DNA from: an uncultured Algibacter sp.
GTDB lineage: Bacteria > Bacteroidota > Bacteroidia > Flavobacteriales > Flavobacteriaceae
Length of the DNA stretch: 64,000 nucleotides
NCBI RefSeq assembly: GCF_947495925.1
Contig: NZ_CANMAU010000007.1
Span: 248,001 to 312,000, forward strand
Direction: 5' to 3'
Shown: positions 1 to 64,000 of the stretch, piece after piece
Numbering within the stretch: position 1 is the stretch's first letter
Layout of the letters: each line of letters opens with the position of its first letter
Made by a program: the position numbers and the translations under genes
The notes under the pieces: model-generated
Seen by the model: the letters and a program-made list of their open reading frames with translations, nothing else
Databases searched by the model: none
Told to the model about the DNA's origin: nothing

Positions 1-148
1 TTGCTGCTTTAAAAGTAGTTTATTTTTATTAAAAGTAATTTTGATGTACATCACATTATTTGAATATATAGTAAGGTGGTATACAATAGAATGATTAGCG
101 GCTAAAGAATAAATATTTAATAGAAGATTCAAGTATTTATAACAAAAG

Positions 149-180
149 TTTGTTTACAAATAAGTAAATAAATATATTTG
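149..180 (+). promoter_or_regulatory. Bacteroidetes-type promoter of the uronate operon
   Basis: TTTG at 149-152 and TATATTTG at 173-180 match the Bacteroidetes -33/-7 consensus (TTTG and TAnnTTTG) exactly, with a 20-nt spacer. It lies about 110 nt upstream of the first gene of the hexuronate operon. The assignment rests on consensus and spacing only; no transcription start is known. Confidence 0.6.
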
Positions 181-181
181 A

Positions 182-193
182 GTAATCGATTAC
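182..193. promoter_or_regulatory. Palindromic operator candidate (GTAATCGATTAC)
   Basis: This is a perfect 12-bp palindrome with a central CG, starting 2 nt after the -7 box at 173-180, so it would cover the transcription start. Palindromes with a central CG are typical operators of LacI-family regulators. No LacI-type gene lies in the window, so the cognate regulator would be encoded elsewhere. Repression by steric block is an inference. Confidence 0.5.
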
Positions 194-290
194 AAAAGCT
201 AATAAGTTATTTATTTAGTTTTACTTTCGAAATTCATAATAAATCAATTGTTATGAATCTTTTATTTATAATCAATAAAACATCGAATAA

Positions 291-1100
291 GTGAATACCT
301 TATTTAATATAAAGAATAAAGTTATAATCCTCACCGGAGGTTATGGTGTGTTAGGCTCAAATATTGCAAAGTACTTTGTTAATTCCAACGCAAAGGTTGT
401 GATTTTAGGTAGAGATGGAGAAAAAGCAGAAACCTTTGCTAATTCTATATCTACAACAAAGGCAAAAGGATTTAAAGCTGACGTTTTAGATAGAGAAAAT
501 TTAATAACAGTTAAAGAAAAAATTCTTAGTACTTGGGGACGAATTGATGTTTTAATTAATGCCGCTGGGGGTAATATGCCTGGTGCAACTATTTCCCCTC
601 ATGATTCATTATTCGATATGTCAATTCCAGATTTTCAGAAAGTTACAGATCTCAATTTAATGGGAACTGTTGTGCCTTCATTAGTATTCGGAGAACATAT
701 GTCAATACAAGGAAATGGATCAATTATAAACGTAAGTTCAATGGCAGTACCTCAAGTAATTACTAGGGTTGTAGGTTATTCGGCATCTAAAGCAGCTATG
801 GAAAACTTTACAAAGTGGATGGCCGTAGACATGGCCTTGAAATTTGGAGATAAAATTAGAGTAAATGCTATTGCGCCAGGTTTTTTTATTGCTGATCAAA
901 ACAGAAAATTGCTAACCAATGAAGATGGGTCATTAACAGAAAGAGGAAATACAATACTACAAAACACACCAATGAAACGATTTGGTAATGCCGAAGAACT
1001 TAACGGAGCTGTTCATTTATTAGCCTCGGATGCAGGCAAATTTATTACAGGAACAGTAATAAGTATTGACGGTGGTTTTAGCGCTTTTAGTGGTGTTTAA
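291..1100 (+). CDS. uxuB: SDR-family D-mannonate oxidoreductase (fructuronate reductase)
   Basis: This 269-residue short-chain dehydrogenase would reduce D-fructuronate to D-mannonate with NAD(P)H in the cytoplasm. The N-terminal cofactor motif is TGGYGVLG (residues 15-22), the NAAG motif lies at 90-93, and the catalytic Ser149/150, Tyr163 and Lys167 are present. It is the SDR type of UxuB, as in Bacillus subtilis, not the long-chain polyol dehydrogenase type of E. coli. The start is a GTG at 291; the ATG at 253 upstream is in another frame and stops at once. It lies 15 nt before uxuA in a six-gene operon with uxaC and a TRAP transporter, which supports the substrate. From the fold alone it could be another sugar-acid dehydrogenase; the neighbours make fructuronate the best choice. 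Confidence 0.8.
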   Translation: MNTLFNIKNKVIILTGGYGVLGSNIAKYFVNSNAKVVILGRDGEKAETFANSISTTKAKGFKADVLDRENLITVKEKILSTWGRIDVLINAAGGNMPGATISPHDSLFDMSIPDFQKVTDLNLMGTVVPSLVFGEHMSIQGNGSIINVSSMAVPQVITRVVGYSASKAAMENFTKWMAVDMALKFGDKIRVNAIAPGFFIADQNRKLLTNEDGSLTERGNTILQNTPMKRFGNAEELNGAVHLLASDAGKFITGTVISIDGGFSAFSGV

Positions 1101-1115
1101 TAATATGAAAATATA

Positions 1116-2282
1116 ATGCAAGAAACGTTTAGATGGTTTGGTGAGTCTGACACTGTAAAACTATCAGATATAAGGCAAGCAGGGGCAACAGGAGTTGTTA
1201 CTGCGCTGCATCATATAGTTAATGGCGAACTCTGGACGATTAGCGAAATACAAAAAGTAAAAGATAACATAGAAAATGCAGGTTTGAAGTGGTCGTTTAT
1301 TGAAAGTATCCCCATTCATGAAAATATCAAACTTCGTATTGGCGATTATGAGGAACGGATTGAAGTTTATAAACAAAGTTTAAGAAACGTAGCTCAATGT
1401 GGTATTAAAAATGTTTGTTACAATTTTATGCCAGTGTTAGATTGGACGCGTACCCATTTATTCTGGGAATTAGAAGATAAAAGTACTGCACTAAGGTTCG
1501 ACAAAGTTGAAATGGCAGTTTTCGAATGTTTTATAATGAAACGAAATGGAGCTGAAAATTCATATTCATTAGATATTTTAGAGCAAGCCCAAGTGAGCTT
1601 TAAGGGTATGAGCAATGATGAAAAACAAAGATTAGAAGACAGTATTTTGAAAGGACTCCCCGGAACAGTTGATGATTTAACTATTCCTGTTTTTAAGGAT
1701 ATGATTGCTCAATATGATAACGTTAGTCATGAAGATTTAAAAGCGAACCTTTCTTATTTTTTAAATAGAATTATCCCTCTTTGTGAGGAATTGGGTGTCA
1801 AAATGGCAATTCATCCAGATGATCCACCAATAGATATTATGGGGTTACCCAGAATTATTAAATCTGAACGTGATTTAGATGATTTGGTCAACTTTATAGA
1901 TAGCCCTTCAAACGGTATTACCTTCTGCACAGGGTCATTAGGTGCAAATCCAGACAATAACCTGCCGAAAATGATTGAAAAGTTTAAACATAGAATTCAT
2001 TTTTTACACTTAAGAAATGTAAAACGAGAGGCAAATGGCAGTTTTTATGAAGACAATCATCTGGGAGGTTCTTCAGATATGTATGAAGTAGTAAAAACAG
2101 TTCTTAAAATAGAAAAAGATCGAGGTGTTTCGTTACCGATGCGTCCAGACCACGGACATCAAATGCTTCATGATTTAAAAAACAATAATACTTACGCTGG
2201 TTATTCTGCAATTGGTCGCCTAAGAGGATTAGCTGAGTTGCGAGGATTAGCTCTAGGAATTTCTAAAAGTCATATTATATGA
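1116..2282 (+). CDS. uxuA: Mannonate dehydratase
   Basis: This 388-residue UxuA dehydrates D-mannonate to 2-keto-3-deoxy-D-gluconate (EC 4.2.1.8) in the cytoplasm. The length and TIM-barrel pattern match the bacterial UxuA family. Metal and substrate motifs are visible: HPDDPP at 233-238, Cys271 in TFCTGS, His298 in FLHLRN and PDHG at 344-347. It ends 4 nt inside uxaC (shared ATGA-type overlap at 2279-2282), which suggests translational coupling. Its product KDG is also the expected end product of the anhydrogalactose branch encoded at 17-23 kb. Confidence 0.95.
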   Translation: MQETFRWFGESDTVKLSDIRQAGATGVVTALHHIVNGELWTISEIQKVKDNIENAGLKWSFIESIPIHENIKLRIGDYEERIEVYKQSLRNVAQCGIKNVCYNFMPVLDWTRTHLFWELEDKSTALRFDKVEMAVFECFIMKRNGAENSYSLDILEQAQVSFKGMSNDEKQRLEDSILKGLPGTVDDLTIPVFKDMIAQYDNVSHEDLKANLSYFLNRIIPLCEELGVKMAIHPDDPPIDIMGLPRIIKSERDLDDLVNFIDSPSNGITFCTGSLGANPDNNLPKMIEKFKHRIHFLHLRNVKREANGSFYEDNHLGGSSDMYEVVKTVLKIEKDRGVSLPMRPDHGHQMLHDLKNNNTYAGYSAIGRLRGLAELRGLALGISKSHII

Positions 2283-3691
2283 GTGTAATAAATTCGGGTA
2301 CATTTATTACTGAAGATTTCTTATTAGAATCCGACATAGCAAAAACGCTATATCATGATTATGCTGAAGATTTACCTATTATTGATTATCATAATCATTT
2401 ATCGGCACAATTAATTTCTGAAAACAACCCCGTTAAGAACATTACCGAGGCTTGGTTAAAAGAGGATCATTATAAGTGGCGAGGAATGCGTGCTAATGGG
2501 ATAGAAGAACAATTTATTACGGGCAACGCGTCCTTAGAAGATAAATTTATAAAATGGGCAGAAACAGTACCGTATACATTGCGTAATCCATTATTTCACT
2601 GGACACAACTTGAACTGAAGCGTTATTTTGGTATAAATGATATTTTACAACCCCGCACAGCTGCCTTTATTTATAAAAAAGCAAATACCTTTTTAGCTAA
2701 CCAAACACCAGCCCAATTATTAGAACAAATGAAGGTTGAAGTCGTTTGTACAACAGATGATCCGGTAGATAGTTTAGAGTACCATCAACAAATAGCAAAT
2801 CAAAATTTCTATACCAAGGTTTATCCGACATTTCGTTCTGACAACCTATTTTTTATTCAACAAGATACTTTCAAAGTTTATTTAGAGAAGCTTGAAAAAG
2901 CAGTTAGTTTTTCAATCAGTTCTTTTTCAGAATTTATAAGAGCTATAGATTCTCGAATTGATTTTTTTCATCGTAATGGCTGCCGATTATCAGACTATGG
3001 AGTTAGTGGTGCCTTTACTATTGTTGATTATAAAACTCATGAGGTATCCGAAATATTCAATAAGTTCTTAAATGGAGAGACATTATCTTTAGAAGAAATA
3101 GACAAATATAAATCGGCTATATGTATTCATCTTGCTAAAAAGTACCATGAGAAAAAATGGGTGCAACAGTATCATCTAGGGCCGCTAAGAAATAACAACA
3201 AGCGTTTGCAAAAGTTATTTGGGGCGGACGCAGGATGCGATTCTATTGGAGATTATTCTTTAGCAGATTCTATGTCGAAATTATTTAATCAGTTAGATGA
3301 ATCCAATCAATTAGCTAAGACTATTACTTACAATTTAAACCCTTCTCAAAACGAAGTGTTTTGTACTATGATGGGGAATTTTAATAATGCTGATACTCCA
3401 GGTAAAATGCAATGGGGAGCGGCGTGGTGGTTTTTAGATCAAAAAGACGGTATGGAAAAACAAATAAACACGTTGTCCAATTTAGGTCTTTTAAGTCGAT
3501 TTGTTGGTATGTTAACAGATAGTAGGAGTTTCTTGTCTTTTCCAAGGCATGAATATTTCAGACGTATCTTATGTAATATGATAGCACAAGATGTACATAA
3601 AGGTTTAGTTCCAAATGATCTTGAATTTTTAGGAAAAATGATTCAAGACATATGCTATAATAATGCAGTAAATTATTTTAAGTTTGATTAA
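2279..3691 (+). CDS. uxaC: Glucuronate/galacturonate isomerase
   Basis: This 470-residue uronate isomerase of the amidohydrolase superfamily converts D-glucuronate to D-fructuronate and D-galacturonate to D-tagaturonate (EC 5.3.1.12). The N-terminal metal motif DYHNH (His38, His40) and the C-terminal SFPRHEYFRR signature are intact, and the length is normal. It overlaps uxuA by 4 nt and precedes dctP by 14 nt. Because tagaturonate reductase and altronate dehydratase genes are absent here while UxuA and UxuB are present, the operon as seen serves the glucuronate branch. Confidence 0.95.
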   Translation: MSVINSGTFITEDFLLESDIAKTLYHDYAEDLPIIDYHNHLSAQLISENNPVKNITEAWLKEDHYKWRGMRANGIEEQFITGNASLEDKFIKWAETVPYTLRNPLFHWTQLELKRYFGINDILQPRTAAFIYKKANTFLANQTPAQLLEQMKVEVVCTTDDPVDSLEYHQQIANQNFYTKVYPTFRSDNLFFIQQDTFKVYLEKLEKAVSFSISSFSEFIRAIDSRIDFFHRNGCRLSDYGVSGAFTIVDYKTHEVSEIFNKFLNGETLSLEEIDKYKSAICIHLAKKYHEKKWVQQYHLGPLRNNNKRLQKLFGADAGCDSIGDYSLADSMSKLFNQLDESNQLAKTITYNLNPSQNEVFCTMMGNFNNADTPGKMQWGAAWWFLDQKDGMEKQINTLSNLGLLSRFVGMLTDSRSFLSFPRHEYFRRILCNMIAQDVHKGLVPNDLEFLGKMIQDICYNNAVNYFKFD

Positions 3692-3705
3692 ATAAAGGTC
3701 CTTTA

Positions 3706-4680
3706 ATGATAAAGAAGATATTACTCTTAATAATTTTGCTTATTGTTTTTACTTCGTGTAAAAAAGAGGGCAGTGCTAAAGTCATTTATTTAGGGCATAC
3801 ATTACCGCAAACACATCCCGTACATAAGGGTATTTTGGAATTTAAGAAGGCATTGGAGTTAAAATCTTCTGGGAATTTAAAAGTAAAGATTTTTCCAGAT
3901 GGTCAGCTAGGTTCAGAAAGGGAAGTTTTGGAATTATTGCAAATAGGGAGTGTAGCCGCCACAAAAGTAAGTGCTGCAACCTTGTCGAATTTTGTTCCAG
4001 AGTACCACATTTTGGGCATACCTTATTTGTTTAAAGATAAAACACATCAGTTTGATATTTTAGAAGGTCAAATTGGAAAATCAATATTAGAAAAAGGATC
4101 AAAATTTTGGTTGAGAGGACTGTGTTACTATGATGCGGGAAGTAGAAGTTTTTATACTAGCCAGAAAGCGATTAGAACTCCAGATGATTTAAAGGGACTT
4201 AAGATTCGAGTTATGAATAACCAAATGGCGATTAATATGGTTAATTCAATGGGAGGTTCAGCAACACCGTTAGCGTATGGAGAGTTATATACTGCTATCC
4301 AGCAAGGTGTGGTTGATGGCGCAGAAAATAATCCACCTTCCTTCGTCTCATCAAACCATTACGAAATTTCTAAGTATTACACATTAGATCAACATTCTTC
4401 TATTCCAGATGTGCTTTTAATTGGCACCAAGTATTGGAATAAATTATCTGATATAGAGAAAAAGTGGGTACAAGAAGCTGCAGACGAATCTGCTGAAGCT
4501 CAAAAAGTATTTTGGAAAGAATCTGTTGAAGAATCTATTAAAATTGCGCAGGATTGGGGTGTTGAAGTCATAATTCCTGAGAAATCAATATTTGCAGAAA
4601 AATCAAAACCTGTAATGGACGCATTTATTCAAGAGTTTCCCGAAATGGCTCTTATTGTAAACCAAATTAAAAATCAATAG
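3706..4680 (+). CDS. dctP: TRAP transporter substrate-binding lipoprotein (DctP family)
   Basis: This is the periplasmic solute receptor of a TRAP transporter, 324 residues. A lipoprotein signal peptide ends at the lipobox FTSC (Cys18), so the receptor should be membrane-anchored rather than free. The family hallmark is present: Arg168 in LKIRVM, which pairs with the substrate carboxylate, followed by the MGGSATPLAYGELYTA segment and GVVDGAE. It sits directly between the uronate catabolic genes and dctQM, so glucuronate or galacturonate is the likely ligand. TRAP receptors specific for hexuronates are known. The exact ligand cannot be read from the sequence. Confidence 0.9.
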   Translation: MIKKILLLIILLIVFTSCKKEGSAKVIYLGHTLPQTHPVHKGILEFKKALELKSSGNLKVKIFPDGQLGSEREVLELLQIGSVAATKVSAATLSNFVPEYHILGIPYLFKDKTHQFDILEGQIGKSILEKGSKFWLRGLCYYDAGSRSFYTSQKAIRTPDDLKGLKIRVMNNQMAINMVNSMGGSATPLAYGELYTAIQQGVVDGAENNPPSFVSSNHYEISKYYTLDQHSSIPDVLLIGTKYWNKLSDIEKKWVQEAADESAEAQKVFWKESVEESIKIAQDWGVEVIIPEKSIFAEKSKPVMDAFIQEFPEMALIVNQIKNQ

Positions 4681-4682
4681 AT

Positions 4683-5171
4683 ATGAGAAAATCTGCGATT
4701 ATTTTCAATAAAATAAACAAGATACTTGAGTGGTTTTTAATTATCATTTTCGCTTTGTTGGTTTTGGATGTGTTGTTTCAAGTGCTCTCGAGATATGTTT
4801 TAGGGACATCCTTTACATGGACAGAAGAGTTTGCAAGATTTGCTTTGATTTGGATGACTATTTTAGGGGCAGCATATCTCAATGCGAAAAAGGAGCATTT
4901 GTCAATGGATTTTTTATTTCAAAAACTTTCTAAGTCTAATCAAATAAAGGGGGCTATGCTTATTGAGGTTTTAGTATTTCTTTTTGCACTTGCAGTAATG
5001 GTTATTGGGGGCTTAAATTTGGTTTATACCACATTGCACCTAGAACAACTCTCTGGAACTATGAGAATTCCTTTGGGGTATATTTACGCTATTTTACCTT
5101 TTAGTGGCCTTTTGATTATGTGTTTTTCTGTATATCACATATATACTCTAATTAAAACAAATAATAAATAA
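4683..5171 (+). CDS. dctQ: TRAP transporter small permease (DctQ family)
   Basis: This 162-residue inner-membrane protein has four predicted helices (about residues 15-40, 48-65, 90-112 and 130-155). The ARFALIWMTILGAAYL segment is typical of the DctQ family. It starts 2 nt after dctP and its stop overlaps the first base of dctM, so the three genes form one unit. DctQ proteins act as obligate partners of DctM in Na+-dependent uptake. Confidence 0.9.
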   Translation: MRKSAIIFNKINKILEWFLIIIFALLVLDVLFQVLSRYVLGTSFTWTEEFARFALIWMTILGAAYLNAKKEHLSMDFLFQKLSKSNQIKGAMLIEVLVFLFALAVMVIGGLNLVYTTLHLEQLSGTMRIPLGYIYAILPFSGLLIMCFSVYHIYTLIKTNNK

Positions 5172-6475
5172 TGAGTATTGAGGTAATTAGTATTGTCGTG
5201 TTGTTTGTAAGCTTTTTTACATTATTACTGCTAAAGGTGCCTGTTGCCTATAGCATAGGGATTTCGACTACTCTAAGTTTATTGTTAAATATTGACAAAA
5301 TGCCCGGTTTAACAACGATAGCTCAACGAATGACAACAGGGATTGATAGTTTTGCCTTATTGGCGATTCCTTTTTTTGTTTTAGCAGGTGAAATCATGAA
5401 ACGTGGGGGAATTGCTAATAGACTTATTAATTTCGCGAAATCCATAGTCGCAAGTCTTCCGGGAGGATTAGCTTATGTTAATGTTTTAGCATCTATGCTT
5501 TTTGGTGCGATATCCGGGTCAGCCGTTGCAGCAGCATCTGCCATTGGTTCGATCATGACAGATAGAATGGAAGATGAAGGTTATCCAAGAACTTTGAGCG
5601 CTTCAGTTAATATTACAGCATCAACAACAGGGCTTTTAATTCCACCAAGTAATATTCTAATTGTTTATGCACTGGCAAGCGGAGGTTCAGCATCTGTTGC
5701 TGCTCTATTTATAGCCGGTTATCTACCCGGAATATTACTAGGTTTTGCAATTATGGGGTATGTGGCGTTCATCGCAATTAGTAAAGGCTTTGCAAAGGAA
5801 AAACGAGCTTCTTTATTTGAAGTATGGACCTATTTTAGAAAATCTTTTTTCAGTTTACTATTATTGGTTATAGTTGTAGGAGGGATTGTCGCTGGAGTAT
5901 TTACGGCTACAGAAGCTTCTGTAATTGCAGTATTATATGCTGCAATATTATCATTGATTTATGGTGATATAAAAATTAAGGATTTCCCTGCTATATTATT
6001 ATCTAGCGGAAAAACTACCGCCGTAGTTATGTTCTTGATTTGTACCTCAATGGCTATGTCTTGGCTATTTTCTTTTGAAGGTATTCCCGAAATAATAAGT
6101 TCTTTTTTGTTGGAGTCTTTAAATAACAAATTTGCTATTTTTTTAGCAATTAATATTATTTTACTCGTGGTTGGAACATTTATGGATATGACTCCTGCGG
6201 TATTGATATTCACACCAATATTTTTACCTGTTGTAACCGCTTTAGGTATGGACCCTGTTCATTTTGGAATTGTAATTGTGTTAAATTTATGTATTGGTAT
6301 TTGTACCCCACCTGTGGGGACTTTATTATTTGTAGGTAGTGGTGTTGCAAAAATTCCTGTTACTCAGGTTATCAGACCATTATTACCTTTTTTAACAATT
6401 ATGGTAGCGGTATTAATGCTTATTAGTTTTATTCCAGAAATATCAATGTTTTTGCCAAGGTTGTTTGGATTGTAA
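5171..6475 (+). CDS. dctM: TRAP transporter large permease (DctM family)
   Basis: This 434-residue polytopic inner-membrane protein has about twelve hydrophobic segments and the family motifs: the AIPFFVLAGEIMKRGGI segment near residue 60, MLFGAISGSAVAAASAIG near residue 110, and the ICTPPVGTLLFVGSGV signature near residue 380. It is the ion-coupled translocation subunit for the presumed uronate transporter and is the last gene of the operon. No clear hairpin terminator was found in the 341 bases that follow. Confidence 0.93.
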   Translation: MSIEVISIVVLFVSFFTLLLLKVPVAYSIGISTTLSLLLNIDKMPGLTTIAQRMTTGIDSFALLAIPFFVLAGEIMKRGGIANRLINFAKSIVASLPGGLAYVNVLASMLFGAISGSAVAAASAIGSIMTDRMEDEGYPRTLSASVNITASTTGLLIPPSNILIVYALASGGSASVAALFIAGYLPGILLGFAIMGYVAFIAISKGFAKEKRASLFEVWTYFRKSFFSLLLLVIVVGGIVAGVFTATEASVIAVLYAAILSLIYGDIKIKDFPAILLSSGKTTAVVMFLICTSMAMSWLFSFEGIPEIISSFLLESLNNKFAIFLAINIILLVVGTFMDMTPAVLIFTPIFLPVVTALGMDPVHFGIVIVLNLCIGICTPPVGTLLFVGSGVAKIPVTQVIRPLLPFLTIMVAVLMLISFIPEISMFLPRLFGL

Positions 6476-6816
6476 ACCAGTATTTTTGGGAAACCTGTTA
6501 TTGATATGTTTATTTGATGTGTTCTTATTTGTAAAAGCACAAATTAGGAATTGTATTTTCTTACTAGTATAAAAACTTGACAAGTCTATGATGTATATTT
6601 GTTATTCGTGCACTTGGCTTAAAATGTAACTCAGCTTACTTGAAAAAAACTTGACAGTCTCTAGAAACATTAGAATTGAGCTTCAATCTTCGGAAATAAT
6701 GTTTTAATTGTAATACCATTCTTAACTAGAAATATTTGGGTATAATTAGGAAAATGGTAAAAGTGTTATAGCTTTTTTAAATAATTGAATTTTTTAATTA
6801 ATAAATCTTATTCTAT
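6476..6816. other. Intergenic region with ACTTGA repeats
   Basis: This 341-bp AT-rich gap carries no convincing ORF. ACTTGA occurs at 6575, 6638 and 6649. The first copy is part of the near-palindrome ACTTGACAAGT (6575-6585), and the 6575 and 6649 copies share the longer core ACTTGACA. These may be regulator half-sites for the following enoyl-CoA hydratase gene, but no promoter matching both consensus boxes was found. Confidence 0.3.
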
Positions 6817-7587
6817 ATGAAATATATAAGGCTTGAAGTACAAAATAGAGTAGGTTATATTATAATTAATAAACCCAAAGCTAATAGTTATGACATAAAT
6901 TTTATGAAACTTATGTCTGAGACTATTGATGAAGCTATTGCAAATAAGGATGTTAAAGTTATTGCTTTAAAAAGTGAATTAACGAAATTTTTTTGTGCTG
7001 GGGCTGACATCAAGGTTTTTCAAGAAAATACAATTGCTGAAAATAAGAACATGGTTAGGCAAGCTAACCTTGTAGCTAACAAATTATCGGAAAGTCCAAA
7101 AATTACTGTAGCAATTTTGGATGGACATACACTTGGTGGTGGATTAGAACTTGCACTAGCATGTGATATGAGAGTAGCTTGTGATGGGGAGTTTTATTTA
7201 GGTCTATCGGAAATAAAGTTAGGGTTAATGCCTGGTAATGGTGGAACTCAGCGTTTAATTAGGTTAATTAACGAAAGTAAAGCTTTAGAGTTATTAATAA
7301 CTGGTAAATCTATATTGCCGGATCAGGCATTTGATTTAGGGTTGGTAAATCATTTTTATCCTAAAGATGAGTTTGAAGAATCAACTAAAGTATACCTTGA
7401 AGAATTGGCCAAGGGACCTCTACAGGCTATGAGCGCAGTTAAGCAGAGTGTATACAAAGGTTTAGAAATGCCTTTGAAAGCAGCTCTTGAATTGGAAACA
7501 AAATTAGCAGATTCTTTATATGATACAGAAGATGCCAAGGAAGGCTTAATGGCTTTTATAGAAAAAAGAGATTCAAAATTTATTTAA
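6817..7587 (+). CDS. Enoyl-CoA hydratase/isomerase family protein
   Basis: This 256-residue crotonase-fold protein has the oxyanion-hole segments FCAGADIK (59-66) and GGGLELALACD (107-117). Both catalytic glutamates of true enoyl-CoA hydratases appear to be kept: Glu111 in GGGLEL and Glu132 in LSEIKLG. This favours hydration of an enoyl-CoA over a divergent crotonase role. It stands alone between the uronate operon and the agar cluster, with its own leader region. No acyl-CoA dehydrogenase, thiolase or CoA ligase gene is nearby, so its link to polysaccharide use is unclear. Confidence 0.85.
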   Translation: MKYIRLEVQNRVGYIIINKPKANSYDINFMKLMSETIDEAIANKDVKVIALKSELTKFFCAGADIKVFQENTIAENKNMVRQANLVANKLSESPKITVAILDGHTLGGGLELALACDMRVACDGEFYLGLSEIKLGLMPGNGGTQRLIRLINESKALELLITGKSILPDQAFDLGLVNHFYPKDEFEESTKVYLEELAKGPLQAMSAVKQSVYKGLEMPLKAALELETKLADSLYDTEDAKEGLMAFIEKRDSKFI

Positions 7588-7684
7588 AAAAGTATATCCA
7601 TAGAAAGAGAACTATATTAAAATAGTTGTTGAATTATTTTATTAAGCATTTTTATAATATAAGTAATAATGATTAGTAGCTAGT

Positions 7685-7721
7685 AAAAAAGCTTTAAACA
7701 GAGTTTGTTTAAAGCTTTTTT
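7685..7721. terminator. Strong bidirectional terminator
   Basis: A perfect 16-bp inverted repeat (7685-7700 and 7706-7721) with a 5-nt loop is A-rich at its left end and ends in T6 at its right end, so it can work on both strands. It lies between the convergent enoyl-CoA hydratase gene and the GH2 gene that ends the agar cluster. Confidence 0.85.
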
Positions 7722-7751
7722 TATAAAGTAACTATTGTGATTAAAAATAAA

Positions 7752-10232
7752 TTATTCAAAACCTCTGGCTATGGGCATTTTTTCATCGGCTTCAGTAAAA
7801 CCTGCTTCACCACCTAAACTTGGGTAGTACCTAAAGTAATTTGCCCAACCATATTTTTGTTTTATATCAAAGGCCTCTAGTCCAATTGCTCTAAGCTTTT
7901 TGCGATCTTTTTCTTTGTCAGCAACCAATAACATATAATCATTCTTAGATAAGGTATTACCTTCAAGATCTGTAAGTGAAATTTCAGTATAAAAATTGTC
8001 CCCAATATGGCCTGGAACTTTAAATGAAACATCAGCAAATTTCTTTGAGCTGTCTCCCTTAATTTCTGATATTTCAAATTTTTCTTTTTGAATAATAGAT
8101 TTGTTATTATCCAAAAAATCAATGGTTACCGTACAATTATTAAAGGATTTGTAGAAATCATTAACAACCCATAATTCGCCTATAAACATTTCTCCAGGTA
8201 GCCAACGCCTATCATAATGTTTCATGGTAATTAAGAGAGGTTGATATGCCTTTTTAACATAATCAAAAGATGTCTTTTTTTCTTGATAGTAGTCTACAAT
8301 TCCCCATTTCATATCTGGTGCAAATGTGATATAGTGACAAATACAAATAGCACTAGTTTTAGGTTTTCGTGTTCTAAAATGTTCCAAAGCATACTGAAAA
8401 ATAACACCTTGCGCTATTTGAGTAGCTTCAACAAATTTTTCAAGTCCATCTCTAGACTGATCTCCTAAAACTTCAAAGTTTAAAGTTCGCAGAGCATCAA
8501 AATCTGTCCAGTGGTGTCCCCAGCTTGGACCAGGCGGCCAAATTTCGTCAGATGGAATAAACTTTTTAATACTTTCAACATTAGGACAAGAGGAAATGGC
8601 TAATTCTGGAATTACAGCATAGTCTAAACTTGGAAAATACTCTTCCATTACAAATTCGCCTTCACCGTAAAATAAGTCATTCGCATGAAAACTCTCATTA
8701 GGTTTAAAACCAAGATTTAACCCAACTTCATCACTTAAAGGAGAAGAAGGAATATAGTATAATGACGTGTAAGGTTTGATTGCTTCCCCTAACTCATTTA
8801 CAAATTTAAGATTATGCTCTGGATCGGAAGCGGTCATAAATAATTCTTCTGAACCTTCTAAAAGTACAATACATGGATGATTACGTTGCGCTTTTACTGA
8901 TGAAATTGCTTCACTAAACACTGCATCCTTAAACTCTTGGTCTTCTGGTAACGACAAACTGGCTAAAGGTAAAACATCTTGCCATACCGTTATTCCAGCT
9001 TCATTACATAATTGATAAAACAAAGGAATTTCTTCGGGATGCCAACCAAAAATTCGAAGATTATTAAAATTTGCTTCTTTAGCCAAACGAATGAGCTCTT
9101 TATACTTACTTGGATGTGCTCTCCCCATAAAAATATCGGGTGGTCCTCCCCAAGTTCCCGAACGCATAAAATGGCGTTTACCATTAATCATTACGGTCCA
9201 AGGATTTTCAACTTGCTCTCTGGTAAACCCTGGGTTATGCACCATTTCAACTTCTCTAATTCCAAAAGAAGTAGTCGTAGTATCTAATAAAGTATCTTTA
9301 TCTTCTGTAATGGTAACTTCAGCTATATATAGATTTTGATCCCCTAAATCCCATGGCCACCATAATTTAGCATTATCAATATTTAAACTTAATTCGATGT
9401 TATTATCACCTTCCGAAATTGAAAGAGACTGATTGGTTTCATAAGTTTCAGATTCAAAATTGTCACCTTTAACTTTAAGGTTTACATTTACTTCTTTTTT
9501 CGAAACGACATGATTCTTAAGGGCAATTTCAACGTCTAAAGTAGCTGAGTTTTCTGAAATAATAGTTGATTTAATATAAGTATCTTCTATGGTCACCTTT
9601 CCTGTTCCTTCTAAATAAACTGGTTTCCATATACCGGTAGGAGGTAAGCTTACCCAATAGTCTCCATGCCATGCCGGTTTACGTCCTGCGACCTGACTAT
9701 AGCGTCTCGGAGCAGGATGTAAGCGAATCATTAATACATTAGTGCCAAAGCGCAAATTTTCAAACCTTATGGTTTCTGATACATCAAACTTAAACTGAGA
9801 AAACATACCCTCATGAGTACCCAAAAACTTGCCATTTAACCATACATCGCATCCAAAATCAATCCCATCAAAAACAAGTTGGATGTGTTTTCCATGCATT
9901 TCTTTGGGTACATCAAACTGTCGTTTATACCACCACTCGTTTTCCGGAACCCACTTAGCCTTTAAACTGTTTCGTCCAAAATGAGGGTCTTCAATACGTC
10001 CGGCTCTCCATAAGTCTGTATAAACATCACCAGGAACCTTGGCAAAACTCCAGTTAAAGGAATCACCAGTTATATCAAAATTTAATTCATGAAAACCTAT
10101 TTTAACACCTTCATCAGGACGAATTCCTTCAAACTGCCAATTGTTTCCACATAAATCAAAAACAACTTTTTCATTAGAGTTTATACCTTTACTTGATAAA
10201 TATTCTCTTTCTTCTTGACTGATGTTTTTCAT
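7752..10232 (-). CDS. Glycoside hydrolase family 2 protein (beta-mannosidase-like, no signal peptide)
   Basis: This 826-residue GH2 enzyme has an N-terminal jelly-roll (about 25-215), an immunoglobulin-like domain (215-330) and a TIM barrel (from about 340). The likely acid/base is Glu463 in the NHPCIVLLEGSEEL segment, which replaces the usual GNNE of beta-mannosidases. The nucleophile is tentatively Glu543 in AVIPELAIS. There is no signal peptide, unlike the two GH2 enzymes at 55.8-62.4 kb, so it probably acts inside the cell on imported oligosaccharides. It abuts the GH50 gene (stop 10233, start 10232). Sequence style points to the beta-mannosidase subgroup, but the agar context makes a beta-galactosidase on galactan fragments a reasonable alternative. 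Confidence 0.8.
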   Translation of the reverse strand: MKNISQEEREYLSSKGINSNEKVVFDLCGNNWQFEGIRPDEGVKIGFHELNFDITGDSFNWSFAKVPGDVYTDLWRAGRIEDPHFGRNSLKAKWVPENEWWYKRQFDVPKEMHGKHIQLVFDGIDFGCDVWLNGKFLGTHEGMFSQFKFDVSETIRFENLRFGTNVLMIRLHPAPRRYSQVAGRKPAWHGDYWVSLPPTGIWKPVYLEGTGKVTIEDTYIKSTIISENSATLDVEIALKNHVVSKKEVNVNLKVKGDNFESETYETNQSLSISEGDNNIELSLNIDNAKLWWPWDLGDQNLYIAEVTITEDKDTLLDTTTTSFGIREVEMVHNPGFTREQVENPWTVMINGKRHFMRSGTWGGPPDIFMGRAHPSKYKELIRLAKEANFNNLRIFGWHPEEIPLFYQLCNEAGITVWQDVLPLASLSLPEDQEFKDAVFSEAISSVKAQRNHPCIVLLEGSEELFMTASDPEHNLKFVNELGEAIKPYTSLYYIPSSPLSDEVGLNLGFKPNESFHANDLFYGEGEFVMEEYFPSLDYAVIPELAISSCPNVESIKKFIPSDEIWPPGPSWGHHWTDFDALRTLNFEVLGDQSRDGLEKFVEATQIAQGVIFQYALEHFRTRKPKTSAICICHYITFAPDMKWGIVDYYQEKKTSFDYVKKAYQPLLITMKHYDRRWLPGEMFIGELWVVNDFYKSFNNCTVTIDFLDNNKSIIQKEKFEISEIKGDSSKKFADVSFKVPGHIGDNFYTEISLTDLEGNTLSKNDYMLLVADKEKDRKKLRAIGLEAFDIKQKYGWANYFRYYPSLGGEAGFTEADEKMPIARGFE

Positions 10233-12380
10233 TTAATTTTTACTTTGTTTTTGTTTTGTAGAATTGTTGATTCTATAGTCATACATTGAATATGTAGTTT
10301 CCTTGACTTTTTCAATTAATTCTTCATATGGGTTATCACAAATATCTATAAACCCGACGTTATAATTTTCACCATCAAAACGTCCAGTATTGGGTTCGTC
10401 TAAATACTGAAACCAATGCGCACCAACAATATTAGGGTGTCTTAAAGCACCATGAATATAATCTTGGTACATCTGTCCGCGTTCTACTTGATTTCTAGCT
10501 TTTTTAACACCAGAATGAAAACTTCCCTTATCTAAAGCGCCAAAATGAAATTCACCTATCATTACAGGTTTATCGACTCCTTCAGGAAGTTTGAAATTTT
10601 CGATACTATACTCATATTTATTAAAACTCATTATGTCTAAATAGCGGCCTGCCGCAGTTAAAACAATATCATTGTTTGCCCAAGCAAATCTACATCCTAA
10701 ATAATTTTGATTAGGAGCTACCTTTTTTAACTCTTCATTTATGGTTCTAAAATAGGTTTCGGCAATATGCTTATAGAAATCGAGTAAATCTTGTTTTGAA
10801 TTTTCTTTGTTCGGAACTGCATTTGAATTTTGTAGGTTTTCCCATGACGTATATGAGGTGTTCCATATTAAGTTCAAAGCTTCAATAGTTTTATATTTTA
10901 ATTTAAGAACTTTTACGAACTCAATTTTAGCCGGTTGTTCGGCAGGACTTTTCAACGTTCCTATAGCTAAGGAACCTGGTAATCCCCAAGACAATTCATT
11001 ATCCACAAAGTAGCCAATGCACCAGGGGTCATTAGCACCTTCTTTTTGCATTTTTACAGACTTTTTTACGGCTTTTCTGAATTTTGGATCAAATACATCA
11101 TGAAACTTTCCCCAAAATCCATCAGAACCTTCAATTTTTGGGGTATTGTTAATCCAAATTGATCCTACATATGCCGTTTTATGTTGTCTTGTGGCTCCGA
11201 AATCAGACACAAAACCAATGGTATTCATTCCCCAATTTTTGATTCTTTTATGCGCGGTACTTCTAAATGTATTTAACCAGTCTTTTCCGTATTTTTTGTA
11301 AAGATTGCTTTGGTAAAAACTAAAGGTTTCATATGGTAATTTATCTTTATAAAATCCATGAGAAGCAAATGTTCCAGTGCCATAAAACTTGCCAAATTCA
11401 GTATCCTTTTTTGGTAAATGCTTAAAGTATTTTTTTCTATGAGAAATACCCGTTGAAGCAGCTTTGGAAGACACACAATTTAACCCTGCCGTCCAGAAAA
11501 GATATCCTTCAGGATCAACAATCCACCATTTGTTATTATATTTTTGAGTTCTGAAAAAACCTGTAGCATTTAATTGAGGTCCTTTTTCCCATCCACCAAA
11601 TTTACCTAAGCCTTCAGGCCCAAGTTTATTATTTAATGAAGCCTGCTCTTTTTTACCGCTTTCTATTAACTCATCAATTGAATGCATTTTTCCATCCCAA
11701 TCTGCGTGTATATATTGTCCAAACCCGTCAATAAAAGGGAAGAAGTTTTCAGGGTTACGTATTTTAAGCCTTTTCTCAGCTCTTACATTATCTACTGTAA
11801 AATTTGTAGTTGTTGTAGCATAACGCGAATTAAAAGATACTTGATTTATTTTTTTTATATCCGTTTTAAGTTTACCAGGCACTCCTCGCATGCCTTTGAC
11901 ATCTAATTGGGGTAAAAAGATCCATGGTGTCCAAGCCAAATCAACTGAGATAGTTTTTGATTCTCCAGGATTTAAGTCTACGTAATCTGAACAATACCAT
12001 TTTACTAAATCGTCAGGATCGTTACCTACAAAAAACTCTACTTGAATTTGTTCATCTCCAATATTAGTTACATCGGCCTTTACTCGTTGATAACCAGATA
12101 GATTCCAAGGTTTATGTTTAGGTTGGGTAATTATTACTCCAGGCTTAGATATTTCATAGCCACTATTAACTTTTAAAATATTGCTTTTCGAATCATTTAT
12201 TACTTCGAATGAGGCGTCCTCTGTTTTTATTTGCGAATTACTAAAATCATCATCAAAATCTAATAAAACCAATATGCTATTTTCTTTCTGCGCATATACT
12301 TTGTGTCCAATATTTAAAGCGATAATTAATGATAATAAAATTACATAGTTTAAAGGCTTTAGTTTTGGAATAGTTTTCAT
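10233..12380 (-). CDS. GH50 family beta-agarase (exo-type)
   Basis: This 715-residue secreted enzyme has a signal peptide ending near VYAQ (residue 30), an N-terminal beta-sandwich resembling the carbohydrate-binding-like domain of GH50 enzymes (about 35-205), and a clan GH-A TIM barrel. The start of the barrel region (DGFGQYIHADWDGKMHS, from 218) is characteristic of GH50. The acid/base is Glu462 in GYFVDNELSWG and the nucleophile is Glu610 in MIGEFHFGALDKG. GH50 agarases typically release neoagarobiose from agarose and neoagaro-oligosaccharides. It sits between the sugar porter gene and a leaderless GH2, with GH117 just beyond. No GH16 or GH86 endo-agarase is present, so longer chains must be cut by enzymes encoded elsewhere. 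Confidence 0.9.
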   Translation of the reverse strand: MKTIPKLKPLNYVILLSLIIALNIGHKVYAQKENSILVLLDFDDDFSNSQIKTEDASFEVINDSKSNILKVNSGYEISKPGVIITQPKHKPWNLSGYQRVKADVTNIGDEQIQVEFFVGNDPDDLVKWYCSDYVDLNPGESKTISVDLAWTPWIFLPQLDVKGMRGVPGKLKTDIKKINQVSFNSRYATTTTNFTVDNVRAEKRLKIRNPENFFPFIDGFGQYIHADWDGKMHSIDELIESGKKEQASLNNKLGPEGLGKFGGWEKGPQLNATGFFRTQKYNNKWWIVDPEGYLFWTAGLNCVSSKAASTGISHRKKYFKHLPKKDTEFGKFYGTGTFASHGFYKDKLPYETFSFYQSNLYKKYGKDWLNTFRSTAHKRIKNWGMNTIGFVSDFGATRQHKTAYVGSIWINNTPKIEGSDGFWGKFHDVFDPKFRKAVKKSVKMQKEGANDPWCIGYFVDNELSWGLPGSLAIGTLKSPAEQPAKIEFVKVLKLKYKTIEALNLIWNTSYTSWENLQNSNAVPNKENSKQDLLDFYKHIAETYFRTINEELKKVAPNQNYLGCRFAWANNDIVLTAAGRYLDIMSFNKYEYSIENFKLPEGVDKPVMIGEFHFGALDKGSFHSGVKKARNQVERGQMYQDYIHGALRHPNIVGAHWFQYLDEPNTGRFDGENYNVGFIDICDNPYEELIEKVKETTYSMYDYRINNSTKQKQSKN

Positions 12381-12385
12381 TTCAT

Positions 12386-13945
12386 TTAGTTAATTAGAAT
12401 ATCTTCGAGTTCTTCAAGGGATTTGCCCTTAGTTTCTGGAACTTTTATCCAAATTAAAACAAAACCTATAACGGCAAAAATTCCAAAAAGAAGGAAAGTC
12501 ATTGAATTACCAAGTTTAGAAAGTTCCCATGGGAATAGGAGTTGAACTAAAAAGGCAACAGCTAGATTAATTAAACCAACAAAGGAAATAGCAATACCTC
12601 GGATTTTTGTTGGAAATAATTCGGAAAACAACACCCACATAACAGGACCTATTGACATAGCAAAAGCGCCTACAAAACCTATTATGCCAATAAGAATTAA
12701 TAAGGTGTTCATTTTGGCTGAAGCTGTTACTAAAGCAGATTCATATGTACTTGCTGAATCCTCACCTAGAACTGAAACAATAGCAGCTTTAAAGTCTAAG
12801 TCATTTTCAAAAACTTGATCTTGCAAAGGCGCAAGATGCTCTTTGTTAATTTCATTTGGTAAACCAGCTATAGCTTCTTCTGTAAGGGTGTAGGTAGCAT
12901 CATTAAACCCATAGCTTAGCAGAAACAAACAAATAGCAATTCCAGCCATCCCAATAATAAGAAGAGGTTTTCTACCAAGTTTATCAATGGTTAATATGGC
13001 TACAATTGTAAAGCCAAGATTTGTTAACCCAACAAGAGCTGCTTGAATAAATGAGGCATCAGTACCGATTCCTGTTTGTTCAAAAATCATTGGGGCATAG
13101 AATAACACTGCATTTATACCCACAATTTGCTGAAAGACACCAACAATTAAACCTATAACAATAACCTTTCGCATAGACTTTTTGAATAGGTCGTTAAGCT
13201 TCGATTTCTTTTTGTTTTTATCTTCAGAAATACTTTGTTCAACCTCTTTAATTTGTTGTAGTGCATCTTCTTCAGATAGCACTTTTTGCATTACCTCTAG
13301 CGCTTCTTCTTTTTTGTTTTGAACCATTAACCATCTTGGGCTTCTAGGTACTATAAAGAGTCCAAAATAATAGAGTAGTGCAGGTATGGCTTCTAAACCA
13401 AGCATCCAGCGCCAGTTCCATTTACCAAACCCCATTGATACTGCCCAGGCAGAATCAGAATTACCCCATTTTAGAATGAGGTAATTGGTAAAAAAAGCTA
13501 TCGAGATACCAATAACAATATTTAATTGGTTAAATGATACTAATTGCCCCCTTTTTTCGGGTGGAGCTACTTCAGCTATGTACATGGGTGCAATTATAAG
13601 TGCAGCACCAACGGCTAAACCACCAATCATTCTAAAAATAATTAACCAGAAAAATGTTCCTGCTAAAGCTGAACCAACGGCAGAAATAGTAAAAAGAACT
13701 GCGGCGTACTTTAGAAGCTTTCTTCTACCATACTTATCACTCATTGGACCGGCTATCATCATTCCTACTGCAGCTGTTAACGTAATCGAACTTACAGCCC
13801 ATCCTAGTTGGAGTTTTGTAAGATCAAATTCTGGTTCAATAAATTTTACTACTCCTGAAATGACCGATGCATCAAAGCCTAATAGGAATCCACCTAGCGC
13901 AACAATTGCAGCTATTCGGATAACATAAAGTTGTTTTGTTGACAT
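12386..13945 (-). CDS. MFS sugar porter (sugar/H+ symporter)
   Basis: This 519-residue inner-membrane transporter of the sugar-porter family (XylE/GalP type) has twelve predicted helices and family signatures: DKYGRRKLLK after helix 2, PRSPRWLM before the central loop, DKLGRKPLL between helices 8 and 9, and PETKGKSLEELE at the C-terminus. A hydrophilic insert of roughly 60 residues (about 350-410) lies between helices 9 and 10. It is flanked by GH50 and GH117, which release D-galactose and AHG, so D-galactose is the most likely substrate. A neutral oligosaccharide is less likely for this family. Confidence 0.88.
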   Translation of the reverse strand: MSTKQLYVIRIAAIVALGGFLLGFDASVISGVVKFIEPEFDLTKLQLGWAVSSITLTAAVGMMIAGPMSDKYGRRKLLKYAAVLFTISAVGSALAGTFFWLIIFRMIGGLAVGAALIIAPMYIAEVAPPEKRGQLVSFNQLNIVIGISIAFFTNYLILKWGNSDSAWAVSMGFGKWNWRWMLGLEAIPALLYYFGLFIVPRSPRWLMVQNKKEEALEVMQKVLSEEDALQQIKEVEQSISEDKNKKKSKLNDLFKKSMRKVIVIGLIVGVFQQIVGINAVLFYAPMIFEQTGIGTDASFIQAALVGLTNLGFTIVAILTIDKLGRKPLLIIGMAGIAICLFLLSYGFNDATYTLTEEAIAGLPNEINKEHLAPLQDQVFENDLDFKAAIVSVLGEDSASTYESALVTASAKMNTLLILIGIIGFVGAFAMSIGPVMWVLFSELFPTKIRGIAISFVGLINLAVAFLVQLLFPWELSKLGNSMTFLLFGIFAVIGFVLIWIKVPETKGKSLEELEDILIN

Positions 13946-13971
13946 AATTCTAGTTTAGTTAGTAATTTTAG

Positions 13972-13998
13972 TCAAGTAGGTTTCGATCAAGTAGGTTT
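13972..13998. repeat. Short direct repeat between the MFS and GH117 genes
   Basis: TCAAGTAGGTTT occurs twice, at 13972-13983 and 13987-13998, with a 15-bp period. It lies in the 65-bp gap between the GH117 stop and the MFS start, so it forms part of the MFS leader on the - strand. A small regulatory repeat or a local duplication are both possible. Confidence 0.5.
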
Positions 13999-14010
13999 GA
14001 GTAAGATGTG

Positions 14011-15222
14011 TTATTCTTTGCTCTCTCCCTTAGCTGTGTGGTGCTTTTTATTCCAAGTTCTAAAACCTCTTATATATTGATAATCTCCTGTTTTATATTG
14101 GTGCGTTAGTCCCCAACGCAATATTTCAGTTGGGTTTTTCTCAGTATCAGCTGTTCTATTTAAGCCAATAGCATGAGGAGCTCCTTTCACAACTCCTTTT
14201 ATTTCAAAGTTAATACCATCTGGAGACCATTGTACTGTGTTTTTTTCTGGTCCATCTGTAGTAATTAAAGATGCTATTCCTCCATTATATGGCCACACAC
14301 AAATTTCATGACCACTATTTGAAATAGGGTTGTATTCTGATTTTACATATGGGCCTTTTGGGTTATCAGCTATAGCAACTCCGTGTCTTATTTGACGACC
14401 ACCAAATGTAATGGCTTCACCCATTTGCTCTCCCTTGTAGTATAAATAGAATTTCCCGTTATAAGGAATAATGCAAGGATCGTGGACTTTATGACTATCA
14501 AAATCACCTTTTTTATCAACTGCAAAACGATTTTGCTTTTCGCCTTTCCATATACCATTATCAGCAGGACTTAAAATAGGTTTCTTAGACTTTTCCCATG
14601 GCCCATCTATAGACTTTGACCATGCCAATCCTATTTGATTTTTAACTCTTACAGTATAAGGGGACTTAACAGTTTGATAGCATAGGTAATACGTATCTTC
14701 ATGTTTCATAATTTCAACAGTGAATACTGAACGATCATCATAAGCGCCTTTGTCTCCTCTTTTTACTGCAGGACCTATTTCTTTCCATGTTAATCCATCT
14801 TCAGAGGTTGCATACCAGATATCACATCTGTCCCAAGGAAAAACTTTACTCTTTTCAATATCTCCAGCAAAACCATCAGTAGGACCAGTAGATCTTGTAT
14901 ACCAAACATAGTATTTTCCATTCTCTTTAATCATAGCACTTGGGTCTCTACGAACGACACCTTCTTCATAGGCTAAGTCACCTTTTAAATCAAATACTTC
15001 GTATTCAAAAAACCATTCGTTTCCTAGTGCCATGTCCCATTCTAAAGCACGTTTTGAAGCTGCACTAAGCTTTTTTATATTTGTTATACCAAGAAAATCT
15101 TGTTGTTCATCAGTAATATTCATTTCACTATTTTGCTGTTTAATTTCTTTTTCTTCTTCTTGCTTACACGAAATACCTGTTAAAATAATACAAGTAAGAA
15201 ATATATATATAATTTTTTTCAT
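14011..15222 (-). CDS. GH117 alpha-1,3-(3,6-anhydro-L-galactosidase)
   Basis: This 403-residue lipoprotein (lipobox GISC, Cys19) has a five-bladed beta-propeller of family GH117. It removes 3,6-anhydro-L-galactose from the non-reducing end of neoagaro-oligosaccharides. The N-terminal dimerisation segment SAASKRALEWDMALGNEW (53-70) is highly characteristic of the family. The catalytic set described for GH117 is all present: Asp93 in RRDPSA, Asp248 in KVHDPC, and His305-Glu306 in SGHEICVW. It sits beside GH50, a permease and the AHG-metabolising enzymes, which fits this function closely. Being a lipoprotein, it should act in the periplasm or at a membrane surface before AHG is carried across the inner membrane. 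Confidence 0.95.
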   Translation of the reverse strand: MKKIIYIFLTCIILTGISCKQEEEKEIKQQNSEMNITDEQQDFLGITNIKKLSAASKRALEWDMALGNEWFFEYEVFDLKGDLAYEEGVVRRDPSAMIKENGKYYVWYTRSTGPTDGFAGDIEKSKVFPWDRCDIWYATSEDGLTWKEIGPAVKRGDKGAYDDRSVFTVEIMKHEDTYYLCYQTVKSPYTVRVKNQIGLAWSKSIDGPWEKSKKPILSPADNGIWKGEKQNRFAVDKKGDFDSHKVHDPCIIPYNGKFYLYYKGEQMGEAITFGGRQIRHGVAIADNPKGPYVKSEYNPISNSGHEICVWPYNGGIASLITTDGPEKNTVQWSPDGINFEIKGVVKGAPHAIGLNRTADTEKNPTEILRWGLTHQYKTGDYQYIRGFRTWNKKHHTAKGESKE

Positions 15223-15261
15223 GTTTGGTTTGAGTCTAGAGGTTGTAATACTTCTATTTGA

Positions 15262-16287
15262 TTATTTTAAACTATTACTGTACGCCACTATAAGAATACC
15301 CAATACCATACATGTTAAGCCGAGGTATAGAAACTTTCTTGCTTTTGGTGATGCTTTAACCCATTCTTTTGTTACAAGACCACTAATAATGGCAGTTACT
15401 ACACAAGATGTATTAAAAATGGCGTAACCAACGCTTCCACCTAATTCTTTTCCTAATTTAAAACCGGCATAAGCGAATACTACAGAAGCAGCAAAATTAA
15501 ATACGCCCATAATTGAAGTAAGCATTATGTTTTTACCTAAATGTGGTGTTTTAAATTTACCCCATAACTTTTTTGCAGATAATTGTTGTATAAAATATAT
15601 GGCAATTGCTACACCTCCTGCCATGTATATAACATACATCACAGCAATAGCACTTTTCCATGATTCATTGCCTTGAGCTTGCGAAGCTGTATCAATTATT
15701 TCGCCACCAGCAGCATAGGCATAACTAAAACCAGTAGCTAACAAGCCTCCAATTACAGCAATTAAGATCCCAGTAATCATGGAACCACTTTTTGTTGTTT
15801 CTGTATTACTATCATTGTCTTTTTCTTCATCCTTTTGACGAATTATTCCTGCTTTACCATTAGCCATTACGCCTATAAGAACAACCGCTAAACCAGCCAA
15901 AATGGTTAATAAAACATTCGTTTTAGGTAGACCGACTTCAATGAATGGTAAAAGAGACCCTACTAAAATGATTGTTCCTATGAAAATTGAGAAGCCTAGA
16001 GATAAGCCGATATAATTTATAGCTTTCCCCCACATCATAGCTCCAATTCCCCATAGGATACTGCAAATTATCATCGTTATTAAAGCTTTAGTGGGAATAG
16101 CAGCTAGAACATCAGCAAATCCATCAATTAACAAAAAAGCAGCAATATTAGGTACCACAAACGTGTTGATAGCGAAAAACATACTCCATGTGTTTTCGAA
16201 TTCGTAGTCTTTAGTAAATTTTTCAGGTAAGGCATAAAGCCCTAATAATAATCCTGCTAGGATTGCAAAAAAAACGCCTGTAATCAT
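15262..16287 (-). CDS. RhaT-family sugar/H+ symporter, candidate AHG or L-galactose permease
   Basis: This 341-residue inner-membrane protein has ten predicted helices in two halves, joined by a charged central loop (about 149-170). The N-terminal half (LLLGLYALPEKF, then WSMFFAINTFVVPNI) and the later GVFNFAASVVFAYAGFKLG segment are typical of L-rhamnose/proton symporters (RhaT). No rhamnose catabolic gene is nearby. It lies between GH117 and the mutarotase, in the same direction as the AHG enzymes, so it may have been recruited for another L-sugar: AHG, or L-galactose from porphyran. The family assignment is good; the substrate is inference. Confidence 0.8.
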   Translation of the reverse strand: MITGVFFAILAGLLLGLYALPEKFTKDYEFENTWSMFFAINTFVVPNIAAFLLIDGFADVLAAIPTKALITMIICSILWGIGAMMWGKAINYIGLSLGFSIFIGTIILVGSLLPFIEVGLPKTNVLLTILAGLAVVLIGVMANGKAGIIRQKDEEKDNDSNTETTKSGSMITGILIAVIGGLLATGFSYAYAAGGEIIDTASQAQGNESWKSAIAVMYVIYMAGGVAIAIYFIQQLSAKKLWGKFKTPHLGKNIMLTSIMGVFNFAASVVFAYAGFKLGKELGGSVGYAIFNTSCVVTAIISGLVTKEWVKASPKARKFLYLGLTCMVLGILIVAYSNSLK

Positions 16288-16316
16288 AATTATTTAGTTT
16301 TGGTTAGTAAAAAAAA

Positions 16317-17363
16317 TTACCAGTTGAATTTGAACTGGGTAGTACTTTTAAATGTTTCACCTGCCTTGGTTATTGAACTTGGTGAATTTTCAATATTCGG
16401 TCCGTTAGGGTAACGATGTGTTTCGCAGCAGAAGCCTCTATATTTTCCAAACTGTTGGCCATTCTCACGCTTTAGAGCATCTGAAGTATATTTACCTGTA
16501 TATAGTAACATACATGGCTCAGTTGTTGAAACTGTTAATGATCTACCCGAGTCCGGACATGTAATTTTAGCGGACTCGATGAAATCTGCTTTTTCATTAT
16601 CTAAGATATAGAAATTTTCAAATCCGTCTCCCATACCTTCATGCGCATCACCAATTCTTTTTGGTTTACGCATATCATCCGCAGCTCCTTCTACATTAAT
16701 TATATTTCCCGTGGCTGCTCCGGTATCATCACACTCTAACTTTGTATTAGCATTAACTTGTGCTAAATGGCACTCTACATTAGAATGAAACGCGTTTAAG
16801 TTAAAGTACGTATGATTTGTTAAAGACAAAGGAGTATCTTCATCCGGAGTTCCTAAATAATCAATATTTAATTCATTATTATTTGTTAAAGTGAATGTTA
16901 CTTCAATATCTACATTTCCTGGAAAACCTTCTTCTAAAGAATTGCTTTTTAAAGACATTTTTATACCTGAACCTTTCTCATTTTCAAAAGTTTCAGCACT
17001 CCAAACTTTTTTATCAAAACCAACAGCTCCTCCATGTAGGTTATTAGGGCCACAATTATTGGCTAATTGATAATCTTTTCCATTTAGAGAAAATTTAGCA
17101 TCTTTAATTTGAGAGCTGTAACGACCAACCGTGCATCCAAAATAAGGTGCATTATCTACATAGTCTTTATTGAAATATCCATCAAGCGTATCAAAACCAC
17201 AGGCTATATTTTCTATATGACCCTTGCTGTCCGGAACCTTAATTGTAGTCACCGTTGCTCCGTAATTAGTGATTTTAACTTCAACACCATTAGCATTTTT
17301 TAAGGTGTATTCTTTAACGGTTTCGCCGTTTAACAATCCGAAATCTGAAATAGTTGTACTCAT
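16317..17363 (-). CDS. galM: Aldose 1-epimerase (mutarotase)
   Basis: This 348-residue GalM-family protein interconverts alpha and beta anomers of aldoses such as galactose. The catalytic His110 (NNLHGG), His184 (TNHTYFNL) and Glu314 (FCCETHRYPNGPN) are in place. It has no signal peptide, so it should act in the cytoplasm after sugar import. It lies in the agar cluster between the RhaT-like permease and the cycloisomerase gene, and probably serves released galactose. A role on another hexose cannot be excluded. Confidence 0.92.
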   Translation of the reverse strand: MSTTISDFGLLNGETVKEYTLKNANGVEVKITNYGATVTTIKVPDSKGHIENIACGFDTLDGYFNKDYVDNAPYFGCTVGRYSSQIKDAKFSLNGKDYQLANNCGPNNLHGGAVGFDKKVWSAETFENEKGSGIKMSLKSNSLEEGFPGNVDIEVTFTLTNNNELNIDYLGTPDEDTPLSLTNHTYFNLNAFHSNVECHLAQVNANTKLECDDTGAATGNIINVEGAADDMRKPKRIGDAHEGMGDGFENFYILDNEKADFIESAKITCPDSGRSLTVSTTEPCMLLYTGKYTSDALKRENGQQFGKYRGFCCETHRYPNGPNIENSPSSITKAGETFKSTTQFKFNW

Positions 17364-17394
17364 TTAAATATTTTTTAGATTTAAACTAAACGTA

Positions 17395-17437
17395 ATAATA
17401 GTTGATAATATAATTCAAATTTATTATCAACTATTAT
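17395..17437. other. Intercistronic 16-bp inverted repeat
   Basis: The perfect inverted repeat 17395-17410 / 17422-17437 with an 11-nt loop lies in the 88-bp gap between the cycloisomerase stop and the galM start. Read on the - strand it would form an AT-rich RNA hairpin without a following U-run, so it fits an mRNA processing or stabilising element better than a simple terminator. The palindromic core AGTTGAT/ATCAACT could also be a protein site. Confidence 0.55.
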
Positions 17438-17451
17438 AACATTCATTTAGT

Positions 17452-18549
17452 TTATTTATTTTCCTCGTAAGGTGCTAATTTCTCCCAGTCAAATATAACT
17501 CCAACACCAGGGTAATCTGGCGCAACAGCTCTATAATTTTCAACTACCAAAGGTCTAGTAGTATACTCATCAATTGGGAAACTATGCACTTCTAACCAAC
17601 CAGAGTTAGGTTGTGAAGATACTAAACTTACGTGTAATTCTTGCATACCATGTGAGCATGCAGGAATTCCGTGTTTATCTGCCATTCTTGCTGCTGCTAA
17701 CCAGCCTGTTACACCACCACAGTTAGAAGCATCTGGTTGCACAAACGATAACTTTGCTTGGTCGAAAGCATATTCAAATTCATGAATAGTGTGTAAATTT
17801 TCTCCCATGGCTAATGGGAAACCTGTAGCATCTGCAATTTCTCCAAAACCTTTGTAGTTATCCGGAATAATAGGTTCTTCGAACCAAGTAATATTATACT
17901 GTTTGAAACCTTCAATGGCTTTAATGGCTTTTTCAATGGTCATTGAATAGTTGGCATCCACCATAAACGTCACATCTGGACCAATATATTCTCTAACAGC
18001 TTTGATACGCTCTAAATCTTCTTCAAGATTTTCTCTACCAATTTTAATTTTCACGGCATTAAACCCTTTTGCAAGATAACCTTTCATGTTATCCAATAAT
18101 TTTTCAATTGGAAACATTAAATCAATACCACCGCAATAGGCTTTACAGGTGTTTCCTTGTCCACCTGCCATTTTCCATAATGGTTGCCCCGCTTTTTTAC
18201 AACGAATATCCCATAAAGCAATATCGACAGCAGAAATTGCAAAGGATGCAATTCCACCACGACCTACATAATGTACGTGCCATTCTAAAAAGTCGTAAAT
18301 GCCTTCAATATCGGTTCCGTCTTTTCCAATTAGTGCATTAGTAAAGTCATGTTCTATCATGGCCTTAATAGAAAAACCACCCTTTCCTCCAGTATAAGTG
18401 TAACCCGTTCCTTCGCTACCATCTTCAAGGGTTATGGTTACTGTAACCAATTCAAAATGGTAGTGATCTCCATGTTTTGCATCAGACATTACTTCAGGTA
18501 ATGGCACTGTAAATAAACGTGTTTTTACACTTGAAATCTTTGTACTCAT
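17452..18549 (-). CDS. 3,6-anhydro-L-galactonate cycloisomerase (enolase superfamily)
   Basis: This 365-residue enzyme of the mandelate-racemase subgroup would convert 3,6-anhydrogalactonate to 2-keto-3-deoxygalactonate (EC 5.5.1.25). Catalytic Lys167/Lys169 (VKIKIG), metal ligands Asp198, Glu224 and Glu250, and His300 in CSHGMQELH are all present. The N-terminal stretch [13 protein letters not shown] and the [11 protein letters not shown] loop closely resemble the Vibrio enzyme as I recall it, which sets it apart from rhamnonate or galactonate dehydratases. Its start overlaps the stop of the aldehyde dehydrogenase gene by one base, so the two steps are translationally linked. Carrageenan degraders use a related enzyme on the D-isomer; GH50 and GH117 nearby favour the L-isomer. 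Confidence 0.92.
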
Positions 18550-20009
18550 TACTTTTTTGGGTTATGTCTTACGTAGAATGTTTTCTTCTCTAAATATTGC
18601 TCGAAACCATATTTTCCATCTTCTCCACCAGAACCTGATAATTTGTACCCGTTGTGGAAACCTTGGTGTTGTTCTCCATGACCTCTATTTACATAGATTT
18701 CGCCATATTCCAACTCATCATTACATTTCATTATCGTATTCATATCATTTGTGAACACCATAGCAGCCAACCCATATTCACAATCGTTTGCATATTCAAC
18801 CACTTCATCAAATGTTTTGAATTTTAAAACAGGTAAAATTGGACCAAATGCCTCTTCGTGAACGATTGTCATATCTTGAGTAACATTAGTTAGTACCGTT
18901 GGCTCAAACCAATAGCCGTTTTCAAATTGTTTCCCTTCTGGACGTTTTCCTCCAGTAGCAAGTGTAGCACCTTCTTCAAGACTAACAGCAACTAAATGTT
19001 CCATGTGTTTTAACTCGGAAGCATTTACTTTTGGCCCCATATCGGTATCTTCTAACATAGGATCTCCAACTTTAATACCTTTGGTAGCAGCTATAAATTT
19101 CTCCATGAATACATCATAAATATCTTCATGCACGTACATACGTTCGTTACAAGTACAAACTTGCCCACAATTATCAAAACGAGAATGTAATGCAGATTCT
19201 ACAGCTGCATCAATATCAGCGTCTTCAAAAACAATAAAAGGGGCTTTTCCTCCTAGTTCTAATTGTACATGTGTTAAGTTTTGGGCAGCATTTCTTGCTA
19301 TTTGTTGACCTACAGGCGTCGATCCTGTCATGGTCACCATTTTACATAAAGGGCTTTCCACTAAGGCGTTACCCATAGCACGTCCTGGGCCGGTTAAAAT
19401 ATTAATTACACCTTTAGGAATACCAACTTTATTAGCAAGGTTTCCTAGCTCAAGTGTAGATATTGGTGTTTCAGATGTTGGTTTAATTACAATTGAATTT
19501 CCAGCAACTAAAGCTGGACCTAATTTACGTCCTGCTAAGGCCAATGGGAAATTCCAAGCCGTAATAGCTACCACAACTCCTCGAGGTACTTTTTGAATCC
19601 AAATTTGTTCGTTTGGATTATCAGAAGGAATAATATCTCCTTCAATTCTTCTTGCACCTTCAGCTGCATATCTTATAAATGAGGCTGTAACAGCAACCTC
19701 AAAACGAGCTACTTTTAATAGTTTACCTTGTTCTTTCGTTAATAATACAGCTAGATGCTCGGTATTGGCTTCAATTTCATCAGCTAATTTATATAACAAA
19801 TCAGCACGTTCACGAGCTGGTAATTTTTTCCATTCTTTTTGTGCTTTATCTGCATGTTCTAATGTTTCTAAAGCTTCTTCAGCTGTTCCATTTTGAACAC
19901 GAGCAACAACCTCTTCTGTTGAAGGGCTAATAATATCAATAGTTTCTCCTGAAGTTGATGTTCTCCATTCACCATTAATAAACAATTTGTAATCTTTAAT
20001 TTCTGCCAT
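18549..20009 (-). CDS. 3,6-anhydro-L-galactose dehydrogenase (aldehyde dehydrogenase family)
   Basis: This 486-residue NAD(P)-dependent aldehyde dehydrogenase is close to the AldA (lactaldehyde dehydrogenase) branch. Catalytic Cys285 (CGQVCTC), Glu251 (LELGGKAP), Asn153 (AWNFPLA) and Lys176 (VIKPTSE) are present. In agar degraders this branch oxidises 3,6-anhydro-L-galactose to 3,6-anhydro-L-galactonate (EC 1.2.1.92). The one-base overlap with the cycloisomerase gene, which would use the product, makes that role likely here. Lactaldehyde oxidation is the main alternative from homology alone. No signal peptide; cytoplasmic. Confidence 0.9.
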
Positions 20010-20019
20010 AATTTTTTAG

Positions 20020-21447
20020 TTAATTATTAATTTTTGGTTTTCTGTATTTATCCATTCTGGATGCCGCTTTGCCTTCGTATAGCCTTTTTAATTGCCAAAG
20101 TGGTCTTTCTAATGTTAATTCCCAATCGAATAACATGCTGTATAATTCTTTTACTTTGTCAGGATATATTGAAGCTAAATCGTTTGCCTCAGAGATATCT
20201 TCTTCTAGATTATATAACTCTGCCGGTCTGTCTGGAAAACGAATTAGTTTATAATTAAAATGTCTAATAGCTGCTCTTGATTCCTTTTTCCAATATAAAG
20301 TTTCATGAGGTAGTCCTTTGTTGGTATTGGTAATAAAAGGTATTAAATTCACACCATCTAAGTCTTTAATGTTTTCTTGTTTTCCGTCTGCAACAGATAG
20401 AAATGTTGGTAATAAGTCTAAAGTAGAAATAGGCTTGTTGAAAGTAGTGTTCTTATCAAGTTTACCTTGCCATGACATTAAAAAAGGTATACGAATACCT
20501 CCTTCTAAATGATTAGCTTTTGTTCCGCTAAGCGGAAAATTACTTGAAGCGTTAGAATCGGAGGGACCACCATTATCATTTGCAAAAACAATAAGAGTGT
20601 TTTTTTCTAGACCTAAATCTTTTATTTTGTTTAATACATGTCCGCAAGCTCGGTCTAAAACAATAGTCATTGCAGCTAAAGTACGGCGCTTACCAGTAAG
20701 ATGCTTAGGTACTTTTTTTAAATCGTCTGCTCTAGCTTCCATAGGCGTGTGTACGGCATTAAATGAAAGAAAAACAAAGAATTGGTTATTTTTATTTCGC
20801 TCTATAAATTTTACTGTTTCTTTAGCTAAAGCATCTGTTAGATAGATATCACTTTCTTTAAAATTTTTAAAATTACGTTCTAGTTTTTTAGAAGTTTTAT
20901 TCTTTTGTTCTTCGTCCGTATATTCGAAATAACTTCTTGCGCCACCTCTAAAACCATAAAACTCATCAAAACCTCTTTTTATTGGGTGATATCGATCTGC
21001 ATTACCCATGTGCCATTTTCCAAAAAGCGCTGTTTTATAACCTAGTTTTTTAAGGTATTGTGCTACTGTAGTTTGGTCTAAGGGTAAACCCATTTCATCA
21101 CCTAATAAACCAGAAGAACTCATATATCCAGGGACATTATTTTCTTCAAAACCAAATTTTTGTTGATATTTTCCTGTTAAAATACCTGCTCTAGAAGGCC
21201 CACAAACAGCTGCTGACACGTAGGCTTGTGTAAACTTAACTCCACTTTTTGCTAAAGCATCTAAATGGGGTGTTTTAAAATCTTTGCTTCCTTGAAAACC
21301 AAAATCCGCATAACCAGCATCATCAGACAAAATAAAAACAATGTTTGGTTTAGATTGAGCCTGAATATTACTAATAGTTATAACTACAATCATTATAAAA
21401 AACAATGATTGTAGTTTCTTAATTTTTTTTGATTTTCTAAAGTTCAC
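20020..21447 (-). CDS. Secreted formylglycine-dependent sulfatase (S1 family)
   Basis: This 475-residue type I sulfatase has a signal peptide ending near IQAQ (residue 30). The sequence [13 protein letters not shown] holds the C-x-P-S-R motif; Cys82 would be oxidised to formylglycine by a maturase not encoded in the window. Metal-binding Asp-Asp ([10 protein letters not shown], 41-50) and the central GKWHMG motif are present. It lies inside the AHG cluster between the aldehyde dehydrogenase and the KduD-like gene, so it probably removes sulfate from agar or porphyran oligosaccharides. The position of the sulfate cannot be read from the sequence. Confidence 0.9.
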
Positions 21448-21465
21448 CTTTTATTAAATGATAAA

Positions 21466-22236
21466 CTATCTTCCCATCCAACCACCGTCAACAAGAACGA
21501 TAGATCCATTCATATATCCTGCGGCATCGGATGCTAAAAACACAGTTGGTCCAGCAAAATCAGTCGCTTTACCCCAACGACCTGCAGGGATACGCGAAAG
21601 AATAGATTCTGAACGCACAGGGTCATTTCTTAACGCTTCAGTATTATCGGTAGCAATGTAACCCGGCGCAATAGCATTTACGTTAACGCCTTTTCCTGCC
21701 CATTCGTTAGCAAATGCCATAGTCATTTGACCAATAGCTCCTTTTGAAGCGGCGTATCCAGGAACTGTAATACCTCCTTGGAATGTTAGTAGAGATGCTG
21801 TGAAAATTATTTTTCCCGATTCTCTCTTTACCATTTCTTTCCCGATTTCTCTAGTTAAGATAAATTGAGCATTTTGGTTCACTTCAATAACTTTATCCCA
21901 CATTTCATCAGGATGTTCAACAGCAGGAGCTCTTAAAATAGTACCTGCATTATTAACCAAAATATCTATTTTCGGATGATCAGCTTTTACAGTTTCAATA
22001 AACTTGTAAAGTGATTTTCTATCTGAAAAATCACATTGGTAAGCACTGAAATTTTTTCCAACTGCCTGTACTTCTTTTTCAACAGCACTACCACTTAATT
22101 CTAATGATGCCGACACACCAATAATGTTTGCTCCGGCCTCGGCTAAACCAACAGCCATTGCTTTTCCAATTCCACGTTTACAACCCGTTACTAAAGCTGT
22201 TTTTCCTTCTAAACTAAATGTGTTTAAAATACTCAT
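21466..22236 (-). CDS. KduD-like SDR, putative 2,5-diketo-3-deoxygalactonate C5-reductase
   Basis: This 256-residue classical SDR has cofactor motif TGCKRGIG (17-24), NNAG (95-98) and catalytic Ser148, Tyr161 and Lys165. It closely resembles KduD along its length, including the LLTFQGGITVPGYAASKGA region and the C-terminal VDGGWMGR. KduD interconverts 2,5-diketo-3-deoxygluconate and KDG. In the known AHG pathway of agar degraders, 2-keto-3-deoxy-L-galactonate is oxidised at C5 and the diketo acid is then reduced to KDG. This gene and the adjoining zinc dehydrogenase form a natural pair for those steps. Which of the two oxidises and which reduces is inferred from the KduD likeness. Confidence 0.85.
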   Translation of the reverse strand: MSILNTFSLEGKTALVTGCKRGIGKAMAVGLAEAGANIIGVSASLELSGSAVEKEVQAVGKNFSAYQCDFSDRKSLYKFIETVKADHPKIDILVNNAGTILRAPAVEHPDEMWDKVIEVNQNAQFILTREIGKEMVKRESGKIIFTASLLTFQGGITVPGYAASKGAIGQMTMAFANEWAGKGVNVNAIAPGYIATDNTEALRNDPVRSESILSRIPAGRWGKATDFAGPTVFLASDAAGYMNGSIVLVDGGWMGR

Positions 22237-22261
22237 TTTATTTTGTTTTTCTATTTATAAA

Positions 22262-23278
22262 TTATGCTTGACAATCCATTAATACCTTTAAGCCATCAGG
22301 ATTATTGTCAATGTTTTCAAACACCTGTTGAATATTGCTTAGAGGTTGTACATCTGTAATCATATCTTCAAAAGGCAACTTGTTTTCAGTAATTAGATTA
22401 ATTGATTTTTCATAATCTTCTCTTTCATATACTCTAGCTCCAATTAATTTTAATTCTTTCCAAAAGAATTTAAACAAGTCAATTGGTTTTTTCTCACCAT
22501 GAATGGCAACCATTAAAATTCTTCCTCTAATCCCTGCCACTTCGGTCATGACGTCTAGGGCAGGCTGTACACCAGCTACTTCAAAAACAACGTCCGCTTT
22601 TCTACCTTCAGTTTTTCCGTGAACATATTCAACTAAATCAACCTCTATAGGACTAACAGCGTCAAAACCTAACTCTTTAGCTTTTGCAATACGTGCAGGG
22701 TTTACTTCGGAAATAATAACTTGAGCACCTACCTCTTTAGCCACCATAGCGACAAGTAAACCTATTGGTCCGCCACCTAACACAACGGCTGTTTCTCCTT
22801 CAATAAGCCCACTAAGACGTACGTCATGAGTTGCAACAGATAAAGGTTCAATAAGCGCTGCCAATTTGAGATCTGTGTTTTCCTTTAATTTGTGCAATGT
22901 AAAGGCAGGAACATTCCAATATTGTTGCATGGATCCAGGGCTATCAATTCCTATAAAGTTTAATTCTTCACAGATATGATTAAACCCTTTGTCAGAAGGT
23001 TTTGCTTTAGAATCATCAAGCGGACGTACCACAACTTTGTCTCCAATTGAAAAACCAGAAACTCCTGATCCAACTGCATCAATGATTCCTGACATTTCAT
23101 GCCCTATAGTTTGAGGCATATCTACTCTTTTGTCCATCATACCATGATAGATGTGAACATCTGTACCGCATACTCCCGAAAAAGCTACCTTAATTCGTAC
23201 CTCACCTGAAGCTGGTTCTGTTACTTCTCTTTCTACTACGCTGAAGGTTTTATTACCTTCATATTGTGTTGCTCTCAT
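22262..23278 (-). CDS. Zinc-dependent alcohol dehydrogenase, putative 2-keto-3-deoxy-L-galactonate 5-dehydrogenase
   Basis: This 338-residue medium-chain dehydrogenase has catalytic-zinc residues Cys37 (GVCGTD), His60-Glu61 (IGHEMSG) and Glu144, and NAD-binding motif GGGPIG (168-173). The four-cysteine structural zinc lobe is missing: only one Cys remains near residue 103, so that site has been lost. It is the first gene after the likely promoter of the AHG cluster and 25 nt before the KduD-like gene. The inferred reaction is oxidation of 2-keto-3-deoxy-L-galactonate at C5 (EC 1.1.1.389). Threonine or sorbitol dehydrogenase activity would be the default guess without the context. Confidence 0.82.
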   Translation of the reverse strand: MRATQYEGNKTFSVVEREVTEPASGEVRIKVAFSGVCGTDVHIYHGMMDKRVDMPQTIGHEMSGIIDAVGSGVSGFSIGDKVVVRPLDDSKAKPSDKGFNHICEELNFIGIDSPGSMQQYWNVPAFTLHKLKENTDLKLAALIEPLSVATHDVRLSGLIEGETAVVLGGGPIGLLVAMVAKEVGAQVIISEVNPARIAKAKELGFDAVSPIEVDLVEYVHGKTEGRKADVVFEVAGVQPALDVMTEVAGIRGRILMVAIHGEKKPIDLFKFFWKELKLIGARVYEREDYEKSINLITENKLPFEDMITDVQPLSNIQQVFENIDNNPDGLKVLMDCQA

Positions 23279-23307
23279 TTTATATTAATTTAGTTCAAAT
23301 GATAAAC

Positions 23308-23332
23308 TTGTTTCTTATTTGAAACAAATATA
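23308..23332 (-). promoter_or_regulatory. IclR/KdgR-like operator overlapping a -7 box
   Basis: TTGTTTC-N6-GAAACAA (23308-23314 and 23321-23327) is a perfect 7-bp-arm palindrome, resembling the GAAAC/GTTTC operators of KdgR-type IclR regulators. On the - strand TATATTTG (23332 to 23325) matches the Bacteroidetes -7 consensus TAnnTTTG and overlaps the palindrome. A second nested palindrome is TATTTG-N3-CAAATA (23316-23330). The dehydrogenase start is 30 bp away. A matching -33 box at normal spacing was not found. Confidence 0.6.
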
Positions 23333-23488
23333 CAAATTATTTAGACTTATTGTTTTGAAATAGTAATTATTTTATTAACTAATTTTGAGGTGTTTAAATT
23401 GGCTCTTAGCACAAAGGCTTAGAAAAAAATTGACAATTGATTTATGAGCTTTGGATGTATTGCCTAATTTAAAATGATGTAAAAAATA

Positions 23489-24280
23489 TTAAGATTTAAG
23501 ATATCCTAATTTTAATGAAATTTGCAAGGCATATTTGGTAATTATTGCTCCTTTTTTATTGAAGTCTTCGTGAGGTAATCTGCCATGTGGAGCTGTAATC
23601 CATAAAGACGCCACTGGATAGCCATACTCGTTAAAAATAGGGGCTCCAATACAATGAATACCTTGGATGTCTTCACCGTTATCTATAGCAAACCCTTTTT
23701 TCTTTACCTCATTCAATTCTTCTCTAAACGTTTTTTTGGAAGTGATCGTGTTTTTGGTAAATTTTGTAAGTGTTATTTTTTTTATTATTTCATTGGCTTC
23801 TTCGTTCGGTAAATTTGCTAAAATACATTTCCCTCCAACAGAACTATGTAATTTAAATTGTGTACCCTGTTCTACAAAAAGTTTTACAGGGTATGACGAT
23901 GAAACTTGTTCTAAAATAGTGCCTCTGTCTCCAAGTAATATGCCTAGCATCACAGATTCTTTTAGTTCATCCCTTAACGCTCGCATAACATCAATTGATG
24001 ATTCGACAATACTTTGTTCGTTCATCGAGGATATGCCAAGGGTTAGCATTTTTCTTGAGAGCGTTATTTTTTTTGTAGTCTCATTTTTTTGAAGATAGTT
24101 TTTAAAAATGAGTGTGCTAACAATTCTAAATACACTTGATTTTGAAATTGACAACATTTCAATAATCTCAGTTAGCGTTAATCCTGTTTTATGTTTTGCA
24201 AGAAGCTCGATAATTAAAAGTCCGCGCTCAAGATTGGGAACGTTGTAGTTAGATTTTAAATCACTGTTAGTTTTACTCAT
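23489..24280 (-). CDS. IclR-family transcriptional regulator
   Basis: This 263-residue protein has an N-terminal winged helix-turn-helix (about 13-75; LERGLLIIELLAKHKTGLTL opens it) and a C-terminal GAF-like effector domain (about 85-260, with the IQGIHCIGAPIFNEYGYPVA segment). It is transcribed in the same direction as the AHG genes and separated from the dehydrogenase gene by 210 bp holding the palindrome at 23308-23327, which is its most likely target. IclR members often sense sugar acids such as KDG, so AHG-derived acids are plausible effectors. A -7-like TATTTTTG box lies at 24308-24301 in front of its own start. Confidence 0.92.
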   Translation of the reverse strand: MSKTNSDLKSNYNVPNLERGLLIIELLAKHKTGLTLTEIIEMLSISKSSVFRIVSTLIFKNYLQKNETTKKITLSRKMLTLGISSMNEQSIVESSIDVMRALRDELKESVMLGILLGDRGTILEQVSSSYPVKLFVEQGTQFKLHSSVGGKCILANLPNEEANEIIKKITLTKFTKNTITSKKTFREELNEVKKKGFAIDNGEDIQGIHCIGAPIFNEYGYPVASLWITAPHGRLPHEDFNKKGAIITKYALQISLKLGYLKS

Positions 24281-24300
24281 ACCTTTTATCTGAAAGCAAA

Positions 24301-24308
24301 CAAAAATA
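24301..24308 (-). promoter_or_regulatory. -7 box candidate of the IclR gene
   Basis: On the - strand TATTTTTG matches TAnnTTTG exactly and lies 20 nt upstream of the IclR start. No matching TTTG at the right spacing was seen, so the promoter call is weak. Confidence 0.3.
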
Positions 24309-24441
24309 ACATTATTTACTTAACAAGAATGTTTTAAAGTAAAAGTTATAATTATCTTGTGTTGATAATTTTTTTAAAAAATTTCAATTTTTAGTTTAAC
24401 GATTCACTTTTCGGAAAAAAAGGATTGTGATTTCATATAAA

Positions 24442-26115
24442 CTACAATGAATTAATGTAGTCCTCTAAATTTATTTCCCTTGGGAGTTTCATTTTTTTTC
24501 TGATTCTGTGTCTTGATGTATGTACAGACTCTACAGATATGCCTAAAAGTCGAGACATTTCTTTGCTGGACATATTTAATTTAATCAATGCACATATTTT
24601 TTGATCTCCTTGACTTAGGTTGGGGAACTTTTCAAATATTTTATCATAGAAATCCTTATTTACTTCAATGAATCGCAGTTTAAATTCATCCCAAGAATTC
24701 GTGTTATTTACAGAAACAGATTTAAGAATTTTATTTAGTTCGCTTTTTTTGATAGAGGTTTGACTATCCCTGATTTTTGTTTTTAGATTTTTAAGGAATT
24801 CATCTTTTTCTATGAGTTGAAGCGCTGAACTTGCTAATTCTTTATTTTTAAGTTCTAAAAGTTCTCTAGCTTTTTTGATTTCAAGTTCTTTATTTCTTTT
24901 TATTAATTCCTTTTCTGTTTTGTGTCTTGCTCTAAGGTTTCTAATGTAGAAATAGCCTATAATAAGAATAAAAACGACAGATACTAAAAGGATTCTTCTT
25001 TGGAGGATTTTTATCTTATCTTCTTGTTCTAATTGCTTAAGTTGTTGGGCTTGTATTAGTTTTTGTTGTTGTTCTTTTCTTTGTCGATATGAATCTTTAA
25101 TCTCTATAAGTGGTTGGTTGTATGTGCTTCGGCTATCAAAAAACTTAGCGTCTAGTTCTTTGGCTGTTTTTAGACTTAGAAAAGCATTCTTAAAATCATT
25201 TTTGAGTAGGTAGAGTTTAGTGAGTTTTTCGTAAATAAGTGGTGTGAAATCGATATGACTTTTGTACTCCTTCGAAATTTTGAGAGCTTTAAGGTATAGT
25301 GCTTCGCTTTGTTTTAGTTTTGATAAATTTAAGTAAATATCCCCCCAGTATTTGTAAAATAGAACTAAGTAGGAGGGTTGATTTTGTTGAAACCAAGGAA
25401 AAATTTTCTCCATAATCTCTAGGGCTTCTTCATTTTTATTTTGCAAACATAAGATATTAGCATTTTCGAAATCTAAATAAGCCCTTGGTACTACCTCATT
25501 GCTTTTTGAAAAGTATAAATAACTGCTATCCAAATAAGTTTTTGCTAATTCAGGTTTTTCTAAATCTCTATATGTTGAAACTATAGCATAATAATAGGGA
25601 ACAATTCCAGCAGGGTTAATTTGATGATTTTTAGCGAGATTTTTGTGAATCTCTAATGATTTTTTTAAATAATCTAAAGCTTCGTCTTCTCGTTTGTAAT
25701 AGCTATACGTTCTGCCTAGTTTGTTATAAACTACCGATTTTATAGTTTTGTGACTTGTGTTGTCAGTAAGTTGCAGGGCGTTCCATAACACTTCATATGA
25801 GCTAGCGTATTGGGCATTGTTTTCATATACTAGTGATTTTTCAATTAAACTAAGAACAGCGCTTACTGTATCTTGATTTTTCATGTACAGGTCATGACTT
25901 TTTTGAAATAAAATTAAAGAACTATCAGGGCTTTTAAACCTTAATTCCATCCCCTTGTCAAAAACCTTTTTCGCCTTAGTGTAATCGGATATTTTATTTT
26001 GAGCATTTGAAATATCGCTGAAGAAAACAGCGAAAAATATCACTAAATAAAAATATTTAGTTGTGTTATCATGTTTATAGTTTCTGGGAAACAAACTTGA
26101 CTTTTCTGCTATCAT
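24442..26115 (-). CDS. Membrane-bound TPR regulator with C-terminal LuxR-type helix-turn-helix
   Basis: This 557-residue protein has a signal-like hydrophobic N-terminus (about 20-38, ending NAQ), five or more tetratricopeptide-like repeats in the periplasmic half (about 45-340), one transmembrane helix (LLVSVVFILIIGYFYI, about 378-393), a charged coiled coil (400-450) and a LuxR/GerE-like HTH at the end (about 490-545; GDQKICALIKLNMSSKEMSR then LLGISVESVHTSRHRIRKKM). There is no kinase or receiver domain. This layout is common in Bacteroidetes and would carry a periplasmic signal directly to DNA. It is divergent from susC, which makes that operon a likely target. Confidence 0.85.
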   Translation of the reverse strand: MIAEKSSLFPRNYKHDNTTKYFYLVIFFAVFFSDISNAQNKISDYTKAKKVFDKGMELRFKSPDSSLILFQKSHDLYMKNQDTVSAVLSLIEKSLVYENNAQYASSYEVLWNALQLTDNTSHKTIKSVVYNKLGRTYSYYKREDEALDYLKKSLEIHKNLAKNHQINPAGIVPYYYAIVSTYRDLEKPELAKTYLDSSYLYFSKSNEVVPRAYLDFENANILCLQNKNEEALEIMEKIFPWFQQNQPSYLVLFYKYWGDIYLNLSKLKQSEALYLKALKISKEYKSHIDFTPLIYEKLTKLYLLKNDFKNAFLSLKTAKELDAKFFDSRSTYNQPLIEIKDSYRQRKEQQQKLIQAQQLKQLEQEDKIKILQRRILLVSVVFILIIGYFYIRNLRARHKTEKELIKRNKELEIKKARELLELKNKELASSALQLIEKDEFLKNLKTKIRDSQTSIKKSELNKILKSVSVNNTNSWDEFKLRFIEVNKDFYDKIFEKFPNLSQGDQKICALIKLNMSSKEMSRLLGISVESVHTSRHRIRKKMKLPREINLEDYINSL

Positions 26116-26503
26116 TGGGGATGTAATAATTGTTTATGATGTTAAAAACATAAATTTAAGATTTTCAATATTAATATTACTATAAAAAACGCTTCTGTTT
26201 TTAAAGAATTTTTTATATCAAATCTTAGTCAGTTTATAGTGTCTATGTAAATGTCTTTAAATGAATTGATTAGGCTTTGAGAAAGCTAAAAATTCAAAAA
26301 ATAACTTTGTGTTCCGAGTTGGGCTTGATTAAGTAGATATTGCGAAAAAATATAACATTTATTCATCAAGTTCTTATCGAGTAAATTAAATTAATTTGGT
26401 TGGGTATTATGCAGGATGTAAAGTTTATATCAAGTCAAGATTTTAATAAACATTTAACATATTCTTGATATTTGTTAACAAATTATTCTAAACTAATAAA
26501 ATT
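26116..26503. other. Divergent intergenic region between the TPR regulator and susC
   Basis: This is 388 bp of AT-rich sequence with no credible ORF. It must hold the promoters of both divergent genes. GATATTTG (26467-26474), one mismatch from the -7 consensus, lies about 30 bp before susC but lacks a well-placed TTTG. No clear palindrome was found. Confidence 0.4.
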
Positions 26504-29500
26504 ATGCTAATTAAATTAATGATTTGCAAGTATAAACTAATGTTTATACTGTTTTTGAGTTTTGGGTGCCTTTTTGCCCAAAACATTAAAGTAAAGGGAG
26601 CGGTCACGTCCGACGGTATACCGCTACCTGGGGTTAATATTGTAATAAAAGGTACAACTACTGGTGTTGTAACAGATTTTGATGGCCTTTACGAGATTGA
26701 GGTAAGTCCTTCAGGGACTTTAGTGTATAGCTATATTGGCTATATAACTCTTGAAAAACCTGTAGGCAACAAATCAACTATTAATGTGTCGCTACAAGAG
26801 GATTTAGCCCAGCTTGATGAGGTGGTTGTAGTTGGTTATGGTACACAAAAGAAAAAGGAAGTAACTGGAGCTGTTGTTAAGATAAGTTCTGAGACAATTG
26901 AGAAGTTGCCTGTTGCCGATGTTGGTGCTGCTTTACAAGGTCAAGTTGCAGGGGTGAATGTTCAGTCTTCAAGTGGTAGACCAGGTTCTTCTGCTAACGT
27001 GCAAATACGTGGTTTAGGTTCACTGAATTCTGGAGCATTAGGTCCTTTGTATGTTGTAGATGGAATACCTGCTCAGGGTAATCCTAATATAGCACCAGAG
27101 CAGATTGAATCTATTGATGTATTAAAAGACGGTGCTTCTGCCGCAATTTATGGAACAAGAGCATCTAATGGTGTCATTTTAATTACAACAAAACGAGGAA
27201 AAGTGGGTAATATAAAAGTTGATTTGAATACATATACAGGTATTCAAAATATCACATCATTTACACCATTAATGAATACTGCACAACAACTATATGCTGA
27301 TGAAGTTAGACAGGCGGCCAATAATGATGTGCCTTTAACTTTTATATTTAATCCAAATGCTTTAAATATAGATACAGATTTCGTTGCTGATGTTACAAAT
27401 AATAATGCCCCAATAAAGAATATTAATTTAAATGTTAATGGAGGTACAGATATTATAAGAGTAAATTTAAACACAACGTATTTTGAGCAAGATGGTGTTT
27501 TAATAAATTCCGGTTTTAATAGGCTGGCAAGTAGATTAACAGCAGATTTTACTAAAGGTAAATTCAAAATTTTCTCTACTTTCGGGTTTACAACTGAAGA
27601 TAGAGAGCAGGAGCCTTTTGCCTTGTATGAGTTGGCTATTGTTCAGATGCCTTTTCAGCCAAGTATAAATGATATTATGCCTGTTGGAGAAAATTCGGTT
27701 AGTATTCCGGTTAGAAATGCAATACAATATAGTTATTTGTCATCTCAGTTAGAGAATGTTGATGAACGTAAGGTTGAATCAACAAATGCAGCTATTAATT
27801 TAGATTATGAGATTTTTGAAGGATTTAATGCAAAGTTAAACCTAGGGAGAAACACTTATAGTTACGCAAGGAAATTTTTTAGACCTCAATATTTAGTATA
27901 TGATTTTAGTGGCGACATAAATCCTACGGCCTCAGTCCCACAAGCTTTGCTAAATGAAGATTTTATTGATACAAAAAGAGAAACTCTTGAAACTATATTA
28001 AATTACAAGAAAAGTTTTGGAGATCATAATTTTAATTTTACTGGGGTGCTGTCCTACGAACGTTTTGAATCAAAAACGCTTGGTGTAGGTGTTATTTATG
28101 ATGAGAATTCTAGTAATAATATTCAAACTCTTGGATACGGTGCAGAAGGAATTGCTCCTACTTCGTTTTTAGATAATTCAACAATTAGTGGTAAGTTATT
28201 AAGAGTACAGTATAATTATAAAGGAAAGTATTTATTATCCGCAAGTTATAGACGCGATGGGTCTTCAAAATTTTCGGAGGAAAATCGTTACGGTGATTTT
28301 TGGGGTTTTTCAGCAGGATGGAACATTCATGATGAAGCTTTTTTTCAAAATAGTGATGCATTATCTTTCATAAATAATTTTAAACTTAGAGCAAGTTGGG
28401 CAGAATTAGGTAATCAATCTATCCCTTCTTATTCTTTCCAACCAATAATTGAGACTGGTATAAATTACCCCTTCGGTCCTAATGAATCAATAAATTTTGG
28501 GCAAGTACAAAGAAGATTTGTCGATCCTAATATTAAATGGGAAACAACCATATCTAAGAATATTGGTATAGACTTAGCATTTTTAAATAATCAGTTAACG
28601 TTTACTGCGGATGTTTACCAGTCTGATAAAAAGGACATGTTGTTAAACGAAAGATTAACTCCTTCCTCCGGTACTTATCATCCAAACGGTGGTAATTATG
28701 ATATAAAAACCATTAATGCAGGTAATATGGTGAATAAAGGATTTGAACTTTCTTTAGGATATAAAAACCAAACAGAAGGAGGTTTTAAGTATAGCATTAC
28801 TGGTGTATATACTCAAAATAAAAATACGGTTACCGATTTAAATGGTGTTGAAAGAGGATACGGAAACGGTATACCTAATGTAAGAGGTGGGGGAGATTTC
28901 ACAACTTTCCTTGCCGAGGGTTATGAAGCAGGTGCCTTTTTCTTAGTACAAAGTAATGGTATCATTAAGGATGAAGCAACTTTGGCGCAGTATAAACAAT
29001 TGGATGATAGTGCTCAAATTGGTGACATGATGTATATTGACCAAAATGGTAATGGTGAGATTGATGATAATGATAGGGTTTATGCAGGTTCTGGTCAATC
29101 TGATTTTGAAGGCGGTTTAAATTTTAATTTTGATTATAAAGGTTTTGATTTATTTATTCAAAATTATTTTTCAAGTGGTGCAGAGATTTATAATGGAGCT
29201 AAGAGATATGCTTATGCCAATGCAAGGCATCGTGATAGTTATCACATGTGGTCTCCTCAGAATAATACTTCAGATATTCCAACAGATAGACTTAATGCTG
29301 GGCACAATAACTTTAGAGCTAGATCTGATTTCTTCTTAGAAGATGGCTCTTATTGGAGAATAAGAAATATTACTTTAGGCTATACTATACCTGGGTTAGA
29401 GAAGACTAAGATTGATAAATTTAGAGTATATTTAACTGGAGTTAACCCAATTACGTTTACAAAATACACAGGATATGATCCTGAGGTTGGTGGAGATGGT

Positions 29501-29578
29501 TTATTTACAAGAGGTGTAGATCGTGGTGATTACCCTGTTACTCGTCAGTTTATGTTAGGTCTTCAACTTGGTTTTTAA
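26504..29578 (+). CDS. susC: SusC-like TonB-dependent outer-membrane receptor
   Basis: This 1024-residue receptor has a signal peptide ending near LFAQ (26), a carboxypeptidase-regulatory-like domain (about 28-105), the TonB-box-like DEVVVVGYGTQKKKEVTGAV (around 107-126), a plug domain (about 120-230) and a 22-strand barrel ending in an aromatic-rich C-terminus (QLGF). It would import oligosaccharides through the outer membrane together with the SusD protein encoded just downstream. The length is typical. Met6 is an alternative start. The substrate cannot be read from the sequence; the position next to the agar cluster suggests a red-algal galactan. Confidence 0.95.
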   Translation: MLIKLMICKYKLMFILFLSFGCLFAQNIKVKGAVTSDGIPLPGVNIVIKGTTTGVVTDFDGLYEIEVSPSGTLVYSYIGYITLEKPVGNKSTINVSLQEDLAQLDEVVVVGYGTQKKKEVTGAVVKISSETIEKLPVADVGAALQGQVAGVNVQSSSGRPGSSANVQIRGLGSLNSGALGPLYVVDGIPAQGNPNIAPEQIESIDVLKDGASAAIYGTRASNGVILITTKRGKVGNIKVDLNTYTGIQNITSFTPLMNTAQQLYADEVRQAANNDVPLTFIFNPNALNIDTDFVADVTNNNAPIKNINLNVNGGTDIIRVNLNTTYFEQDGVLINSGFNRLASRLTADFTKGKFKIFSTFGFTTEDREQEPFALYELAIVQMPFQPSINDIMPVGENSVSIPVRNAIQYSYLSSQLENVDERKVESTNAAINLDYEIFEGFNAKLNLGRNTYSYARKFFRPQYLVYDFSGDINPTASVPQALLNEDFIDTKRETLETILNYKKSFGDHNFNFTGVLSYERFESKTLGVGVIYDENSSNNIQTLGYGAEGIAPTSFLDNSTISGKLLRVQYNYKGKYLLSASYRRDGSSKFSEENRYGDFWGFSAGWNIHDEAFFQNSDALSFINNFKLRASWAELGNQSIPSYSFQPIIETGINYPFGPNESINFGQVQRRFVDPNIKWETTISKNIGIDLAFLNNQLTFTADVYQSDKKDMLLNERLTPSSGTYHPNGGNYDIKTINAGNMVNKGFELSLGYKNQTEGGFKYSITGVYTQNKNTVTDLNGVERGYGNGIPNVRGGGDFTTFLAEGYEAGAFFLVQSNGIIKDEATLAQYKQLDDSAQIGDMMYIDQNGNGEIDDNDRVYAGSGQSDFEGGLNFNFDYKGFDLFIQNYFSSGAEIYNGAKRYAYANARHRDSYHMWSPQNNTSDIPTDRLNAGHNNFRARSDFFLEDGSYWRIRNITLGYTIPGLEKTKIDKFRVYLTGVNPITFTKYTGYDPEVGGDGLFTRGVDRGDYPVTRQFMLGLQLGF

Positions 29579-29588
29579 AAAAATAATT

Positions 29589-31358
29589 ATGAAAACAAAT
29601 ATAAAAATAAACAACACAATTAGAATAAGCAGTCTAATGATGATTTTATTAGTCATATTAGGTTGTAGCGAAGATAAGTTTTTGGATGAAGTAAATCCAA
29701 ATGCGATTACCGAAGGTACTTTTTGGGGTTCAGAAAAGCAATTTAATTCTGCTTTAACGACAGTTTATGGAGCGCTTCAATTTCAGGCTGTTAGTGGTGG
29801 TGATATGGCTTATGAGTTTAATAGAGGCGATATTGGAGGAACAGAACCGTGGTATCGTCCATTAGTATTTAAGAATTTTACTTATAATGATGGTACATAT
29901 TATGTGGTTGATAAGTGGAATGAGATGTATATGGGAATCTTTAGAGCAAATCAGGTTATTCAAAAATTAGAGGAGGCTGGAGATAATATAGTGTTTAATA
30001 CTTCGTCAAAGGAAGAAGTTTTGGCCCAAGCCCGATTTTTAAGAGCCTATTTTTATTTTGAGATAATTAATAATTATGGACAAGCAATTATTCATACAAC
30101 TGTACCCGAGCCCGATGAGCTTTCTAAACCGTTATCCACTATTGAAGAAGTTACGAACAGTGTAATAATTCCAGATTTAACTTATGCGAAGTCAAATCTG
30201 CCAACAAAATGGGAAGGTGAAGACTTGGGAAGAGTTACCTGGGGAGCAGCAACTGCTTTATTAGGAAAAGTTCATTTATACGGTGAAAAATGGGAAGATG
30301 CCTCTGATTTGTTCTTAGAAGTTATTAATTCTGATATATATAAATTGACACCGAACGTTTTAGATAACTTCACGGATGTTAATGAATATAATAGAGAATC
30401 GATTTTTGAAGTTCCTTATTCTGCAGAATTAAGTCCAGGAGTTAACGGAAATAATGTTGACGACACACCTTTTTCAACCGGTGCTGAAGCTTCAACTTTA
30501 GGTAGAGAAGTTGGGCAATTAAGCTTTGGAGCTTTTAACACAGTTTTGGCTTCCTATTATTTACATGAAATGTTTATTTATGAAGAAATAGATACGGACA
30601 ACCCTGTTAATGATGGTAATACGCAATCTAAGCGTTATATAGCAACTTTAGCACCTAGTGACGGTGAAGGATTATATTATAATCTTCCTTTTGGGGACAA
30701 GCCAGGTTGGGGATTTGGTCAAACGGCCTATGTTAAAAAACATGCAAATTGGTATCATTTAGATGCAGAAGATGCTAACAGTAGATCAGGAATAAACTTT
30801 AGACATATACGTTTAGCAGATGTGTACTTAATGTATGCGGAGGCGGTAATTAATGCAACAGGGGATTATACTACTGCCATAGAATATATTGATAAAATTA
30901 GAACTAGAGCAGGAGTAATAACTTTACAGCGATATATGGATGAAAATGGAGGAATGATTCCAGAACTTTATAAGAGTATTCAAGTTCATGGACCAAGAAC
31001 TTGGGTAACAGCAGATGCAACCTCAGTTATGACTCATATCAGAAGAGTTGAAAGACCACTAGAGCTTTGTTTTGAAGGTCATAGATGGAAAGATTTAATT
31101 CGTTGGGGAATTGTTTCAGAAGTTTTTAGTGAATTAGCTGCTGATGAAGCATGGAGATTAGAAAAATTAGAAGAAGATCTTGATGCTTTAGAGATTGACC
31201 CGAACGCAGAAACTGTAATTGTAGGTCAACCTCCATTGTTTATAGTAGAAAGAATTAGACCTGATTTCACTGCTGGAAATGAGGCTTACAATCCAAGTCA
31301 GCATGACTATTTCCCTATACCTGCTGCGGAGTTGCAAACAAATAATGAATTAAACTAA
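29589..31358 (+). CDS. susD: SusD/RagB-family surface glycan-binding lipoprotein
   Basis: This SusD-family lipoprotein has about 589 residues. The frame is open from a TTG at 29568 inside susC, but the ATG at 29589 is the better start because it opens directly onto the signal peptide, whose lipobox is VILGC. Family landmarks follow: the CSEDKFLDEVNP start of the mature protein, the QARFLRAYFYFEIINNYGQ segment, and the C-terminal EGHRWKDLIRWG and YNPSQHDYFPIP motifs. It would cap the SusC barrel and capture oligosaccharides on the cell surface. It starts 10 nt after the susC stop. Confidence 0.95.
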   Translation: MKTNIKINNTIRISSLMMILLVILGCSEDKFLDEVNPNAITEGTFWGSEKQFNSALTTVYGALQFQAVSGGDMAYEFNRGDIGGTEPWYRPLVFKNFTYNDGTYYVVDKWNEMYMGIFRANQVIQKLEEAGDNIVFNTSSKEEVLAQARFLRAYFYFEIINNYGQAIIHTTVPEPDELSKPLSTIEEVTNSVIIPDLTYAKSNLPTKWEGEDLGRVTWGAATALLGKVHLYGEKWEDASDLFLEVINSDIYKLTPNVLDNFTDVNEYNRESIFEVPYSAELSPGVNGNNVDDTPFSTGAEASTLGREVGQLSFGAFNTVLASYYLHEMFIYEEIDTDNPVNDGNTQSKRYIATLAPSDGEGLYYNLPFGDKPGWGFGQTAYVKKHANWYHLDAEDANSRSGINFRHIRLADVYLMYAEAVINATGDYTTAIEYIDKIRTRAGVITLQRYMDENGGMIPELYKSIQVHGPRTWVTADATSVMTHIRRVERPLELCFEGHRWKDLIRWGIVSEVFSELAADEAWRLEKLEEDLDALEIDPNAETVIVGQPPLFIVERIRPDFTAGNEAYNPSQHDYFPIPAAELQTNNELN

Positions 31359-31364
31359 TTAGTT

Positions 31365-32948
31365 ATGAAAAAAAATAAATTTATATGTAAAATTGGTATA
31401 CTTGCCGTTTTTGTGGCGTTCCTTACTGGATGTCAGGAGGATGAGGTTAATTTGCCAACGGCAAGTCATCAAGTTATTGTTACTTCGGAGCAAGATTTCA
31501 ATAACCAAGTTAATGTCGATGAAAATATATCATTTGGAGATCTTTCTTCTGGTGTTATTTCTAGAATCTGGACTTTTCCTGAAAGTGTTACTGACATAAA
31601 GGGGTCGGATAACGATGTCACTGCAACAACAGATATCGTTCAAACATCGTTTAATACACCCGGAGAATATACTGTAAAGCTCAATCATTCATTTAAGAGC
31701 GAGGCTTATATTGGAACTGAACTTTCTGGCAAAACAGAATTAGAAAGTTCTATTATTGTTAGAGTTTTAGGTCCGGTAGGTATTAAATTAAAAGCAAATT
31801 TATTGAATAAAGATGGATCTTTAGGTGAAGCTCTTGATTTAAGTGATAATGCTGAAAATGAAGTAGTAGCAAGTGAATGGGTAAGGTATAGTTATGAAGT
31901 TGAGGGTGCTCCGACTGATTATTTATGGAATTTACCTGGAGGAACTCCTGACGTGTTTACAGGTCCAGAGACAGAAGTCGATATTAGATATAAATCTTTG
32001 GGAACTTATGATATGGATTTCAGTGCAACTAGGGCTAGACCATTTGGAGGAGACACTATTGCTTTTCAAAAACTTATTAAAGTTATTGCATCAACAGAAC
32101 CTGTAACTTTAGATCAAGTTGTTGAAAGAGAAGGAAATCTTGCCATGGTGTTTAGTAGAGATATTGATCCTGAATCGATAGATATAAGTAATTTTGCTGT
32201 TGTTATTAAGGATGGAAGGAATATTATAAACCCTACTATTAGCAGTATGTATATTGATGAAGCTGAAACCAATGCTGTCATTATTGAATTCGAAAATGAT
32301 CGGATTTATTATGGAGATGAAGTAAAAGTGTCATATACGCCTGGTAATTTAAGAACTACTGACTTTGTTGAATCGGAAGCTTTTACAGATGTGGAAATGG
32401 TTTTTGATTATCCAAACATGTTAGTTGGGTCAGATTTTGATTATAGTTTTGAAAATTCTACTAACTCTAATTGGCGTATAGCCTGGGACTCATTTGGAGA
32501 AATAAATGTAACTACTGATCAGGCTCAGGATGGGAAAGTAAGCGCTTATGTTGAAATGCCACCTCATGCTAATCAAGAGTTTACCTGGATGCAGCACACC
32601 TCTGATTCAGGAGATGATCAAAGAATGGTTTTTATTGAAGAGGGAATCTATTTACTTGGACTTTGGACTAGATTGGAAGAATTAAGTGACCCGACTGGTT
32701 TTTCTCCGGATGTAAGGTTCTATTGGAAAAGTGAAAATGCTGCTGATTATGATTGGTCAGCACCTATTTTATCTCTTTTCACCGAAGACTCTCCAATTGG
32801 AGAATGGGTATACCTAAGTAAGCTTGTTAGGTTTCGTGAAACAGCAAATTATGAAGTGATTATCAGGGGATGGAATGAAAAAAACACTGGACCTGTTAAT
32901 TTCCATATGGATAATGTAGTTTTATCTAAAGTTGAATTAAGGCCTTAA
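31365..32948 (+). CDS. SusE/F-position surface lipoprotein with PKD domains
   Basis: This 527-residue lipoprotein (lipobox LTGC, Cys23) lies 6 nt after susD. It has a PKD-like beta-sandwich near residues 30-135 and a second at about 150-230 (LWNLPGG ... KSLGTYDMDFSATRA). A Big_5/Ig-like domain with a DPESIDISNF motif follows (about 240-345), then a C-terminal jelly-roll resembling a carbohydrate-binding module (about 350-525). It has no catalytic motifs. Proteins at this position in Sus-like operons are surface glycan-binding proteins. The domain assignment is by pattern only. Confidence 0.8.
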   Translation: MKKNKFICKIGILAVFVAFLTGCQEDEVNLPTASHQVIVTSEQDFNNQVNVDENISFGDLSSGVISRIWTFPESVTDIKGSDNDVTATTDIVQTSFNTPGEYTVKLNHSFKSEAYIGTELSGKTELESSIIVRVLGPVGIKLKANLLNKDGSLGEALDLSDNAENEVVASEWVRYSYEVEGAPTDYLWNLPGGTPDVFTGPETEVDIRYKSLGTYDMDFSATRARPFGGDTIAFQKLIKVIASTEPVTLDQVVEREGNLAMVFSRDIDPESIDISNFAVVIKDGRNIINPTISSMYIDEAETNAVIIEFENDRIYYGDEVKVSYTPGNLRTTDFVESEAFTDVEMVFDYPNMLVGSDFDYSFENSTNSNWRIAWDSFGEINVTTDQAQDGKVSAYVEMPPHANQEFTWMQHTSDSGDDQRMVFIEEGIYLLGLWTRLEELSDPTGFSPDVRFYWKSENAADYDWSAPILSLFTEDSPIGEWVYLSKLVRFRETANYEVIIRGWNEKNTGPVNFHMDNVVLSKVELRP

Positions 32949-32992
32949 ATGATATATATGGTTTTTGTTTAAATTAGTTAGTTTGTTTAGTT

Positions 32993-33030
32993 AAGGGAGG
33001 TGTATTTAAGGTACACCTCTCTTTTTTATT
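32993..33030 (+). terminator. Terminator of the susCD operon
   Basis: An 8-bp perfect stem GAGGTGTA/TACACCTC (32997-33004 and 33012-33019), extended outward by wobble and A-T pairs, has a 7-nt loop and is followed by a T-run. It lies 45 bp after the SusE/F-like gene and ends the susCD operon before the convergent dehydrogenase gene. Confidence 0.8.
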
Positions 33031-33075
33031 TAGATTTTTAAAGAGATGATGATATTTTCTCTTCTAAATAAGAAT

Positions 33076-34038
33076 TTAGTTTACCACGTTAATTGGTTGT
33101 TTTTTTATAAAAGCTTCTAAATTTTTTATTGCTTGAAGCATAAGACGATTTCTTGCTTCTTTTGGTGCCCATGCAATATGTGGTGTAATAATGCAGTTTT
33201 TAGTATTCAATAAAACGTTGTTGGCACTAATTGGTTCTGAAGAAACAACGTCTAGAGCGGCTTCTGATACTTTTTCAGATTCTAACGCTTTTTTTAGATC
33301 TACTTCGTTAATTAATGCGCCTCTTGAAGTATTAATTATTTTAACGCCAGTTTTCATTTTTTCAATATTCTGTGCATTAATGATGTTTTTTGTGCCTTCC
33401 GTTAGCGGACAATGCAAACTTATTATATCGGATTGTTTAAATAATTCATCTAAAGTCACATACTTACAAGTTTGTGATTCGAGTGTTCTATTAATCGTTC
33501 TGCTATGAGTTACAATCGTTAAACCAAATGCTTGAGCGATTTTTGCAGTCGCTTGCCCAATACTACCAAATCCAACAATTCCCATTGTTTTTCCTTCTAA
33601 TTCAATTAATGGAGAATTCCAAAAACTAAAATCAGGACTTTTTGTCCATTTTCCAGATTTAACATCATGATTATGATCTCCAACATGATGGCACATTTCA
33701 AGAAGTAAAGCCATGGTATATTGCGCAACAGATTGAGTACTATAGGCAGGGACATTTGTAACTATAACGCTATTGTTTTTTGCAGAATCAATATCCACCA
33801 CATTATACCCCGTAGCCAATACTCCTATATATTTTATGTTAGATGATTTTTCAATTACCTCTTTGTCGATAGGTGTTTTATTTGTTAAAACAATATCAGC
33901 ATTACCTATTCTGTTAATAATGGTATTATTGTCAAAGGGAGTTCGATCATAAATTATTAGTTCTCCAAAAGCATTTAAAGCTTCCCAACTTAAATCGCCC
34001 GGATTAAGGGTGTAACCATCTAGTACAACTATTTTCAT
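33076..34038 (-). CDS. D-isomer-specific 2-hydroxyacid dehydrogenase
   Basis: This 320-residue NAD(P)-dependent oxidoreductase is of the glycerate/hydroxypyruvate reductase type. The Rossmann motif GFGSIG lies at 156-161. Catalytic Arg239 (NTSRGAL), Glu268 (SSEPIS) and His287 (ITPHIAWAP) are present. It has no signal peptide. It is a single gene, convergent with the sus operon. It could reduce a 2-keto acid produced during sugar-acid breakdown, for example hydroxypyruvate or glyoxylate; the substrate is not determined by the sequence. Confidence 0.88.
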   Translation of the reverse strand: MKIVVLDGYTLNPGDLSWEALNAFGELIIYDRTPFDNNTIINRIGNADIVLTNKTPIDKEVIEKSSNIKYIGVLATGYNVVDIDSAKNNSVIVTNVPAYSTQSVAQYTMALLLEMCHHVGDHNHDVKSGKWTKSPDFSFWNSPLIELEGKTMGIVGFGSIGQATAKIAQAFGLTIVTHSRTINRTLESQTCKYVTLDELFKQSDIISLHCPLTEGTKNIINAQNIEKMKTGVKIINTSRGALINEVDLKKALESEKVSEAALDVVSSEPISANNVLLNTKNCIITPHIAWAPKEARNRLMLQAIKNLEAFIKKQPINVVN

Positions 34039-34215
34039 ACGAGTAATTTATAATAAATATTTTAAAGATGTATTTGTTAATTAAACTAGCCTAGACGTGA
34101 TTTTCAATAAAATATAACTACCACGAAAATCAGATAGGATGAGTTAAATAAGATCTTAGTTAGAGTAATTCTAAAATCGCAAACGTCTAAGTGAAATAGA
34201 CAATGTTAGCTAACC

Positions 34216-34890
34216 TTAATTTTTACTCAAACTTTCAAGAACGGCCTTGGCATAATTATTAGCTAAATTATGAGATGTTTCAACGTTTTCAATTTTTGAG
34301 GTAACCACTGCTATCAATTGGTCTTTTTCGGGTAAATCCAAATTATAGGTTCTGGTTTCTAAAACATATATTTTAGATGTTTGAGTGTCATATGTAGGCT
34401 CTTCATATACCCCTTTAAAAGCAGGCGTTGGGATTGGGCTTGTATAAAAGCCATAAAAACCTATTGTGTTTATATATGCAGGTGCTCCTAATGTGGTGCC
34501 AGCCTCATACCCACCAGAGACAGTAGTTTTTGAAAGTTTCTCAACTCCAATTACAGCACTGTAAACTACAGCATTAAAACCTTCTTTTTTGAATAAAGCT
34601 TTAATCTTTTCTATATCAGTTTTGGTTAAAGTATCATTAGGATTTATTTCAGGGAATTTAGTGTGACTTTCAGTAGCGTTTAATTTCGATCCACGTAATT
34701 TTTGAGCAATTTTCCCTTCGTAGACCTCACGGTATTTTTCTTTTTTAGCTTTTACAATTACCAAAATATTTTTTGATTCTATGGTTTCTATATTGTCAGA
34801 CGACCATGAGTTGATAACTTTAACTGTTGAGCATCCTGATAATAAAAAAACTAAATTTAGAGTTATTAAGGTTTGAAGTAATTTATTCAT
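34216..34890 (-). CDS. DUF4136-like lipoprotein of unknown function
   Basis: This 224-residue lipoprotein (lipobox LLSGC, Cys20) starts with VKVINSW shortly after the lipobox and has a mixed alpha/beta domain with a glycine/proline-rich insert (about 120-160; TTLGAPAYINTIGFYGFYTS). The pattern recalls small outer-membrane-associated DUF4136 lipoproteins of Bacteroidetes, but I cannot confirm the family. It has no obvious catalytic motif and is likely a single-gene unit. A link to glycan use is not evident. Confidence 0.65.
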   Translation of the reverse strand: MNKLLQTLITLNLVFLLSGCSTVKVINSWSSDNIETIESKNILVIVKAKKEKYREVYEGKIAQKLRGSKLNATESHTKFPEINPNDTLTKTDIEKIKALFKKEGFNAVVYSAVIGVEKLSKTTVSGGYEAGTTLGAPAYINTIGFYGFYTSPIPTPAFKGVYEEPTYDTQTSKIYVLETRTYNLDLPEKDQLIAVVTSKIENVETSHNLANNYAKAVLESLSKN

Positions 34891-35028
34891 GGTATAAAAA
34901 GAAATAGTAAGTTGGCTATGGTTAATATGAATTAAGTATTATTTTTTATTACGAAAACAAAGATAAATTAAACTGTTAATAAAACTAATTTATTCTAAAA
35001 ATCATATGTTGTAATCTTTAGAACAATA

Positions 35029-35063
35029 TTTGGTTATTGAAAAACTATTAACTTATATATTTG
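35029..35063 (+). promoter_or_regulatory. Promoter candidate of the cysteine-repeat lipoprotein gene
   Basis: TTTG at 35029-35032 and TATATTTG at 35056-35063 match the -33 and -7 boxes, but the 23-nt spacer is longer than the usual 19-21. The gene starts 30 nt after the -7 box. The gene would then have its own transcript. Confidence 0.5.
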
Positions 35064-35093
35064 CGTTTAAACTAAAATTTAAACCAATTCGAT

Positions 35094-35960
35094 ATGACTA
35101 AATTGAAATCATTTTTAAACCTACTTTTATTAATTGTGTTTTTTGTTAATTTTTCGTGTAACAGTGACTCTGAACCTGAAATAGTCAAAGAAAAAGAAGA
35201 AATTTGCGAAAAAAAATGTGAAGCTGGGTTTGTTTTGGATGAAGATTTATGTGAATGTGAAAAAGAACCATGTACTAAAACTTGTGATGATGGGTTTACT
35301 TTAAATGAAGAATCTTGCGAATGCGAAAAGAACCCTTGTACTGCGGTTTGTGATTCTGGTTTTACCTTGGATGAAGAAAAGTGCGAGTGTATTCAAGATT
35401 TTGTGGCTCATGTTATTGAAGTTGATGCTTCAAGTATACCTATGGTTGGAGATTGGAAGAAGAAAACTGATATTGAAGGATATACTGGTGAGGGTTATAT
35501 TGTTTGGGAAGGACCTGCTCAATTTTGGAAAGGCCCTGATAAAATAGGCACAGTTGGTAGGTTAACATATTCTATTGATATTCCTAGAGCGGGAACATAT
35601 CTTTTTAATTGGAGGTCATATATTGCAAAAAAAGACCCATTAAAACCAAATACAGAGCATAACGATAGCTGGTTAAGGTTTCCTGGAGCGGATGATTTTT
35701 ATGGAGTAAGAGGAGCAAGTATTATTTATCCTAAAGGTACTGGAAAGTCACCAAACCCCGCTGGCGAAAACGGGAATGGATTTTTTAAAATATATATGAA
35801 CGACGTTGACAAATGGTCATTGATAAGTAGTACTTCTGATAATGATTCACATCAAGTTTATGTGGTGTTTAATGAAGCTAAGACATATGAGGTCGAAATA
35901 GCTGCTCGTTCTAGTTTTCATGCCATTGATTCTTTTAAGCTAACAGAGCAAAAACCTTAA
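35094..35960 (+). CDS. Surface lipoprotein with three 22-residue cysteine repeats and a putative glycan-binding domain
   Basis: This 288-residue lipoprotein has a signal peptide with lipobox FSC (Cys22). Three tandem repeats follow (about 38-99) with exact spacing C-x3-C-x10-C-x-C and the pattern GFxLxEExCECE. The remainder (about 105-286) looks like a single beta-sandwich rich in Trp and Gly (GYIVWEGPAQFWKG, TYLFNWRSYI, HAIDSFKLTEQ), resembling malectin-like or carbohydrate-binding modules that end in a ligand loop. No catalytic residues were recognised. The repeats probably act as a disulfide-braced stalk that holds the domain away from the membrane. It is a possible extra surface glycan-binding protein for the nearby susCD system. 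Confidence 0.75.
   Translation: MTKLKSFLNLLLLIVFFVNFSCNSDSEPEIVKEKEEICEKKCEAGFVLDEDLCECEKEPCTKTCDDGFTLNEESCECEKNPCTAVCDSGFTLDEEKCECIQDFVAHVIEVDASSIPMVGDWKKKTDIEGYTGEGYIVWEGPAQFWKGPDKIGTVGRLTYSIDIPRAGTYLFNWRSYIAKKDPLKPNTEHNDSWLRFPGADDFYGVRGASIIYPKGTGKSPNPAGENGNGFFKIYMNDVDKWSLISSTSDNDSHQVYVVFNEAKTYEVEIAARSSFHAIDSFKLTEQKP
35205..35396 (+). repeat. 66-bp coding tandem repeat (three copies)
   Basis: Three in-frame 66-bp units starting at 35205, 35271 and 35337 encode the 22-residue cysteine repeat. The units differ in third positions and in several residues, so the duplication is not recent. Confidence 0.8.
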
Positions 35961-36143
35961 AAAAATATTTGCCAAAACATCAAATAGAGTAGTACTGGTA
36001 AAGCAAAAAATAATTAGCAGGCTCAATTACTGATGAGTCCTTTATTTTTTAATTTAGAAACTGCTGTTTATCTCTCATTTTTATGAGAAATAAGTGAAGT
36101 TATAAATTCCTAGAAAAAAACTTTAATAATATGTATTATAGCT

Positions 36144-37976
36144 TTATTTGGTTGTGTTTATTTTATTGATATACACATAATAGGCTATATTCTCTAAATT
36201 ATTGTTGTCAAAAAAACTCGCTTTAAATTTAGTTTTTCCAGCTTTTAGAGTTACTTGAAAGTTAACTGATTTTGCTTCAATAGGAATAGAATCACTCCTC
36301 TTAAAGGCATTTTCAAATTCAATAGAGGCCTTGGTGAAGCTGAGATCTTTTCCTTCTGGAATATTAAACTGTAAGCCTTTAACGTCCTGTGTGGTAATCT
36401 GTGGTGTAATATGGTTTATCGGTAAGTTCGCTTCTATAGGGTAACGTCTCAAGGAGATTTCGTATTCAGCATCTTCTTGAACATCAATACTCCAGTACCC
36501 CGAGCCTTGGTCTCCTTTTCTAATTTTTATTTGATTCCATACATAATTATCTTTGTTAGAATGCACGTCATGAGCAGTTAAAACTGTTGGGTTTTCTTTT
36601 TCATGTCCTATTTTAAAATAAACTTGATTATTAAATTCAACAGAAACTTGGCTCCACCATTTTTCATAGAAAGCCTTCATTCTTTTTACTCTTTCAGGAT
36701 GTTCTATAGCTATATTGTTTTCTTGCCCCTTGTCGTTTTCAATATTATATAATTCTATTCCATTAACAAGTCTCCATTTGTTGTGCATTACAGAGCAATT
36801 TTTCCATTTTATCGGTTCTTGAACACGTTGCGAATCGGTGACTAACATCCTATTATACAATGTGTCAGAATTTTTAAACACTGGGACTAAGCTTTTGCCA
36901 TCTAGAGGTTTATGATTTTTAGGTAAATTTAAATCACATAGATCAGCCAAAGTTGGTAAAATATCTATTTGAGCTGTTAACATACTTATATCTTTTGCTT
37001 TTGAAATGTTTCCATCTTTCCAATGAATAAAAAAAGGTACGCGATGACCGCCTTCGTACTCACTGCCTTTTGTTCCTCGCATTCCTGCATTAAAACCGGT
37101 TACTTTCCCATTTCTATTGTGAAAACCTGATGACGTTCCATTGTCGGTCATAAAAATTATAATAGTGTTGTCGGCAATCTTAAGCTCTTTTAAGGTCTGT
37201 CTTAGTTTTCCAAAATTCTCATCTGCATTTGAAATCATCCCATAAAAACGTTTTTGAGTATCGCTTAAAACGTCGGTTGATAGGTCTTTATACAAATTAT
37301 AATATGCAGGTGGCACATTATATGGTCCATGAGGTGCATTTGTAGATATGTAACAGAAAAAAGGCTGGTTTTGTTTCTTTTTTATGAAATTAATAGCCTC
37401 ATTAAAAAAAACATTTGTACAATACCCTTGATATTTTTCTGGTTTACCATTTTTAAAATAAGTATCATCAAAATAGGTGTTATTCCAATAGTCAGGTGTT
37501 TGTTGCACGCCGCCTCCGTAGTGCATCACCGTTTCTTGAAACCCTCTGTCGTGAGCTCTAAACGGATAGTTATCTCCCATATGCCATTTACCAAACGCCC
37601 CAGTTGCATAACCGTTTTCAGAAAACATATTTGCCATTGTTTTTTCCTGTTCTCTAAGTAAAGACCAGCCACCTACAGTGTGCCAAACTCCAGTACTATT
37701 AGCAAATCTACCTGTCATTAAACCAGAACGAGTTGGAGCACAGGTTGGATTTACATGAAAATCTGTTAAGTGGTAACTCTCTTTGTAGAAATTATCAATA
37801 TTTGGTGTTTTTATAATTTTGTTACCATGTGCAGCAATATCACCATATCCCTGATCATCTGTAATAACCAAAATTACATTTGGTTTATTAGTTTCAACTA
37901 TTTCCTGTTTTTTGTTTTTTTTGCACCCAATAAGAGCAAAAAGAATAATAATTAAAAATAAACTTAGTTTTTTCAT
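36144..37976 (-). CDS. Lipoprotein sulfatase (S1 family) with C-terminal extension
   Basis: This 610-residue type I sulfatase is a lipoprotein (lipobox LIGC, Cys18). The active-site motif is PTCAPTRSGLMTGR, with Cys79 as the formylglycine precursor (C-x-P-T-R variant). Metal Asp40-Asp41 (ITDDQGYGD) and GKWHMGD are present. A beta-rich extension of roughly 130 residues (about 480-610) follows the sulfatase fold and is absent from the other four sulfatases in the window; it may bind glycan. It is divergent from the first GH29 gene across 520 bp. The substrate is unknown. Confidence 0.9.
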   Translation of the reverse strand: MKKLSLFLIIILFALIGCKKNKKQEIVETNKPNVILVITDDQGYGDIAAHGNKIIKTPNIDNFYKESYHLTDFHVNPTCAPTRSGLMTGRFANSTGVWHTVGGWSLLREQEKTMANMFSENGYATGAFGKWHMGDNYPFRAHDRGFQETVMHYGGGVQQTPDYWNNTYFDDTYFKNGKPEKYQGYCTNVFFNEAINFIKKKQNQPFFCYISTNAPHGPYNVPPAYYNLYKDLSTDVLSDTQKRFYGMISNADENFGKLRQTLKELKIADNTIIIFMTDNGTSSGFHNRNGKVTGFNAGMRGTKGSEYEGGHRVPFFIHWKDGNISKAKDISMLTAQIDILPTLADLCDLNLPKNHKPLDGKSLVPVFKNSDTLYNRMLVTDSQRVQEPIKWKNCSVMHNKWRLVNGIELYNIENDKGQENNIAIEHPERVKRMKAFYEKWWSQVSVEFNNQVYFKIGHEKENPTVLTAHDVHSNKDNYVWNQIKIRKGDQGSGYWSIDVQEDAEYEISLRRYPIEANLPINHITPQITTQDVKGLQFNIPEGKDLSFTKASIEFENAFKRSDSIPIEAKSVNFQVTLKAGKTKFKASFFDNNNLENIAYYVYINKINTTK

Positions 37977-38496
37977 TATGTGTTTAGTTTTTCAAAAGGA
38001 TTTATTCTGAAGATCTTAGTTTAATAAAGGTTTTCTTGTTTTTAATTAGCGTTATTTTTATTTAAAAAAACTCACTATGTATTTCAGGCTGAAGTCTAAA
38101 AAAAACGGCGTAAATAAATTTTTTTAAAAATATTCAAATAATACGTTAACTTAAAATATTAGTGTCCGTAAATATGCACCAAATGTTCTATCTTTTCTTA
38201 ATCAGCTCTATCTTTATTATGGCAAGTTTTTTACATTGGAATTCCTTTTAATTGAATTTCGTAAAATTAATTTATGATAAATGATAGATAGTTTTATAGA
38301 ATTTAATTGTCATTCAATATGTTAGTATAATATGCTTTAAACTAGTTGTTTATGTATTTTGCTTTACAGTATAAAACACATTTGTTGTGTACATTTCAAC
38401 ATTAGACACATGAAAATCAAGATAAAAATATGAATTTAGCTCCTAAGGTTAATAATAACATATGCAGATTAAGTAAATCAAAATAATTAAGAATAT
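37977..38496. other. Divergent intergenic region
   Basis: This is 520 bp of AT-rich sequence between the divergent sulfatase and GH29 genes. It contains only very short ORFs, the longest sensible one being a 25-codon hydrophobic frame near 38173-38250. No consensus promoter with both boxes and no strong hairpin was seen. Confidence 0.4.
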
Positions 38497-40035
38497 ATGA
38501 CAATTAAATATAAGTGTTTTTTAATTCTAACTTCTGTATTACTTTTAATAGGATGTAACTCAAAAACGAAAAAGAATATTGCTTCGGAAGATTTAGCAAG
38601 TAATGAGGCTCAAGTTTTTAAACCTAATTGGGCGTCCATAAAAAAACATTATAAGGATCCTGAGTGGTTTAATAATCAAAAATTTGGAATTTTTATTCAT
38701 TGGGGAGCTTATTCAGTTCCAGCATATGGTTCAGAATGGTATCCTAGACAAATGTACATGGATACAGCAACTTTTAGTGCACAATTAAATTTACTTAAGG
38801 AAGGACCAAACGAAACTTATTTACACCATAAAAAAAACTGGGGAGACCAGCAGCGTTTTGGATACAAAGACTTTATTCCAATGTTTAAAGGGGAAAAATT
38901 TAACGCTAAGGAATGGATTGATTTATTTAAGAAAGCAGGGGCCAAATATGTAATTCCTGTTGCTGATCATCATGATGGTTTTGCCATGTATAAATCAAAT
39001 ACAACACGTTGGAATGTATATGATATGGGGCCTAAACGTGATATTCTTGGAGATTTATTTATGGAAGGGCGTAGTAAGGGCTTGATAATGGGAGCATCTT
39101 CTCATTATGCTTTTAACTGGTCTTTTTATAATAAGAAGGATAATTTCGATACTACTGATCCAGAATATGCAGACTTATATTCAGCTAAAGGAAAGGATTT
39201 GAATGAACCTGTATCGGAAGCTTTTAAGCAAAAGTGGTGGGATAGAACAGTGGATTTGATTGATAATTATCAACCAGATATATTATGGTTCGATTTCTAT
39301 TTAGATATCCCTGATTATGCAGATATGCGCCCAAAAATTGCTGCTTATTACTACAATAAGGGAATTGAATGGGGAAAAGAAGTGGTTATTAATGATAAGA
39401 ATTTTGACTATGAGGCATTTCCAGAAGGTACGGTAATATATGACTTAGAGCGTGGAAAGTTACCAGGAATAAGAAAATTGCCTTGGCAAACGGATACTTC
39501 AATTGGTAAGAACTCTTGGTCTCATGTTGATAATTGGGAATCGAAAACAGCTAATCAATTAATTGATGATTTGGTAGATATTGTTTCTAAAAATGGTAAC
39601 CTTTTATTGAATGTAGGGCCTAAAGCCGATGGTACAATTCCAGAGGATCAAAAGGAAATACTTTTAGAAATTGGTAATTGGCTGGCAATTAATGGTGAGG
39701 CAATTTATGATACTACTTACTGGAAGGTATTCGGAGAAGGACCTACAGAAGTTAAAAAGGGTCACCATTCAGAAGGGCAAAATAAAAATTTCACTGGACA
39801 AGATATTCGTTTCACCCAAAAAAATGGTAAACTATATGCTATAATGATGGAGTGGCCTGAAAACGGTCAGGTATTAATTAAATCATTAGGTGGTGAAAAT
39901 AAAGTTACCGATGTTAAAATGCTAGGAACTTCGGAAAAATTAAAATGGTCTCAAAATAAAGATGGACTTCAAGTAGGGATACCATTAAAAAAACCTTGTG
40001 ATTACGCCTATGTTTTAGAAGTAATTATGAAGTAG
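38497..40035 (+). CDS. GH29 family alpha-L-fucosidase-like lipoprotein (paralogue 1)
   Basis: This 512-residue lipoprotein (lipobox LIGC, Cys20) has a GH29 TIM barrel and a C-terminal beta-sandwich (about 400-512). The nucleophile is Asp266 in DILWFDFYLD. The FGIFIHWGAYSVPAYGSEWY opening and NGNLLLNVGPKADG are family signatures. The sugar-binding motif is DHHDGF (157-162): both histidines are kept, but the usual leading Lys is Asp. GH29 enzymes cleave alpha-L-fucose, and some in porphyran loci cleave alpha-L-galactose. With agar genes nearby, L-galactose or its sulfate is a serious alternative to fucose. Confidence 0.88.
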   Translation: MTIKYKCFLILTSVLLLIGCNSKTKKNIASEDLASNEAQVFKPNWASIKKHYKDPEWFNNQKFGIFIHWGAYSVPAYGSEWYPRQMYMDTATFSAQLNLLKEGPNETYLHHKKNWGDQQRFGYKDFIPMFKGEKFNAKEWIDLFKKAGAKYVIPVADHHDGFAMYKSNTTRWNVYDMGPKRDILGDLFMEGRSKGLIMGASSHYAFNWSFYNKKDNFDTTDPEYADLYSAKGKDLNEPVSEAFKQKWWDRTVDLIDNYQPDILWFDFYLDIPDYADMRPKIAAYYYNKGIEWGKEVVINDKNFDYEAFPEGTVIYDLERGKLPGIRKLPWQTDTSIGKNSWSHVDNWESKTANQLIDDLVDIVSKNGNLLLNVGPKADGTIPEDQKEILLEIGNWLAINGEAIYDTTYWKVFGEGPTEVKKGHHSEGQNKNFTGQDIRFTQKNGKLYAIMMEWPENGQVLIKSLGGENKVTDVKMLGTSEKLKWSQNKDGLQVGIPLKKPCDYAYVLEVIMK

Positions 40036-40060
40036 TTAGTTTAATTTGTTTTTTTTAATC

Positions 40061-40097
40061 AAAAGTGCATTTCATTTTAATTGAATGCACTTTTTTT
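40061..40097. terminator. Terminator between convergent GH29 and sensor genes
   Basis: The 11-bp stem AAAAGTGCATT/AATGCACTTTT (40061-40071 and 40084-40094) is followed by a T-run, with A's on the other side, so it can serve both convergent genes. Confidence 0.8.
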
Positions 40098-40131
40098 ATG
40101 TTTAATTATATTAGTATCGTTTGGCCTAAGA

Positions 40132-43100
40132 TTAAGGAATTTGTTCATTTGATTTTTTGTTAGCTTGCCTTTTAACATATTCACTTGGTATAATACCAAA
40201 TTGTTTTTTGAAACATTTTGCAAAATAAGATGCAGTATTAAAACCGGTCATATACATTATTTCTTTAACCGAATAATCGCTTTTCTGAAATAATTGTACA
40301 GCTCGTTTAAGTCTAATATTTCTAATGAATTCACTTGAAGAAAGTCCTGTTATTTCTTTGAATTTGAGGTATAGATTACTTCTACTTAATCCCATTTCCT
40401 TTACTAACATCTCTACATTGAAATCTGTATTCATCATATGTTTTTCAACAATTTCAACAGCTTGTTGTAGAAATTGCTCATCTAAAGTAGTAACAGTAAC
40501 ATCCTTGGGTTTAAACGCAATTTCTTTATTGAACTTAGTTCTTAATTTATTTCTATGTTGAATAATATTTTTTATTTTCAATTCTAAAAGTTCAACGTCA
40601 AATGGCTTTCTAATGTAGTCATCGGCCCCTGTTTTTAAGCTCTCTAGTTCACTTTCTTGAGAAAGTTTAGCAGTGAGCATTACTACTGGTATATGGCTAG
40701 TTTCCTGCTGTGTTTTTACATGTTTGCACAATTCAATACCATCCATTTCAGGCATAAGAACATCTGTAAGTATTAAATTAGGTAGTACTTTTGTCGCTAT
40801 GTCTAGACCTATTTTTCCATTTTCAGCTTCATAAATAACGTATTTATCCTTTAGTGCTAGTTTTAAGAAACTTCTGATGTCTGCATTATCGTCTACGATT
40901 AATAGAACAAGATTTTTGGATCGAGATTTATCTATATCTAGGTCTTCAATTTCATCATTTATACTAATAGCCAGAGAGTCCGTTTCAGATGTCCTTGTTC
41001 TAAAATCACTATCTGTACTATCTTTACAAATAATTTCAGGGACACCCTCATAAGCTAATTTTTCTATAGGTAATTTAACTGTAAAAATACTTCCTTTATT
41101 TAATTCACTTGAAACTTCAATACTGCCTTGATGAAGTTTAACAATATCATTTACAAAGGAGAGCCCAATACCTACACCTTTCGATATTTTAATCGTTTGG
41201 TTTTTTTCGGTATGAAACCTTTCAAAAATATTCTTTAGCCTACTACTTTCAATACCAATACCTGTATCTTTAACTTGGATAACCACATGTTTACTTCTGT
41301 GTTGATTTGGCGTCTGGCCTATATCACTACTTTTAGATATATGTATAGATATGGTACCTCCAACTTCAGTATAATTAAATGCATTTGATAATAAATTATT
41401 AATTATTTTTTCAATAGCGTCATGATCAAACCAGGTGCTTAAAGATTTGTTTTCAGAATCGATAATTAGCTTTATATTATTTTTGTGAGCTAGAAATTGA
41501 AAAGGTTCGCTGGCTTCTTTAATGAATTGAATAATGTTACTCTTGCGCATCACTAACCGCGTTTTGCCTTGATTTATTTTCCTAAAATCTAGCAATTGAT
41601 TAACCAGTCGCAGTAGATAATCACAGTTTTTTTGCATTAAACTATACTGTTCCTGCAAAACACTTTTTTCTAATTTGTCTCCTTGTTTTTGTAAATATTT
41701 AAGAGGCGCATTTATAAGGGTTAGAGGTGTTCTAAGTTCATGAGATATATTGGTGAAAAATTCAAGTTTGATTTTTTGTAATTCTTCATTTTTTTCATTT
41801 TCAAAATGCTCGATTTCAAGCTGATGCTTTTTAGTAGTTCGAATAATAGTAAATCTTCTAAACAAGAAAAGCAATCCCAAAACCATCAAAATATAAAGAA
41901 AATAGGCAATTGGAGTTTTCCAAAAAGGAGGAGTGATTTTAATTTTTATCTCGGAAGGCGACGAATCCCATAAACCATCATTATTTGATGTCTTAACTTT
42001 TAGAGTATAGGTTTTATGAGGTAAATTAGTATATGTTGCAAACCTTTTATTTGGATTTGTAAAAATCCATGATTTATCAAAGCCTTCAAGCATGTAGGCG
42101 AAATTGTTTTTTTGTGGAGAAGCAAAATGAAGTGCTGCAAATTCAAATGAAAAATTATTCTCATTATATTTTAATACTATCTTATCTGTATTGTTTACTG
42201 TTTTGTTAAGTATTGTGCGTCCGTTTATTTCTTTACCTATTTGAACGGGTTTATTTGAAATAGAAAATTTAGTAATAACAGTTTCTGCTGGATAGATGTT
42301 ATTTTCGATGTTTTTTGGATAGAAAGCATTAAATCCATTAATTCCTCCAAATAATAATTCACCATTTTGCCTTTTAAGACGTGCTAATTCTTGAAACTCG
42401 TTGCTTTGTAACCCATCATTCAAGTCATAGTTTTTAAACGTTCCGAGGTCTGGGTTAAATTTTGAAATACCTTTATTTGTTGATATCCATAAATGACCTT
42501 CCTCATCTTCAAGTATACCTTTTATCACATTGTTAGGTAAACCATCTTTTATTTTATAAGAAATAAAACGGTCTGCTTCCTCTGGAGAAGAAGCAGGGAC
42601 AAATTTGTTTAGACCTCCTCCTAAAGTTCCTATCCAGATATCGCCATTACGACTTTCAAAAATCTCTAAGTTATAATTATGACTAATGCTTTTATTATCA
42701 GAGGGCCTGTTTGTGTAAATATCAAATTTAGGTTTCTTTTTAGTTATTTGATCAGGAGATAATTTACAAAGCCCTTTACCCGTCGCAAACCAAATATTAC
42801 CTTTACTATCTTCAAATATGTTTCTAATTATGTTATTAGAAACGCTTAAAGTGTCTGTAATATCATGAGCTAAAATATCTTTTTTATAATCATTTGTCGA
42901 TTCGTCATAAAGCCATCTGCTTATTCCACGATTGTAAGTTCCTACCCAAAGGTTTTTATTACTGTCTTCTAGTAAAGAAAATACGTTTCCGGATATTTTA
43001 TAAAAAGATTTAATGTTACTTTCTTTAATTTTATTTGGATCAGTGATATCTAGTTGATAAACTCCAGGAATATCTCCTCCTCCAATTAAAAGAATCTTTT

Positions 43101-44385
43101 TATTGTTTCTTTCAACTTCTATAATAGTAAATGGTTTTGTAAGGGTCGTATAGTTAACAAATTCCGAATACGTACTATCATCTTTATTCTTAGTAAGCAT
43201 ATTTAACCCACCACCTTCTGTGCCTATCCATAATGTACCATTACTATCTTCAAACATGGATCTGATCTTGTCATAACTTAAACTATTAGGATTCAGATTT
43301 TTTTTAACATGTTTAAAATCTTTTCTTGCCGGATCAAATTTATTGACCCCACCGCCATTAGTCCCTACCCAAATAATTCCTGTTCTATCTTTGTAAATTG
43401 ATGTGATAATATTTTTTGAGATGCTATTAGGATTCATCGGGTCATAAACAAATGTTCGCTTTAAAACGGGGTTTGCATTAGCTACATGATTTTCAAGGTA
43501 TAAAAGACCATTATTTGTACCTGCCCAAATTCGGCCTTCTTCAGCTAGTATTGTATTGATGAATCCATCTCCAATTCGTTCTACCCAATTGGTTCCTTTA
43601 CCTGCTTTGAGTATAAAGAGGCCATTATTAGTACCAATAATGAGTCTTCCGAAAATATCTTGATTAATACTTCTAACAGATCTGTTACCTAATTTAATTA
43701 AACGGCTTACATGATTAAAATAATAGTTGCCATTTTGGTCAATTGAAAGTTTATAAAGTCCCAGGTTACCGCCAACCCATATATTTCCCTGTTTATCTTC
43801 AAAAATATTATGAACAGCGTTATTTCCACGCTGTTGAAATATGTTATTCTGGTTTAATTTGAAATGTTGAAACTTGATTGTTTTTAAACCGTTTTTTAAA
43901 TCTAATAAATCTATTCCATCTAAAGATCCTACCCAAAGTCTATCTTTTTTATCTTTTAATAGAGAGCTAATTTGGTTGTTTTTTAAACTGTGTGGGTCTT
44001 TATCATTATGCTCAAAAAGCATAAATTTTTCTAAAGATTTATTAAAATAATTTAATCCGTTTCCAGTAGTTCCAACCCACAAATTTCCATCATCACTTCC
44101 TGTTAGAGCATAAATTAAATTACTACTTATGCTATTTGACACATTAAAACCTGGGTTATACACAGTAAAATTATAACCGTCGTATTTATTAAGCCCTTCA
44201 TGAGTAGCAAACCACATGAAGCCTTGATTGTCTTGATAGATTGAATTTACATCACTTTGTGATAATCCATTATCCGTTGTTATATGGTCAAAATAAATAT
44301 TATTTTGACCATAGCTCAAAGATAAAGTTCCAAATGTAAAGACAACTAAGAAGTATAAAAGCGGTATACTCCTTTTAAAAGACAT
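40132..44385 (-). CDS. Hybrid two-component system sensor/regulator (HTCS)
   Basis: This is a one-protein signalling system of about 1417 residues. The frame is open from 44475, but ATG 44385 (or 44391) opens directly onto the signal peptide that ends in SYGQ, so it is the better start. Residue numbers here count from 44475. A large periplasmic double propeller carries many Reg_prop repeats of the form GxIWVGTxxGL (about 60-740), followed by a Y_Y_Y domain (about 745-855), one transmembrane helix (near 860), HisKA with phospho-acceptor His near 911 (NISHELRTPLTL), HATPase, a receiver with Asp near 1239 (LILTDVLMPEMDG) and a C-terminal AraC-type HTH (about 1340-1440). Such proteins bind oligosaccharides and activate nearby glycan-use genes. 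Confidence 0.95.
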   Translation of the reverse strand: MSFKRSIPLLYFLVVFTFGTLSLSYGQNNIYFDHITTDNGLSQSDVNSIYQDNQGFMWFATHEGLNKYDGYNFTVYNPGFNVSNSISSNLIYALTGSDDGNLWVGTTGNGLNYFNKSLEKFMLFEHNDKDPHSLKNNQISSLLKDKKDRLWVGSLDGIDLLDLKNGLKTIKFQHFKLNQNNIFQQRGNNAVHNIFEDKQGNIWVGGNLGLYKLSIDQNGNYYFNHVSRLIKLGNRSVRSINQDIFGRLIIGTNNGLFILKAGKGTNWVERIGDGFINTILAEEGRIWAGTNNGLLYLENHVANANPVLKRTFVYDPMNPNSISKNIITSIYKDRTGIIWVGTNGGGVNKFDPARKDFKHVKKNLNPNSLSYDKIRSMFEDSNGTLWIGTEGGGLNMLTKNKDDSTYSEFVNYTTLTKPFTIIEVERNNKKILLIGGGDIPGVYQLDITDPNKIKESNIKSFYKISGNVFSLLEDSNKNLWVGTYNRGISRWLYDESTNDYKKDILAHDITDTLSVSNNIIRNIFEDSKGNIWFATGKGLCKLSPDQITKKKPKFDIYTNRPSDNKSISHNYNLEIFESRNGDIWIGTLGGGLNKFVPASSPEEADRFISYKIKDGLPNNVIKGILEDEEGHLWISTNKGISKFNPDLGTFKNYDLNDGLQSNEFQELARLKRQNGELLFGGINGFNAFYPKNIENNIYPAETVITKFSISNKPVQIGKEINGRTILNKTVNNTDKIVLKYNENNFSFEFAALHFASPQKNNFAYMLEGFDKSWIFTNPNKRFATYTNLPHKTYTLKVKTSNNDGLWDSSPSEIKIKITPPFWKTPIAYFLYILMVLGLLFLFRRFTIIRTTKKHQLEIEHFENEKNEELQKIKLEFFTNISHELRTPLTLINAPLKYLQKQGDKLEKSVLQEQYSLMQKNCDYLLRLVNQLLDFRKINQGKTRLVMRKSNIIQFIKEASEPFQFLAHKNNIKLIIDSENKSLSTWFDHDAIEKIINNLLSNAFNYTEVGGTISIHISKSSDIGQTPNQHRSKHVVIQVKDTGIGIESSRLKNIFERFHTEKNQTIKISKGVGIGLSFVNDIVKLHQGSIEVSSELNKGSIFTVKLPIEKLAYEGVPEIICKDSTDSDFRTRTSETDSLAISINDEIEDLDIDKSRSKNLVLLIVDDNADIRSFLKLALKDKYVIYEAENGKIGLDIATKVLPNLILTDVLMPEMDGIELCKHVKTQQETSHIPVVMLTAKLSQESELESLKTGADDYIRKPFDVELLELKIKNIIQHRNKLRTKFNKEIAFKPKDVTVTTLDEQFLQQAVEIVEKHMMNTDFNVEMLVKEMGLSRSNLYLKFKEITGLSSSEFIRNIRLKRAVQLFQKSDYSVKEIMYMTGFNTASYFAKCFKKQFGIIPSEYVKRQANKKSNEQIP

Positions 44386-44475
44386 GATCATAGTATGTAA
44401 AAAATATTTCGTAAATATATCACTTATAGATAGTACCAGCCTATAAAAAATCATTTCTACAGTATTTTTTAACAA

Positions 44476-44980
44476 TATACTTCGAAGTGCTCGAACTAGT
44501 TCTACAAAATAAAGTAATTATGTTACGACATATGCTTAATATAGACATGTTTTTTCAATTATCCGTCAAGCATATTTATGTGATTTTATCAGAACTTAAT
44601 TTTTTCCGGACTAGTTTTATAGCTAAGAGGCACTAAATAAAAAGGATAACTATAACTCCCTGGAGGTATTAAAAATTCATCATGAGGTTCGACGTTAGAG
44701 TTTCAAGGGCTATTACTATTAATTTCATCCAGAATTTTGTTGGATATTCAAGTTTAAACAGTTTAGTAAACACTAAGCGACCTTTATAAGCCTAAAGTGT
44801 GCTGCACTTTAAATAGCATTTAATATTTGGTTTTGAAACTCATTTAAAACTCCAATAACCATTTAAAGATTTATAATAATTTGAATTTTATTCAACATTT
44901 TTTTTAATAATTCTGCATTTTTATAGATTAAGCTAGTCTCTTTTATATTTGTTATATAAAGCTTGTTTTTAGTTTACGTC
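44476..44980. other. Intergenic region between HTCS start and sulfatase end
   Basis: This 505-bp region must contain the HTCS promoter. On the - strand, 44702-44589 is open for 37 codons with a non-random composition (NSNVEPHDEFLIPPGSY at its start), and another frame just upstream reads coding-like up to about 44760. These may be scraps of a decayed gene. No consensus promoter with both boxes was identified. Confidence 0.4.
44589..44702 (-). pseudogene. Possible decayed gene fragment
   Basis: A 37-codon frame bounded by stops reads as plausible protein, rich in Pro, Tyr and Phe, and ends at TGA 44591-44589. A preceding stretch in another frame also looks coding-like (LEYPTKFW, then LETLTSNLMMNF). 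Together they suggest a frame-shifted remnant, but the family is not recognised and chance cannot be excluded. Confidence 0.2.
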
Positions 44981-46519
44981 CTAGATGCTTTTGTAAATAG
45001 CCGTCATATTTAAAGGATCATCCATATCCTTTTGTAGTTCAAGCAATTCTTTAAACATGGAATTTAAAAGATTTTTGTATTCTTTTTTGTTTGATAAGTT
45101 ATCCATTTCTTCAGGATCGTTTTTTAAATCAAACAGTAATGTTTTATTTATGTTTGGATAAACAATTAATTTAAAATTATCCTTTCTAATCATACGTTGT
45201 ACATTTAAGTAAGCACCATAAATGGCGTCATAATGGCCTTTGTTTGTTTCTCCTTTTGCAATATTCAAAAAGCTGTTGAATTCTACATATTTTGGTTTCG
45301 AAATACCAGCTATTTCCAGTGATGTTGCCATTATATCCTGTAAATAAACATCGGTATCAATTTTTTGGTTTTTTGGTATATCTGGGCCTAAAACTACCAA
45401 AGGAGGTCTAATACTGTGATCGAATAAGTTTTGTTTACCCAATAAACCGTGTCTTCCCATGGCCAAGCCATGATCTGCTGTTAAAAATATATAGGTGTTA
45501 TCCATTTTGCCAGATTTTTTAAGAGCGTCAATAATTAATTTAATTTGAGCATCAACATGTGTAATACTTGCGTAATATTCTTGTTTATGCACTTTAATGG
45601 CATATTCAGTTCTTGGAAAAGGAGCCAAAGCCTCATCTCTTAAATCATCACCGTTTGCAATATCGTGTCGATAAGGATATTCAGGTAAATAGCTTATTGG
45701 AAGGGATATGTTTTTTAGTGGATACATATCAAGATATTTTTTAGGAGCTTGTCTGGGATCGTGTGGTGCATTAAAAGCTAAGTACATGAAAAATGGTTTT
45801 TGTATTTCTTTAGCTTGATTAATAAAGTCTATAGCATCATCTTTTAATACTTCGCTCCAATGCTTACCACCTTCCCAAAATCCACCTTGTGTGGTATCGG
45901 TAGGAGACCATGATGTGTCATTTACACTTTTTGGTCGATTGTATCCGTTGGGCATAATAGTTTCAGAGTTAGCATTAGGAATTTTGGAAATCGAATCAAA
46001 TTTAGCAACCATAACTTCATGTTCCCAAGCGTCTCCAGGCATGCCGGGTCTAATATGAACAACATTTTTATAAACTTTATCGGCAGGTGCATCAACATGC
46101 CATTTCCCCGTCATATAAGTTTCGTATCCAGCTTTTTCTAGTAATTTACCCCAAGATTTACCAAGCGAATCATTTTTAACCCAATTCTGCCTAAAATCAT
46201 TTGCTCTCCAAACAAAACGACCAGAATTAAGCATAGCTCTAGAGGCTGCACATACTGCTCCACTCCATGATCCCATATTGAATGCATGTGTAAATGTTGT
46301 GCCCTCATTTACTAATTTATCCATTGTTGGTGTTATGATTTCATCATTTCCTAACGCATGAATTGAAGAGTAAGTTTGATCATCGGTAAAAATGAATACT
46401 ATATTTGGCTTTGTTTTTTCGGTCTGTATTTGTACTTCTTTTTTTGAATTGCAAGAACATAAAACTAGAGCAGTTAGCAAAAGATGAAATTTAGTCATAG
46501 TACTTAATATTTTCGACAT
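44981..46519 (-). CDS. Lipoprotein sulfatase (S1 family, C-x-A-S-R type)
   Basis: This 512-residue sulfatase has a lipoprotein-type signal (LVLCSC; start at Met1 or Met8). The active-site motif is GAVCAASRAMLNSGR, with Cys90 as formylglycine precursor and Ala in place of the usual Pro. Metal Asp46-Asp47 (FTDDQTYSS), GKWHVD and a second metal site at TADHGLAMGRHG are present. It shares the C-x-A-S-R-A-M-L signature and overall layout with the sulfatase at 58420-59967, so the two are paralogues. It is divergent from another sulfatase gene at 47005. Confidence 0.9.
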   Translation of the reverse strand: MSKILSTMTKFHLLLTALVLCSCNSKKEVQIQTEKTKPNIVFIFTDDQTYSSIHALGNDEIITPTMDKLVNEGTTFTHAFNMGSWSGAVCAASRAMLNSGRFVWRANDFRQNWVKNDSLGKSWGKLLEKAGYETYMTGKWHVDAPADKVYKNVVHIRPGMPGDAWEHEVMVAKFDSISKIPNANSETIMPNGYNRPKSVNDTSWSPTDTTQGGFWEGGKHWSEVLKDDAIDFINQAKEIQKPFFMYLAFNAPHDPRQAPKKYLDMYPLKNISLPISYLPEYPYRHDIANGDDLRDEALAPFPRTEYAIKVHKQEYYASITHVDAQIKLIIDALKKSGKMDNTYIFLTADHGLAMGRHGLLGKQNLFDHSIRPPLVVLGPDIPKNQKIDTDVYLQDIMATSLEIAGISKPKYVEFNSFLNIAKGETNKGHYDAIYGAYLNVQRMIRKDNFKLIVYPNINKTLLFDLKNDPEEMDNLSNKKEYKNLLNSMFKELLELQKDMDDPLNMTAIYKSI

Positions 46520-47004
46520 TAAAAAAACTAGTTTGGGTTTAAAGCGTAAGCTTATAAAAGATAATCAAAGATCTTAATTTTGGTGGTCTTTTCTTAAAAC
46601 ATATGTACAAATGAAGATAACAGATGTCTAGTTTTTGTTAATATTTACGAAGTAACCATTTTAATTGTATTACCCATTACTTTTCACTTTATGTTTTTAT
46701 AACATTTTAGTAGAATAAATTCTTAATAAGATTTCTATTTATTATATGATAGCTTACAGGATATTAGTTGAGAATTAATTTTGCAAATAATTAGTCATAA
46801 ATAGTACTTTATTGAAGACTAATTACTAATTCTAAAACAAGAAAATATTCAAACTGTAAGCTCTTTTCTTGATGCATTAAATTTCGCAAAAGGCTTTTTT
46901 AGCTTATGACGAACTAATAAATCAATTCTTGCTACTTTTTAGACATTTATGGTATAACAACATGCTTAGTTTTACGATATTTACTATTCTAAAAACTAAG
47001 CTCA
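46520..47004. other. Divergent intergenic region between two sulfatase genes
   Basis: This is 485 bp of AT-rich sequence with no credible ORF. It should carry promoters for both divergent transcripts. I see no exact TTTG/TAnnTTTG pair and no strong inverted repeat. Confidence 0.4.
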
Positions 47005-48690
47005 ATGAAATTAACAAAATTATCTCTTCTTTTTGTTCTTGTTTCTGTCATTTTTTCTTGTAAAAATCAAAAAACAGAAGAAGTAAAAACCAAGAAACAA
47101 CCAAATATTATTTTTATTATGTCTGATGATCATACCACTCAGGCATTAGGTATATATGGAAGTAGGTTAGCTGGATTAAACCCAACGCCTGCATTGGATA
47201 AAATTGCAAATGAAGGTATGATATTTAATAACTGTTTTGTCACTAATTCTATTTGTACGCCAAGTCGAGCCACCATAATATCTGGCCAATATAGTCAGGC
47301 TAACGGGGTTTTAGATTTAGAAGGTTCGGTTGAAACAAACAAGCAATACCTTCCTATGGAGATAAAAAAACTGGGTTATCAAACAGCTCTTGTTGGTAAA
47401 TGGCATTTGAAACATCAGCCTAACTTTGATTACTACAATATTTTCACGCAACATCATCAGCAAGGTTCTTATTTTGACCCGAATTTAACAGAGTCAGGAA
47501 TGAATTACAAACCTTATGCTGATATGGAAGGCTATGAAGGAAAAGCTTATAAGGGCCATAGTTCAGATGTTATAACTGATATAACCCTTAATTGGTTGAA
47601 AACTAAGAGAGATAAAAGTAAACCTTTTTTCTTGGCGCATCAGTTCAAAGCTCCACATGATGATTTTGAATTTGCCCCACGTTACAAAGATTATTTGGCT
47701 GATACTGAAATTCCAGAACCAAAGAGCTTATATGAAAATGGAAATCATGGATCTATTGCTGTTAGAGGAGCTAATGATTCTTTAATTCACGATATAGGGT
47801 CGTCTATATCTAAACGAAATACTATTCGCCATATGGGGATGCGTTTATGGAGTGATACATATACTAAGCGTAGTAATCCAGATTTTGATATTCATCAGGC
47901 TGATGATTTAGAGGGAGATGCTTATACTCATGCAACATATCAAGAATATTTAAAGCGTTATTTGAGATGTGTTAAGGGGGTAGATGATAATGTAGCTCGA
48001 TTAGTTAAATATTTGAAGGAAGAAGGTTTATATGATAATACGATTATTGTTTACACTGGAGATCAGGGTTTTATGTTAGGAGAACATGATTATATTGATA
48101 AACGTTGGATGTACGATGAGTCTATGCGTATGCCCTTTTTTGTTAGATATCCTGAGTATATAAATGCAGGAACAAGGACTGACGCCATAATAAATAATAC
48201 TGATTTTGCACCCACTTTAATAGAATTAGCCGGAGGAACAGCTCCTGAGCAAATGCAAGGTCATAGTTTTAAAAGTATATTAGAAACCGGTAATGAACCT
48301 GATGGCTGGCAACAATCAACATATTACAGATATTGGATGCATATGGCTCATGCCCATGCGAATCCTGCTCATTTTGGTATTCGAACAAAAAAATATAAAC
48401 TCATCTTTTATTATGGTAAATATTGGGTAGATACAGATAAACCTGACGCCAAATGGAATAAAGAAAGTTGGGGTAATAGGTTTACCATGCACACACCAGT
48501 CGCATGGGAGTTTTATGATTTAACAAAAGATCCTGAAGAAATGAATAATGCTTATGAAGATCCAAAATATAAAGATATAATCGCCCATTTGAAAGAACAA
48601 CTTAAAGTAAAACGTGAAGAATTAAACGAGGATGATGGAAGTAAATTTCCACATTTACAAAAGGTTATTGACGAACATTGGAACGATTAA
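47005..48690 (+). CDS. Lipoprotein sulfatase (S1 family)
   Basis: This 561-residue type I sulfatase is a lipoprotein (lipobox IFSC, Cys19). The active-site motif is SICTPSRATIISGQ, with Cys84 as formylglycine precursor. Metal Asp41-Asp42 (MSDDHTTQ), GKWHLKH and TGDQGFMLGEHD are present. It belongs to a different subgroup from the C-x-A-S-R pair. It leads a probable operon with the GH3 (27 nt to its leader ATG) and the second GH29. The target sulfate ester is unknown. Confidence 0.9.
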   Translation: MKLTKLSLLFVLVSVIFSCKNQKTEEVKTKKQPNIIFIMSDDHTTQALGIYGSRLAGLNPTPALDKIANEGMIFNNCFVTNSICTPSRATIISGQYSQANGVLDLEGSVETNKQYLPMEIKKLGYQTALVGKWHLKHQPNFDYYNIFTQHHQQGSYFDPNLTESGMNYKPYADMEGYEGKAYKGHSSDVITDITLNWLKTKRDKSKPFFLAHQFKAPHDDFEFAPRYKDYLADTEIPEPKSLYENGNHGSIAVRGANDSLIHDIGSSISKRNTIRHMGMRLWSDTYTKRSNPDFDIHQADDLEGDAYTHATYQEYLKRYLRCVKGVDDNVARLVKYLKEEGLYDNTIIVYTGDQGFMLGEHDYIDKRWMYDESMRMPFFVRYPEYINAGTRTDAIINNTDFAPTLIELAGGTAPEQMQGHSFKSILETGNEPDGWQQSTYYRYWMHMAHAHANPAHFGIRTKKYKLIFYYGKYWVDTDKPDAKWNKESWGNRFTMHTPVAWEFYDLTKDPEEMNNAYEDPKYKDIIAHLKEQLKVKREELNEDDGSKFPHLQKVIDEHWND

Positions 48691-48717
48691 TAAATCATAA
48701 AACGAAGAACTTAAGCT

Positions 48718-48822
48718 ATGGATATAAAATTTAGAACCTTAAAATTTGTTTCAATCCTATTATTTGCAATCTCACTTTCGAGTTGCAAAAAAAAGAAGTC
48801 AAGAATCAAGATGTTGCGATAA
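48718..48822 (+). other. Out-of-frame lipoprotein leader of the GH3 gene
   Basis: ATG 48718 opens a 34-codon frame that is a textbook lipoprotein signal peptide ending in the lipobox LSSC, followed by Lys residues and a stop at 48820-48822. The GH3 frame runs in a different phase. The A8 tract at 48787-48794 lies directly after the lipobox cysteine codon; with nine A's (or six) the leader would read straight into the GH3 (C-K-K-K-E-V-K-N-Q). This is a sequencing error, an inactivating indel, or slippage-controlled expression. Confidence 0.75.
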
Positions 48823-50942
48823 AAGAAGCTCTGGAATTCGAATTTCCCTGGGAAAACACAAAAACACCTTTAAATGAGAGAGTAGATGCACTAGTTAAGG
48901 AAATGACCTTAGAAGAAAAATGTTCTCAAATGCTAGATATTTGTCCACCTATAGAACGCTTAAATATTCCTGAATATAATTGGTGGAATGAAGCGCTGCA
49001 TGGTGTGGCACGAAATGGTAGGGCAACTGTTTTTCCTCAGGCAATTGGATTGGGGGCAACTTTTGATGAAGATTTAATAAAGCGAGTTGGAAATGCTATT
49101 TCAGATGAAGCACGTGCAAAATATAACGAAGCTATTAAAATTAATAATAGAAGCCGTTACGCTGGGTTAACATTTTGGTCCCCAAATGTAAACATCTTTA
49201 GAGACCCTAGATGGGGAAGAGGTCAAGAAACTTATGGTGAAGATCCTTATTTAACAAGTAGAATTGGTGTTTCTTTTGTTAAAGGCTTGCAAGGTGATAA
49301 TCCAGATTATATTAAAGCCGCTGCTTGTGCAAAGCATTATGCAGTTCATAGTGGACCAGAAGAATTTCGTCATGAGTTTGATGCGGTAGTAAGTAAAAAG
49401 GATTTATTCGAAACCTATTTGCCAGCGTTTAAGGCCTTAGTTCAGGAAGCTAATGTTGAGGGGGTCATGGGAGCTTATAATAGAACGCTTGGTGTACCAT
49501 GTTGTGGGAGCCCTTATTTACTTCAAGGTATATTAAGGGATCGTTGGGGGTTTAATGGTTATGTCGTTTCAGATTGTGGTGCTGTAAATGATTTTCATGC
49601 TTTCCATAAAGTAACGAATACACCCGAAGAATCTGCAGCTTTAGCGCTTAAAAGCGGAACTAATATAAATTGTGGGAATGTATATAAGGTATTGAAAAAT
49701 GCTTTGAATCAAGATCTAATTACTGTCGATTTGTTAGACCAAAGGTTAAAAGAAAACTTATTAACTAGATTTAAATTGGGCATGTTCGATCCTATTGGTT
49801 TAAATCCATACGATGCTATTACTGCAGATGTTGTGGACTCAGATTCACATAGAAAAATTGCGCGCGAGGCTGCCCAAAAATCGATTGTTTTGCTAAAGAA
49901 TGATAGAAGTGTTTTACCCTTAAAAAAAGACACACGTACCATGTATGTCGTGGGCCCTAATGCTTCAAACGAAGAGGTTCTACTTGGTAATTATTATGGT
50001 TTAACTAGCAATACTCAAACCATTTTAGATGGTATAGTAAGTAAGGTTAGTCCGGGAACAAGTATTAATTACAAATCGGGAGTTTTACCTTTTAGAGAAA
50101 ACGTGAACCCCATTGATTGGTCTACGGGTGAAGCAGGAAAGTCTGATGTTTGTATTGCGGTTATGGGGATATCTGCACTATTAGAAGGAGAAGAAGGTGA
50201 GGCTATAGCATCCAGTGAAAAAGGCGATAGAACGCAAATTAAATTACCTGAAAATCAAATTAATTATGTTAAGAAAATAAGAAAGAATACGGATAAACCA
50301 ATTGTTTTGGTCTTAACAGGAGGAAGCCCAATTGCGATTCCAGAATTATTCGATTTGGTAGATGCGGTTCTTTTTGTTTGGTATCCGGGAGAAGAAGGAG
50401 GTAATGCGGTTGCAGATGTTCTTTTTGGAGATGTACCTCCATCTGGAAAACTTCCTATTACCTTTCCGAAATCGGTGGATCAATTGCCTGCTTATGAAGA
50501 TTATAATATGAAGGGAAGAACCTATAAATATATGGTTAAGGAACCTCAATTTCCTTTTGGATTTGGTTTATCTTATACGTCTTTTGAATACAGTAATTTA
50601 AAAATTAGTGACAGTTATGAGGTAAATGTAGATTTGTCAAATGCGGGTAAATTAGATTCAGATGAAGTTGTGCAATTATATATTAGTTCACCTTTGGCAG
50701 GAAAAGAAGACCCTATTTACGATTTAAAATCATTCAAGCGCGTCTTCGTTAAGGCAGGAGAGACAGTAAATGTTAGTTTTAGTTTGTCAAAAAAAGCATT
50801 CAATCAATTTGATGGTGCTGGAAAAGAAGTACTTAGGCCGGGTGAATATAAAGTTTATGTAGGAGGGGCATTACCATCAGATTTAAGTGAAAAATTGGGA
50901 GCATCAATACCAGTAACAACAAAAATCATCTTGAAAACTTAA
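48783..50942 (+). CDS. GH3 family glycoside hydrolase (beta-xylosidase/beta-glucosidase-like)
   Basis: This GH3 enzyme of 719 residues is counted from a TTG at 48783, which is only where the frame opens. The native start is probably ATG 48718 through an A8 frameshift (see the leader entry). The N-terminal TIM barrel carries the YNWWNEALHGVARNG segment of the xylosidase/glucosidase branch, KHYAVHSG, and nucleophile Asp264 in VVSDCGAVND. The alpha/beta sandwich and a C-terminal fibronectin III-like domain follow (about 600-719). It would remove a terminal beta-linked sugar, perhaps xylose or glucose. It lies between a sulfatase and a GH29 in one operon. If the shift is real, the protein is not exported unless slippage occurs. 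Confidence 0.9.
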   Translation: MQKKEVKNQDVAIKEALEFEFPWENTKTPLNERVDALVKEMTLEEKCSQMLDICPPIERLNIPEYNWWNEALHGVARNGRATVFPQAIGLGATFDEDLIKRVGNAISDEARAKYNEAIKINNRSRYAGLTFWSPNVNIFRDPRWGRGQETYGEDPYLTSRIGVSFVKGLQGDNPDYIKAAACAKHYAVHSGPEEFRHEFDAVVSKKDLFETYLPAFKALVQEANVEGVMGAYNRTLGVPCCGSPYLLQGILRDRWGFNGYVVSDCGAVNDFHAFHKVTNTPEESAALALKSGTNINCGNVYKVLKNALNQDLITVDLLDQRLKENLLTRFKLGMFDPIGLNPYDAITADVVDSDSHRKIAREAAQKSIVLLKNDRSVLPLKKDTRTMYVVGPNASNEEVLLGNYYGLTSNTQTILDGIVSKVSPGTSINYKSGVLPFRENVNPIDWSTGEAGKSDVCIAVMGISALLEGEEGEAIASSEKGDRTQIKLPENQINYVKKIRKNTDKPIVLVLTGGSPIAIPELFDLVDAVLFVWYPGEEGGNAVADVLFGDVPPSGKLPITFPKSVDQLPAYEDYNMKGRTYKYMVKEPQFPFGFGLSYTSFEYSNLKISDSYEVNVDLSNAGKLDSDEVVQLYISSPLAGKEDPIYDLKSFKRVFVKAGETVNVSFSLSKKAFNQFDGAGKEVLRPGEYKVYVGGALPSDLSEKLGASIPVTTKIILKT

Positions 50943-50987
50943 TTAATCACAATGTTGTGTTAACCAATATCTAACCTTGTATACATC

Positions 50988-52556
50988 ATGAAAGTCATAA
51001 AAGTCGTTTTACTACCTCTGTTAATATGTGTGTTTAATATTGCATGCAAAGAAAAGCAAAAAGATGAAGTATTGGAAAACCATGTCCCGAAGTATACAGC
51101 AGATTGGGAATCTTTAAAAGAACATGTAACTCCTGAATGGTTTTTAGATGCTAAATTTGGTATTTATTGTCATTGGGGCCCTTATTCGGTTCCTGAATAC
51201 GAAAATGAATGGTACGCACACTGGATGTATGTGAATGGTGATAATCCTGAGGCGAAAAATGGTAAACCAACTAAATTTTATGAGCATCATGTAAAAACTT
51301 ATGGTCCTTTAAATGAATTTGGCTATAAAGATTTTATTCCTATGTTTAAAGCTGAAAAGTTCAATGCTGCTGAATGGGCTGATCTATTTCAAAAAGCAGG
51401 AGCAAAATTTGCAGGACCAGTTTCTGAACATGCTGATGGTTTTGCAATGTGGGATAGTGAATTGACAGAGTGGGATGTTAAGGATATGGGACCTAAGAGA
51501 GATATAATGGGTGAATTATCAGAAGAGATACGTAAGCGTGATATGAAGTTTATTGCTACTTTTCACAGACATTGGTTATTTGGTTGGTACCCTACCTGGG
51601 ATGAGACTACCGATGCTTCCGATCCAAAATACGCTGGTTTATATGGACCAAAGTTAAAGAAAGGAGATAATCAAATGCCTTTGAATCCGCATGAAATTGA
51701 TTCTGGAGTTGAACGTTATTATCCGCTTGCAGATCAAGATTTTAGTGATGAGTGGCTTAACAGATTGAAGGAAATTGTAGATAAATATAATCCAGATTTA
51801 GTTTGGTTTGATAATAAAATGGATGTGGTTAGTGAAGACCATAGAAAAGAATTTTTAGAATATTATTATAACCATGCAGATCAAAAGAATCAAGATGTAG
51901 TTTCCACATATAAATTCTATGATTTTGCAAAGGGAACGGCTGTTTTAGATTTAGAGCGATCAAGAATGAGTGAAAAGCAAGATTTTCCTTGGTTAACCGA
52001 TGATTCTATTGATTGGAAATCATGGTCTCATATTAGTAATCCTAGATATAAATCTACAAATAGGTTAATTGATTTTCTAGTTGATGTAGTTAGTAAAAAT
52101 GGAGCTGTACTTTTAAATATTACACCTAGAGCAGACGGAGCCATTCCTGAACCTGTTAAGGAACGTTTGTTGGAAATGGGGGATTGGCTAAAAATAAACG
52201 GGGAAGCTATTTATGGAACTCGAACATTTAAAATTTATGGTGAAGGTGATGCCGAGGTTATTGAAGGACATTTAAGTGAAGAAAAGAACGCCGATAATAC
52301 GGCTAAAGATATTCGTTTTACTACAAAAGAAGATATCCTGTATGCGATTGTTTTAGATTGGCCTAAGGGAGAAGAATTAAAAATACGTAGTTTGAAATCT
52401 GGAAACCAACTGTTTACTTCGAATATTGAATCTGTTGAAATGTTGGGTCATGAAAGGAATTTAGATTTTTCTAGTACTCCAGAAGGTTTAAAAATAAAAT
52501 TACCTAAGAAAGTTGGGAATTATGCGTATGCGTTTAAAATAACACCTAAAAAATAG
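50988..52556 (+). CDS. GH29 family lipoprotein (paralogue 2, altered sugar-binding motif)
   Basis: This 522-residue lipoprotein (lipobox NIAC, Cys20) has a GH29 barrel and C-terminal beta domain. The nucleophile is Asp275 in DLVWFDNKMD. The KFGIYCHWGPYSVPEYENEW opening and NGAVLLNITPRADG mark the family. The usual KHHDGF sugar-binding motif has become EHADGF (147-152): the second histidine is Ala, unlike paralogue 1. The change falls at fucose-contacting positions of GH29, so specificity probably differs, with alpha-L-galactose or a sulfated residue possible. It lies 45 nt after the GH3 gene. Confidence 0.87.
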   Translation: MKVIKVVLLPLLICVFNIACKEKQKDEVLENHVPKYTADWESLKEHVTPEWFLDAKFGIYCHWGPYSVPEYENEWYAHWMYVNGDNPEAKNGKPTKFYEHHVKTYGPLNEFGYKDFIPMFKAEKFNAAEWADLFQKAGAKFAGPVSEHADGFAMWDSELTEWDVKDMGPKRDIMGELSEEIRKRDMKFIATFHRHWLFGWYPTWDETTDASDPKYAGLYGPKLKKGDNQMPLNPHEIDSGVERYYPLADQDFSDEWLNRLKEIVDKYNPDLVWFDNKMDVVSEDHRKEFLEYYYNHADQKNQDVVSTYKFYDFAKGTAVLDLERSRMSEKQDFPWLTDDSIDWKSWSHISNPRYKSTNRLIDFLVDVVSKNGAVLLNITPRADGAIPEPVKERLLEMGDWLKINGEAIYGTRTFKIYGEGDAEVIEGHLSEEKNADNTAKDIRFTTKEDILYAIVLDWPKGEELKIRSLKSGNQLFTSNIESVEMLGHERNLDFSSTPEGLKIKLPKKVGNYAYAFKITPKK

Positions 52557-52734
52557 TTGTTAATTTATACGGTAACTTTTCATGTTAACTTAAACTAGAA
52601 TTTTGTGTGATTTAGTTTAGTATGTATTTTTAGGCATTTACGCTTACTTTACTAAGCTTTTCAATTTATATTGGAGAATCACTATTAAACCAGTATTTAA
52701 TTAAAGCAGATAAAACATATAAATATTCAAAGCC

Positions 52735-53775
52735 ATGTCGATTTTTTATTTAGGAAGCTATACAGAAATGTTAGGTCGAAATTTTGGAGGATCGGGAACC
52801 GGTATTTATGTGGTTGAGTTAAATGAACAAACTGGGGTTTTAACGCATTTATCTACCATGGAAACTGTAAATCCGTCTTACATGGTTAAAAGTCCCGATA
52901 AATCGTTTTTATATGCTGTGTCGGAGGTTGTTCAAATTAAGCACCCTAAAGTAAAAGCCTATAGAATAAATGAAGACTATTCTTTAAGCTTTGTTAATGA
53001 GATTAGTGTTTCGGGTAGTTTACCTTGTCATATTGAGTTTCAAAATAATAATGTATTTGTAGCTTGTTACGGAACTGGTAACGTAATTCAGTATAAGGTT
53101 AATGATGATGGGGCACTAGTAAATGAAATAAGTAATATAAAACATTCAGGATCAAGTATAAACAGAGAAAGACAAGAAGCTCCTCACGCACATCAAGTGG
53201 TGATTCATCCGAATAAAAATCAAATATTTGTGCCTGATTTGGGTATAGATAAGGTAAAGGCATACCAATTAAAGAATAATCTTTTAAGCGTAGATTACAA
53301 TTCGGATATCAAGATACCTGAGGGGCTTGGGCCACGTCATTTAGTATTTAAAAAAGACGGGAAAATAGGCTATGTAATTAATGAATTAAGTGGAGATGTT
53401 TCTATATTAGTAAGAAGCGGCAGTTCTTTTACATTCAAAAAAAATATAAAATCGTTACCAGATACTTTTACCGGATTACCTAGTTCATCTGCTTTAAGAA
53501 TTCATCCAAGTGAAACCTTTTTGTACGTTGCTAATAGAACTCTGGATACGATTACTATTTTTAAAATAGTTACTGATGATTTGGTACTTGTTGATTACAC
53601 CTATACGCAAGGCAAAACAATTAGAGAGTTTAATATTAGCCCGAATGGAATATGGCTTATTGCATGTTTGCAAGATTCTAACGAAACCATTGTATATAGA
53701 ATCCTTTTAAATGGTAAGTTGGATGAAGTATATCGATCAACATCTTTTACTTCTCCAGTTTGCGTTGCTTTTTAG
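52735..53775 (+). CDS. Lactonase-family seven-bladed beta-propeller protein
   Basis: This 346-residue protein resembles the 6-phosphogluconolactonase (YbhE/Pgl) type of the lactonase family. Repeated blades carry motifs such as HPNKNQIFVPDLGIDKV, GLGPRHLVF and LRIHPSETFLYVANRTLDT. No signal peptide is visible, so it is probably cytoplasmic. A sugar dehydrogenase that makes a lactone, for example from L-galactose or L-fucose, could need it, but no such gene is next to it. It has its own 178-bp leader and is convergent with the DUF6786-like gene. Confidence 0.85.
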   Translation: MSIFYLGSYTEMLGRNFGGSGTGIYVVELNEQTGVLTHLSTMETVNPSYMVKSPDKSFLYAVSEVVQIKHPKVKAYRINEDYSLSFVNEISVSGSLPCHIEFQNNNVFVACYGTGNVIQYKVNDDGALVNEISNIKHSGSSINRERQEAPHAHQVVIHPNKNQIFVPDLGIDKVKAYQLKNNLLSVDYNSDIKIPEGLGPRHLVFKKDGKIGYVINELSGDVSILVRSGSSFTFKKNIKSLPDTFTGLPSSSALRIHPSETFLYVANRTLDTITIFKIVTDDLVLVDYTYTQGKTIREFNISPNGIWLIACLQDSNETIVYRILLNGKLDEVYRSTSFTSPVCVAF

Positions 53776-53780
53776 AAAAT

Positions 53781-54983
53781 TTACTTTTTAATAATACCTA
53801 AGGAGCAATCCCTTAGCGAAATTTTTAAAAGTTTTAATGCGATGTCCTCTAAGGCTGATGCTGTACCTGAAAAGTGATAAACCCTATGAAAATGTTCTAG
53901 ATTTTCATTAGGAGCTAATTCTTTAAACGGCGATGTAGATTCTAGTTCAAAAAAACTTGTTTTGTTGGTTTTTGAATAGTCCATGGTTCCATTATTATAT
54001 ATAGGAATGACTTCTCCTTGATATGGCTCTTTTTGAATACTCACATTTGAGTTAAAAAAGAGGCTATCATTGGTTTTTCTATACTGTACAATGGTTAGTT
54101 GTTTTTTGTTTTTTGAGTAACAGCCATAAATAGTTGGAGCTAAAGTATTTGGAATACCAATTTTACTTCTATATTTTCCGTCTGCTTTAAATAATACAAC
54201 TTGTTTTTTTATTGAAAGTCTTTCAGAGTCTAGCGGTCCCATATACTTGTAAATATCCTCGAGCGATGCCGGTTTTTCCAATGGAATAATAACAACAGAT
54301 TCATCCGAACCTTCAAACATACCAGCACTCCACAAAGCAATAAGTCCCGTTTCTTTTTTCCATTTTTTTAAACCGGTATTTGTAAGCGTATGAGCAGATT
54401 CATAGGCAACATAATTTAAGTTTTTATCAAGAGAAATATTTAGATTATTTTCTATGGTATGTCTTTCTAATATTTTTATCCTGCGCTCAATATTGAGACG
54501 AAAGCATGTTCCAATGAAGTTGGTAAGCTCCATACCTTTTTCTAAAACTACAGACCTACTAGATGAACTCTTTAACGTAAAAGCATCACTACTTAGCTGG
54601 GGTGGGACCATCCAGTTGGTCTCCCTTAGTGGCTTTAATTGTTGAAAGTAAAACGAATGTTGCCCTCCAAGTGGACCAAGCCAGATTCTATCTTCACCGC
54701 CAATAGCTTCAAAATTAATGCTACCATTATTAAAAGCAAATTTATTTATCCAGCCATTATTTTTTCCTTTTAAGCCATGATATGATGAGCCAATAATTTT
54801 TCCTTGAATTTCTGGAGCTATAGCTATACGACCCTTACCATCTGAAGATACTAATTCAATGATTCTTGTTTTTGAAGCAAATAATTCAAAATCAGTTTCA
54901 TAATTGCTTATTTGGGCATATAAATCATTAAATAAAAATATAAAAAGGGTTACTATTGTACTTATTTTATAACGAAGTTTCAC
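53781..54983 (-). CDS. Secreted DUF6786-like protein
   Basis: This 400-residue exported protein has a signal peptide ending near LYAQ (24). The beta-rich body has an EAIGGEDRIWLGPLGGQHSF motif near 93-112 and a GLIALWSAGMFEG segment near 217. The pattern recalls DUF6786 proteins found in Bacteroidetes polysaccharide loci, distantly like aldose epimerases or galactose-mutarotase folds. No catalytic role is established that I know of. It overlaps the DUF1080 gene by 4 nt, so the two are probably co-translated. The C-terminus (LRDCSLGIIKK) is intact. Confidence 0.65.
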   Translation of the reverse strand: MKLRYKISTIVTLFIFLFNDLYAQISNYETDFELFASKTRIIELVSSDGKGRIAIAPEIQGKIIGSSYHGLKGKNNGWINKFAFNNGSINFEAIGGEDRIWLGPLGGQHSFYFQQLKPLRETNWMVPPQLSSDAFTLKSSSSRSVVLEKGMELTNFIGTCFRLNIERRIKILERHTIENNLNISLDKNLNYVAYESAHTLTNTGLKKWKKETGLIALWSAGMFEGSDESVVIIPLEKPASLEDIYKYMGPLDSERLSIKKQVVLFKADGKYRSKIGIPNTLAPTIYGCYSKNKKQLTIVQYRKTNDSLFFNSNVSIQKEPYQGEVIPIYNNGTMDYSKTNKTSFFELESTSPFKELAPNENLEHFHRVYHFSGTASALEDIALKLLKISLRDCSLGIIKK

Positions 54984-55783
54984 TTTAAATTTTTTATTAT
55001 AATTTGTTTAAATTCAATGCCTTGACCTTCAGATTGTAATCCTATATAGCCTTCTGTTAGTCGTTTACCATCAATTTTTATTTCAGGGTTATAGCCTTTA
55101 ACAACTTCACCTCCAATTTGTGGTTTAGAATATCGTAAAACTTCTTTACCATTAACTTTATGAATAACAAGAGAATCTTTATAAACAATTAAATCTCCAT
55201 TTTGCCATTCATCCCAGGGTAAGGTTTCTGATGTGGATTTTATGCAATGCCTAGAATCCATTACATTATTAAAGACGACTTCGGATCCAGGGGAACACAT
55301 GTTTCCTGTGGGCCTTGGTTCTCCAACGTTTTCTTCTGCCAGAATTTGGTATTCTACAGATATGGGCCAATTCTGTTCTTTTAAAATAGTTTTTGGATCT
55401 TGCGAATGAAACATAATACCACTATTTCTATATGTAAAGTAGGGAGCATCTTTTAACCACTGATTGGTAAATTTGTATTTAAATTTTAAATGAAAGGAAG
55501 AAAATGGCTTATTGTAAAATAGATGGCCAAATCGCTCTCCAAAGAGTTGGTTTTCGTAATCATCATAATTTACTTGAATGACGCCATTAACTACACGAAA
55601 GGTATTTGCATAATTATCTCCCAGTTTATGATGATAAAGCTTCATATTCCAACCATCTAAGCTCTTTCCATTGAATAACGATAACCATTCTGATTCATTA
55701 TTTTTTGGTTTTTCAGAAGTACTTTTACAAGCTAGATTTAGTATTAATAATACTAAAAGGAGTATTTTTTTATTAATATCCAT
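54980..55783 (-). CDS. DUF1080 (3-keto-disaccharide hydrolase-like) lipoprotein
   Basis: This 267-residue lipoprotein (lipobox LNLAC, Cys19) has one concanavalin-like jelly-roll of the DUF1080 family. WLSLFNGKSLDGWNMKLY (33-50) is the hallmark start, and YRNSGIMFHSQDP, the central GNMCSPGSEVV and the C-terminal EGYIGLQSEGQGIEFKQI follow. Some DUF1080 proteins act on 3-keto-glycosides; others may only bind glycan. It overlaps the DUF6786-like gene and follows GH2 within 5 nt, so it belongs to the GH28-GH2-sulfatase operon. No keto-forming GMC or Gfo/Idh oxidoreductase gene is nearby. Confidence 0.85.
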   Translation of the reverse strand: MDINKKILLLVLLILNLACKSTSEKPKNNESEWLSLFNGKSLDGWNMKLYHHKLGDNYANTFRVVNGVIQVNYDDYENQLFGERFGHLFYNKPFSSFHLKFKYKFTNQWLKDAPYFTYRNSGIMFHSQDPKTILKEQNWPISVEYQILAEENVGEPRPTGNMCSPGSEVVFNNVMDSRHCIKSTSETLPWDEWQNGDLIVYKDSLVIHKVNGKEVLRYSKPQIGGEVVKGYNPEIKIDGKRLTEGYIGLQSEGQGIEFKQIIIKNLK

Positions 55784-55788
55784 AAAGC

Positions 55789-58344
55789 TTAATTAGAAGT
55801 TAGTTTTAATGAGCTTAATTGTTTGTCTTTTAATTTACAATTAATTTCAACGTTTCCTGACTCTTTAGTAGATTGAATAATTAGTATTGCTTTTCCGTTG
55901 TGTGTTATCACTTTATTGGTTTTATGCGGTTGTATATTCATTTCCCAACCATTGTCTACACCAATATTCTTTGCTGGACCAGATACAGTAAATTCAATTT
56001 CGGTATCACCGTCAATTATTAGGTTATTATTATCATCAAATAGGGTAGCGGTTATAATGGAAACATCGTAACCATTAGCACTTAAATTATTTTTAGAACT
56101 TTCTAAATTAATTTTAGCAATTTTGGTCTTGTTAGTGTTTAGTACATATTCGTCAGCCTTTATTCCCCCATTATACCCGATAACTTTTAATTCTCCTTTA
56201 GTATAAGGGACTAGCCATTTAATTATATTGTCAGTTTCACTAAAATTAGCTAGTTTTTGTCTCCCTAATGAGGTTCCATTTAAAAATAATTCAGCTGCTT
56301 CACAGTTGGTATATGTTTGCACAATAATGTTTTCATTCTCTGTATATTTCCATTTCGGATATACTTTATACCATTCCCATTTACGAAGCATTTTCCATAC
56401 TGGTGGAGGTGTTAATTCCATATTGAATTCCCAGTTTTCATCTTTATATGAATATTCAGATTCTTTTGCGGGTGTCGTAACCATATAGACTTTAGGTTTA
56501 TTATTCCATAAACATTCAAAGAAATGCCCTCTTGGCGTTTTAAAACCTGCAAAATCAAAGAATGATATTTCTAGACCTTTTCTTGGCCAAGGCCCCGCTT
56601 CACCCATATATGCAAAGCCTGTCCAAACAAATATTCCAGAGACAAAATCGCGGTCTGTACAATTTTTCCATTCCCAATAATCTCCCCAATTTTCAGTACC
56701 CAATATTTTTAAATTTGGATAAGTCTTATGCGCTATATCATAATCGGATGCTCTATAATTGAACCCAAAAACATCAACAGCGGTTCCATAACCACTTACC
56801 ATACCAATAGAAGGTAAAACACTACCACAAGTAATGGGTCTTGTAGTGTCAATTTCTTTGACCCAAGAAACTAATTGCTGAGCAGTATGGGCTAGTGGGT
56901 CAATTTTGTTAATGTTGGACTCTAAGGTTTCTTTAATTATTGCGTTGTCATAAATTGGCACGTATTCATAACCCTGTTCCCCAGAAGTAATATTAACCTC
57001 ATTAAAAGTTTTTAAGTAATGGGGAAAGGTCCACTCAATTTCATTTCCAATACTCCACATAAAAACAGATGGATGATTAAAGTCTCTCAAAATTAAATCC
57101 TTTAAATCTCTTTCTGCCCATTCGTTAAAAACGGAAGGATAAGATAATGATGCCTTTGCGGAAGCCGCATTATCTCCTAAGTAAACCTTACTCTTTTTTT
57201 TAGGATTGTACCATTCATCAAAAGCTTCGTTCATGACTAATAACCCTAATTCATCACAAACTTCAAGTAATTCTTTAGCATGCGGGTTATGTGAAAACCT
57301 AATGGCATTTACCCCAATAGATTTTAGTTGTTCAATACGATATTTCCAAATACCCTTTGGGACAGCCGATCCAACGGCACCCGCATCATGGTGCAAGTTA
57401 ACACCCTTTAATTTCATGCTTTTGTCGTTAAGGTAAAACCCAGTATTTGCATCAAACCTAAATGTTCTTAGTCCAAAAGTTTCACTGGTATTATCAATTA
57501 CATGTCCATCTAGAAGTAGGGCTACTTTCAGGTTATATAAATTAGGATTATCAATAGACCATAATAACGGATCATTAATTGTTATTTCTGTATTTGAAAT
57601 ATTAGGATCTCCAAGGTTTTTAGTAACTGAATTTAGAATAGTTCCTTTTGAATCAACAATATTATATTGTAAGGTTAGATTAGGGTTTTCTCCATTTTCT
57701 ATAGTCGTTTTAATGCTAATTTTTGCTTTTTCTTTATTAACAAAAGGTGTTCTAATTTGTACGCCCCATTGCTTTATATGAAGTTTATGTTTTTTTATAA
57801 GCTGTACTTTTCTATAAATACCGGAACCAGTATACCAACGTGAATCAACATATGCCGAATGGTCAACTTTTACGGCTATCACATTATCTGAACCATCAAA
57901 ATTTAAGTACTCCGTTAGATTATAAGAAAACGAAATATAACCATTTGGTCGCGTCCCTAATAAATGTCCATTAATCCAAACGCTTGAATTGTTGTAAACC
58001 CCATCAAACATAATAGAAATGTGTTTTTCTTTATCTTTAGGCTTAAGAGTGAATGTTTTTCTATACCATCCCATACCTCCGGGAACGAAACCCGTGCTTG
58101 ATGCTGTTTCACCAGTCTTAAGATATCCTTCTTCTATACTCCAGTCATGTGGTACTTTTATAGATTTCCAGTTGTCATCATTGAAGTTTTTTTCAAAAGC
58201 CTCTGGGATATCCCCTAAATGAAATTGCCAATTAAAGTTGAAATCAACGATTTCTCTATTAATGCCTTTATTAACGCATGAAACGGCTACAAAATATGTA
58301 AGGCTTAATGCCAATATTTTGAAAAGTAATTTTTGTTTGATCAT
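55789..58344 (-). CDS. GH2 family lipoprotein, beta-galactosidase-like (851 residues)
   Basis: This lipoprotein (lipobox AVSC, Cys23) has the GH2 order: jelly-roll (about 30-190), Ig-like domain (190-295), TIM barrel (300-590) and C-terminal beta domains. The acid/base is Glu435 in FMWSIGNEIEW and the probable nucleophile is Glu551 in ILGTENWGDYW. VPHDWSIEEGY and SRWYTGSGIYR are typical of Bacteroidetes exo-beta-galactosidases. It probably works in the periplasm on oligosaccharides after desulfation. It is followed 5 nt later by the DUF1080 gene and preceded by a sulfatase gene. Confidence 0.92.
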   Translation of the reverse strand: MIKQKLLFKILALSLTYFVAVSCVNKGINREIVDFNFNWQFHLGDIPEAFEKNFNDDNWKSIKVPHDWSIEEGYLKTGETASSTGFVPGGMGWYRKTFTLKPKDKEKHISIMFDGVYNNSSVWINGHLLGTRPNGYISFSYNLTEYLNFDGSDNVIAVKVDHSAYVDSRWYTGSGIYRKVQLIKKHKLHIKQWGVQIRTPFVNKEKAKISIKTTIENGENPNLTLQYNIVDSKGTILNSVTKNLGDPNISNTEITINDPLLWSIDNPNLYNLKVALLLDGHVIDNTSETFGLRTFRFDANTGFYLNDKSMKLKGVNLHHDAGAVGSAVPKGIWKYRIEQLKSIGVNAIRFSHNPHAKELLEVCDELGLLVMNEAFDEWYNPKKKSKVYLGDNAASAKASLSYPSVFNEWAERDLKDLILRDFNHPSVFMWSIGNEIEWTFPHYLKTFNEVNITSGEQGYEYVPIYDNAIIKETLESNINKIDPLAHTAQQLVSWVKEIDTTRPITCGSVLPSIGMVSGYGTAVDVFGFNYRASDYDIAHKTYPNLKILGTENWGDYWEWKNCTDRDFVSGIFVWTGFAYMGEAGPWPRKGLEISFFDFAGFKTPRGHFFECLWNNKPKVYMVTTPAKESEYSYKDENWEFNMELTPPPVWKMLRKWEWYKVYPKWKYTENENIIVQTYTNCEAAELFLNGTSLGRQKLANFSETDNIIKWLVPYTKGELKVIGYNGGIKADEYVLNTNKTKIAKINLESSKNNLSANGYDVSIITATLFDDNNNLIIDGDTEIEFTVSGPAKNIGVDNGWEMNIQPHKTNKVITHNGKAILIIQSTKESGNVEINCKLKDKQLSSLKLTSN

Positions 58345-58419
58345 TTCAATGTCTGTTTATATTTTTTAAAATGATGATAATGATGGGTGGTATTGTTAAA
58401 TTCAATTGTCCGTTTTACA

Positions 58420-59967
58420 TTAGTAGAAATCCCAAAAATCGTATTTTTCACCTTCAATATTTTCCTTTTTATCACCTAAAGTTTTAGCTTTTTGCTTCAT
58501 CTCAGTTCTCATATCTGAAATAATCTTTTTATATTCTGGAAAGAATGATAAATCTTGAGTTTCCCAAGGGTCTTTTTTTATATTGAATAATTGAGTAACT
58601 CTCGAGCCTCGTATTTCTTCACCACGTTTCCAGTTATTATCATTAGCTCTTACGTATTCAATTAACTTATAATTTCCTTTTCTGTATGCACGTTGAAATT
58701 GTTTGTAGGCATGGTATGTTGAATGTCTAACTTCTTTTCGCTGGTTATTCATAACAGGAACTAAACTTTTCCCATTAACAGATTCGGGCTTGTCAATATT
58801 CGATAATTCGCAAACTGTTGGAAAAATATCATGTATATAACTTAAAGCATCAATTCTGCGTCCTTTCTGTTGTATTAAATTACCCGAAAGGATAAAAGGG
58901 ACGTGTATACCATCCTCATCATAAATATTCTGCTTGCCCAATAGGCCATGATTTCCAACGGCTAAACCGCTATCTCCGGCAAATACGATTATAGTATTTT
59001 CATAACGTCCATTATCTTTTAAGGCCTGAATGATTTTCCCAATTTGATAATCTAAATGGGTTATAATCGCATAGTAATTGGCTAATTCTTGTTGAGCGAT
59101 ATCTTTTGTTCTAGGCCAACCAGCTAATTCTTCATCTCTTAAAAACATATGACCATTATCAAAAGGATGCTGTGGCATATATGATGGTGGTAGCTCAATA
59201 TCTTTAGATTTATACATGTCCTTAAATTCCTTTGGTGCTTGCCTAGGGTCGTGAGGTGCATGAAAAGCAACATATAAAAAGAAAGGTTTTTTCTTTTTAG
59301 AATCCTCTATATATTTAACGGCACTCCTAGCAAATACTTCTGAGGTATGAGGACCGTCTAATTCAGTACCTATAGGGCCTCTTTTATCGTCACCATTAAT
59401 GGCTCTCCTTTTTTCTTTTCCATTCTCGTCATAAGTCAATAAATAGGCGTTTTCTTTTGAAAAAGCTCCTGTTTTATCCCAATCCCAAAAGGGCATTCTA
59501 AAGTGATCTACGAGATAAACACCACGTCCCATAACTTTATTTCCTGAGTTGAAAGAACGTGTTAGCGATTCATTATCATTATGCCATTTTCCAACAATGT
59601 GTGTATCGTATCCAGCTCCTTTAAAAGTTTCTCCAATTGTGGTATGCGATTTTGGAATGGAATGACCTTGCCCATTAAGCGAAAATAATTGCCTCCCTGT
59701 GTGTAACATAGCTCTGCTTGCTATACAAGTAGCACCAGTAAAAGAACCCATTAAAAAAGTATTTGTAAATGCAATACCTTCATTTGCAAGTTTATCAATA
59801 TGAGGTGTTTTTACCGGCATTCCTCCTAATGCTTGCACGCCAGAAAACCGATGATCATCTGTATATATTACAAGCACATTCGGTTTTTTTATTTTGGTTT
59901 TTTGACCAAATATTTGGAGAACTGCAATATTGAAAAGTATGCCTAAAACTATTTTTTTTGAAATCAT
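58420..59967 (-). CDS. Secreted sulfatase (S1 family, C-x-A-S-R type)
   Basis: This 515-residue sulfatase has a signal peptide ending near IFGQ (22) and no lipobox. The active-site motif is GATCIASRAMLHTGRQ, with Cys81 as formylglycine precursor and Ala at the usual Pro. Metal Asp37-Asp38 (YTDDHRFSG), GKWHND and AGDSGLAVGNHGLLGKQN are present. It is a paralogue of the sulfatase at 44981-46519. It starts 6 nt before the upstream GH2 stop and precedes the next GH2, so it is in one operon with two GH2 genes and GH28. Confidence 0.9.
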   Translation of the reverse strand: MISKKIVLGILFNIAVLQIFGQKTKIKKPNVLVIYTDDHRFSGVQALGGMPVKTPHIDKLANEGIAFTNTFLMGSFTGATCIASRAMLHTGRQLFSLNGQGHSIPKSHTTIGETFKGAGYDTHIVGKWHNDNESLTRSFNSGNKVMGRGVYLVDHFRMPFWDWDKTGAFSKENAYLLTYDENGKEKRRAINGDDKRGPIGTELDGPHTSEVFARSAVKYIEDSKKKKPFFLYVAFHAPHDPRQAPKEFKDMYKSKDIELPPSYMPQHPFDNGHMFLRDEELAGWPRTKDIAQQELANYYAIITHLDYQIGKIIQALKDNGRYENTIIVFAGDSGLAVGNHGLLGKQNIYDEDGIHVPFILSGNLIQQKGRRIDALSYIHDIFPTVCELSNIDKPESVNGKSLVPVMNNQRKEVRHSTYHAYKQFQRAYRKGNYKLIEYVRANDNNWKRGEEIRGSRVTQLFNIKKDPWETQDLSFFPEYKKIISDMRTEMKQKAKTLGDKKENIEGEKYDFWDFY

Positions 59968-59973
59968 AATATT

Positions 59974-62424
59974 TTAGTTTGAATTAAGAGTAATACTGCT
60001 ACTTTTTAAACCGTAACTAGATACGGTGAATTTTATCTCACCTGGTGTATTTGTAGATTTTATTATTGCTAGACATTTTCCATTGAAAGCTTTTCTTTTA
60101 TTGGATTGAAAAGGCTCATGACTCATATTATTGCCATTACCAACACTTACTATAGAGGCAGGTCCTTCAATAGAAAAGTTAAGTTGATTATTTGCATTGG
60201 GCACCATATTTCCATTACTGTCATTAATAGTAAATTCAATATATATTAAGTCTTGACTGTTTGCTTGCATTTTTGTTCTTCTTGTAAATATTTCAATATT
60301 ATCGGCTTTACCAGCAGTGTTAATCACTTGCTCTGCATATAGTTCTCCATTTTTATATGATAAGGCTTTGAGCGTTCCGGGGGTGTATTTAACGTCCCAA
60401 GATTGATATTCAACACCATTGATATCGTTTTTTTGTTTACCCAAAGATTTCCCATCTTGAAACAGCTCTATCTCATCACCATTTGTAAAAGCATATACTT
60501 TTACATTTTTTCCTTCTTGACCTTTTAAGTTCCAATGCGGAAAAATGTGTACCATAGGCTTTTCTGTCCATTGCGATTGATAAAAATAGAAACCATCTTT
60601 TGGAAACCCACATAAATCTATGGGCGCAAAAGATGAAGATCTTGCAGGCCATCCAAAAGGGATAACTTCGCCCAAATAATCAAAACCTGTCCAAATAAAT
60701 TGCCCCATAACATGTTTGCGTTTTTTTACAGCTTTCCATGCATCAATACCTCTTACACTTCTAATATCGCGTCTTTCAGCCCAATTAAAAGCATCATTAG
60801 TTGTATAGTTCAGGTTGTTCCACCAGGCCTCTTTTTCTTTACCATATAGATAGGTATTTCTAGGGTAGAATGATTGGGCCGATGCGCATTCCGTAACAAT
60901 GGCCTTTGCATTCGGAAATTGAGTTTTTTCTATGTCAAAACCTTCATCTAATATGTAATTATATCCCTTAACATCACTAAAAGAAACGGCTTCTTCATTT
61001 GGCCATCTATTCCATCCGTAGCCATAAACGCCATTGGTTACAGGTCTGTAATCTAAGTCATGCACAATTTTAGATAACCGTTTGGCAATTGGAGCACCTG
61101 TTTCATTCATCATTTGTTCAATCTCATTTCCAATACTCCACATGATAACGGAAGGATGGTTTCTGTCTCTTAGAATAAAATCAGTCAAATCTATATTGGC
61201 CCATTTTTTAAATTCTTTGGCATAAAAATCTACTGGAATTTTAACTTTTTTTCCTTCTTGAGTTGTCATTGGTGATTTTGGTAACTCCCATTCATCAAAC
61301 ATTTCATTCATAACTAAAAACCCCATCTCATCGCATACATCTAAAAATTCTTCAGAAAAAGGGTTATGTGCTGTTCGTACTGCATTACATCCCATTTCTT
61401 TAAGTATTTCTAGTTGGCGTTCAATCGTTCTTCTATAAACTGCAGCACCCAATGGACCACCGTCGTGGTGCAGACAAACACCTTTTAGCTTTATATTTTT
61501 ACCATTAAGATTAAATCCAGTATCAGAATTAAATTCAATATTTCTGATTCCAGTTTTGGTTATTTCTGAGTAGACAATATTATTGCTTTCTATTAACTCG
61601 GTTTTTACCCTATATTGATTGGGCGTTTCAGGGTTCCAAAGTTCTGGGTTTTCAATATTAATTGAGATTTGGTTAGTAGAACTGCTGTATTCTTTAAGGA
61701 AGCCATCAGCGTACTTTGTTTTAACAATTTTGCCTAAAGGGCTATAAATAGTATATTTAATTTTAAACTCTTTACTTTCTGAATGAGAGTTTTGTACTTC
61801 AGTTTCAATATGCAATGTAGCCATGGATGAAGAACAGGTATTTGTATTTATATAAGTTCCCCAAATTGGAATATGAAGTTTATCGCTTTTAATTAAGTAA
61901 ACATGTCTGTAAATACCAGTTCCTGTGTACCACCTAGAACCGGGTTGGCTAGAATTATCAAGTTTAACGGTTATGGTATTATTACTTCCATATTTAATAT
62001 GCTTTGTCAAATCATAATGAAAAGCAATATATCCAAGAGGCCTTTTTCCTAAGTATGCGCCATTGATCCAAACTTCAGAATTTCTATATGCGCCATCAAA
62101 ATAAATAGCGATGCGTTTGTTTTTATCTTTCGAGGGTATATTGAAGGTTTTTCGGTAGGTACATTTACCGGTTGGAAGCCATCCACCTCTTGAAAAAGAC
62201 TTGTTTTCTTTGCTAAACGGTCCTTCTATACTCCAGTCATGAGGTAAATTGACGGACTTCCATGAACTATCATTAAATTCAGGTACTTCGGATTTGGTAA
62301 TAGCTCCTTTTGCGAATTTCCAATCAAAATCGAAAAGAATTTTTTCTGTAGTTTGATGGTTATTTTCGCAAGAAAAAATAAAGAATAATAGGGTAATGGT
62401 AAAAATAGATTTTATGATTTTCAT
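59974..62424 (-). CDS. GH2 family lipoprotein, beta-galactosidase-like (816 residues)
   Basis: This lipoprotein (lipobox IFSC, Cys19) has the GH2 fold: jelly-roll (about 25-180), Ig-like domain (180-295), TIM barrel (300-590) and C-terminal Ig-like domains. The acid/base is Glu434 in IMWSIGNEIEQ and the nucleophile is Glu512 in AIVTECASA. It is related to the GH2 at 55789-58344 but clearly diverged, notably around the nucleophile, so the two may take different galactosyl linkages. It lies 11 nt after the GH28-like gene in transcription order. Confidence 0.92.
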   Translation of the reverse strand: MKIIKSIFTITLLFFIFSCENNHQTTEKILFDFDWKFAKGAITKSEVPEFNDSSWKSVNLPHDWSIEGPFSKENKSFSRGGWLPTGKCTYRKTFNIPSKDKNKRIAIYFDGAYRNSEVWINGAYLGKRPLGYIAFHYDLTKHIKYGSNNTITVKLDNSSQPGSRWYTGTGIYRHVYLIKSDKLHIPIWGTYINTNTCSSSMATLHIETEVQNSHSESKEFKIKYTIYSPLGKIVKTKYADGFLKEYSSSTNQISINIENPELWNPETPNQYRVKTELIESNNIVYSEITKTGIRNIEFNSDTGFNLNGKNIKLKGVCLHHDGGPLGAAVYRRTIERQLEILKEMGCNAVRTAHNPFSEEFLDVCDEMGFLVMNEMFDEWELPKSPMTTQEGKKVKIPVDFYAKEFKKWANIDLTDFILRDRNHPSVIMWSIGNEIEQMMNETGAPIAKRLSKIVHDLDYRPVTNGVYGYGWNRWPNEEAVSFSDVKGYNYILDEGFDIEKTQFPNAKAIVTECASAQSFYPRNTYLYGKEKEAWWNNLNYTTNDAFNWAERRDIRSVRGIDAWKAVKKRKHVMGQFIWTGFDYLGEVIPFGWPARSSSFAPIDLCGFPKDGFYFYQSQWTEKPMVHIFPHWNLKGQEGKNVKVYAFTNGDEIELFQDGKSLGKQKNDINGVEYQSWDVKYTPGTLKALSYKNGELYAEQVINTAGKADNIEIFTRRTKMQANSQDLIYIEFTINDSNGNMVPNANNQLNFSIEGPASIVSVGNGNNMSHEPFQSNKRKAFNGKCLAIIKSTNTPGEIKFTVSSYGLKSSSITLNSN

Positions 62425-62435
62425 GGATTTTTAAC

Positions 62436-63821
62436 TTAATTAAAAATAGGGTTGGCATTTTTAAAAACAGCTTCTTCTCGAATATCCTTATGTGTTGTTT
62501 TAAACGTTACATTTGATACTTTAATACTATCTATGTGCCTTGCGTATAGGCCATAAGCTGGTAATACTTTGAAAAAACTAAATTCTGGATACGCTTTTTC
62601 TTGTTCTTCGACTGGAGTTAATATCAAATTATCTTCACTACCCGGCAAAGTTATTGCGATATTTTCAAGAGAAACAGAACTTATTTTATGATTGGGAGTT
62701 CCTGAAACAAATATTCCGGTAGGAGATGAAACTCTTGAGTTTTTTAAGTTTTGAGTTGTGGCATTGATATTCGAAATATTAACACTTTTAATAGACCCAA
62801 CATCCTGCTTATCGGCATCTCTATAGGTTCTTAGCCGTTCCCCTAAACGAATAAAAATTGGCATATCAACTTTATTCATTTTAATATTGTTTATGTCTAT
62901 ATTATAAATATTTGCACCATCAACACTTAACAATTTAATACCTCCACCTTTAGTATCATGAATTTTACAATTTTGAATTTTGATATCATGAAAGTCGCCC
63001 ATAGATTCTGTTCCAAACTTTAAAGCTCCCCAATCACTTTTTAAAGTGCAATTTTCTACTAGGATATTATAGGTAGGTAGAGGAGAGGTTGCCTTTATAC
63101 ATATAGCATCATCACCAGTATCAATTTGGCAATTTGTAATAGTAGCATTATAACTAGAATCTAAATCTATACCATCATTATTATGATGTGCGTGACTGTA
63201 AATATTAATATTATTTACCTGAATATTATTTGATTGATAAAAATGACATGTCCACGCTGCCGGCTGTTTCAAGTTAATATCTTGAATAAGAATATTTGAG
63301 GATTTTACAAAACGCAATAAGAAAGGTCTGTTTATTCCAAAACTTTTCTTATCACTTTCAGAAAGATTAAGCTCTTTTATTTTAGCTGCTAGGTTTTTTG
63401 ATAAAAAGGATTTACCATTTCCATCAATTATTCCTTTTCCAGAAATTCCAATATTATTGGCGTTTCTTGACCCTATTAAACAATTACCTCGTTTTTGCCC
63501 TGTAGCATCAATAAAGGTATCTATACTTTGATAATCTAGGGGATTTGAGCTTCCAATTAGTTTAGTTCCTTCAGAAATATATAAGGTTACATTGTCTTTA
63601 AGAATAATAGTTCCACTAATATAGGTTCCTCCAGATATACTAACTGTGCCACCTCCATTTTTTGAACATGCATCAATAGCTTTTTGAATACTTGTTGTGT
63701 TTATTGTAAGACTATCTCCAACTGCTCCAAATTCTGTTACGTCATATTCCTTTTTTATGGATTTACATGAAGTCACGGCTAAAAGACTTAAAATAACAAC
63801 AAGGATTTTTTCGTATTTCAT
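62436..63821 (-). CDS. GH28-like right-handed beta-helix lipoprotein
   Basis: This 461-residue lipoprotein (lipobox VTSC, Cys19) has the DVTEFGAVGDSLTINT start of the GH28 polygalacturonase fold and beta-helix repeats throughout. The general acid and base aspartates are kept: Asp216 in NNDGID and Asp237-Asp238 in TGDDAICIK. Two family positions differ: the G-H-G motif reads D-W-G (263-265) and the R-I-K motif reads G-I-K (294-296). It is therefore not a classical polygalacturonase, but may be an exo-acting enzyme on another uronic acid or deoxysugar linkage. It abuts a second GH28-like gene (start 63819-63821, upstream stop 63822-63824). Confidence 0.85.
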   Translation of the reverse strand: MKYEKILVVILSLLAVTSCKSIKKEYDVTEFGAVGDSLTINTTSIQKAIDACSKNGGGTVSISGGTYISGTIILKDNVTLYISEGTKLIGSSNPLDYQSIDTFIDATGQKRGNCLIGSRNANNIGISGKGIIDGNGKSFLSKNLAAKIKELNLSESDKKSFGINRPFLLRFVKSSNILIQDINLKQPAAWTCHFYQSNNIQVNNINIYSHAHHNNDGIDLDSSYNATITNCQIDTGDDAICIKATSPLPTYNILVENCTLKSDWGALKFGTESMGDFHDIKIQNCKIHDTKGGGIKLLSVDGANIYNIDINNIKMNKVDMPIFIRLGERLRTYRDADKQDVGSIKSVNISNINATTQNLKNSRVSSPTGIFVSGTPNHKISSVSLENIAITLPGSEDNLILTPVEEQEKAYPEFSFFKVLPAYGLYARHIDSIKVSNVTFKTTHKDIREEAVFKNANPIFN

Positions 63822-64000
63822 TTAATTCACTTTTTTCGGTTGTAAAATTTCCTTTTTGTTTGCAAAAACACTGTTGAGGTTAGATTCAGGAACATCGTCA
63901 AAAACAATAGGCGGTCTATGGTCTTCATGGATGGTTTTTATTTGAATATTACTTAGTGATAAATTGTTTACATGGCGAGCATAAATACCATAGGCAGGTA
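63822..64000 (-). CDS. Partial GH28-like protein (C-terminus, cut by window end)
   Basis: The last 58 codons plus stop (63822-63824) of a gene that continues past the right edge. The translation begins PAYGIYARHVNNLSLSNI and contains RPPIVFDDV, the usual C-terminal beta-helix coil of GH28 proteins. It matches the corresponding end of the neighbouring gene (PAYGLYARHIDSIKVSNV), so the two are tandem paralogues. The catalytic region is outside the window. Confidence 0.8.
   Translation of the reverse strand, partial: PAYGIYARHVNNLSLSNIQIKTIHEDHRPPIVFDDVPESNLNSVFANKKEILQPKKVN

Follow-up and report, generated by a model that had tools for sequence, protein, structure and literature searches.

3,6-Anhydro-L-galactose (AHG) makes up half of agarose. 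In the literature examined its passage across the inner membrane is covered by proposals only, and no transport assay of an AHG permease was found in the open-licence texts searched, some of them seen as excerpts. In the agarose polysaccharide utilization locus (PUL) of Bacteroides uniformis NP1, the RhaT homologue np1_25 is upregulated and was proposed to import AHG, according to the excerpted report (Pluvinage et al., 2018, PMC5849685). Import of agarose monosaccharides by RhaT is repeated in the corresponding excerpt for B. uniformis JCM 13288 (PMC7553746), while another excerpt treats RhaT in a rhamnose context (PMC3870299). In the carrageenan PUL of Zobellia, the 'Sugar/H+ symporter (DMT)' ZGAL_3157 is, in the passages available, induced by carrageenan and D-AnG (Ficko-Blean et al., 2017, PMC5698469). 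A different route is outlined in part of a report on Saccharophagus degradans, which has a cytoplasmic GH117 and a candidate neoagarobiose transporter, AgaT (PMC3124978, Mar Drugs 2011). AHG import by RhaT is thus not a new idea, as the NP1 excerpt makes clear (PMC5849685), and comparative evidence is what is added here. In the open-licence texts searched, likewise partly excerpts, neither a clade-wide linkage of RhaT to 3,6-anhydro-L-galactonate cycloisomerase (ACI) nor a coupling to the location of GH117 was found. The protein analysed below belongs to a class that has been proposed before, and the evidence given here is better than what was found in print.

The window is a stretch of 64,000 nucleotides from an uncultured Algibacter sp. 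(contig NZ_CANMAU010000007.1). Its agar/AHG operon spans about 7752-23278, longer than the coordinates originally given, and consists of same-strand genes separated by small gaps. The predicted position of a RhaT homologue between GH117 and galM was confirmed: all three genes lie on the same strand, with gaps of 39 nt to GH117 and 29 nt to galM. The features are as follows.

7752-10232, minus strand: GH2 enzyme without signal peptide, cytoplasmic (sequence start and profile match)
10233-12380, minus strand: beta-agarase with N-terminal signal (4bq2 B-AGARASE, 356 bits), which we take to be GH50-type
12386-13945, minus strand: MFS sugar porter (XylE-like), candidate disaccharide permease (profile match and locus comparison)
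14011-15222, minus strand: GH117 3,6-anhydro-alpha-L-galactosidase with lipoprotein-type signal (LTGISC; 3p2n, 701 bits)
15262-16287, minus strand: RhaT/DMT-family permease, candidate AHG importer (ORF, Pfam/NCBIfam profiles, tree clade, predicted fold)
16317-17363, minus strand: GalM-type aldose 1-epimerase, no signal peptide seen (profile match)
17452-18549, minus strand: ACI (5xd7, 642.5 bits)
18549-20009, minus strand: aldehyde dehydrogenase (6j75 'Aldehyde dehydrogenase A', 729 bits), putative AHG dehydrogenase (AHGD) from operon context
20020-21447, minus strand: S1 sulfatase (6prm exo-4S-kappa carrageenan S1 sulfatase, 629.7 bits)
21466-22236, minus strand: SDR, likely 2,5-diketo-3-deoxy-L-galactonate reductase (family match; name as in the Catenovulum AHG locus annotation)
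22262-23278, minus strand: zinc alcohol dehydrogenase, likely 2-keto-3-deoxy-L-galactonate 5-dehydrogenase (role from the pathway)
23489-24280, minus strand: IclR-type regulator (profile match)

Read by eye, the starts of ACI, AHGD, galM and GH2 carry no recognisable signal. Since GH117 has a lipoprotein signal and ACI and AHGD have none, AHG should form outside the inner membrane and be consumed inside it, and a permease is needed. In the route that we propose, beta-agarases would cut agarose outside the inner membrane, where the lipoprotein GH117 would release AHG and D-galactose. The RhaT-like inner-membrane DMT permease would carry AHG inward, probably with a proton, and AHG dehydrogenase and cycloisomerase would turn it into 2-keto-3-deoxy-L-galactonate. 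This product would be passed on to KDG by the SDR and the zinc dehydrogenase, which likely fit the next two pathway steps (enzyme names as in the excerpted PMC10163077). Gene, operon, predicted fold, clade and linkage are read from sequence; substrate and direction of transport are what we infer, and proton coupling is suggested by analogy with RhaT. As the GH2 enzyme is without signal peptide, its substrate must be imported as well; among solved structures, a beta-mannosidase is closest to it in sequence (228 bits). An enoyl-CoA hydratase gene (6817-7587) adjoins GH2, and a hexuronate cluster with mannonate dehydratase, glucuronate isomerase and a complete TRAP transporter (1116-6475) lies beside the agar operon. 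Porphyran breakdown appears to be the theme of the second half of the window, where two GH29 genes and several sulfatases are encoded, among them the exo-L-galactose-6-sulfatase homologue at 47005-48690. Downstream of SusC/SusD genes, an ORF of 224 aa (34216-34890) has no Pfam match.

The arrangement resembles the NP1 system, for which the excerpted report places galM-RhaT beside AHG cycloisomerase and dehydrogenase (np1_25; PMC5849685). The sequence comparison with the NP1 type used a copy on the B. uniformis plasmid pBUN1. This copy is 49.6% identical to the window RhaT and falls into the same clade, and in both cases the gene lies beside ACI, AHG dehydrogenase and galM, as expected of a RhaT-like importer of agar operons. 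The two loci differ in that a sugar kinase is found next to RhaT on pBUN1, while in the window GH117 is followed by the MFS/GH50/GH2 module. ZGAL_3157 is named a DMT sugar symporter, and the window RhaT is likewise assigned to the DMT superfamily; according to the available passages ZGAL_3157 lies beside 3,6-anhydro-D-galactose genes (PMC5698469). It was compared by gene order only: two loci (L147, L150) share the order of ZGAL_3153-3159 as excerpted, yet their RhaT belongs to another clade. The S. degradans route, as far as the excerpt describes it, resembles that of RhaT-less relatives in having a cytoplasmic GH117 and an imported disaccharide, whereas the window combines a lipoprotein GH117 with RhaT.

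The RhaT-like ORF starts with ATG and encodes 341 aa. It belongs to the Pfam family RhaT (PF06379; 77.1 bits, cut-off 27, residues 2-334). Its best NCBIfam model, PRK13499.1-2 'L-rhamnose/proton symporter RhaT', reached 317.9 bits and thus stayed under the cut-off of 369, and the other three PRK13499 cut-offs were missed as well (145.4/468, 85.5/523 and 72.3/509 bits). An AlphaFold2 model built from 19 sequences (pLDDT 82.7, pTM 0.81) matched LicB best (Z 27.2 over 273 residues; Foldseek, VIA-align 2), with the nucleotide-sugar transporter 5ogk (Z 21.2) and a triose-phosphate translocator (Z 19.1) among the next matches. A solved structure with sequence similarity was not found, the single match having an E-value of 0.071. 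The protein is therefore predicted to adopt the DMT superfamily fold, which says nothing on the substrate.

In a tree of 89 RhaT rows, built by a quick method, with several long branches and the G412 protein entered twice, a branch with SH-aLRT 100 separated all 67 rows from an AHG context from the others. This clade is set apart from E. coli RhaT and from rhamnoside-linked paralogues. E. coli RhaT shares Pfam family and DMT superfamily with the window RhaT, but the two are far apart in the tree (the placement of the E. coli protein being unsure) and lie in different operons. Residues specific for the AHG clade by alignment include E22, N32, K88, N143, N207, W210 and N292, and rhamnose-context rows differ at many positions fixed in the clade. 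Within the sampling, this RhaT subfamily was seen only in agar operons of Bacteroidota.

Paralogues elsewhere adjoin GH78-like genes, SDR and amidohydrolase genes or CoA-transferase-like genes; others lie in operons with aldehyde dehydrogenase and an enolase-type dehydratase, in some with DGOK kinase and aldolase (labels partly by eye). The last type is seen in L147, L150 and L145, where aldehyde dehydrogenase, enolase-type dehydratase and RhaT occur with a GntP permease or kinase/aldolase. These operons resemble the anhydro-D-galactose genes of carrageenan use, and L147 has a weak GH129 match next to it. A third RhaT subfamily (L135 9332-16674, L136, L137) is found beside aldehyde dehydrogenase and an enoyl-CoA-hydratase-like gene, and L135 also carries GH2 and MFS genes 82% identical to those of the window.

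For the distribution analysis ACI was chosen as anchor, so that RhaT does not select itself. ACI was detected in 32 of 397 genomes of the family and in 6 of 395 genomes of the phylum, and a search at order level gave no additional genomes. In the same 397 family genomes, RhaT of the window clade (E<=1e-60) was present in 29, all of them among the 32 with ACI, and in none of the 365 without (Fisher 5e-41, kinship ignored). Of the 33 ACI-anchored loci other than the window's own, 29 had RhaT no more than about 10 kb away from ACI; in G412 it is encoded in another locus (L139), beside galM and GH117. Conversely, 27 of 28 RhaT-anchored loci held ACI, and the 28th (L018), truncated within galM, holds GH117. 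Eight further genomes brought the ACI-positive set to 42, to which the 28 named loci were not added, as some stem from the same genomes (identical tree rows). Window-clade RhaT was present in 36 of these 42, the one in G154 being counted from fragments at contig ends. No intact copy was found in G107, G088, G1407, G1428, G703 and G1375, the contig of the last ending just past ACI. Among the 28 RhaT-positive loci in which the RhaT ORF is complete, 16 have no other ORF with at least six predicted TM segments. The clade provides a sequence marker for AHG users.

Ten of 17 plasmid matches to ACI were examined. The three from Bacteroidota all have RhaT beside ACI, in the unannotated Persicobacter plasmid by sequence search. 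Across the survey, the linkage of RhaT to ACI may come partly from transfer of whole operons. Outside Bacteroidota, the ACI loci of Roseibium and Geobacillus plasmids carry ABC systems and that of Rhodobacteraceae S2214 a TRAP system; the stretch viewed of the Catenovulum plasmid showed no annotated sugar permease, the Variovorax plasmid was unannotated, and on the Enterobacter and Thalassococcus plasmids no AHG operon was recognisable around the ACI relative.

The expectation that operons lacking RhaT encode a GH117 without signal peptide was noted alongside the first look at G107 and G088, when hit lengths had already hinted at it, and was restated before further genomes were fetched. A GH117 without signal peptide together with MFS was found in these two and then in G1407 and G1428, which belong to the same genus as G088 and are not independent. 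The signal-less GH117 genes start within about 20 nt of the preceding gene, which leaves no room for a signal. A GH117 start was readable in 36 of the 42 genomes (all but G428, G764, G178, G154, G1273 and G1375). GH117 was exported in all 31 readable genomes with RhaT, with hydrophobic, mostly lipoprotein-type starts, and non-exported in four of the five without (Fisher 8e-5, kinship ignored). Within these counts, the GH117 of G182, although frameshifted, was scored as exported on the basis of the start that could be read; that of G703 lacks an ATG start codon, yet its beginning resembles a lipoprotein signal; and for G412 the copy with RhaT in L139 was used, not one at the ACI locus. Among Bacteroidota, the GH117s that are not exported group in a single clade within the exported ones, so that a single evolutionary event is seen four times and the correlation is suggestive only; a paired-change test found one independent pair, for which no significance is claimed. 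The exception is G703, in which an exported GH117 is kept while a RhaT remnant (L092 11670-11897; 26 residues at 54% identity) sits at the expected place after galM and is followed by an SSF symporter. This is a natural loss of RhaT with the exported GH117 retained, and RhaT is therefore not strictly required.

The order in G1428 is ACI-galM-GH117-MFS, without RhaT and without GH117 signal, and that of the window ACI-galM-RhaT-GH117(signal)-MFS; such near-colinear operons with and without RhaT offer a direct genetic test. That Bacteroidota agar operons switch between exported GH117 with RhaT-type AHG import and cytoplasmic GH117 with an MFS neoagarobiose permease, the RhaT proteins being a dedicated AHG permease subfamily, is a reading to which we give an even chance. 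Under it the window would have parts of both strategies, RhaT with exported GH117 and MFS with cytoplasmic GH2.

Taken together, the clade-specific linkage to ACI, the monophyly of the AHG-context clade and the joint absence of RhaT and the GH117 signal peptide make AHG import the best-supported function of the window RhaT, and probably the correct one. Of the original prediction, a permease for AHG or L-galactose, the AHG part is thereby supported and the L-galactose part is less probable; the argument that had led to both, by way of the MFS porter, proved weak. That the RhaT protein imports L-galactose from porphyran, or L-galacto sugars in general, is unlikely. The cell probably releases L-galactose, as the window encodes an exo-L-galactose-6-sulfatase homologue (47005-48690; 7lha, 598 bits) and a GH29 close to fucosidase and exo-alpha-L-galactosidase (379 and 376 bits). 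However, only 3 of 41 ACI loci have such a sulfatase homologue at a distance of up to about 10 kb (L169, one of the three, lacks RhaT), no catabolic gene for L-galactose was recognised in the operon, and the linkage is to AHG enzymes.

Import of D-galactose, with galM as partner enzyme, would equally suit an exported GH117, which frees both sugars in the same compartment, so that the signal correlation alone does not choose between AHG and D-galactose. Although galM adjoins RhaT in the window and in most loci, the two are separable (RhaT without galM in L089, L175 and L186; galM without intact RhaT in L170 and L092), and a clade limited to ACI-positive genomes (0/365 others) is not what galactose use, which should be wider, would predict. 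Furthermore, the galactokinase gene of the same genome is grouped with genes interpreted as galT, another galM and a regulator of GntR type, and a divergent SSF symporter gene beside them would encode D-galactose's own candidate transporter. We regard D-galactose import by RhaT as quite improbable. The symporter also speaks against the earlier proposal that the MFS porter takes D-galactose and leaves RhaT for the L-sugar, as does the company that the porter keeps. MFS homologues above 60% identity occurred in 5 of 42 ACI loci, namely the window and the four RhaT-less loci with cytoplasmic GH117, and four of these five have a cytoplasmic GH2 in the same stretch. In the window the porter is found with GH50 and cytoplasmic GH2, and in G553 MFS and GH2 share a separate locus that encodes a different RhaT paralogue. 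Since it travels with cytoplasmic GH2 or GH117, a disaccharide appears a likelier substrate of the porter than D-galactose, and the S. degradans route provides a precedent (PMC3124978).

Import of neoagarobiose or agarobiose by RhaT itself would provide the cytoplasmic GH2 with a disaccharide to cleave, but is very unlikely: RhaT accompanies exported GH117 and is not found alongside cytoplasmic GH117, whereas a neoagarobiose importer should show the reverse pattern, and the MFS porter fits that role better. An ordinary L-rhamnose/proton symporter, suggested by Pfam RhaT membership and the NCBI family names, is rejected as barely credible, because the protein scores under all four PRK13499 cut-offs, is separated in the tree from E. 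coli RhaT and GH78-linked rows, and belongs to a clade whose loci carry AHG genes, in a genome without RhaA.

The absence of rhamnose genes nearby, noted originally, was borne out, as no rhamnose-catabolic families were found among the window proteins scanned with Pfam and RhaA (PF06134) had no match in the whole genome; the context of the gene is an AHG operon rather than rhamnose catabolism. In marine Bacteroidota, an annotation as 'RhaT' often need not mean rhamnose uptake. The genome contains three RhaT-family genes, the one in the window and two outside it, of which one (L005) adjoins a gene read by eye as PEP carboxykinase and the other (L004) CoA-transferase-like genes. The latter lies in a recurrent cluster (L004 4515-12243, L152, L153, L154) of two CoA-transferase-like genes, two solute-binding-like proteins, seemingly without signal peptides, and a Gfo/Idh-like gene (names by eye).
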